A stretch of 32,257 nt of DNA, from NCBI GenBank assembly GCA_018699415.1, contig JABIQM010000160.1:1-32257 (forward strand). Reading direction: 5' to 3'. The position numbers and the translations under genes are program-made. Position 1 is the stretch's first letter. Each line of letters begins with the position of its first letter. Shown here piece after piece: positions 1-32,257 of the stretch. This stretch comes from Acidimicrobiaceae bacterium. Lineage in GTDB: Bacteria; Actinomycetota; Acidimicrobiia; Acidimicrobiales; Aldehydirespiratoraceae. The notes below the pieces were generated by a model. The model was not told where the DNA came from. It ran no database searches and saw only the letters and a list, made by a program, of their open reading frames with translations.

Positions 1-704
1 CGCAGCAGGTGCCACAGCAACGCAATGTTGCTGGACACAACGGGCATGGCGACCTCACGTTCGAGGGCATCGGCCGCAGCCATCGAGCGAAGGCTCGTGC
101 ACGAGACGAACACCGCATCGCAGTCAGCTCTGCCTGCGATAGTGCGAACGCCCTCAGCGATCGAGGCTTCGGAGATGCGGGCGACCACAAGATCGCTCGG
201 TTCGAGGAACGATCCAAGAGCCGTGACTTCCAAGCCGGCATCAGTGAAGTGTTGGGCGATGGGCACCGTCACATCTGCCGTGTAGGGCGTGACCACGGCG
301 ATACGTCGAGTGTCGAGGGCTCGGAACGCTTCAACTGCAGCCGAAATCGGGTTTGTACACGCAATGCCGGGATGGGCAGCGTGGATCCCGGCAGCGACTC
401 CTTCAGCGCCGATGAGCGTGGCCGCCGACGTGCAGCCGTAACCGATTGCGTCGAACTGGAACTCTGAAGGCAGCAAGGCTGCGGCGATGGGCAGTTGCGC
501 CTCCATATCAGTGAGGGTCTCAGGCGTGACCTCAAGCGCGTTAGGGATCCGCGAGTGGTAGATGTCAACGCCATCGAGATCAAGCATTCGAGCTTCGGCT
601 TCGATCGTCTGGTCCGATTCAAGCACGATGAGCCCGAGTCGGGCCCGAGCGCCAAAGCCGTCATCAGTGTCAAACGACAGTGGTATCAGTCCAGGAATAG
701 TCAC
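1..704 (-). CDS. Asp/Glu racemase superfamily protein, maleate isomerase / EutA-like (3' end cut by window edge)
   Basis: The 234 codons present resemble the maleate isomerase, arylmalonate decarboxylase and ectoine-utilisation EutA branch of the Asp/Glu racemase superfamily. Two cysteines lie in the family contexts: Cys91 in GYGCTSAATLIG and Cys202 in SCTSLRS. These are the expected acid/base pair for cis-trans isomerisation, racemisation or decarboxylation of a small dicarboxylate or amino acid. The reading frame ends in NIALLWHLL, close to the usual family C-terminus, so perhaps only 5-20 residues lie outside. The start is GTG at 704, overlapping the stop of the upstream dioxygenase gene as GTGA, which suggests translational coupling. 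It is the third gene of an M24 peptidase / PhyH / racemase operon. EutA is only one possibility: EutB and EutC partners are absent here, so the substrate is unknown. Confidence 0.82.
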   Translation of the reverse strand, partial: MTIPGLIPLSFDTDDGFGARARLGLIVLESDQTIEAEARMLDLDGVDIYHSRIPNALEVTPETLTDMEAQLPIAAALLPSEFQFDAIGYGCTSAATLIGAEGVAAGIHAAHPGIACTNPISAAVEAFRALDTRRIAVVTPYTADVTVPIAQHFTDAGLEVTALGSFLEPSDLVVARISEASIAEGVRTIAGRADCDAVFVSCTSLRSMAAADALEREVAMPVVSSNIALLWHLL

Positions 705-1582
705 TCGCCAACGTCCACGGCCTTGGCTTGCTGTGAGAAGAATGAGGCTCCCGTAGGGACCTCGGGAAACTCCATCTCATATGTCGAGCATCGTACTCGG
801 TTCGTCCGTTCGCCTCGCACAACCTCGCCCTGGTAGCGGCTTGGCAGGTGGTTGACCTGCAACGGCTTGGAATCTTCGGCCCGATACTCACTGATGAACA
901 ATGTGCGCGGGTCCTTTGAATTGTTGGGCGCCGATCCATGCAGGAGACGGGTGTGCATCAAACACGCTGACCCCGCAGGCCCCTGGACGGGAATGCCCCG
1001 AGCGAGATGGGCCGCCTCTACATCGGCGCTCACAGCGCCGGTGTAGACGCCGTCGTGCCAGTGGTCAAAAAGGTCGCCGCGATGGGTGCCAGGGACGACG
1101 TAGGCGGGCCCATTCTCGAGGGTTACATCATCGATGAAAAACAGGACAGTGATGAGGTCTTCGTTGCTGTGCGGCTGGAACATGAAGTCCTGGTGGTACT
1201 TCACTTCAGTGGCAGTGCCCGGGTGCTTGGCGTTGATCTTCGAGTTGTTGAACTCGACGTTGGGGCCGATGAGTTGGGTGGCGGCGTCGAGACCTCGGTT
1301 GTCACGCATGACCTTGAGGTACGCTTCGGAAACTTCGATGGGTGAAGCCACTCGACGCAGGGCCGGGTGGTCGGCACTGTGGCCGACCTCAAGGTCGAAA
1401 CGAGGTCGGTTGGCAAGCGTCTCACCGTAGGACTCGGAATGCTCACGAGACTCATCGACCCAGAGGGCGAAATCGGCCCGGAGTCCGTCCAGCTGCTCGG
1501 CACTCAGCGCATCCGCGATAATCACGTACCCGTTCGTCCAGTAGGACTCGATCTCTGCATCAGAGAGGACGTTGGCGCTCAT
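701..1582 (-). CDS. PhyH-family Fe(II)/2-oxoglutarate dioxygenase
   Basis: This 293-residue protein has the phytanoyl-CoA dioxygenase (PhyH) layout. The iron facial triad is His130-x-Asp132 (HQD) and His215 in LLHGSAPN, and Arg226 in PRTLFISEY is placed to bind 2-oxoglutarate. A typical ENGPAYVVPGTHRG core precedes the distal histidine. Such enzymes hydroxylate or demethylate small molecules in the cytosol. The ATG at 1582 is preferred over upstream in-frame codons because the N-terminus then begins with the family-typical helix (LSDAEIESYWTNGYVII). It overlaps the stop of the M24 gene by one base (TGATG), and its own stop overlaps the racemase start, so the three genes are probably translated together. 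The ectoine hydroxylase EctD signature is not visible, so EctD is not claimed. The substrate is unknown. Confidence 0.88.
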   Translation of the reverse strand: MSANVLSDAEIESYWTNGYVIIADALSAEQLDGLRADFALWVDESREHSESYGETLANRPRFDLEVGHSADHPALRRVASPIEVSEAYLKVMRDNRGLDAATQLIGPNVEFNNSKINAKHPGTATEVKYHQDFMFQPHSNEDLITVLFFIDDVTLENGPAYVVPGTHRGDLFDHWHDGVYTGAVSADVEAAHLARGIPVQGPAGSACLMHTRLLHGSAPNNSKDPRTLFISEYRAEDSKPLQVNHLPSRYQGEVVRGERTNRVRCSTYEMEFPEVPTGASFFSQQAKAVDVGE

Positions 1583-2745
1583 CAGATTACTGGCAGTTCT
1601 GGCGCGGCCCGGCGGCTGAGTAACTCGGGGCCATCCGCACGCACGACCAGGTTCTCTTCGTGGACCATTGCCTTGCCGGGTTCCCACAGGAGGCCAGGCT
1701 CAAGGGTCAAAACCATGTTTTCCTCGATGACAGTGTTGTCGCTGGCGGTGTGCGACGGCCATTCAGTCACCTGCATACCAAGGCCGTGCCCCATACGGCC
1801 GACGTCGTTACCCAGGGAGCCATTGGCTTTGAGAATGTCGTTCATAGCAGCAAATATATCGGTGGTCGTTGCCCCGGGACGAATGACCGCAAGACCAGCT
1901 TCTGTGGCCTCCCACACGGCGCGATAGGCATCGCGTGCGCCCTGACTCGCCGTGGTGAACGCGAAGTTTCGATCAAAGTCACTGAAGTAGCCATCGAAGG
2001 TAGAACCCGTGTCGAAGATCAACAGATCACCATCGATGATTTCACGATCAGAGGGTTGACGGATGATGTCGCCAATACCGCCGGGTCCGGTCGCCCCAAC
2101 AAGGTACGGAACATCGTCTGCGCCTTGGCGAAGGATTTCCGCCCGGAACGCTGCGAATGCCTCACGTTCGGTCATGCCTGTCGAAAGCAACCCGGGGAGC
2201 TCGTCAAAGGCATTCGAGACGAGTCCACAGACGTATCGATGCTTGGCAATCTCCCGCTCGCTCTTCACCATGCGCAACCCGCTGATGATGTCGGTGACGT
2301 CCACGAACGTCCCAAGCTCAGCGCGCAGTCGATCGACGTCTCGAAGCGGCATCCGCAGATGCGTTTCCGGCCCCATCGGGACACCGAGAGAACCTTCGTC
2401 CACCACCTCTTGAATGCAGTCAATGAGCAGGGAAATGCCATCGTCATCAGGGGCCGGGGACGACCAGGTTCGGACGTCATCGATCCATGTTGCCGACATC
2501 GAAGCGCCACCAATGGAAGGGATGACGGCGATCGGCTTGCCGGAGGCGGGCACCACAGTGAACCAGGGCCGCGTCGGGCTCTGCCAGAACGGTGTGTGGA
2601 ACCCGGTGAAGTACCGGACCTCTGGTTCAGTACTAAACAGAATGGCGCCAATGCCCCGGTCGGCCATGACGATCTGACACCGCCGGGTTCGTTCCGCGTA
2701 CTCGGCGGCCGGGAATCCTCGCTCAGGGCTCAACTCACACTCCAT
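1582..2745 (-). CDS. M24 family metallopeptidase (Xaa-Pro dipeptidase / aminopeptidase P-like)
   Basis: This 387-residue pita-bread-fold protein has a creatinase/prolidase-type N-terminal domain (about 1-155) and a catalytic M24 domain (about 160-385). All five dinuclear metal ligands can be placed: Asp245 (FDTGS), Asp256 (FSDFDR), His320 (GHGLGM), Glu349 (LTLEPG) and Glu363 (VHEENLVV). It should therefore be a genuine metal-dependent hydrolase of Xaa-Pro or related amide bonds, unlike the two DoeA-like relatives elsewhere in the window, which have lost ligands. It is the first gene of the leftward operon and is divergent from the class V PLP gene, with only 32 bp between starts. The ATG at 2745 has no strong Shine-Dalgarno sequence. 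Its operon partners (a dioxygenase and a racemase-like enzyme) suggest small-molecule catabolism rather than general peptide turnover; that is inference. Confidence 0.88.
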   Translation of the reverse strand: MECELSPERGFPAAEYAERTRRCQIVMADRGIGAILFSTEPEVRYFTGFHTPFWQSPTRPWFTVVPASGKPIAVIPSIGGASMSATWIDDVRTWSSPAPDDDGISLLIDCIQEVVDEGSLGVPMGPETHLRMPLRDVDRLRAELGTFVDVTDIISGLRMVKSEREIAKHRYVCGLVSNAFDELPGLLSTGMTEREAFAAFRAEILRQGADDVPYLVGATGPGGIGDIIRQPSDREIIDGDLLIFDTGSTFDGYFSDFDRNFAFTTASQGARDAYRAVWEATEAGLAVIRPGATTTDIFAAMNDILKANGSLGNDVGRMGHGLGMQVTEWPSHTASDNTVIEENMVLTLEPGLLWEPGKAMVHEENLVVRADGPELLSRRAAPELPVI

Positions 2746-2765
2746 CGATTCGAAGGCCCCCCAAC

Positions 2766-2771
2766 TAGGTT
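2766..2771 (+). promoter_or_regulatory. Candidate -10 element for a leaderless transcript
   Basis: TAGGTT fits the actinobacterial TANNNT -10 consensus and ends six bases before the GTG start at 2778. No ribosome binding site is visible there. That spacing is typical of leaderless mRNAs that begin at the start codon. No -35 box is recognisable, so support is limited. Confidence 0.3.
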
Positions 2772-2777
2772 AGAGCC

Positions 2778-3959
2778 GTGAACTCTCCAGTATCTCTCGA
2801 TCGGCTGCGAGCTGCGACTCCTGGCGTCGAGCATGTCCTGCACTTCAACAACGCTGGCGCTGCCCTCCCCCCCGATGTTGTGCTCTCGACAGTGATCAGC
2901 CACCTCGAACGAGAGGCCACCATCGGCGGGTACGAGGCCGCAACAGAGGCCACCGATCGCCTCGAAGCCGTGTACGACTCACTCGCCACCTTGCTGGGAG
3001 CGAAGCCGGACCAGATGGCGGTGGTGGAAAATGCTACTCGCGCCTGGGACATGGCCGTCTATGGCTATCCCTTTATGGCCGGTGATCGAGTCCTGACGTG
3101 TCGAGGCGAATATGTGAGCAACGTTCTCGCCCTTCTCCAACTTCAGGAGCGCCACGGTATTGAGGTCGTACTCATCGAAGATGACGAGCACGGCCAGATC
3201 GACCTCGACCATCTTGAGGACGAACTCGCCCAGGGGGCGGCGATGGTTGCACTCACCCACGCCCCAACCAACGGCGGTCTGATCAATCCAGCCGCGGCGG
3301 TGGGGGCACTCTGCGAGGAGCACGGCGCGTTCTATGTACTCGACGCCTGCCAGTCGGCCGGGCAGGTTCCCCTCGACGTCGGAATCCTCAAATGTGACGT
3401 CCTGTCAGGCACGGGTCGCAAGTACCTGCGAGGTCCGCGTGGCACAGGCTTCCTTTATGCCGGACCTCGAGCGCTCGAACGTATCGAACCGCCATTCCTT
3501 GATCTCCACGCCGCAGAGTGGACTGGTGACAGGACCTATGAGATCCGCACCGACGCCCGCCGTTTTGAAAACTGGGAGACGTACTACGCAGGCAAGCTTG
3601 GCCTTGGCGCGGCGATCGACTACACCCTTGAGCTTGGAGTAGAGGCCACATCCAAACGCATCCTGGCTCTCGGCTCCGAGCTCCGCAGCGCGCTCGATGC
3701 TCTGGATGCGGTAACCACGCACGACAAGGGCAAGATCCGTGGCGGCATCGTCACCTTCGCAGTGGACGGAATTCGCTCAGAGGACGTGCAGGCCCAGCTC
3801 AGCGCCCAACGGATCAACACGTCGACATCCCCAGCGGGACACGCCCGACTGGATTTGCCTCATCGCGGCCTACCGACCCTCGTGCGCGCCTCGGTTCACT
3901 ACTACAACTCCGAGGACGAGGTCGACCGTTTCGTTAGTGCCGTTGAGCAATTGCGCTGA
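2778..3959 (+). CDS. Class V aminotransferase-fold PLP enzyme (cysteine desulfurase / isopenicillin N epimerase-like)
   Basis: This 393-residue fold-type I PLP enzyme has FNNAGAALPP at the N-terminus, Asp189 in VLDACQSAGQ to bind the pyridine nitrogen, and Lys215 in SGTGRKYLRGPRGTGFLY as the Schiff-base lysine. The C-terminal loop that carries the catalytic cysteine of true cysteine desulfurases shows no cysteine here. This fits a lyase or epimerase of the isopenicillin N epimerase or EgtE type better than an Fe-S cluster desulfurase. Start is GTG at 2778; no ribosome binding site is visible. It heads a rightward cluster with an IPNS-like oxygenase, an MFS transporter and a PhyH dioxygenase. 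The family call is secure; the reaction (C-S lyase, epimerase or other) is not. Confidence 0.87.
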   Translation: MNSPVSLDRLRAATPGVEHVLHFNNAGAALPPDVVLSTVISHLEREATIGGYEAATEATDRLEAVYDSLATLLGAKPDQMAVVENATRAWDMAVYGYPFMAGDRVLTCRGEYVSNVLALLQLQERHGIEVVLIEDDEHGQIDLDHLEDELAQGAAMVALTHAPTNGGLINPAAAVGALCEEHGAFYVLDACQSAGQVPLDVGILKCDVLSGTGRKYLRGPRGTGFLYAGPRALERIEPPFLDLHAAEWTGDRTYEIRTDARRFENWETYYAGKLGLGAAIDYTLELGVEATSKRILALGSELRSALDALDAVTTHDKGKIRGGIVTFAVDGIRSEDVQAQLSAQRINTSTSPAGHARLDLPHRGLPTLVRASVHYYNSEDEVDRFVSAVEQLR

Positions 3960-4028
3960 GCTCCCAGAAGATTCATTGGGCACCAGGACACGACCAACCA
4001 AAGCAAGCAGCCGTAGAGTCCTTCACTG

Positions 4029-5036
4029 ATGGAAGGACTCCCAGTTCTCGATGTTGCGCCCTTTCTCGCCGACCCGTCGTCGCTTGAGGCCAAGGCATTC
4101 GTGGACGAGCTACGCACGGCCTGCCACGAAGTCGGATTCGCGCACATTGTCGGACACGGCATCGATCCATCGCTCGAGACAGACCTTTTCTCCGAGAGTC
4201 GCAGGTTCCTGAATCTCCCACTGGCAACGCGAGAACAGTTGGCCCTCGTGAACAGCCCTGCGTTTCGCGGCTACACGAGAGTCGGTGACGAGCAGACGGC
4301 CGGCAGCGCTGATTGGCGGGACCAGCTTGATTTCGGGCCAGAACAACTCTCGCCCGATCCGAATGAGCTAGGACCCCCCTGGCTCCGGCTTCGGGGACCA
4401 AACCAGTGGCCAGAGACCGTTCCGAACCTTGGGCCGCTGGCACTCGAATGGCTGGACAACATGCTGGCGCTGGGGATTCAGGTGCTGCGGGCCTTGGCTC
4501 TCGCACTCGGACAACCCATTGACACCTTCGATTCTGCTTTCATCCCCACCCATGATCTACACGCCAAGATCATCCGCTATCCGGCCGGCAACCCAGCGAC
4601 CGACCAAGGTGTCGGGCTTCATCACGACTCCGGACTTTTAACCTTTATCCTTCAGAGTGAGATTCCCGGTCTTGAAGTGCGAATAAACGGCGACATGACG
4701 CCGATTCCGCCACTCGCCGGCGCCTACGTCATGAATCTCGGTGCGATGATGCAGGCCGCTAGCAGCGGCTACTTCTCCGCCACCCCCCATCGTGTGACCA
4801 GTCCCCGTGGCGATCAGGACCGGCTGTCCATCGCTCTGTTCTTCAACCCGGCCTTCGAGTCCACCTTCGAAGCACTGAACCTTCCGCCCGAACTGGCGAG
4901 CCAGACCCGCCCTGAAGATGTCGATCTGAAGGGCGAGCCAATACATCGTGTCTTCGGTGAGAACAATCTGAAGGTCCGCCTCCGCTCTCATCCCGACGTG
5001 GCAGCCCGTCACTACAGCGACGTCGTCACGCCCTAA
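4029..5036 (+). CDS. Isopenicillin N synthase family 2OG-Fe(II) oxygenase
   Basis: This 335-residue protein has both halves of the plant/IPNS-type non-heme iron oxygenases. The N-terminal region (about 5-110) includes GFAHIVGHGI, and the C-terminal double-stranded beta-helix (about 170-285) contains His198-x-Asp200 in GLHHDSG, His254 in TPHRV and the Arg265-x-Ser267 pair (RLSIALFFNP). The RxS pair indicates use of 2-oxoglutarate as co-substrate, since IPNS-family oxygenases use it for that purpose. The gene starts 69 bases after the PLP gene, and a TAGAGT box at 4014-4019 could provide its own promoter. With the adjacent PLP enzyme and exporter-like MFS protein it could belong to either a small biosynthetic or a degradative route. 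The substrate cannot be inferred from sequence alone. Confidence 0.9.
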   Translation: MEGLPVLDVAPFLADPSSLEAKAFVDELRTACHEVGFAHIVGHGIDPSLETDLFSESRRFLNLPLATREQLALVNSPAFRGYTRVGDEQTAGSADWRDQLDFGPEQLSPDPNELGPPWLRLRGPNQWPETVPNLGPLALEWLDNMLALGIQVLRALALALGQPIDTFDSAFIPTHDLHAKIIRYPAGNPATDQGVGLHHDSGLLTFILQSEIPGLEVRINGDMTPIPPLAGAYVMNLGAMMQAASSGYFSATPHRVTSPRGDQDRLSIALFFNPAFESTFEALNLPPELASQTRPEDVDLKGEPIHRVFGENNLKVRLRSHPDVAARHYSDVVTP

Positions 5037-5054
5037 CGGGCGGTTCGATCTCCT

Positions 5055-6206
5055 ATGGCTGAGTCGAGTTTTCGCCCCGAGGTTCGCCGAGCGCTGCCTG
5101 CAGTGATCATCTTGCGCTTCGCGATCAATGTCGCCATGCGGATGACCTATACCTTTCTCCCCGCCTTCGCCCGTGGCGCGGGTCTATCGGTCGAGTCAAT
5201 GAGCACCGCACTCAGCGCCCGCGAACTCACCGCTCTCACGGCACCCATAACCGGCAAGGCCAGCGATCGAATCGGACCGCTAACGATTATGAGTTATGGC
5301 GGCTTGGTCGCGGCTGCAGGTCTCCTCATCGCCACGCTTGGCGCACCAGGGTTGATCGCCGGCATGCTGATCTTCGGATTTGGTCGCACTGCGCATCAGG
5401 TCGCCATGGGATCGTGGATCGGCAACGTCGTGGCCTACGAGCGACGAGGCCGAGCCACCGGCTTGATTGAGCTCACCTGGGGCGGTGCCGCACTCGTCGG
5501 CTTGCCGGTGGCCGGCCTGCTGATCGACGGTGTTGCGTGGTGGGCACCGTTCAGCCTCTTGGGCGTTCTCGCCCTCCTGTCAGCACTGCGCGTGCGCGCC
5601 CAGGAACCGCGGCGAGCGCGCCAGACGAACCATGAGGCTCGAAAGCCCCACATGACCAAGACGGCGGTCGCGGCTCTTGCCACGAACGCAGCGATGACCG
5701 CCGCGGCCCAGTTCCTCTTTCTTGGTCACGGACTCTGGCTCGAGGACACCTATGGGCTCGACACGGCTGAGATCGGCCTGGCCATCGTGGCCGTTGGAGC
5801 CGTAGAGGTCATCGCCACAATGGGCTCATCCCGATTGACGGATCGTCTCGGGAAACGACGCTCCATGCTCGGGGGGGCTCTCTTGATGACCAGCGCGTTG
5901 ATCGTCCTCGCCGCCTACAGCTCGCCGCCGCTGTGGCTCGGGCTCTTTATCCTCGTGACCGCGTTTCTCGGCTTCGAATATGGGATCGTGTCCGCCATAC
6001 CACTGGTCTCAGAGCTGGACCCCGGAGCTCGCGCTGAGATGGTCGGGCGCGCCATCAGTATCTCCACCGTCGTTCGGGCGGTTATCACCCTGCTGGCGAC
6101 GGCGATTTACGTGAGCCAGGGCTTCACCATGCTCATGGTCGTTGCTTCCGGCGCAGGGACTATCGCCGTTTTGCTCGCTGCCTTCTTCATGGTCGAACCG
6201 GCGTAA
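5055..6206 (+). CDS. Major facilitator superfamily transporter
   Basis: This 383-residue polytopic membrane protein consists of two hydrophobic halves joined by a basic cytoplasmic linker (about residues 180-203, EPRRARQTNHEARK). The MFS motif A appears after the second helix (GKASDRIGPLTIM, about 67-79) and is repeated in the second half (LTDRLGKRRSML). Each half can carry about six helices. The gene begins 18 bases after the IPNS-like oxygenase stop and is probably co-transcribed with it. It may import the substrate or export the product of the neighbouring enzymes. Direction and substrate cannot be read from the sequence. Confidence 0.88.
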   Translation: MAESSFRPEVRRALPAVIILRFAINVAMRMTYTFLPAFARGAGLSVESMSTALSARELTALTAPITGKASDRIGPLTIMSYGGLVAAAGLLIATLGAPGLIAGMLIFGFGRTAHQVAMGSWIGNVVAYERRGRATGLIELTWGGAALVGLPVAGLLIDGVAWWAPFSLLGVLALLSALRVRAQEPRRARQTNHEARKPHMTKTAVAALATNAAMTAAAQFLFLGHGLWLEDTYGLDTAEIGLAIVAVGAVEVIATMGSSRLTDRLGKRRSMLGGALLMTSALIVLAAYSSPPLWLGLFILVTAFLGFEYGIVSAIPLVSELDPGARAEMVGRAISISTVVRAVITLLATAIYVSQGFTMLMVVASGAGTIAVLLAAFFMVEPA

Positions 6207-6248
6207 GAATCTCTTGCCACAGAGTCCACAAAGGAGCACCCTTTCGCC

Positions 6249-7091
6249 ATGACCACCGAGCGTGTATGCACCGAGGACATCCAAACATTTGCAACCGATG
6301 GAGTTGTCTGTCTGAGGGGCGTAATCGAACCGGACTGGATCGATCGTCTTCTCAACGGCGTAGAACACACGCTGGCCAATCCAAGTCCGCGAGCCCGACT
6401 ATGGAATCGTGATAGCGAAGGACGAGAGTCCCGCTACGACAGTCAGGTCTGGCGAACTCGACCGGAATACGGCGATTTCGTCCGCAGCTCCCCCCTGGGC
6501 GAGATTGCCGGGCGCCTGATGCAGTCGTCACGCGTGAACTTCTTCTTCGATGCCATGTTCTCCCGGGCTCCCGGCACTCAGTTCCGAACCCCGTTCCACC
6601 AGGATGAGCCGGTCTGGTCGGTCAACGGGTTTCAGACCGTGTCCTCGTGGATGCCGCTTGTCCCCGTTGCGAGTTCGAGCGCGCTCGAGGTGGTGCGGGG
6701 GTCCCATCTCTGGGATCAGACCTTCGAGCAGCCAAATTTCGGTGCACTCACCCGTGACGCCCGCGATCAGGTGGTCTTCGGTGATGACACCGTGCCAATC
6801 CCGGACATCGAAGGCAATCGAGATCGATACGAGATCCTCAGCTGGGACATGGAGCCTGGCGATGTCATGTGCTTTAACGGCCGCTGCATCCACGGCGGCT
6901 CAGGAAATCTTCCCGACGACCGCGACCTGAAGGTCTTCAATACGAAATGGCTCGGCGACGATGTACGGGTCGACTTCAGAAAGACCGGGATGGACCCTGA
7001 CCACTCCGAGGCGATGACGGCAGTGGGGCTGGGGCCAGGCAACCGACTCGGCACCCACCTCTACCCCGAAGTCTGGACGATGCAGTCCTAA
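6249..7091 (+). CDS. PhyH-family Fe(II)/2-oxoglutarate dioxygenase
   Basis: This 280-residue PhyH-type protein opens with a DGVVCLRG segment. Iron ligands are His117-x-Asp119 (FHQDEPVW) and His215 (RCIHGGSGN), with Arg225 (PDDRDLKVFN) as the likely 2-oxoglutarate anchor. It resembles the later PhyH protein at 28208-29086 (shared DGVVCLR opening and a W-[LV]-G-D-D stretch after the arginine) more than the other two. An AAGGAG ribosome binding site lies about 12 bases before the ATG. It is the last gene of the rightward PLP / IPNS-like / MFS / PhyH cluster, 42 bases after the transporter, and converges on the glutamine-synthetase-like gene. The substrate is unknown. Confidence 0.88.
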   Translation: MTTERVCTEDIQTFATDGVVCLRGVIEPDWIDRLLNGVEHTLANPSPRARLWNRDSEGRESRYDSQVWRTRPEYGDFVRSSPLGEIAGRLMQSSRVNFFFDAMFSRAPGTQFRTPFHQDEPVWSVNGFQTVSSWMPLVPVASSSALEVVRGSHLWDQTFEQPNFGALTRDARDQVVFGDDTVPIPDIEGNRDRYEILSWDMEPGDVMCFNGRCIHGGSGNLPDDRDLKVFNTKWLGDDVRVDFRKTGMDPDHSEAMTAVGLGPGNRLGTHLYPEVWTMQS

Positions 7092-7106
7092 ACAACGTGT
7101 TGCCGT

Positions 7107-8432
7107 CTAGTGGTACATCATGTATTCGTTGAGTTCCCACGCTGACGGTGGCTCCGCTCCGTCGAACGAGCCCTCGGCGGCCAGGTATCGACCCCATTCC
7201 TCACGCTTGTTGGCAACATAGTTGTCGACCAAGTCTTGGCCGAGAGCCGCTGAGAATGACGTGTCGGCTTCAAGTTGATCAAGCGCCTCGCCGAGGTTCG
7301 CAGCCACGCACACATCGGTGTTGACCTCTTCGAATCCATCACCGGTTTCCGCGGGCGGACAGTCGAGTTCGTTCACCACTCCCAGGCGGGCGGCGGTGAG
7401 AACGGCAGCCATTCCGCTATGGATGTTGACGGCGCCATCTGCGACACGGCTCTCGATGCGGGTACCGGCTCCACGCGCCGGCGGCACGCGAGTGGCGACG
7501 CAGCGATGGTCCCAGCCCCAGTTCGCCCAATAGCCACTGAGCTGAGCGGGCTGAAGTCGACGGTAGGCGTTGACGGTCGGGGCAAGGATCGCTGCCATCG
7601 CCTGATGGTGGGCACACAGACCGGCAATCGACTGTTTGGCGAGGGGCGAAATGCCGTCTTCGCTCGACGTATCAGCGAACGCGTTGTTGCCGTCAGCGTC
7701 CACGAGAGACATGTTGAAGTGCACACCCGTACCACTGATGTCGGCGAATGGTTTGCCCAGAAAGGTCAGGTCGAGGCCGTGTGACAAGGCGATCTCACGC
7801 GCCATCACCCTGAACAGGAAGATGTCGTCGGCCACGTCAAGGGCATCGCCGAACTCCAGCGTCAATTCAAACTGGGACTCATCGAACTCAGCGTTGATCG
7901 ATTCGGGACGGAAACCGCATTTCGAAGCCGTGCGCATGATGTCGTCGATGATGCCAGTGGGGTCGTTGGCGGGGCCGGTGCCGTAGACCATCGCCCGCGG
8001 GTTGTCGTAACGCTTCCAGCCGCCTTCTCCATCGGGTTCGATGACGTATGCCTCAAGCTCGACCCCGATCTGAACCGTGTACCCGAGCTCGCCCCATGCC
8101 GCGATGGCTTGCTTGAGGACGTGGCGAGCAGAATATGGAAAGGGTTCGCCGTGCATCGAGAGATCGGCGATGGCAACTGCAGTTGCGTCATCCTCCCATC
8201 CAGGACGAAGCGACGACGGATCCATCGTGGCGTGGAAGTCGATCAGGCCGTCGAGAAGGTACGAGCCGGGTGCAGGGCTCATGCTCCGGTCATAGCCAAG
8301 GCCATAAAGCGCGGCGCAATGACCGGTACCGCGATCGGCGAGATGGGTGGGCAGATACTTGCCCCGGGCCAAGCCGAGGTGATCTGGGAACATCACCCTG
8401 ACGCGGTCAGATCCCGCAATTTCAGATGCCAT
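7107..8432 (-). CDS. Glutamine synthetase family ligase (GlnA-like, gamma-glutamylation type)
   Basis: This 441-residue protein has the glutamine synthetase catalytic fold. It shows the ExE metal pair (Glu125/Glu127 in GVELEAYV), the glutamate/ATP region GTGVHFN (about 235-240), NAYRRLQP, and the arginine segment RIESRVADGAVNIH (about 325-338), where housekeeping enzymes have R-x-E-x-R followed by NPYL. The N-terminus is short and no adenylylation tyrosine motif is evident, so this is probably a GlnA-like ligase acting on an amine or amino acid other than ammonia, like the PuuA group. The ATG at 8432 is chosen because GGGGAG (8441-8446) sits eight bases upstream; a TTG directly before it is less likely. 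It stands alone between converging and diverging neighbours, so its partner pathway is unclear. Confidence 0.88.
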   Translation of the reverse strand: MASEIAGSDRVRVMFPDHLGLARGKYLPTHLADRGTGHCAALYGLGYDRSMSPAPGSYLLDGLIDFHATMDPSSLRPGWEDDATAVAIADLSMHGEPFPYSARHVLKQAIAAWGELGYTVQIGVELEAYVIEPDGEGGWKRYDNPRAMVYGTGPANDPTGIIDDIMRTASKCGFRPESINAEFDESQFELTLEFGDALDVADDIFLFRVMAREIALSHGLDLTFLGKPFADISGTGVHFNMSLVDADGNNAFADTSSEDGISPLAKQSIAGLCAHHQAMAAILAPTVNAYRRLQPAQLSGYWANWGWDHRCVATRVPPARGAGTRIESRVADGAVNIHSGMAAVLTAARLGVVNELDCPPAETGDGFEEVNTDVCVAANLGEALDQLEADTSFSAALGQDLVDNYVANKREEWGRYLAAEGSFDGAEPPSAWELNEYMMYH

Positions 8433-8665
8433 CAATCAAACTCCCCAATTTCGTTCGGCAGCGAATGAAGCTAGCCAAGATTCTCAGCTCTGTCAGCCAG
8501 GTGCCCCGCCAGACTACTCAAGTCCGAGCGACGATCTCTGACGACTAGGGCGTGGGTGGGGAATCGCGGCGTCACTCGTTGAGCGCCTCTCATGACATTC
8601 GCTCGCGGTTTACGCTGGACGTAGACGATCTGCCAGACTGAACTGAAGTATTAGGGGAGCCTCCA
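8433..8665. promoter_or_regulatory. Divergent intergenic region with an imperfect inverted repeat
   Basis: These 233 bases separate the start of the glutamine-synthetase-like gene (minus) from the first P450 gene (plus), so both promoters must lie here. I see no coding sequence. An imperfect inverted repeat, GTTTACG at 8608-8614 and CGTAGAC at 8620-8626 (six of seven arm pairs match, 5-base loop), lies about 40 bases before the P450 start and could be an operator. GGGGAG at 8654-8659 is the P450 ribosome binding site. Confidence 0.35.
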
Positions 8666-9985
8666 TTGAGTCAGACCGAGACGCAAAACAGTCGCTTGCC
8701 AGCGCGCACGTTCCTCTCCCCTGACCAAGAACAGGCCGAAAACAGTGGCGACGTTCCCGGCGCGTACGACATCCCGCTTGAGGAGGTCAACCCACTCAAT
8801 CCCCACCTGTTCAAGGAGAACCGCTGGCAGGAGCACTTCGTCCGTCTACGTGCCGAAGATCCAGTTCACTTCAACGAACTCGAGTCATCAGGCCGCTACT
8901 GGAATCTGACGAGGTGGGAAGACATCCGGGCAGTAGACAGCGACTGGAAGACCTTTTCATCAGCGGGCGGGATCACCCTTGGCCCTCCGCTGGGCAGCGA
9001 GCGCCAGAGTGCCGCCACCCAGCAGGGCTCTTTCATCGCCATGGATCCTCCGACTCACAGGGAACAGCGGCGCACGGTTCAGCCCGTTTCGGCACCCAGC
9101 AATCTTCGCAATATCGAACCACTTATTCGCGAGCGCACTGCACGGGTACTGGACTCCCTCCCCGAGGGTGAGACCTTCGACTGGGTCGATACCGTCTCGA
9201 TCGAGCTCACGACTCTCATGCTCGCGACACTCTTCGACTTCCCACTCGAGGATCGCCGAAAGCTCACGCGCTGGTCCGACATCGTCTTTGCCATTCCGGA
9301 GCCTGGTGGCATTGTCGAAACCCAGGCACAAAAGCGCGACGAATTCTTGGAATGCCTCGAGTACTTCGAACTCCTATGGGAGGACCGTCGCACCAATCCG
9401 GGCAACGATCTGGTGACGATGCTGGTTCATGGTGAAAACACCAAGGACATGCCCACGATCGAACACCTCGGCAACCTCATCCTTCTGATTGTCGGCGGCA
9501 ACGACACGACGCGTAACACCATGTCGGGCGGCGTCTACGCGCTGAACAAGTTTCCCGATCAATTCGACAAATTCTTGGCCGATCCTGGGCTGATCCCAAA
9601 GATGGTTCCGGAGATCATTCGCTGGCAAACCCCGCTTTCCTACATGCGCCGCACCGCAAATGAGGACACCGAGATTCGCGGCAAGAAGATCCGGAAGGAT
9701 GACCAGCTACTCATGTGGTACATCTCGGGCAATCGCGACGAAGAATTGTTCGAGCACGGCGATGCGCTCGATATCGAACGACACAACGCCGACCGACACC
9801 TCGCCTTTGGCTACGGCATCCACTTCTGTATGGGTAGCCGGATGGCTGAATTGCAGCTCCGTATTCTCTGGGAAGAAATCCACCAGCGCTTCGCGCGCAT
9901 TGAGGTTCAAGAAGAACCAAAGTTTGCGTTCTCGTCGTTCGTGCACGGCTACACGGAACTACCCGTTCAGGTCACGCGCAGGTAA
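8666..9985 (+). CDS. Cytochrome P450, CYP153-like (copy A)
   Basis: This 439-residue soluble bacterial P450 has an I-helix motif GGNDTT (277-282), the K-helix ExxR (Glu316-Arg319) and a heme-binding loop FGYGIHFCMG with Cys388 as thiolate ligand. The region around GGNDTTRNTMSGGVYALN, the loop wording and the closing SSFVHGYTELPVQVTRR resemble the CYP153 alkane/fatty-acid terminal hydroxylase group; that placement comes from memory of the family. The start is TTG at 8666, supported by GGGGAG six bases upstream. It aligns without a gap over its whole length with the P450 at 24759-26078 (about 72% identity by hand count). No ferredoxin or ferredoxin reductase gene is in the window, so electrons must come from elsewhere. 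Confidence 0.93.
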   Translation: MSQTETQNSRLPARTFLSPDQEQAENSGDVPGAYDIPLEEVNPLNPHLFKENRWQEHFVRLRAEDPVHFNELESSGRYWNLTRWEDIRAVDSDWKTFSSAGGITLGPPLGSERQSAATQQGSFIAMDPPTHREQRRTVQPVSAPSNLRNIEPLIRERTARVLDSLPEGETFDWVDTVSIELTTLMLATLFDFPLEDRRKLTRWSDIVFAIPEPGGIVETQAQKRDEFLECLEYFELLWEDRRTNPGNDLVTMLVHGENTKDMPTIEHLGNLILLIVGGNDTTRNTMSGGVYALNKFPDQFDKFLADPGLIPKMVPEIIRWQTPLSYMRRTANEDTEIRGKKIRKDDQLLMWYISGNRDEELFEHGDALDIERHNADRHLAFGYGIHFCMGSRMAELQLRILWEEIHQRFARIEVQEEPKFAFSSFVHGYTELPVQVTRR

Positions 9986-10019
9986 CTTCGAGCGCCGCAG
10001 GTGCCGACCATGAACCACC

Positions 10020-10790
10020 TCAAAGGCGTCGGTCGAGGTAGGCGCGAGCGATCTGCTGAAGTCTCTCGCGTCCAAAGCTCGGATCGTGCCCACCGTGAAC
10101 CACGTTGACCGGAAGTTCGAGCAAGCGCTGCATGGTGGTGCAGTAGTCGGCAACATTGGAGTGGTGGAGTTCATCGAGCAGAGGTCCGTCATAGACCGCG
10201 TCACCGGAGAACAGCGTTCCCGTCGCTGCCTCCCATAGTCCGATCGATCCCGGTGAATGGCCGGGGAGATGCAAGACCTCAAACTGACGATCACCCAGAT
10301 CGATAATGTGGCCTTCGTCGATAAGCCTCGTGACCCGAGCCGGCTTCTGGGCAAAAGTCTCGAGCTCAACCCCGATCGGCAGTGCTCTGACGAACAGAGA
10401 GTCGGTTACCTCGTACCCGGCCCGGGCCAGGCCCTCGACCTCCTCGATACCCCACGCCTGAACCATGTCGAGCGACGTGAGGGGCGGATTCTCGAGTTGG
10501 GCAGCCTCCGCCGGGTGTACCAACACGGAGTCGAATTCGTGATGCGAGCCGATGTGGTCATCATGGCCGTGGGTCGCCACCGCGAGCACGGGCTTGTCAA
10601 CGATGTCGGCCAGCTCCGTCGCCAGGCTTGCCACACCCATACCCGTGTCAACGATCAGGTCCCGGTTCAGACCGCGCACGTGCCAGATGTTGCAGCGCAT
10701 CAACTCGATGACGTGTGGTTCCCACAGCACCGTGATGTCGTCATCGATCTTGCGTCGTTCGAACCACGTATCTACGAGAGGAAACGTCAC
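10020..10790 (-). CDS. MBL-fold metallo-hydrolase
   Basis: This 256-residue metallo-beta-lactamase-fold protein has the full dinuclear metal set: the HxHxDH motif His74-Gly-His76-Asp-Asp78-His79 (THGHDDHIG), His178 (LPGHSPGS), Asp197 (FSGDAVYDG) and His235 (GGHDPSFG). It resembles glyoxalase II-type and lactonase-type hydrolases of thioesters or esters. The start is GTG at 10790, without a clear ribosome binding site. It is the last gene of a leftward run (VOC, ADH relic, D-aminoacylase-like, NUDIX, MBL) and lies 26 bases after the NUDIX stop. The substrate cannot be assigned. Confidence 0.87.
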   Translation of the reverse strand: MTFPLVDTWFERRKIDDDITVLWEPHVIELMRCNIWHVRGLNRDLIVDTGMGVASLATELADIVDKPVLAVATHGHDDHIGSHHEFDSVLVHPAEAAQLENPPLTSLDMVQAWGIEEVEGLARAGYEVTDSLFVRALPIGVELETFAQKPARVTRLIDEGHIIDLGDRQFEVLHLPGHSPGSIGLWEAATGTLFSGDAVYDGPLLDELHHSNVADYCTTMQRLLELPVNVVHGGHDPSFGRERLQQIARAYLDRRL

Positions 10791-10816
10791 AAGCAGTACT
10801 CAATCACACGTGAGGG

Positions 10817-11644
10817 TCAGTACAGACGGATCGAGCCGTGCTCAACGTCGAGTTCGGCTGTCTCGTACTCGGGATCGCCGGGCATGTACACCAGGTATTC
10901 CCCGTCGGGATCATCGACCCGTAGATGCGCAGCCTCGGGCCGTAGCGCGGCGCGGGCAAGGGCATCCCCAGCCGTGTCGAACCGGTCGAGGCAGGCGAGC
11001 ATCCGGTGGGTGACCGCCATCAGCTCCAACTCCCCCGCTCGCCACGCGCCTATGGCATCCCCGGGCTTGATCCATTGGGTGGCAACGATCTCTTTCGAAT
11101 CGTGCTGAGGCACCTGTTCCAGCGGCGCTTTGGTCACAAAGAAGCGTGCGTCGAATCGTCGAGGCGGACCCACCGGAGTGACGAAGCGAGCGACCTCATG
11201 CAGAGCTGACAGATCGAGGACGATCTCATGCTGCTCGAGCAATGCGCAGAATCCGTCGCCCCCGTCCCGATCCAGGGCGGTACGCAGCTCGGCGAGGAGG
11301 CGGGCATCGACCGCAGGCGTGCCAAGGAGCATTCCAACCTCCTCCACGGTCTCGCGCACCGCGGCGAACCACCAGGCCAGCCCACCAGACTCAACGTCGA
11401 GCATTGCGGACGCATCGGCATCACTGAGGTTGATACCGACCCTTGCGGCGTTGGCTGCGTCCGCCTGGTCGACACGCCCGCCCGGATACACCCAGGCGTT
11501 GGCGCCGAAGGCGAGTTGGCGGGCACGCTGCACCATCAGAACCTCAAGGTCTGGCCCATCTCTGATGACAAGAACAGTGGCCGCGTCGCGAACCGGAACG
11601 GCGCCAGGGTCATCAATGTGTTGGTTGCGGTGAAAAGCCGGCAT
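10817..11644 (-). CDS. NUDIX hydrolase (NUDT19/CoA-diphosphatase-like)
   Basis: This 275-residue protein carries a NUDIX domain whose box is split. The leading glycines are at 55-56 (YPGGRVDQ), and the catalytic helix comes about 35 residues later as REtvEEvG (Arg97-Glu98, Glu101-Glu102, Gly104). An insertion inside the box is characteristic of the NUDT7/NUDT19 group, so hydrolysis of a CoA derivative or another nucleotide diphosphate is plausible. The ATG at 11644 overlaps the stop of the upstream deacylase by one base (TGATG), implying translational coupling. The physiological substrate is not evident. Confidence 0.85.
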   Translation of the reverse strand: MPAFHRNQHIDDPGAVPVRDAATVLVIRDGPDLEVLMVQRARQLAFGANAWVYPGGRVDQADAANAARVGINLSDADASAMLDVESGGLAWWFAAVRETVEEVGMLLGTPAVDARLLAELRTALDRDGGDGFCALLEQHEIVLDLSALHEVARFVTPVGPPRRFDARFFVTKAPLEQVPQHDSKEIVATQWIKPGDAIGAWRAGELELMAVTHRMLACLDRFDTAGDALARAALRPEAAHLRVDDPDGEYLVYMPGDPEYETAELDVEHGSIRLY

Positions 11645-13245
11645 CAGCTGCTGCGGCGCAGGACTTGACCAGCATGGTCCGGATGACGCACGCCGTCACT
11701 GAAGGCGGGCACACCATTGACGAGAACGTGATCGATGCCGTCGGCATAGACCGTGGCGTTCTCGAACGACGAGTTGTCCCGAATTCCATCGAGGCCGAAG
11801 ACCACCACATCAGCCGCAGTACCGACGCGCAGATAACCCCGATCAGTGAGCCCGATCCGGTCGGCGGGAAGCCCGGTTAAGCGCCGCACGCCGTCTTCCA
11901 ACGTGAGCACACCCTCGTCGCGGACATAATGCCCGAGGAACTTGGCCACCCAGTTGTAGCCGAGTACCCCCATCATCTGACCTTTGAGCGGCCCATCGTT
12001 GGCTAGGGCCATGGTGTCTGACTCAACTGAGCACAAGGGGTGTTCGAGAACGAGACGATTGTCTTGCTCAGCGAACGCCTCGCTCGACAGCATCAGGCCC
12101 CGCAGCCGAGGCCCTTCGTCGATCAATAGGTCAAAGATCGCGTCCCAGGCACCGCCAGTGTTGCGCTCCGCGGCGATCTCCTCGATCGTCTTGCCCACCA
12201 ACTCCCGGTTTGCCGAGCAGGAGATCAGTCGGATCCGATCCCATTGCTCCTCAACCGCTAACTGCCACATCGGTAGCCGATTGTCACGCAGTCGGCGGCG
12301 GCCGTCCTTGGTCGCCAACAACGTGACGAGTTCGTCGTTGGAGAGTGCAAAGGACCAGGTGGGAAGCAAGGCGGCAGCGGTGGTGTGGTTCCAGTTCGTC
12401 GGCATCATGTCCATGGCGACGTCGATGCCTTCGGCCCGCGTCCACTCGATCATTTGCAGCGTATTTCGCATCGCATGCTCGGGACGGCCGTACTTGGGGT
12501 TGATGTGGGAGATCTGTAGCCGTACCCCCGTGTCACGGGCCAGATCCAACGCCTCACCGAAACCGACGAAGTAGCGCTTGTCGCGGTTACGCGAGTGGGT
12601 TGCGTAGATCGCCTCCACATCGGCGACAGCGCTGCACAGGGCCGCAAGCTCATCGTAGGCAGCAGACTTTCCAGGGTGATACTCCAGCCCGGTTGTGAAC
12701 CCGAAAGCGCCCTCGTCGAGCGATTGACGCAGAAGCTCAACCATCTCTGCCACTTCCGCGTCGTCAGCGGGTCGCGGGGCATCCGGTCCCATCACGGCGG
12801 TTCGTAGAGCCCCGTGGCCCACCATGCCCACAACGTTTGTCGCGATATGGGCCTCGTCCATCGCCGACAGAAGCTCGCCGTAGGTGTTCCAGTTTCCCTG
12901 CTCTTTGGCCCCTAATGAACCGAAGAGAGCACTGCGGTGGTCTGGTGTGCAAGGCGCAAGACTCATCCCGCACTGGCCGATGGCTTCGGTCGTGACTCCT
13001 TGGCGGATCTGACTCTCGGCGCGAGGGTCGATGAGATGGGCCATATCGCTGTGGGTGTGGATGTCGATGAAGCCGGGGGCGACCACCTTTCCAGCGGCAT
13101 CGATCTCTCTGGCCCCGTTGGCTGCGGATAGGTCATCGAGAGCCACAACCCGGCCGTCACGAATCCCCACATCCTGAATCACGCCTGGCCCACCGGAGCC
13201 ATCAACGACGAGGCCACCTCGGATCACTATGTCGTATCCGGCCAT
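11644..13245 (-). CDS. N-acyl-D-amino-acid deacylase family amidohydrolase
   Basis: This 533-residue amidohydrolase-superfamily protein has the dihydroorotase/D-aminoacylase layout. A small beta-sandwich segment (YDIVIRGGLVVDGSG) is followed by PGFIDIHTHSD with the HxH metal pair His63/His65. The family cysteine is Cys92 in QCGMSLAP, and TTGLEYHPG lies further on. Family members hydrolyse N-acyl-D-amino acids or related amides using zinc. The ATG at 13245 is chosen because it begins directly at the conserved beta strand; the open frame extends upstream but the extra residues look non-coding. The stop overlaps the NUDIX start. An N-acyl amide substrate fits the amide-hydrolase theme of the window, but its identity is unknown. 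Confidence 0.9.
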   Translation of the reverse strand: MAGYDIVIRGGLVVDGSGGPGVIQDVGIRDGRVVALDDLSAANGAREIDAAGKVVAPGFIDIHTHSDMAHLIDPRAESQIRQGVTTEAIGQCGMSLAPCTPDHRSALFGSLGAKEQGNWNTYGELLSAMDEAHIATNVVGMVGHGALRTAVMGPDAPRPADDAEVAEMVELLRQSLDEGAFGFTTGLEYHPGKSAAYDELAALCSAVADVEAIYATHSRNRDKRYFVGFGEALDLARDTGVRLQISHINPKYGRPEHAMRNTLQMIEWTRAEGIDVAMDMMPTNWNHTTAAALLPTWSFALSNDELVTLLATKDGRRRLRDNRLPMWQLAVEEQWDRIRLISCSANRELVGKTIEEIAAERNTGGAWDAIFDLLIDEGPRLRGLMLSSEAFAEQDNRLVLEHPLCSVESDTMALANDGPLKGQMMGVLGYNWVAKFLGHYVRDEGVLTLEDGVRRLTGLPADRIGLTDRGYLRVGTAADVVVFGLDGIRDNSSFENATVYADGIDHVLVNGVPAFSDGVRHPDHAGQVLRRSS

Positions 13246-13394
13246 CTCAGAAGCCTGGGTAGTTCGAGAAGCTCGCCGTGACCACGCCCGGGGGCACGGT
13301 GCCATTCCCGGCGGTCTGGGTAGAGAAGGACATTCGGGCAGCTTGGTAGATGCCTCCGGTCGGAGCAAGCCCGCTCCGATAGAGGCGGCTCTGA

Positions 13395-13698
13395 CTACCA
13401 GTTGGGATGTGGACCAAGCCGATCATCAACTCCGGCTCAGGCAGTACCGCGACCGGAACGATCTTGGGAGTGCAAGATGATCACCTTGCGGGCGTAAGAC
13501 TCATCAATCACTACACCGACTCGACCTGTCTCGCTCCCCCTCCCGATCCTTGTTGGAACAACGATCACAGGCGCGATGGCGTGTACCTCGGCAGTAGCCA
13601 CGGTGTTTCGGACATCCTCGAAGCCCGGATCGGTGACGACCAGTGCCGTGCTGTCGACACGCTTCGGCCAACTCGTTGATGCAACCTTCGCCGATCCG
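13395..13698 (-). pseudogene. Remnant of an iron-containing alcohol dehydrogenase
   Basis: Three short pieces resembling consecutive parts of group III (iron-dependent) alcohol dehydrogenases follow each other on the minus strand in shifted frames. The first, RIGEGCINELAEACRQHG (13698-13645), matches the N-terminal nucleotide-fold entry. After a +1 shift, ALVVTDPGFEDV and then VIVVPTRIGRGSETGRV and VVIDESYARKVIILH match the VTDpg and PTtaGtGSE regions. After a second shift, KIVPVAVLPEPELMIGL matches the segment before the iron-ligand helices. The expected stretch of roughly 70-90 residues containing the GGGS motif is missing between the first blocks. The start codon and the iron-binding histidines are also absent. 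From 13394 to 13246 I recognise nothing. The relic sits in the leftward operon between VOC and deacylase, so a working oxidoreductase was probably once part of it. Confidence 0.65.
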
Positions 13699-14391
13699 TC
13701 AGTCTTCGACCAGCACAGGCGGGATGTTTTCGCTGAAGCGAGCGGTGAAGATCTCGTCGGGAATAGCGATCGTCTTCTTGTAGTGCTCGACCGGCATCCC
13801 GCGGGGATACGGCTTGCTCTCGTCGAACGCTGGCTGCGCCACCGGGCTTTCACCGGGCTGGAACTCCGTTGGACTCCGGTAGCGATTCAGCTCTTCGGCC
13901 GAAATCCCGGCGAGGTCGACAACCTCTGGGTCTATCCAGGCCCGGCCGTCAATGGGCTGGGTAGATGTGGCGATCTCCAGGCTCATGTCCTCGGGGCCAG
14001 CGAAATAGATCGAGTGGCAAATACCGTGATCAAGAGGACCGAACACCGTGACACCCCTCGACCGGATCCGGTCTCGCATGGTCAAAAGGTCGTCGAGTGT
14101 GTCCACGTTGAACGCCACGTGCTGCATCGCTCCGCCGGCACAGGGGGTGCCGGCGCTACCCGCATGCGTCACACCAATCGTTCGGTCGATTCCGGCAATA
14201 TCTGGCGTTTCCACGAAAGCGACGTAACAACTGTCGTTCATCTTCACAAACCCGTGCCATGCACCCTCGACACCATGCATCCAGTAGAGGGCTACCAACT
14301 CGCATCCCAATACGTCGTTGAAGAACGCGATCTGTGCCTTGATGTCCTTGGTGGCGATCGCCAGATGATGGATTCCGTTGTTACCCGACAT
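13699..14391 (-). CDS. VOC-family protein (glyoxalase / extradiol dioxygenase fold)
   Basis: This 230-residue protein has a vicinal oxygen chelate domain in residues 1-145. Metal ligands are His9 (GIHHLAIAT), His91 (MQHVAFNV) and Glu139 (MSLEIAT), followed by an 85-residue tail of unknown role. VOC enzymes include glyoxalases, epimerases, extradiol dioxygenases and dehalogenation/resistance proteins; the sequence does not discriminate. ATG at 14391 is preferred since the first beta strand begins immediately after it. TAGGGT lies seven bases upstream and could be the -10 box of a leaderless transcript. It is the first gene of the leftward run and is divergent from the TauD-type gene across 84 bp. 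Confidence 0.85.
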   Translation of the reverse strand: MSGNNGIHHLAIATKDIKAQIAFFNDVLGCELVALYWMHGVEGAWHGFVKMNDSCYVAFVETPDIAGIDRTIGVTHAGSAGTPCAGGAMQHVAFNVDTLDDLLTMRDRIRSRGVTVFGPLDHGICHSIYFAGPEDMSLEIATSTQPIDGRAWIDPEVVDLAGISAEELNRYRSPTEFQPGESPVAQPAFDESKPYPRGMPVEHYKKTIAIPDEIFTARFSENIPPVLVED

Positions 14392-14475
14392 CTCAAGGAC
14401 CCTAGTGACCACCAGTCCTCTGAGGAAGCTGGTCGTGGGACCATCGGCTGCGTCTACGCTCGGACCATCTCTGAC

Positions 14476-15381
14476 ATGGTGATCACGCCAGTCTCGCCAG
14501 TCTTTGGCGCCGATGTGTCCGGGATCGATCTCGACGGACCGCTCAGCGACTCGACGTTCGCCGCAATCCACCACGCATTCCTTCGCTATGGCGTGCTCTT
14601 CTTCCGCAACCAACAGGTCATACCAGAGGCGACGCAGGTGGCCCTCGCCCGTCGCTTTGGACCGCTCCACACACATCCAGCCGCACCGACCACCGATGCC
14701 GACGCCGCAGTCTTTGTGATCCATACCCATCGAGACTCCACCGTGGCCAACGGCAACGGCTGGCACACCGATGTCTCGTGCGACGAAGAGCCCCCCATGG
14801 CCACGATGCTTCATATCCACACCCTTCCCGAGGGCGGAGGAGGCGACACGCTGTTTGCCAGTATGGAAGCCGCCTATCAAGCATTGCCCGGCGAATTGAG
14901 GGAGAGACTCCGGGGGTTGAGCGCCCTCCACGAGTCAGAACACGTCTATCGAGGTCGCTATGCAGACCGTGGTGTCGACGATCGGGAGACGACGTACCCC
15001 ATAGCCGAGCATCCTGTGGTTCGTACCCATCCGGAGACCGGCCGTCTGAGTATCTATGTCAACCGCTCATTCACCACTCGCATCGTGGGGATGGACCTGA
15101 CCGAGAGCGATGAATTGCTGCGGTGGCTGTTTCGCCATGTGGAACGTCCCGAGTTCCAAGTTCGTCTCCGCTGGGCCAAGAACGATCTTGCGCTCTGGGA
15201 TAACCGATGTGTCCAGCACTTCGCCATATGGGACTACTGGCCCAACGAACGGAAAGGTAACCGGGTGACGATCCTGGGAGACCGACCGTTCCTCGACCCG
15301 GATTCAGTCGAGCCACCGGTATCCAATCTCCGGCTGTCCGGAGGGAGCCTGGCCCCCAAAGCCCGAGATATAGATTCATAA
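14476..15381 (+). CDS. TauD/TfdA-family Fe(II)/2-oxoglutarate dioxygenase
   Basis: This 301-residue protein has the TauD/TfdA layout. It begins with VITPVSPVFGADVSGIDL, and the iron triad is His97-x-Asp99 (GWHTDVS) and His248 (CVQHFA). Arg263 (NRVTILGDRPF) lies 15 residues after the distal histidine, as in taurine dioxygenase. Family members hydroxylate sulfonates, phenoxyacetates and other carboxylates to trigger C-S, C-O or C-N cleavage. The frame stays open far upstream of 14476, but that part is antisense to the VOC gene and lacks family similarity, so the ATG at 14476 is used. Its stop lies six bases before the marR -35 box, so it is likely transcribed separately from the kynurenine operon, though read-through is possible. 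Confidence 0.92.
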   Translation: MVITPVSPVFGADVSGIDLDGPLSDSTFAAIHHAFLRYGVLFFRNQQVIPEATQVALARRFGPLHTHPAAPTTDADAAVFVIHTHRDSTVANGNGWHTDVSCDEEPPMATMLHIHTLPEGGGGDTLFASMEAAYQALPGELRERLRGLSALHESEHVYRGRYADRGVDDRETTYPIAEHPVVRTHPETGRLSIYVNRSFTTRIVGMDLTESDELLRWLFRHVERPEFQVRLRWAKNDLALWDNRCVQHFAIWDYWPNERKGNRVTILGDRPFLDPDSVEPPVSNLRLSGGSLAPKARDIDS

Positions 15382-15386
15382 GAATG

Positions 15387-15415
15387 TTGACTTCATATTC
15401 GCATGAATGTAGTTT
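15387..15415 (+). promoter_or_regulatory. Promoter of the marR-kyn operon with an internal palindromic operator candidate
   Basis: TTGACT (15387-15392) and TAGTTT (15410-15415) are separated by exactly 17 bases and form the best sigma-70-type promoter in the window. The -10 box ends seven bases before the marR ATG at 15423, so the transcript is probably leaderless. Within the spacer lies the inverted repeat TTCATATTCGCATGAA (15392-15407; arms TTCAT and ATGAA). MarR proteins usually bind palindromes of this size, and one between -35 and -10 would block RNA polymerase, which suggests autorepression. Confidence 0.6.
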
Positions 15416-15422
15416 TCGGTGA

Positions 15423-15887
15423 ATGAAGCCAGCGGAAACGAGCTTTCTCGCCAACTATCTGCCCTACCTTTTGCGCCAGGCCGACCAAACTCTGTCAGCA
15501 CCCTTCTACGCCGTACTCACCAAGCACGAGGTAGCTCGTTCTGAATGGCGGGTCCTTGCCGTCCTTGAGGAGTTCGAAGAACTCAGCGTGATCGAGTTAG
15601 CCGACGCCTCGCTCAGCCCTCAGCCGACCGTCACCCATGCCGTGCGCCGACTCGAAGGGCGCGGACTTGTCACCCGGACCCAAGGCACCGAGGACAGACG
15701 CCAGCGAATTGTCTCGATCACGGCCGCCGGGATCAAACTCGCCAGGTTGCTGGCGCGTGAAGCGAAGATGCTGGAGGCCGATGCTCTCGCGAACGCAGGC
15801 GACCTCTCTGCACTTGTTGCACAACTTGAAATTCTGAGCACGTGCGTAGCCACCCGTATGCCCCAAAGAGGAAACGTCAGTGCCTGA
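15423..15887 (+). CDS. MarR-family transcriptional regulator of the kynurenine operon
   Basis: This 154-residue winged-helix protein has a dimerisation helix at the N-terminus (about 5-35), the helix-turn-helix at about 55-80 (LSVIELADASLSPQPTVTHAVRRLEGRG is the core region) and the wing with the MarR-typical DRRQRIVSIT (91-100). A final helix closes the dimer interface. It is the first gene of the operon and its end overlaps the kynureninase start by eight bases. The promoter just upstream carries a palindrome between -35 and -10, so it likely represses itself and the tryptophan-degradation genes and is released by a pathway metabolite. That ligand role is inference; Lrp-type KynR is the better-known regulator of such genes in other bacteria. 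Confidence 0.88.
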   Translation: MKPAETSFLANYLPYLLRQADQTLSAPFYAVLTKHEVARSEWRVLAVLEEFEELSVIELADASLSPQPTVTHAVRRLEGRGLVTRTQGTEDRRQRIVSITAAGIKLARLLAREAKMLEADALANAGDLSALVAQLEILSTCVATRMPQRGNVSA

Positions 15888-17127
15888 CCACAGACCCACC
15901 GCGGCCCAACTTGATGCCGCAGACCCATTGGCCGCGTTACGAGACGAATTTGAACTTCCTGACGGGATCTATCTCGTCGGCAACTCGCTCGGTGCGTTGC
16001 CCAAGGCAGCACGGGACTACGTAAACACGGAGTTCGATCGCTGGAGCACGTTGGGAGTTGAGGGTCACTTCACCGGCGACCTCGCCTGGAAGGATTACCA
16101 CGAGTTACTGACCAGCCAGTTCGCTGGGCTTACCGGAGCACTACCTGACGAGGTCGTAGCGATGAACTCGTTGACCGTCAACCTGCATCTGCTGATGGTC
16201 AGCTTCTACCAGCCGACGGCAGCACGCCACAAGATTCTGATCGAGGGTCACGCCTTTCCTTCAGACCATTTCGCCGTCGAATCGCAAATCCGTCAACGCG
16301 GATTCGATCCAAACGACTCCCTGATCCTTCTTGAGCCCCGCAGCGGCGAACAAACGCTTCGGCTCGAGGACACCCTGGCCGCTATCGCCGAGCACGGCGA
16401 CGAACTGGCGCTGGTCTTTCTCCCGGGAGTTCAGTACTACACGGGACAGGTCCTGGCGATGCACGAGATCACCACAGCCGGCCACGCTGTCGGCGCCATC
16501 GTTGGATTCGACCTCGCCCATGCAGTCGGCAACCTTGAGCTCAGCCTTCACGACTGGGATGTCGATTTCGCCGCCTGGTGCACGTACAAGTATCTCAACA
16601 GCGGCCCCGGTGGCGTCGCGGGGGCATTCGTGCATCAGCGTCATGTGACCGACCAGCGCCTACCCAAGCTTCACGGCTGGTGGGGAACGAACAAGACGAG
16701 CCGTTTCGAGATGGCAACCGAATTTGACGCGATCCCGACCGTGGAATCGTGGCAGCTCTCAAATGCACCAGTCCTGCTCATGGCATCACTGCGCGCCTCG
16801 CTCGACATCTTTGACAGGGCCGGAGGAATGGGTCCGCTTCGCCGAAAGACCGAGCAGCAAATTGCGTTCTTTGACCAGCGGCTCAAGGAGTCTCTCGGAG
16901 ACCGCGTTGAGAACATCACGCCCAAGGCACTTGCCGAACGCGGCTGCCAGTTTGCCTTGCGCGTCACCAACGACGATGGCCGGCGCGTCTTCGAGGAATT
17001 GGAGAATGCCCGAGTGCGTTGCGATTGGCGCCACCCCGACGTGATTCGGGTCGCGGCAGTGCCTCTCTACAACTCATTCGACGACATCGATAGGTTCGTT
17101 GACATTCTTGACGGGATTGTGCGATGA
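15880..17127 (+). CDS. kynU: Kynureninase
   Basis: This 415-residue fold-type I PLP enzyme cleaves kynurenine or 3-hydroxykynurenine to (3-hydroxy)anthranilate and alanine. Kynureninase hallmarks are visible: YLVGNSLGALP near the N-terminus, WSTLGVEGHF, MNSLTVNLHLLM, Asp211 in GFDLAHAVGN, and the Schiff-base Lys237 in AAWCTYKYLNSGPGG. Length is normal for the family. The start is GTG at 15880, eight bases downstream of AGAGG (15867-15871) and inside the 3' end of marR. Its stop overlaps the next gene as ATGA. With KMO and TDO following, the in vivo substrate is probably 3-hydroxykynurenine. Confidence 0.96.
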   Translation: MPDHRPTAAQLDAADPLAALRDEFELPDGIYLVGNSLGALPKAARDYVNTEFDRWSTLGVEGHFTGDLAWKDYHELLTSQFAGLTGALPDEVVAMNSLTVNLHLLMVSFYQPTAARHKILIEGHAFPSDHFAVESQIRQRGFDPNDSLILLEPRSGEQTLRLEDTLAAIAEHGDELALVFLPGVQYYTGQVLAMHEITTAGHAVGAIVGFDLAHAVGNLELSLHDWDVDFAAWCTYKYLNSGPGGVAGAFVHQRHVTDQRLPKLHGWWGTNKTSRFEMATEFDAIPTVESWQLSNAPVLLMASLRASLDIFDRAGGMGPLRRKTEQQIAFFDQRLKESLGDRVENITPKALAERGCQFALRVTNDDGRRVFEELENARVRCDWRHPDVIRVAAVPLYNSFDDIDRFVDILDGIVR

Positions 17128-18473
17128 AGGGTCCGATCGCCATTGCCGGCGCAGGGCCAGCGGGATCGCTTCTCGCCATCTATCTCGCTCGCCAAGGCTA
17201 CGGCGTCACGGTCTATGAGAGCCGTCCCGACCTGCGCCGAGCCGAGATCGGAGCTGGCCGATCAATCAATCTCGCGCTCGCCACACGGGGCATCGTCCCC
17301 CTTGTCGATGTCGGCGTGATCGACAAGGTGAATGAGATCACCATCCCAATGCGAGGCCGGATGGTGCATGCCGTTGGTGACCCGACGCCCGCACTTCAGC
17401 CGTACGGCAGCCACGAGCACGAAGTCATCCATTCGGTCTCTCGGAGGGACCTCAACGCGATCCTGCTCGACGCCGCAGAGGCCACCGGACGCGTGACCAT
17501 CGAGTTCGAGCGTCGACTCGACGCTATCGACTTCGACCAATCACTGCTGCACTTCCACGACGGCACGCGTGAGCCGTTCGGCGTGGTGTTCGGTGCCGAT
17601 GGCGCCAACTCTCCAATTCGGGAATCGATCATCGCCAAAGGGGCCTGCACGTTTGACGACGAAGCGCTCGGGCACCAGTACAAGGAACTCACCGTACCTG
17701 CGGCCGGCAATGGGACGTACCTTCTCGATCCCTTGGCGCTTCACATCTGGCCAAGGGGCGAATTCATGCTCATTGCGCTCGCCAACCCCGGCGGCGACTT
17801 TACGGTCACGCTATTTGCTCCTACACAGACCTTTGACACTCTGAACTCGGTGGACGAGATCCAGTCATTCTTTGCCGAGCACTTCTTGGAGTTCGCAGCA
17901 CTCGTCCCCGACCTAGAAACGCAGTTCGTGGAAAACCCCACGGGCAAGCTGGCAACGGTGCGGGTGAGCGGCTGGAGCTACCAAGACCGGGCGGTACTGA
18001 TCGGCGATGCCGCCCACGGGATCGTGCCATTCCATGGCCAAGGCATGAACGCGGCAATGGAGTCGGTGCGAGAGCTTGACCGCCACCTCCGTGCATCACC
18101 CGACGACCTCGTCACCGCCTTCAATGCCTACGAGACCGAACGAAAGCCCAATACCGATGCCATCGCCGAGATGGCGCTCAACAACTACGTCGAGATGCGG
18201 GCCGGCGTCGTCGACCCGGCGTATCTCGCCAAACGCACACTGGCCCTCGAGCTCCAGCGGCGCCACCCCTCCCATCTGAGCCCCCGCTACAACATGGTGA
18301 TGTTCTCCACCATGCCCTACGCCGAGGCGCAAGACCGTGCCACCCAACAAGGTGAGATCATCGATGCGGCCCTCGCCGATCCGTCACTTGACGTCGATGC
18401 CCTCATCAGCGCACTTCCGCTACTTCCCAAAAACGACCCGCTGGCCGACCCAAGAGCCCTTTCCACATCATGA
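17124..18473 (+). CDS. kmo: Kynurenine 3-monooxygenase
   Basis: This 449-residue flavin-dependent aromatic hydroxylase converts L-kynurenine to 3-hydroxykynurenine with NADPH and oxygen. It shows the FAD dinucleotide-binding GAGPAG (9-14), the GADGANS fingerprint (157-163) and the second FAD motif GDAAHGIVPFHGQGMN (294-309). The KMO-typical RSINLALATRG follows the first fold. The C-terminus lacks a clear membrane anchor, as expected for bacterial enzymes. It overlaps kynU and the TDO gene by four bases each (ATGA), so the three enzymes are translationally coupled. Confidence 0.95.
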   Translation: MKGPIAIAGAGPAGSLLAIYLARQGYGVTVYESRPDLRRAEIGAGRSINLALATRGIVPLVDVGVIDKVNEITIPMRGRMVHAVGDPTPALQPYGSHEHEVIHSVSRRDLNAILLDAAEATGRVTIEFERRLDAIDFDQSLLHFHDGTREPFGVVFGADGANSPIRESIIAKGACTFDDEALGHQYKELTVPAAGNGTYLLDPLALHIWPRGEFMLIALANPGGDFTVTLFAPTQTFDTLNSVDEIQSFFAEHFLEFAALVPDLETQFVENPTGKLATVRVSGWSYQDRAVLIGDAAHGIVPFHGQGMNAAMESVRELDRHLRASPDDLVTAFNAYETERKPNTDAIAEMALNNYVEMRAGVVDPAYLAKRTLALELQRRHPSHLSPRYNMVMFSTMPYAEAQDRATQQGEIIDAALADPSLDVDALISALPLLPKNDPLADPRALSTS

Positions 18474-19282
18474 GCCTTCCTTTCGAAAACGACGACGCGT
18501 TCACCTACGGCTCGTATCTGATGGTGCCGGAGCTGCTCAGCTTGCAGCGATGTGTGTCCCATGACCCCGAAACGGGAAAGCCCGAGCATGACGAGACGCT
18601 GTTCATCATCATTCATCAGGTGTACGAACTGTGGTTCAAACAGATACTGCACGAGGTCGACTTCATCATCGCGCAGCTCAACAATGATCAGATCAGTGCC
18701 GCCCAGAATCATCTCAAACGAGTGCTCAAAATCCTGAAGACCTTGGTCGGCCAGCTCGATGTCCTGGAAACCATGACGCCCGCCGAATTCGCCAGCTTTC
18801 GATCGTTTCTTGCCAATGCCAGCGGCTTCCAGTCCGCACAGTTTCGGGAACTCGAATACGCGCTCGGCATCAAGGACCGCATCGAACTCGACTGGTTCAG
18901 CGGCATTGAGGGGGAACGGCTCACCCAGCGCCACGCGTCCGCCACCCTTTGGGATGCGTTCGTCGGCGTCATGCACCGTCAGGGTGCGCCAGTGCCCGCC
19001 CACGTACTGAACCGAGATGTGCGTGAGACAGTTATCGAGAACGCCGAACTGCAAGCAGTGATCATCGACCGTTATAGCGACGAGGGCTTCGCCGGGCTCT
19101 GCGAGACACTTACCGATCTCGACGAAGGCCTTCAGGAGTGGCGGTATCGCCATGTGATGATGGTCAGGCGCACCATCGGTACAAAGATGGGCACAGGCGG
19201 ATCTGACGGAGCTGCGTATCTGGCAACCACACTCTTCCGGCCGGCATTCCCCGATCTGTGGGCTATCCGGACGGCCTTCTGA
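18470..19282 (+). CDS. kynA: Tryptophan 2,3-dioxygenase
   Basis: This 270-residue heme dioxygenase opens the indole ring of L-tryptophan to N-formylkynurenine. The TDO signatures are clear: FTYGSYL near the N-terminus, His49 in IIHQVYELWFKQ on the distal side, Arg126 in SAQFRELEYALG for substrate carboxylate binding, the proximal heme ligand His228 in WRYRHVMMVRRTIG, and the GTGGSDGAAYL substrate loop (241-251). Length matches bacterial homologues. ATG at 18470 overlaps the kmo stop. The gene catalyses the first step of the pathway although it is the fourth gene of the operon. Confidence 0.97.
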   Translation: MSLPFENDDAFTYGSYLMVPELLSLQRCVSHDPETGKPEHDETLFIIIHQVYELWFKQILHEVDFIIAQLNNDQISAAQNHLKRVLKILKTLVGQLDVLETMTPAEFASFRSFLANASGFQSAQFRELEYALGIKDRIELDWFSGIEGERLTQRHASATLWDAFVGVMHRQGAPVPAHVLNRDVRETVIENAELQAVIIDRYSDEGFAGLCETLTDLDEGLQEWRYRHVMMVRRTIGTKMGTGGSDGAAYLATTLFRPAFPDLWAIRTAF

Positions 19283-19299
19283 TACGTCGAGGAATCACA

Positions 19300-19965
19300 A
19301 TGACAAGCCCCGCAACTTCCCTCGTGGACTCGGCTCAGATTCGAGCCTTGGTCGTCGAAGCGGTCGAAGCATCCGCCGAACTGATGGCATCGTCCCCCGT
19401 AGCGGACCAGTGGAACGAGGCCTCCGCCCTTGAGGGCATGACCGTCGGGGCCCTGGCCGCACATCTCGTCCGTGCCGCTGGTTCCACCATTGCCTACCTC
19501 GACCGAACTCCAGTGGACGCCCTACCAAGCACTGAGCTACTCACCCCAACCACCTATTTCCACGCAGCGATCGGGTCTCCAATTCATGAACGAATCAAGC
19601 ACGTCTCTGCGCAAGAGTCATCTCTGGGCCACAGCGCACTCACCGAGAAGTGCACCCAACTCGCCGCCGATCTGAAGACCAGGCTGGCCACAGAGCCCGA
19701 CGACCGACTCGTCGCCGCTCTCGGTGATCGATTTCTCACCCTCGACGATTTCTGCCGCACGCGCATGATCGAAGTGCTCGTCCACCTCGATGACCTCGCA
19801 GTCAGCACGAGTCAGAGGCGCCCCGTGACAGACCCAACGGGTATCGCGATCGTCATTGACATCTCCGTAGGAATCGCTCGACACGCGCATGGCGACTGGA
19901 ACGTGCTCTATGCACTCGCCCGCACTGAACGATCAGCCATCGAGCCCGTCTTTCCCGCCTTCTAA
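19300..19965 (+). CDS. MDMPI-family (mycothiol-dependent maleylpyruvate isomerase-like, DinB-fold) protein
   Basis: This 221-residue protein resembles the N-terminal four-helix domain of mycothiol-dependent maleylpyruvate isomerases. The metal-binding residues can be placed as His55 (ALAAHLVRA), Glu158 and His162 (MIEVLVHLDDLA), with the E-x3-H spacing of that family. Such proteins use the actinobacterial thiol mycothiol in isomerisation or thiol transfer. ATG at 19300 is chosen over an in-frame GTG at 19258 because CGAGGA (19288-19293) lies just upstream and the GTG falls inside the TDO gene. It sits 17 bases after the TDO stop and is likely the last gene of the operon. Its job in tryptophan degradation is unknown. 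Confidence 0.82.
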   Translation: MTSPATSLVDSAQIRALVVEAVEASAELMASSPVADQWNEASALEGMTVGALAAHLVRAAGSTIAYLDRTPVDALPSTELLTPTTYFHAAIGSPIHERIKHVSAQESSLGHSALTEKCTQLAADLKTRLATEPDDRLVAALGDRFLTLDDFCRTRMIEVLVHLDDLAVSTSQRRPVTDPTGIAIVIDISVGIARHAHGDWNVLYALARTERSAIEPVFPAF

Positions 19966-20019
19966 CGCGCACCACAATCGCTGGCACTGCAACACGGCGC
20001 CGCACTTGGCCCAAAACCT

Positions 20020-21063
20020 CTATCCGGCAATGCGGGTTAACCACCGATGACTATCGACCGCCGCGCCAACCTGGATATCAGTCAGTGCGTCGCGGAGCCT
20101 CAGGGTGTTGGGTCCAGGCTGACCATCACCGAACGTCACCGTGTCGCCCTCGAGGTTGAGTGTGCCGACTGGGGCGATGATTGCGGCCGTTCCCGACAGG
20201 AAGGCCTCACCCCGACTTGCCCACTCGCGCAACTCATCGAGCGAGATCCGACGCTCCTCGACTCCGTAGCCAAGATCGACGGCAAGAGCTAGAACCGATG
20301 ACCGGGTAACACCGTGCAGGAACGAATCGTCCAACTCTCGAGTGATGACCCGATCGTTGTCAACGAGGAAGAAGTTTGCGGCGCCCGTCTCGGTGACATC
20401 GCCACCGGACGCAAACAGCACCTGGTCAGCACCGTGTGCGGCCTTCGCGTCCAGCGTCGGGCCGAGCGCCATTGCGTAGTTCGCTCCAGCCTTGGCTCGG
20501 CCGAATTGAGGCGTCGTTCGCGGCGTGTTCGTCTCGACATGGATAGTGAGCGGGCGCACTCCTCCAGCGAAATAATCGCCGACTGGAGAAGCGAAAACGT
20601 AGAACATGGCGGAGTCGCTCGGTGTAGCAGCAGCACCGATATTGATCTGCATTCCAAGAAGCGTTGGACGCAGATAGAGCGATCCCGGTGCATCAGGAGT
20701 GTGAGATGCATTGGCCTCGGCCGCGTCGATAATCATGGTCTTGACTAAAGCAACGTCAGGAACCGACATGTGCAGCTGGGCGACAGTCTGGGCCAGACGA
20801 CGGACATGGTCATCAAGTCGAAAGATCGCCAGCGAGCCGTCGTTCTGGCGAAACGCTTTCATTCCCTCGAAGCAGGTGCTGCCGTAGTGCAGTGCGTGCG
20901 TGGCTGGGTGGAGCGAAAAGTTTTCCATCGGCTCGGCCGAGCCGCTGTATCGGTAGTCATCGCCCGCTTCCATCCGGGCGATGGTGATCTTGTCACCGAA
21001 CAGCGTGCCAAAGGGAGCAGTAAAGGGGTCTGCCGCCTCGACTGGTGAAGATGGGCTGGTCAT
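20020..21063 (-). CDS. ilvE: Branched-chain amino acid aminotransferase (class IV)
   Basis: This 347-residue fold-type IV PLP enzyme exchanges the amino group between Leu/Ile/Val and 2-oxoglutarate. It shows the BCAT features HYGSTCFEGMKAFR (59-72), YLRPTLLG (130-137), the Schiff-base Lys191 in FGRAKAGANYA, and the DVTETGAANFFLV signature (222-234). Length fits the long actinobacterial/eukaryotic BCAT form. A strong GGAGG precedes the ATG at 21063. It is divergent from doeB across 66 bp. A housekeeping role is likely, but class IV aminotransferases can have other amino donors, so a link to ectoine-derived diaminobutyrate cannot be excluded. Confidence 0.92.
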   Translation of the reverse strand: MTSPSSPVEAADPFTAPFGTLFGDKITIARMEAGDDYRYSGSAEPMENFSLHPATHALHYGSTCFEGMKAFRQNDGSLAIFRLDDHVRRLAQTVAQLHMSVPDVALVKTMIIDAAEANASHTPDAPGSLYLRPTLLGMQINIGAAATPSDSAMFYVFASPVGDYFAGGVRPLTIHVETNTPRTTPQFGRAKAGANYAMALGPTLDAKAAHGADQVLFASGGDVTETGAANFFLVDNDRVITRELDDSFLHGVTRSSVLALAVDLGYGVEERRISLDELREWASRGEAFLSGTAAIIAPVGTLNLEGDTVTFGDGQPGPNTLRLRDALTDIQVGAAVDSHRWLTRIAG

Positions 21064-21129
21064 GATCCTCCGATTGGTGACCGAGTGTGCTTTCTACATC
21101 GTACGGGCGATCGTCGCTGGCCGGAAGCC

Positions 21130-22149
21130 ATGACGCTACGGTTTCCTATGCTCGCTAATTCGTCGATTACCTCGACCATCCCCTATGACCAGCCAGGAGT
21201 CCTCCACGGACACCTGCATCTCCCCCATAGTCGCGACGACTCGGCCTACGGGGCGATCATGATTCCGATCTCCGTCATCAATAATGGGCAGGGTCCAACC
21301 GTGCTGCTCACCGGCGGAAACCACGGCGACGAGTACTACGGCCCCCTGGCGCTGACGCGCTTTCTCGCCACAGTTGATCCCGCCACGATCATCGGTCGAG
21401 TGATCGTCGTGCCCTACATGAACTACCCGGCGTTCTCGGCGGGGGCCCGCACCTCGCCCATCGACGCTGGCAATCTCAATCGCGTCTTCCCCGGCTCGCC
21501 GACCGGCACCGTCACCCAGCGGATCGCCGACTATATGACGCGCTATCTGCTGCCCATGGCTGATGCTGTCCTAGATATCCACGACGGGGGCCGGACGCTC
21601 GAATTCATGCCAATGGCCTCAACTCATGTTCTCGACAACAAGGCCGACGAAGCCCGAAACCGCCAGGCAGCGGCCGCCTTCGGTGCACCGTTCGTCACCT
21701 GCTTGGTCGAGCTCGATCAGCTCGGAATGTGGGATTGCACAGTCGAGGAATCCGGTACGGGGTTCGTCACGACCGAACTCGGCGGGGGCGGCACGACTCG
21801 GCCCGACCTGATGCGAATCGCCAGCCAGGGAGTCGTGAACGTTTTGCGCCATTGGGGCGCTATGACGGGCACCGTCGCACCAGCAGCCTCAGCCGTGCTC
21901 CACATCCCCGACGACAACGCTTACGTCATCAGCACCGGCGAGGGGCTCATTGAGTGGCTCGTAAATCTCGGCGACCCGATCGCCGCAGGGCAACCGATCG
22001 CACAGGTCTACAGCACCGTGCACCTCGGGAACGCGCCCGAGGAAATCCTCGCCACCATGGACGGAGTGCTCGCAATGCGCCACTACCCGGGCACCGTGAA
22101 GATGGGTGATGCGATCGCCATGCAGGCAACCCTCACACCAGCGCCCTGA
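21130..22149 (+). CDS. doeB: N-acetyl-L-2,4-diaminobutyrate deacetylase (ectoine degradation), DoeB/EutE-like
   Basis: This 339-residue zinc carboxypeptidase-fold deacylase belongs to the succinylglutamate desuccinylase/aspartoacylase group. Zinc ligands are His65 and Glu68 in TGGNHGDEY and His151 in LDIHDGG; the catalytic Glu216 lies in TTELGGGGT. LHLPHSRDDSAYG, TSPIDAGNLNRVFPG and the C-terminal beta-barrel agree with DoeB/EutE, which removes the acetyl group from N-alpha-acetyl-diaminobutyrate made by DoeA. ATG at 21130 is chosen; the ATG at 21148 is also possible and gives a family-like N-terminus. The gene is divergent from ilvE and tail to tail with doeA (12 bp between stops), whereas doeA and doeB usually lie in the same direction. 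Confidence 0.9.
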   Translation: MTLRFPMLANSSITSTIPYDQPGVLHGHLHLPHSRDDSAYGAIMIPISVINNGQGPTVLLTGGNHGDEYYGPLALTRFLATVDPATIIGRVIVVPYMNYPAFSAGARTSPIDAGNLNRVFPGSPTGTVTQRIADYMTRYLLPMADAVLDIHDGGRTLEFMPMASTHVLDNKADEARNRQAAAAFGAPFVTCLVELDQLGMWDCTVEESGTGFVTTELGGGGTTRPDLMRIASQGVVNVLRHWGAMTGTVAPAASAVLHIPDDNAYVISTGEGLIEWLVNLGDPIAAGQPIAQVYSTVHLGNAPEEILATMDGVLAMRHYPGTVKMGDAIAMQATLTPAP

Positions 22150-22161
22150 TTCCTCACTCGG

Positions 22162-23346
22162 TTAGCTCTTCACGAACAACTTGCGGGGCACATCTGCCAG
22201 CAGCTCGTACCCGGTCTCGGTCACGAGCACCGATTCGGTGATCTCGAGTCCCCAGTCGTCCTGCCAAAGCGCAGGCATGAAGTGGAAGGTCATGCCCGGC
22301 TTCATCTCGGTGAGCTCACCCGGCCGGATGCTGATGTTTCTCTCGCCCCAGTCAGGCGGATAGCTCAGCCCAATGCCGTATCCGGCGCGGCTTTCCTTGT
22401 CATAGCCGTAGGACCGGAGATCGGCGATAAAGGCTCGATGCATGTCGTCGAACGTGTTTCCCGGAGTAACCACGCGGAGTCCGGCCTCGATTGAGGACAA
22501 CAACGCCTCTTCCGCAGCCAGCCACGAAGCTGGAGCAGGACCAAGGTGGATCGTGCGCGACAGCGGCACGTGATAGCGGCGGTACACGCCGGCAACCTCG
22601 AAGAACGACCCTTCACCGGTCACGAGTTCCCGGTCGTCCCATGTGAGATGCGCCGCGCTTGCGTCCTCACCCGTCGGCATCATTGGCACGATGGCCGGAT
22701 AGTCGCCTCCGTGTTCAGGCGTCCCTCTAATTCCGGTGTGATAGATCTCAGCAACGAGATCGTTCTTGCGGATCCCTGGCTCCATCAGCTCAAGAATGCG
22801 CTGGTGCATTTGAGTCACGATCGTGCCCGCGATCCGCATGTAATCAATCTCTCGGGGCGACTTCACCAGGCGAAGCCAGTTCACGAGGCTGGTGGCATCC
22901 ACAATCGTGGCGTTGGGTACGTGCTCAACCAGGCGGGCGTGAGCTCGCGCTGAGTAGTAGTAGTTATCGAACTCAACGCCAATCCGTCCCGTTGCCCATC
23001 CACGGTCGCTCAGTGTCGTGGTTGCGAGATAGTCCATGGCGTGGCGCTCGGTGGACATGACGTAGTGATCGGGATAGCCGATGATGTCATCATCGCTGAG
23101 ATAGGTCGTTCGTTTGGCGCCGTTCGCGTCCATGCCACGCCCAAACCAGACCGGGTCACCGGTACCGCCGACAATCACACACTGTGGGGTATAAAACGAC
23201 CATCCGTCGTAGCCGGTGAGCCACGACATGTTCGATGGGTCGTGCACGATGAGGGTGTCGAGGCTTTGCTCGGCCATAGCAGCGCGTGTCGCGGCCAGCC
23301 GCGTCGCGTATTCATCGCGACCGAAATGAATGATGGCGTCGCTCAT
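22162..23346 (-). CDS. doeA: Ectoine hydrolase, DoeA/EutD-like (metal-free M24 fold)
   Basis: This 394-residue pita-bread-fold protein shows the DoeA hallmarks DPSNMSWLTGYDGWSFYTPQ (36-55), WFGRGMDANGAKRTTYLSDD and IIGYPDHYVMSTERHAMDY. DoeA opens the ectoine ring to N-acetyl-diaminobutyrate. The M24 metal ligands are lost as in creatinase: the second aspartate position is Pro261, the histidine of GHG is Tyr323 (GYGIGLSYPPDWGERN), while Glu250 (FFEVAG) and Glu371 (ITESVLVT) remain. Glu250 is the position I recall as the covalent-intermediate glutamate of EutD. GGAGG precedes the ATG, which overlaps the stop of the upstream PLP gene as ATGA. It converges with doeB. Confidence 0.92.
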   Translation of the reverse strand: MSDAIIHFGRDEYATRLAATRAAMAEQSLDTLIVHDPSNMSWLTGYDGWSFYTPQCVIVGGTGDPVWFGRGMDANGAKRTTYLSDDDIIGYPDHYVMSTERHAMDYLATTTLSDRGWATGRIGVEFDNYYYSARAHARLVEHVPNATIVDATSLVNWLRLVKSPREIDYMRIAGTIVTQMHQRILELMEPGIRKNDLVAEIYHTGIRGTPEHGGDYPAIVPMMPTGEDASAAHLTWDDRELVTGEGSFFEVAGVYRRYHVPLSRTIHLGPAPASWLAAEEALLSSIEAGLRVVTPGNTFDDMHRAFIADLRSYGYDKESRAGYGIGLSYPPDWGERNISIRPGELTEMKPGMTFHFMPALWQDDWGLEITESVLVTETGYELLADVPRKLFVKS

Positions 23347-24527
23347 ACCACCTCCAATGCGTGCGCCAGATCCGCCAAAAGATCATCGACGTGCTCGATG
23401 CCTGCCGAGTAGCGAACCAGGCCCTCTGGGATCCCAAGGGCCGCACGCTCTTGTGGCGTGCACTCGACATGGCTCGTAGTGGCCGGCGGGCCCACCGTGG
23501 TCTCTACTGCTCCGAGATTTGCTGCCCGATGGGCGAGTTTGAGGTGAGGGAGGAACCCCTTCACCGCCTCCAGGCCTCCATCGATAGCAAAACTCAACAT
23601 TGAGCCGAAGCCGGTCATCTGGGAGGCCGCAAGCTCATGTTGGGGGTGCGAAGCGAGGCCTGGATAGTTGACTCTGGTCACCTTGGGGTGAGCTTCGAGG
23701 AATGTGGCGATGGCCATCGCGTTTTCGGCTTGGCGCTCTAAGCGAATTTGCAGGGTCTTCATTCCTCGCAACAACAAATAGGCGGCCATCGGGTCGAGCG
23801 TGGCTCCGTTGATCTCGCGGTACTGGTACACCTTCTTCACCAGATCGGAGCGGCCAACCACGACACCGCCGAGTGCATCAGCATGGCCACCGAGGAACTT
23901 GGTGGCACTGTGCACCACAAGGTCGGCACCGAGTGCGAGCGGAAGCTGATTCATCGGTGTGGCGAACGTATTGTCCACGACAACCGTGGCATTGACCCCA
24001 TGACCAGCAGCAATGAGTCTCCGGAGGTCGAGAACCTTCAGCGTCGGGTTGGTGGGGGTCTCCAGATAGAGCAAGTCACAGCCCTCAGAAACTGCCCTCT
24101 CGATCGCTGGAGTGTCGGTCGTGTCGATGAGATCGCACGTAATTCCAAACGACGGAAGGAAATCCGTGAACAGCAGACTCGTACCGCCATACGTGTCCTT
24201 CACGGACACAACTCGGTTACCGGGTCGTAGTAGGGCGTGCAGCGTGTTCGAGATCGCCGCCATGCCGGTTGATGCGGAGGTGGCAGCCTCACCGCCCTCG
24301 AGCAGCCGAATCTTCTCCTCGAATACGGCAACTGTCGGATTGGTGTTGCGCCCATAGATGTGGCCCTCAGCTACGCCTGTCGCCACGTCGTACCATTCTT
24401 CGAAATCCGGGTACCCGAAAGCCACGCTGTGCACCACCGGTACCTGGGTTGCCCGGTCGAGGAGATAGCGTTCCTCCCCTCCCCATACGGTGACCGAGGC
24501 GGCATCAAGTTCACTGAGGTCTGACAC
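23343..24527 (-). CDS. Cys/Met metabolism PLP-dependent enzyme (cystathionine gamma-synthase / methionine gamma-lyase family)
   Basis: This 394-residue fold-type I enzyme carries the family marks YGR (58-60) of the phosphate-binding loop from the partner subunit, STGMAAI (86-92), Tyr113 in KDTYGGT, Asp185 in VVVDNTFATP and the Schiff-base Lys210 in SATKFLGGHADALGG. It acts in trans-sulfuration, O-acetylhomoserine sulfhydrylation or gamma-elimination; the sequence alone does not decide. GTG at 24527 is preferred because AAGGA (24533-24537) sits five bases upstream; an in-frame GTG at 24542 has no such site. Its stop overlaps doeA (ATGA), so both are one transcript. A gamma-elimination or gamma-replacement on a C4 amino acid would be chemically close to diaminobutyrate, which is speculation. 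Confidence 0.9.
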   Translation of the reverse strand: MSDLSELDAASVTVWGGEERYLLDRATQVPVVHSVAFGYPDFEEWYDVATGVAEGHIYGRNTNPTVAVFEEKIRLLEGGEAATSASTGMAAISNTLHALLRPGNRVVSVKDTYGGTSLLFTDFLPSFGITCDLIDTTDTPAIERAVSEGCDLLYLETPTNPTLKVLDLRRLIAAGHGVNATVVVDNTFATPMNQLPLALGADLVVHSATKFLGGHADALGGVVVGRSDLVKKVYQYREINGATLDPMAAYLLLRGMKTLQIRLERQAENAMAIATFLEAHPKVTRVNYPGLASHPQHELAASQMTGFGSMLSFAIDGGLEAVKGFLPHLKLAHRAANLGAVETTVGPPATTSHVECTPQERAALGIPEGLVRYSAGIEHVDDLLADLAHALEVV

Positions 24528-24758
24528 AGGGTTCCTTCTCACACATGGAAATGCCGCAAAGCTAGTCCCTCCCGCCGAGGTTTGGTCGAAACGCCAACCC
24601 GAGCCCAGGTCTGTTCCGAGCGAGCAAGCGGGTCTGCCGGGCCGCTCATCAGTCCGCTGGCTAGAGGCGACACCGCCTCCTCACCCGGCGCCGCTGGGCT
24701 GAGTTACCTACTGACCGGTAACAAAGTCTAGACTGGGAAGGAAAACGGAGATGACGCT
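24528..24758. promoter_or_regulatory. Divergent intergenic region with perfect inverted repeat and candidate -10 for the second P450
   Basis: These 231 bases carry no gene. A perfect inverted repeat GTTACC (24703-24708) / GGTAAC (24717-24722) with an 8-base centre lies just upstream of TAGACT (24729-24734), a TANNNT -10 candidate on the plus strand. GGAG at 24747-24750 is the P450 ribosome binding site. The repeat looks like a TetR-type operator overlapping the -35 region. The left part must hold the promoter of the Cys/Met enzyme-doeA operon, but I see no clear boxes for it. Confidence 0.45.
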
Positions 24759-26078
24759 ATGACTGACACAACCGGGCCACAGGACGAAATCCTCTTAACC
24801 AATATCCGGACTCCGGAGATGGAGATGGCCGAAACCGGGGGCAGCGTTGCGGACGCCGCCGACCTTCCCCTCGCGGAAATTAATCCCGCGAACCCACATT
24901 TGTTCAAGGAAGACCGCTGGGAAGACTACTTCGCCCGCCTGCGCGCCGAAGATCCCGTCCACCTCAATGAACTCGAGACATCCGGACGATACTGGTCGAT
25001 CACGAAGCACGAAGATGTGCGCGCCGTTGATGGTGACTGGAAGACATTTTCTTCTGCCCCCGGCATCACTCTCGGACTTCGCCCAAGCGCCGTGGTGGAC
25101 GAGATGAATGAACGCGTCAGCTCGTTCATCTCCATGGACCCACCCACGCATACCGAACAGCGAAAGACCGTTCGCTCCGTGTCCGCGCCCAGCAACCTGC
25201 GAAACCTCGAACCGGAGATTCGTGAGCGCACGATCAACGTTCTCGACTCCCTGCCCGAGGGCGAGACCTTCGACTGGGTTGACACTGTCTCGATCGAACT
25301 CACCACCCTCCTGCTAGCCACACTTTTCGACTTCCCACTCGAGGATCGGCGAAAGTTGACCCGCTGGTCCGACATCGTGTTTGCCGTACCCGAGCCTGGT
25401 GGTGTCGTGGAAACACAAGAACAACGCATAGGCGAACTCTTGGAGATGGTCGGCTACTTCGAAGGCCTTTGGGCGGAACGCCGCGAGAATCCTGGGTTCG
25501 ATCTCGTCTCGATGCTTGCCAACGGTGAGGCCACCAAAGACATGCCCACCATGGCCCACCTCGGCAATTTGCTCTTGCTGATCGTCGGCGGCAACGACAC
25601 CACCCGAAACACCATGTCGGGCAGCGTTTACGGCCTCAACAAATTCCCGGACGAGTACGACAAGCTTCTCGCCGATCCGAGCCTTGTCCCCCAGATGGTC
25701 CCCGAGATCATCCGCTGGCAAACGCCGCTGTCATACATGCGCCGCACCGCCACCAAGGACACAGAGATCCGCGACAAGAAGATCCTCGAAGGTGACCAAC
25801 TGTTGATGTGGTACATCTCGGCTAACCGGGACGAAGAAGTCTTCGAGAATGCCAACGCGATCGATATCGATCGCCACAACGCTGACCGACAACTCTCGTT
25901 CGGCTACGGCATCCATTTCTGTATGGGCAGCCGACTCGCAGAACTACAGCTGCGCATCTTGTGGGAAGAGGTACTCGCTCGCTTCACGCGTGTCGAGGTC
26001 CAAGAGGAGCCGGAACGCACGTTCTCGTCTTTCGTTCACGGTTACACAAATCTGCCGGTCAAAGTCACCCGCCGATAG
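24759..26078 (+). CDS. Cytochrome P450, CYP153-like (copy B)
   Basis: This 439-residue P450 aligns residue for residue with the one at 8666-9985: the I-helix GGNDTT (277-282), ExxR (Glu316-Arg319) and heme Cys388 in FGYGIHFCMG fall at the same numbers. The copies diverge mainly in residues 1-35 and 107-121, the latter near the B-C loop that shapes substrate access in P450s, so substrate preference may differ. Terminal hydroxylation of medium-chain alkanes or fatty acids is expected if the CYP153 relationship holds. ATG is supported by GGAG eight bases upstream. It is flanked by minus-strand genes on both sides and so forms its own transcription unit, likely controlled by the inverted repeat upstream. 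No redox partner gene is nearby. Confidence 0.93.
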   Translation: MTDTTGPQDEILLTNIRTPEMEMAETGGSVADAADLPLAEINPANPHLFKEDRWEDYFARLRAEDPVHLNELETSGRYWSITKHEDVRAVDGDWKTFSSAPGITLGLRPSAVVDEMNERVSSFISMDPPTHTEQRKTVRSVSAPSNLRNLEPEIRERTINVLDSLPEGETFDWVDTVSIELTTLLLATLFDFPLEDRRKLTRWSDIVFAVPEPGGVVETQEQRIGELLEMVGYFEGLWAERRENPGFDLVSMLANGEATKDMPTMAHLGNLLLLIVGGNDTTRNTMSGSVYGLNKFPDEYDKLLADPSLVPQMVPEIIRWQTPLSYMRRTATKDTEIRDKKILEGDQLLMWYISANRDEEVFENANAIDIDRHNADRQLSFGYGIHFCMGSRLAELQLRILWEEVLARFTRVEVQEEPERTFSSFVHGYTNLPVKVTRR

Positions 26079-26117
26079 CCCGCCGCGTGCCCATGATCGA
26101 CTAGCGCGTAGTGATGC

Positions 26118-27290
26118 TTACGTAACCATGTGGACTTCACGCGGGTAGGTGGTCAGACACTCGACACCGTTGGAGGTGACGAGCGTCGTCTCGCTCATCT
26201 CCATACCCCAATCGTCCAGCCACATTCCCAACATCACGTGAATGGTCATGTTTTCCTGCAGCACCGTGGTTTCACCCGGTCGCAGACTGACCGTGTGTTC
26301 TCCCCAGTCGGGCCCATACCCGACACCGATGCCATAGCCGATGCGGCTCTCCTTGGTGAGTCCGTATTGGTCAAGCACGTCCTGCCAGGCGCGATGAACA
26401 TCGTGGGCGATCGCACCAGGTTTCATCGCCTCGAGGACCGCCTCAAGGCCTTCGACGACTGCGTTGGCAGTGTCGAACAGGCGCTGGGGACCCGCGCCCA
26501 ACTGCACGGTTCGAGCGAGCCCTGCGTTATAGCGCTTACGTGTGCCGCCGAACTCGAGAGCGACGGTCTGGCCCACCACAAATTTCTCGTCGGTCCACAT
26601 CGGATGAGCCGTCGTTGCTGCCTCACCCGCAAGGATCAAGGGTGACAGCGCAGTCAGATCTCCACCGAAGTCTTCATTGCCGCCGACCTGCTTCGCTACG
26701 ACTGCCGCCATGAGGTCGCATTGACGCACGCCTGGAGCGATCGTCTCATAGGCCACTGTCATCGCTCCCTCGACGAGGCGCGCGGCCTGTCGCATCACCT
26801 CGACCTCGGCGTCGCTCTTGATGGTTCGGCACCAGTTCACGAGCAGATCGGCATCCTGCCAGCGAGCGCTCGGAAGCGCTGCCTGGAGCCGAGCAAACGC
26901 CTTCGGGGTGAAGAAGTACGTGTCGCTCTCGTAGCCGATGACATGACCGTCCAAACCCAACTCCGCCATCGACGCACCAATGAAGTCCATCGGGTGAATT
27001 CCCTCGCGTTGAACACAGTCCTCGGGGTAGGGACGCACCTGATCATCGGTCAGGTAGGTGGTGAACCTGGCGGCACCACCATCCATTTTGCGGCCCATCC
27101 AGATGGGCTCAGCGTCGTGTTGAACCAGCACGATCTGTGGCGTGTAGAACGACCAGGCGTCGTAGCCCGTGAGCCAGTTATGACTGTTCGGGTCAGCGAT
27201 AACTAAAGCATCGAGCCCGCGAAGATCCATCTCTGTTCGAACCTTGGCAAGCCGAGTCTCGTACTCGGACTTGGGGAATGCGGGAGGCAT
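26118..27290 (-). CDS. DoeA-like metal-free M24-fold hydrolase (second paralogue)
   Basis: This 390-residue protein is a clear relative of the DoeA protein in this window: DPNSHNWLTGYDAWSFYTPQ (33-52), WMGRKMDGGAARFTTYLTDDQ and IGYGIGVGYGPDWGEHTVSLRPGE. Metal ligands are likewise lost (Gly257 and Tyr319 where M24 peptidases have Asp and His), while Glu246 (VALEFGG) and Glu367 (MSETTLVT) persist. It is probably a metal-independent hydrolase of a cyclic amidine, guanidine or amide in the manner of ectoine hydrolase and creatinase. It differs in many first-shell positions, so its substrate may be something other than ectoine, such as hydroxyectoine or another osmolyte. ATG at 27290 overlaps the upstream PhyH stop (TGATG). 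It is the last gene of a four-gene operon. Confidence 0.88.
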   Translation of the reverse strand: MPPAFPKSEYETRLAKVRTEMDLRGLDALVIADPNSHNWLTGYDAWSFYTPQIVLVQHDAEPIWMGRKMDGGAARFTTYLTDDQVRPYPEDCVQREGIHPMDFIGASMAELGLDGHVIGYESDTYFFTPKAFARLQAALPSARWQDADLLVNWCRTIKSDAEVEVMRQAARLVEGAMTVAYETIAPGVRQCDLMAAVVAKQVGGNEDFGGDLTALSPLILAGEAATTAHPMWTDEKFVVGQTVALEFGGTRKRYNAGLARTVQLGAGPQRLFDTANAVVEGLEAVLEAMKPGAIAHDVHRAWQDVLDQYGLTKESRIGYGIGVGYGPDWGEHTVSLRPGETTVLQENMTIHVMLGMWLDDWGMEMSETTLVTSNGVECLTTYPREVHMVT

Positions 27291-28204
27291 CAGGGGTTCT
27301 CCGGTGTCGGTTCGTTATTGGTGGACAGGGTGTCTTGGTGGCGAAAGATCGAGGTGTACCCATGGGTCCAGTCCGGCGGGAGAATCATGGTCATGGCGTC
27401 ATGGTGGGCAATCCCTGGTTCGACACCCCGCACAATCTGGCCATAGTGCGAACTGTGGTAAGGCGGCGCCGTATAGGGGATGGCATCAGCCGCGCTATAG
27501 GTGATGACGAGTGCGGGCCTGTTCGTGTCGCTGTGGTTCGGAGCCGAGTAGTGCAACGTGAGTGCATGGTGCACGCTGACCGAGCCGGCAGGGCCCGTGA
27601 TCTGCACAGCTGAATCGATCATGGCGGCATCGAACTTTTCGATCCCGATTGCACCGACCCACACGCCATCGCTGTCGTAGTGGGAGTACATGGGGCCTTT
27701 GTGGCTGCCCGGAACCACAGTGAGCGGGCCTCGTTCTGAGGTGACCTCATCGAGAGCAACGACGAACTGGACCGTTCCCGCACTGGTGTGGGGGTAGAAG
27801 GCGAGGTCCTGGTGCCAGTCGACGGCCGCCCCTCCCCCAGACCACTTGAGGTTGGCGAACGCGTCTCGGAAACGAACGTTGGGCCCAAGCACGTCCGCCG
27901 CTATGTCCACCAGGACTGACTGGCGACAGAAGTCCCAGAAGACGGCATCGACATCATCGATCAGGGCCGCCCGCCGAAGCCGCGGCGAGTCACGTCGATG
28001 ACCAGCGTCAAGATCCACCAAGTGAGTCGACTCAGACATCGACCGGCTGGCTTCGATGATCGTGCCCAGCGCCGCAGTGAGCCGTTCGAGTTCGGCGTCG
28101 CCGAGCATGCCGGGAAACGCGAGATAACCCAGCTCATCCCATTGGCGGCGGCCGCTGTCACCGATGACGCGGGGTGAGGTGGAGCAGACGTCTTGCCAGC
28201 GCAT
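27290..28204 (-). CDS. PhyH-family Fe(II)/2-oxoglutarate dioxygenase
   Basis: This 304-residue protein shows His131-x-Asp133 (DWHQDLAFYP), a GPLTVVPGSHKGPMYSHY core, His218 (LTLHYSAPN) and Arg229 (RPALVITYSA). It is closer to the PhyH protein at 701-1582 (same HQD-F-x-P-H, GPxxVVPGxHxG and HxSAPN wording) than to its immediate neighbour. The start lies three bases after the stop of the preceding PhyH gene, with GGAGA about 12 bases upstream. Its stop overlaps the DoeA-like start by one base. Adjacent to a pita-bread hydrolase as at the left end of the window, it likely prepares a substrate for, or oxidises the product of, that hydrolase. Confidence 0.88.
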   Translation of the reverse strand: MRWQDVCSTSPRVIGDSGRRQWDELGYLAFPGMLGDAELERLTAALGTIIEASRSMSESTHLVDLDAGHRRDSPRLRRAALIDDVDAVFWDFCRQSVLVDIAADVLGPNVRFRDAFANLKWSGGGAAVDWHQDLAFYPHTSAGTVQFVVALDEVTSERGPLTVVPGSHKGPMYSHYDSDGVWVGAIGIEKFDAAMIDSAVQITGPAGSVSVHHALTLHYSAPNHSDTNRPALVITYSAADAIPYTAPPYHSSHYGQIVRGVEPGIAHHDAMTMILPPDWTHGYTSIFRHQDTLSTNNEPTPENP

Positions 28205-28207
28205 CTT

Positions 28208-29086
28208 CTACTCGTGTCTCCCCATCGCCATTTCGGGGCCACGGACAAGGGGGAACTTGTCGCAGATGATCGGTTCACCGATCTGAAGCGATGATTCGCA
28301 ATACGTGTCGAGCGCAGGCTTGCCGTTGTAGACAACGTCGTCCCCGACCCAGTTGACGGAAAACGCGGCACGTCGGCTGGGTAGTCGGTTCCCGGGAGCG
28401 CAGTGCAGGGTGTACGACCACCACACGAGCATGTCACCGGCCTTGAGCGGCGCGACCAGAACCTCGGAGCCATCGGTTTCGATCTGCGGCAACGGCAGCT
28501 CCGTCCTCGCGTGGCGATAGTCGGCCTCGGGGTCGTCGAAGTCGACTGCCCTATACAGCGTCTTGGCGTAATGAGAGCCGGCCAGGAACCGGAGCGCCGA
28601 CTCAACCGGGATGTCGTCGAGCGCAACCCAGCTATTGACCACTTTCACCCCATCGATCGGGTAGTACGAATGATCCTGGTGCCACGGCGTCGACGCGGTA
28701 TCGCTCCGGGCTTCCTTGATCAGGAGAAAATCATAGAACAGCACGAGTTCTGTGCTGTTGAGCAAGGACCAGACCAGGTCGGGCAGACGCGAGTCGAAAA
28801 TAAAGGATCGAAAACCCTGGACAGAGTTCCACGCACCGGAACTAAACGAGAACGATCCTTCGTCACCGTCGCGATGAACAACATCCACGTCCGTGCTCGC
28901 TCCGCCAACCGCATCAGCAATGCCAGTTTCAATCGTGGACAACCAGGAATCATCAAATGCTCTACGGAGGCATACAACTCCGTCACCGTTCAATGCCTTC
29001 GCGGCGTCAGACGGCACCATGTCGGAGGAATCAAGAGTGAATGAGCAGACTTGTCCCAACACGGGTTTCTGCAAGGCAGGGGGCAC
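28208..29086 (-). CDS. PhyH-family Fe(II)/2-oxoglutarate dioxygenase
   Basis: This 292-residue protein carries DGVVCLRRAF near the N-terminus, His136-x-Asp138 (WHQDHSYYP), His228 (YTLHCAPGN) and Arg239 (RRAAFSVNWVGDD). It resembles the PhyH protein at 6249-7091. The start is uncertain. GTG at 29086 gives operon-like spacing to the upstream stop (23 bases) with GAGG about 14 bases before it. ATG at 29020 gives an N-terminal length closer to relatives but no visible ribosome binding site. It is the second gene of the operon and is followed after three bases by another PhyH gene. Two different dioxygenases in one operon suggest two successive oxidations. Confidence 0.86.
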   Translation of the reverse strand: MPPALQKPVLGQVCSFTLDSSDMVPSDAAKALNGDGVVCLRRAFDDSWLSTIETGIADAVGGASTDVDVVHRDGDEGSFSFSSGAWNSVQGFRSFIFDSRLPDLVWSLLNSTELVLFYDFLLIKEARSDTASTPWHQDHSYYPIDGVKVVNSWVALDDIPVESALRFLAGSHYAKTLYRAVDFDDPEADYRHARTELPLPQIETDGSEVLVAPLKAGDMLVWWSYTLHCAPGNRLPSRRAAFSVNWVGDDVVYNGKPALDTYCESSLQIGEPIICDKFPLVRGPEMAMGRHE

Positions 29087-29109
29087 GCCCGGACTGTAGT
29101 CCTCGTTGG

Positions 29110-30129
29110 CTACTCGGCAAGCTCTTGCTGGTAGGCAAATATTGCCGGGGTGCCTCCGGTATGGACAACGACAATCGTGGCGGCAGTCTCGGTCGCACGT
29201 GCCACAGCGGCCGCCATTACTTTGCCGGTGTACACCGGATCCATCAGGAGAGACTCATATTTGGCTGCTAGCGATATCGCATCCCGCGTCCCGTTGCTGA
29301 GGAGGCCATATCCCGGAGCGAGGAAGGCATCGGTAAGCACGATGTCGTCCGCCGTTACCGGATTGTCGACTTCGAGCAGTTCGGCGATTTCGTGGACTCG
29401 AGTAAGGATTCGCTCCCGTTGTTGTAGCGCATCTCGACGCACACAAACGCCAGTGACAACGGCCGGGCAACCCAGCCATCGAAGACCGAAAAGCAAACCG
29501 GCGTGAGTGTGCCCGCTGCCCGATGCAACCACTACTTCGTCAAAGACAGGCGCCCCCGACTGCACCTGCTGCACGAGCTCCTCGGCCGCGACCACATAAC
29601 CGAGGGCGCCCAGAGGGGCATGCCCCGGGGCGAGATGAATGACATAGGGCGTGTGTCCATCGTTTCGCAGCTCCCCCGCAATTGCTTCGAGCTGTCGATC
29701 GGCTCCCGCTTCATCTTCACCGTCGGGGTACTCGTGGATGGTTGCACCCAGTAGGTGGTCGAGAAGGACGTTGCCTGACGTGGCATAGAGATCATCGTCA
29801 CGCTCCACGCGTCGCTCAAGCTGAACATGGCTCTGCATCCCGAACCGATTCCCCGCGGCGATCGCCGATCGAACAAAGTTGGATTGGACGGCTCCAGTGA
29901 TCAGCAACGCGTCCGCCTGGCGCGACCGCGCGTCGCCGAGATAAAATTCGAGCTGCCGGATCTTGTTGCCACCCATCGCTAGGCCAGTGCAGTCGTCTCG
30001 CTTCACGAGCATCTGCGCGCCGCCCACGTATCTCGTGAGATTGGCCATCGGCTCCAACGGTGTGGGCAGGTGAGCGAGTGCTACGCGCGGCAACTGCTCG
30101 AGTTTGGCTGGCAGTCTTGGCGGCGGCAT
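29110..30129 (-). CDS. ACC deaminase / D-cysteine desulfhydrase family PLP enzyme
   Basis: This 339-residue fold-type II PLP enzyme shows LVKRDDCTGLAMGGNKIRQLEF with Schiff-base Lys56 in the GGNK motif, GAVQSNFVRS (79-88) for the substrate carboxylate and cofactor, ASGSGHTHAGLLFG for phosphate binding and HTGGTPAIFAY at the end. Members deaminate 1-aminocyclopropane-1-carboxylate or eliminate from D-cysteine, 3-chloro-D-alanine or related beta-substituted amino acids. The usual QSNH/QSNQ is QSNF here, which could alter specificity. AAGGA lies eight bases before the ATG. It is the first gene of the four-gene operon with two PhyH enzymes and a DoeA-like hydrolase, so its substrate is probably the amino acid released by them. 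Confidence 0.87.
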   Translation of the reverse strand: MPPPRLPAKLEQLPRVALAHLPTPLEPMANLTRYVGGAQMLVKRDDCTGLAMGGNKIRQLEFYLGDARSRQADALLITGAVQSNFVRSAIAAGNRFGMQSHVQLERRVERDDDLYATSGNVLLDHLLGATIHEYPDGEDEAGADRQLEAIAGELRNDGHTPYVIHLAPGHAPLGALGYVVAAEELVQQVQSGAPVFDEVVVASGSGHTHAGLLFGLRWLGCPAVVTGVCVRRDALQQRERILTRVHEIAELLEVDNPVTADDIVLTDAFLAPGYGLLSNGTRDAISLAAKYESLLMDPVYTGKVMAAAVARATETAATIVVVHTGGTPAIFAYQQELAE

Positions 30130-30229
30130 CGGTCCATCCTTTCAGATCTATGCCATCGTCGGTAATACACACCTGACCCATACGACCCACTCGAGAATCC
30201 GACAGCACCCTGGATTACGCTCAACACTG

Positions 30230-30277
30230 AACTCACATCTAAACTGAGTTGACCGAGTCCGCTGGCTGGGGCATAGC
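30230..30277 (+). promoter_or_regulatory. Inverted repeat and weak promoter candidate before the VOC gene
   Basis: A perfect inverted repeat AACTCA (30230-30235) / TGAGTT (30245-30250) overlaps TTGACC (30249-30254), which is followed after 17 bases by CATAGC (30272-30277), a poor -10 match. AGGAG precedes the VOC ATG at 30290 with good spacing. The remaining 160-bp divergent region up to 30129 shows nothing else that I recognise. Confidence 0.3.
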
Positions 30278-30289
30278 GAAGGAGCTCTC

Positions 30290-30820
30290 ATGAATGTCCG
30301 CTGGTCGCACTGTGTCCTCAAGGTGCGAGATCTTGATGCCATGGTGACGTTCTATTGTGACGCGCTTGGTTTCGTGGTGGCCGATCGCGGTTCGATCGGG
30401 CCCGACCAAGACCTCGCCTTCCTGAGTGGCAACTCCAGCGACCACCACCAACTTGGCCTACTCGAAGGACGCAGCAACGACGACACCACCAGCCTTGATC
30501 ACAATGCGTTTCGAGTCGACTCGGTCGAGGATGTGCAGGGCATGGTCGAGTGGGTCAACGCCGACGACCGAATTGGTGACGGGTTTCCCGTCACCCATGG
30601 CAACGCGGTGTCGGTGTATTTCAAGGACCCAGAGGGCAACGGCATCGAGATCTTCTGCGATACACCATGGCACGTGCCCCAGCCCCAGCTACAAGGATGG
30701 GATCCATCGAAAAGCGCTGAGGAGGTGCTTGCCTGCGTCGAGGCGCAATTTGCGAATGAGCCGGGCTTCGCCCCGATGGCGCAGTACCGGTTCACTCAAG
30801 CCAAAGCGTTCGGCGAATAG
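30290..30820 (+). CDS. VOC-family protein (catechol 2,3-dioxygenase-like / glyoxalase fold)
   Basis: This 176-residue protein has two beta-alpha-beta-beta-beta modules. Metal ligands are visible as His7 (RWSHCVLKVRD), His71 (SLDHNAFRV) and Glu120 (GNGIEIFCDTPWH), the facial triad of extradiol dioxygenases and related VOC enzymes. A tail of about 45 residues with no known motif follows the second module. Single-domain proteins of this type are often annotated as biphenyl-2,3-diol dioxygenases, but fosfomycin-resistance and glyoxalase-type functions are equally possible. It is divergent from the four-gene operon and followed after 58 bases by the haloalkane dehalogenase gene. Confidence 0.85.
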   Translation: MNVRWSHCVLKVRDLDAMVTFYCDALGFVVADRGSIGPDQDLAFLSGNSSDHHQLGLLEGRSNDDTTSLDHNAFRVDSVEDVQGMVEWVNADDRIGDGFPVTHGNAVSVYFKDPEGNGIEIFCDTPWHVPQPQLQGWDPSKSAEEVLACVEAQFANEPGFAPMAQYRFTQAKAFGE

Positions 30821-30878
30821 CCGCTAACCGGGTGCACATCGGTTGGACTCAATGGGGCGACACGGTCAGACTCCTCTC

Positions 30879-31751
30879 ATGAGCACGACACCGCTGAGCA
30901 AGCAGTACAAGACCGTCAACGGCAAGCAGATGGCGTACCACGATGTAGGTACGGGTGACACCGTGCTGTTCCTACACGGCAATCCCACATCGTCGTACCT
31001 CTGGCGTGACATCGTGCCCCACGTGTCTGACCAAGCTCGGTGCGTGGTACCCGACCTGGTCGGACAAGGCGACTCTGACAAGCTCGACGACACCGGCCCA
31101 GACTCCTACACCTTCGTTGAGCACCGCGAGTATCTCGATGGCCTACTCGACCAGCTCGATCTCGGCGACAGGGTCACACTCGTCATCCATGACTGGGGTT
31201 CCGCGCTCGGCTTCGACTGGGCCAACCGGCATCGCGATCGTGTCAAGGGGATCTGCTACATGGAGGCGATCGTTCGACCAATGAGCTGGGACGAGTGGCC
31301 CGAGCGCGCGACCCCGGTCTTTCAGGCCATGCGGTCTGAGGCGGGTGAGGAGATGGTCCTTACGAAAAACATCTTCGTCGAGCTGATCCTGCCGAACTCT
31401 ATGATTCGCGAGCTGAGCGAGAAGGAAATGGACGAGTACCGTCGAGCCTTCGTCAACGAGGGCGAAGACCGTCGTCCGACACTCACCTGGCCTCGCCAGA
31501 TTCCCCTCGCCGGTGAACCAGCCGACGTCGTCGAGATCGTGCAGTCGTACGCCGACTGGCTGTCCACCTCAGAGCTACCGAAGCTTTTCATCAACGCCGA
31601 GCCCGGCTCGATCCTCATCGGCCCCCAGCGCGGGTTCTGCCGCGCCTGGCCGAACCAAACAGAGATCACCGTCGCCGGCCGACATTTCATCCAGGAAGAC
31701 AGTGCCGACGAAATCGGCGAAGCGCTCGCTGAGTGGCTGCCAGCGTCGTAG
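30879..31751 (+). CDS. Haloalkane dehalogenase, LinB-like
   Basis: This 290-residue alpha/beta-hydrolase carries the complete catalytic set of HLD-II haloalkane dehalogenases: nucleophile Asp105 followed by halide-binding Trp106 (VIHDWGSALGFDWA), second halide ligand Asn35 (HGNPTSSYLWR), acid Glu129 (YMEAIVRP) and base His269 (GRHFIQED). All are offset by exactly three residues from the LinB numbering I recall (108, 109, 38, 132, 272). Stretches such as RRPTLTWPRQIP, KLFINAEPG and WPNQTEITVAG also match LinB. The enzyme hydrolyses carbon-halogen bonds of haloalkanes to alcohols. ATG at 30879 fits family length; ATG at 30852 is an alternative. No other halo-organic genes lie next to it. Confidence 0.92.
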   Translation: MSTTPLSKQYKTVNGKQMAYHDVGTGDTVLFLHGNPTSSYLWRDIVPHVSDQARCVVPDLVGQGDSDKLDDTGPDSYTFVEHREYLDGLLDQLDLGDRVTLVIHDWGSALGFDWANRHRDRVKGICYMEAIVRPMSWDEWPERATPVFQAMRSEAGEEMVLTKNIFVELILPNSMIRELSEKEMDEYRRAFVNEGEDRRPTLTWPRQIPLAGEPADVVEIVQSYADWLSTSELPKLFINAEPGSILIGPQRGFCRAWPNQTEITVAGRHFIQEDSADEIGEALAEWLPAS

Positions 31752-31811
31752 CAACCCAGGTTGGCGGCATGACGAAGCACCCGAGGCTGCCGCGCCTCGC
31801 CGGAGATCCCG

Positions 31812-32257
31812 TCAGTTGCCGCGCCCTACGAGGAATCCGGGGCCGCGCTTGGGTGGATGTGCTCGAATGACCTCCTCGAGCGGCTCGGTTCCCCATCCTG
31901 GCGCGTCGCTGACGATCAGTTCACCGTTCTCGATCGTTGGGGTGACCGTGAACAGTTCATCGTCGAGAGCGATCCGGTCGATGTCGGTCTCCATGATCCG
32001 TAGATGCGGGACCGCCGCGGCGAACTGAGCGACCATCATCGTGCAGAGGTGTCCGTAGAAGTTGTGCGGAGCAACCTGGATCTCATGAGCCGCCGCCATC
32101 GCCGCGATCTTCATCGATTGCCAGGTGCCGTTCCAGATCGTGTCGATGATGGCCACGTCGACAGATTGCTGGTTGAAGTAGGGAACGAATGCGGGCAAAC
32201 CGATCTTCGTTTCGAGTGACGCGATCTGGGTGTGAGCGTGGTCTCGGATGAGCCTGA
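31812..32257 (-). CDS. Mandelate racemase / muconate lactonizing enzyme (enolase superfamily), C-terminal part
   Basis: The C-terminal 148 codons of a larger gene enter from the right edge. They cover the end of the TIM barrel and the capping segment. Visible are DVAIIDTIWNGTWQSMKIAAMAAAH and the QVAPHNFYGHL stretch, whose His is the usual catalytic base of mandelate racemase-subgroup enzymes; the tail ends GPGFLVGRGN. Members of this superfamily dehydrate or racemise sugar acids and other carboxylates after proton abstraction next to the carboxylate. The metal ligands lie outside the window. It converges with the haloalkane dehalogenase gene across 60 bp in which I see no convincing terminator. 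Confidence 0.82.
   Translation of the reverse strand, partial: RLIRDHAHTQIASLETKIGLPAFVPYFNQQSVDVAIIDTIWNGTWQSMKIAAMAAAHEIQVAPHNFYGHLCTMMVAQFAAAVPHLRIMETDIDRIALDDELFTVTPTIENGELIVSDAPGWGTEPLEEVIRAHPPKRGPGFLVGRGN

Follow-up and report, generated by a model that had tools for sequence, protein, structure and literature searches.

What compound is degraded by a gene cluster in which a second, divergent relative of ectoine hydrolase is joined to two dioxygenases and a pyridoxal phosphate (PLP) enzyme? Such a cluster is present in the window, the 32,257 nucleotide stretch of Acidimicrobiaceae DNA analysed here. Its four genes are all on the minus strand: HYD2 (26118..27290; 390 aa), a DoeA-like M24 pita-bread hydrolase with Creatinase_N and Peptidase_M24 domains; PhyHB (27290..28204; 304 aa), a PhyH-family Fe(II)/2OG dioxygenase; PhyHA (28208..29086; 292 aa), a second and distinct PhyH dioxygenase; and ACCd (29110..30129; 339 aa), a PALP fold-type-II PLP enzyme of the D-cysteine desulfhydrase/CuyA group. 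The open reading frame coordinates agree with the first-pass annotation, which had called the genes nearly contiguous: HYD2 and PhyHB overlap by 1 base, 3 bases separate PhyHB from PhyHA, and 23 bases separate PhyHA from ACCd. This geometry is identical in G003, a genome of the same genus, and comparison with G003 indicates purifying selection on all four genes (dN/dS of 0.09 for HYD2, 0.17 for PhyHB, 0.21 for PhyHA and 0.12 for ACCd). The operon is bounded on its 3' side by a P450 gene (24759..26078, plus strand), convergent with HYD2 and conserved only in G003 and L033, and on its 5' side by a glyoxalase/VOC gene (30290..30820, plus strand), divergent from ACCd. A promoter and terminator scan found nothing above shuffles.

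The window also contains ectoine genes. The canonical ectoine hydrolase DoeA (22162..23346, minus strand) scores 616 bits against the TIGR02993 cut-off of 613. Its gene overlaps by 4 bases that of CGL (23343..24542, minus strand), a cystathionine gamma-synthase-family PLP enzyme (PRK08249) which, at 641 bits, is over the NF006097 cut-off of 600 bits. DoeB (21085..22149, plus strand), the N-acetyl-diaminobutyrate deacetylase, is over the TIGR02994 cut-off and lies 4 kb from HYD2. The Atf/Ssd route and EutABC are absent from the window.

HYD2 is, as judged from its sequence, a metal-free ring hydrolase of the DoeA family, in a clade of its own and with the covalent-catalysis residues intact. It shares with DoeA/EutD (6twj, 6twk, 6yo9; TIGR02993) the fold, the length, the replacement of four of the five M24 metal ligands and the catalytic Glu/His/Arg/Tyr set, and both have DoeB as a neighbour in several genomes. 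The equivalents of H. elongata DoeA E255 (E246 in HYD2), which we take to be the catalytic Glu, and of H238, H361, R262, Y263 and E374 are invariant, and all of the residues invariant in the DoeA family are retained in the HYD2 clade. The differences are an identity of only about 41-46%, a score of 430.7 bits that is below the DoeA/EutD threshold of 613, the frequent companionship of a PhyH oxygenase and 38 fixed swaps that define the clade, several of them next to the catalytic Glu (those around E255 include F253A, F254L, H264N and P266G). In the tree, a 28-row group with HYD2 (100/99) excludes all 30 DoeA-clade rows (100/100). Within this group the HYD2 clade has 18 sequences, from Acidimicrobiales and Gammaproteobacteria, and more distant relatives are found in SAR116/Paracoccaceae and on Rhizobiaceae plasmids. 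The separate clades and the lost metal ligands bear out the initial description of HYD2 as metal-free and, though related to ectoine hydrolase, distinct from the DoeA close by.

Neighbours within 3.5 kb were surveyed at 24 HYD2 loci. The full quartet was found in two genomes, which share a genus; a third lacks only PhyHA. Any PhyH gene is a neighbour at 17 of the 24 loci, CGL at 11 and DoeB/ArgE/M20 at 9; PhyHB is adjacent to HYD2 at 11, PhyHA is present at 6 and ACCd is beside HYD2 at 3. PhyHB-family genes are present in all 24 HYD2 genomes and in none of 14 controls, genomes whose DoeA-family hydrolases are of other kinds, although the controls differ from the HYD2 genomes in lineage and habitat. 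The conserved core is HYD2 and PhyHB, with PhyHA and CGL as common extras and ACCd as a lineage-specific addition. The first-pass annotation had all four genes acting together and looked to conserved co-occurrence of the four families as a check; HYD2-PhyH coupling does recur in unrelated genomes, but there is no fixed four-gene unit, and the quartet is confined to the two same-genus genomes. It had also named ACCd as the PLP partner, omitting CGL, which is the steadier one. G000 and G500 each have three M24-PhyH pairs, those with HYD2 counted, where 0.26 and 0.21 would be expected. Such pairing was dropped as a genome-wide rule, there being no enrichment in G488 or G493.

ACCd meets no equivalog cut-off. 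Its best NCBIfam match is CuyA (NF052482), at 332 bits against a cut-off of 450; it reaches 207 bits against 392 for ACC deaminase (TIGR01274) and is under all desulfhydrase cut-offs. It is a fold-type-II PLP enzyme like the CuyA/D-cysteine desulfhydrase/ACC deaminase family, with DPVYTGK and HTGG where 1rqx (ACC deaminase) has DPVYEGK and HLGG. The two sites diagnostic of ACC deaminase, presumably E295/L322 of Pseudomonas ACCD, are Thr/Thr, as in desulfhydrase. With the Glu/Leu pair missing, ACC deamination was rejected, and 'ACC-deaminase-like' is correct at the level of the fold family only. Membership of the conserved core was also rejected, given the three loci and the unrelated contexts of the nearest plasmid relatives. 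A Klebsiella PLP gene of ACCd length, by EhuABCD, was considered as a relative; the part in L120 has no match to ACCd and the gene is directly beside EutC, so it is read as EutB.

Ectoine/hydroxyectoine-type catabolism is indicated by the genes next to HYD2, which from lineage to lineage include DoeB, an ArgE-like deacylase, an ectoine Atf, EutA or EutB. At L042, Atf is 39 bases from HYD2 and 75% identical to the Atf of a Leisingera ectoine operon; at L052, EutB, ArgE, EutA and PhyH1 are beside HYD2. A PhyHB-clade gene lies inside Atf-EutC-EutB-PhyHB-EutA-EutB at L139, and CGL relatives occur in Klebsiella (EhuABCD-MocR-DoeA-DoeB-CGL) and Priestia (EutB-M24-EutC-CGL-M20). An over-cut-off DoeB is beside HYD2 in G488, G493 and G508, where canonical DoeA was not found, an absence that is not certain since these genomes are MAGs. 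Three kinds of gene recur beside HYD2: those for a 2OG dioxygenase (either PhyHB or its relative PhyH1), for a deacylase (DoeB, or an ArgE/M20-like one) and for a PLP enzyme belonging to ectoine clusters (CGL, Atf or EutB). Components of the EutABCDE hydroxyectoine operons (EutA, EutB, Atf or M20/DoeB) are also beside HYD2/PhyHB relatives in alpha- and gammaproteobacteria, whereas EutABC is absent from the Acidimicrobiales loci, which have PhyHB/PhyHA and CGL/ACCd instead. The 'N-methylated cyclic amide/amidine' substrate proposed earlier finds no specific support here; what the neighbours point to is a compound of the ectoine/hydroxyectoine type.

We give about even chances to the operon being an oxidative side-branch of ectoine/5-hydroxyectoine-type catabolism, with a substrate and an order of steps that we infer. 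PhyHB, and in some lineages PhyHA, would oxidise a tetrahydropyrimidine of the ectoine type, be it ectoine itself, hydroxyectoine or a substituted relative. Glu246 of HYD2 would attack the amidine carbon, so that the ring opens and an N-acylated diamino acid results; its acyl group would then be removed by DoeB or an M20 enzyme. The PLP enzyme (CGL; here also ACCd) may eliminate the gamma/beta substituent to give a 2-oxo acid and ammonium, an elimination that would replace the Atf/Ssd route and EutABC, and the DoeA of the window would serve plain ectoine.

Such a side-branch is supported by the three HYD2 genomes with DoeB and no DoeA found, by the PhyHB-clade gene in a eutA-eutB-eutC-atf operon, by the separation of the HYD2 clade from DoeA through 38 swaps with the invariant residues kept, by the CGL relatives in the Klebsiella and Priestia ectoine-type clusters, and by the restriction of the PhyHB family to HYD2 genomes in the comparison with controls. 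It is weakened by the Acidimicrobiales HYD2 loci, which have no transporter and no EnuR-type regulator alongside, by the five of 24 loci (L036, L038, L041, L043 and L050) where the 3.5 kb around HYD2 hold no gene of ectoine type, by L049, where DUF1989 is all that adjoins HYD2 apart from PhyH, and by the lack of the EctD signature in PhyHB. EctD and PhyHB are both of the PhyH family, and EctD ranks high among both the profile and the fold matches of PhyHB, which has an iron triad and 2OG-binding Arg (H131-x-D133...H218, R229). However, PhyHB scores 40.4 bits against the TIGR02408 (EctD) cut-off of 336, is on a separate branch and has HQDLAFYPH in place of HSDFETWH, and its identification as EctD was rejected. 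Genes downstream of HYD2 at L044, considered as a transporter, are trp/lgt genes.

A bolder version, tentative and on balance doubtful, is that HYD2 hydrolyses an ectoine-type ring that is oxidised or substituted and differs from both ectoine and 5-hydroxyectoine, that PhyHB/PhyHA make or unmask this ring, and that CGL acts on diaminobutyrate as a gamma-lyase or gamma-replacing enzyme. If this were true, the enzymes would together form a new, oxygen-dependent pathway of osmolyte catabolism in bacteria that are marine and often host-associated.

The main rival, unlikely but to be taken seriously, is that HYD2 has the same function as DoeA, ectoine/5-hydroxyectoine hydrolysis, and is a paralogue kept for a different affinity or regulation, with the PhyH genes merely co-transcribed. 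The conserved catalytic residues and the three genomes with HYD2 and DoeB alone would fit, and second eutD homologues have been reported in putative ectoine clusters of Bacillota and Thermodesulfobacteriota (PMC13188858). In one ectoine pathway the functional DoeA shares no more than 30-31% identity with other enzymes of that name (PMC7192451), so the divergence of HYD2 alone is no proof of a new substrate. Against isofunctionality, HYD2 and DoeA are both kept in 14 of 18 Acidimicrobiales/Gammaproteobacteria genomes, the PhyH partner is consistent and is missing from genomes with only other DoeA-family hydrolases, and many of the swaps are beside the catalytic Glu.

Mycosporine-like amino acids, compounds of red algae and cyanobacteria, are vinylogous amidines. 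It is improbable that the operon degrades these, with PhyHA carrying out an N-dealkylation as proposed for MysH and HYD2 hydrolysing the imine. MysH, a palythine-forming dioxygenase proposed to hydroxylate the C1 glycine (PMC10510106), is the best solved relative of PhyHA by profile (115 bits against 47 for the next structure), and the related loci derive from marine MAGs. Yet identity to MysH is low, mycosporine biosynthesis genes are absent near PhyHA, PhyHA is at only six of the 24 loci, and the DoeB, Atf, EutA and EutB neighbours suit ectoine rather than these compounds. PhyHA has its own iron triad and 2OG-binding Arg (H136-x-D138...H228, R239), but its predicted structure (pLDDT 33) is too poor to lend support. 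Breakdown of a guanidino or other N-rich osmolyte by a creatinase-like HYD2 is similarly improbable. Arginase-family genes adjoin the cluster at L039 and L043, and DUF1989 genes adjoin HYD2 relatives at L049, where DUF1989 is the only non-PhyH neighbour, and L057, and are in the L047 cluster, but such neighbours are rare and not common to several lineages, and HYD2 matches DoeA far better (343 bits) than creatinase (41 bits). Least probable of all is a role in sulfonate or sulfur amino acid metabolism, with ACCd as cysteate sulfo-lyase or D-cysteine desulfhydrase, since against the CuyA match and a TauD-family gene at 13576-15381 stand the sub-cut-off scores of ACCd and its absence from 21 of the 24 loci.

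Among marine osmolytes and nutrients, ectoines are of major importance. The biochemistry of EutABC, the enzymes that deal with the hydroxyl of hydroxyectoine, has yet to be worked out (PMC8739950), and the proposal that Actinomycetota use ectoine is recent (PMC13188858). The first-pass annotation knew of no pathway with this composition, and none was found in the literature searched. The HYD2 clade, repeatedly tied to 2OG dioxygenases, and CGL in place of the usual aminotransferase supply candidate enzymes for an alternative way of using ectoine, one dependent on oxygen, in Acidimicrobiales, Granulosicoccaceae/Thiotrichaceae and SAR116. The HYD2-PhyH pairing, recurrent in distant marine bacteria, has the look of a branch off ectoine-type osmolyte breakdown that has not been described before.

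The four genes that the first-pass annotation had assigned to one operon were confirmed in position and family by ORF and domain-family assignment. They encode the DoeA-like M24 hydrolase HYD2 (26118-27290), the PhyH-family dioxygenases PhyHB (27290-28204) and PhyHA (28208-29086), and the fold-type-II PLP enzyme ACCd (29110-30129), all on the minus strand. The operon is flanked by a glyoxalase gene in divergent orientation (30290-30820) and a P450 gene in convergent orientation (24759-26078). In the same-genus genome G003 (L019, L032) gene order, gap sizes and overlap are all the same, and the proteins are 87-95% identical. All four genes are under purifying selection (dN/dS 0.09-0.21). The window also holds a canonical DoeA (22162-23346), scoring 616 bits against the cut-off of 613 where HYD2 scores 431, as well as DoeB (21085-22149) and the PLP enzyme CGL (23343-24542; PRK08249 cystathionine gamma-synthase family), which overlaps DoeA by 4 bases.

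Elsewhere in the window there are two closely related P450 genes (8666-9985 and 24759-26078, +), the former with 73% identity to the G003 ortholog of the latter. A run at 15423-19965 (+) encodes an HpaR-like regulator, a kynureninase, a VioC-like FAD oxygenase, a tryptophan 2,3-dioxygenase, and a mycothiol isomerase-type protein, a cluster of the tryptophan-to-anthranilate type. The 601-aa protein of 13576-15381 (+) has a TauD domain confined to its C-terminal half, its N-terminal 300 residues matching no Pfam family.

Within 3.5 kb of HYD2 at 24 loci, neighbours were PhyHB (11), CGL (11), PhyHA (6), PhyH1 (5), DoeB (4), ArgE-like (4), and ACCd (3), with any PhyH at 17 and any deacylase at 9. 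The orders include PhyHA-PhyHB-HYD2-(DoeB)-CGL (L034, L054), PhyHA-CGL-PhyHB-HYD2-(DoeB) (L039), CGL-PhyHB-HYD2 (L035, L037), PhyH1-CGL-HYD2-PhyH (L046), and, in a gammaproteobacterium, PhyHB-HYD2-PhyHA (L041). On these counts and orders the quartet is a local form rather than a fixed unit, with ACCd outside the core. PhyHB-family genes are present in all 24 HYD2 genomes, whereas the 14 genomes with other DoeA-family hydrolases and no HYD2 have none; as the two sets are unlike in lineage and habitat, this is supportive of a HYD2-PhyHB link, not proof. An MBL-fold hydrolase gene (10020-10790, -) has 40-44% relatives beside or near HYD2 at L040, L053, and L058.

No further HYD2 orthologs were seen among 396 sampled genomes of the phylum, where the 41-47% matches belong, with two exceptions, to the DoeA clade. 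Scanning 84,980 species genomes with exact peptide patterns, which more distant members will have escaped, identified 25 loci. Two Acidimicrobiales genomes had loci at 89-95% identity; those at 67-78% came from further Acidimicrobiales and from Gammaproteobacteria (Granulosicoccaceae, Leucothrix, Cocleimonas, Thiotrichaceae, a Bugula symbiont), and SAR116 and Paracoccaceae had loci at 51-54%. Two of the 25 were plain DoeA. Rhizobiaceae plasmids also carry relatives (53-54%). This patchy spread across two phyla suggests horizontal transfer.

In a maximum-likelihood tree, 28 HYD2-type rows group together (100/99), separate from a 30-row DoeA clade (100/100) that includes H. elongata, S. meliloti, Leisingera, and the window DoeA. 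HYD2 retains all family-invariant residues, including the equivalents of H. elongata DoeA E255, H238, H361, R262, Y263, and E374; E255 was reportedly identified by Mais et al. in 2020 as the covalent residue. Fixed differences occur at 38 positions, both around the catalytic Glu (F253A, F254L, A257G, H264N, P266G) and elsewhere (Y221L, P229L, T240M, R342H, F362V). Compared with M24 proteins of this genome that depend on metal, HYD2 is, like DoeA, without four of the five ligands; the window's third M24 gene (1582-2745) keeps all five. With the invariant residues kept, the metal ligands lost as in DoeA, and these fixed substitutions, HYD2 most likely shares DoeA chemistry, attack on the amidine carbon, in a changed pocket. 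That HYD2 is an ordinary DoeA isoenzyme is rather unlikely; the idea draws on a DoeA that functions within the ectoine pathway with only 30-31% identity to other DoeA enzymes (PMC7192451).

The third M24 gene, with its intact metal site, forms a second M24-PhyH pair with PhyH1 (701-1687 and 1582-2745, -), and both have 52-54% relatives in G500 (L142), adjoining an EutA-like gene.

Several HYD2 loci are linked to ectoine catabolism genes. HYD2 adjoins an over-cut-off DoeB in G488, G493, and G508 (L034, L039, L054), where neither canonical DoeA nor DoeA_2 was found, completeness being a caveat for these MAGs. At L042 it follows an aminotransferase 75% identical to Atf of a Leisingera ectoine operon, divergent from DoeA-ArgE, and at L052 its neighbours are EutB (over cut-off), ArgE, EutA, and PhyH1. 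A PhyHB-clade gene (95/97) lies between EutA and EutB-EutC-Atf in SAR116 (L139). Of the 24 HYD2 genomes only three, all outside Acidimicrobiales, have an over-cut-off EutB. On a S. meliloti RRI128 plasmid, the ectoine-type operon MocR-EhuBACD-M24-M20 (L118, 4980-7414) has an M20 enzyme in place of DoeB.

Among the 18 HYD2 genomes of Acidimicrobiales and Gammaproteobacteria, 14 have a CGL above the family cut-off. The nearest plasmid relatives of CGL come from Klebsiella (cluster EutC-EutB-EhuABCD-MocR-DoeA-DoeB-CGL) and Priestia (cluster EutB-M24-EutC-CGL-M20). CGL-type enzymes may be unrecognised diaminobutyrate lyases or gamma-replacing enzymes. In these two ectoine clusters (L119, L125), the CGL-type enzyme occupies the place of Atf/Ssd.

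The most coherent scheme from these families and linkages is one in which PhyHB and PhyHA would oxidise an ectoine-type ring or a substituent, HYD2 would open the ring, DoeB or an M20 enzyme would remove the acyl group, and CGL, with ACCd in the window genus, would carry out an elimination; substrate, order, and products are all putative. Profile and fold searches place PhyHB near free amino-acid hydroxylases and EctD, although the EctD signature is absent. PhyHA is closest to MysH, for which hydroxylation of a glycine residue adjoining an amidine-like nitrogen has been proposed (PMC10510106); this would be compatible with N-dealkylation of a substituted amidine, but is only a lead. Since the activities of EutABC are themselves still unknown (PMC8739950), their oxygenase-based replacement is plausible.

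Putative ectoine clusters have already been noted in Actinomycetota, as have second eutD homologues in those of Bacillota and Thermodesulfobacteriota (PMC13188858), with no mention there of dioxygenases or cystathionine-type enzymes. No HYD2-PhyH module was found in the literature searched. The module would represent ectoine-type catabolism in a new form, acting on a presumed ectoine-type substrate.
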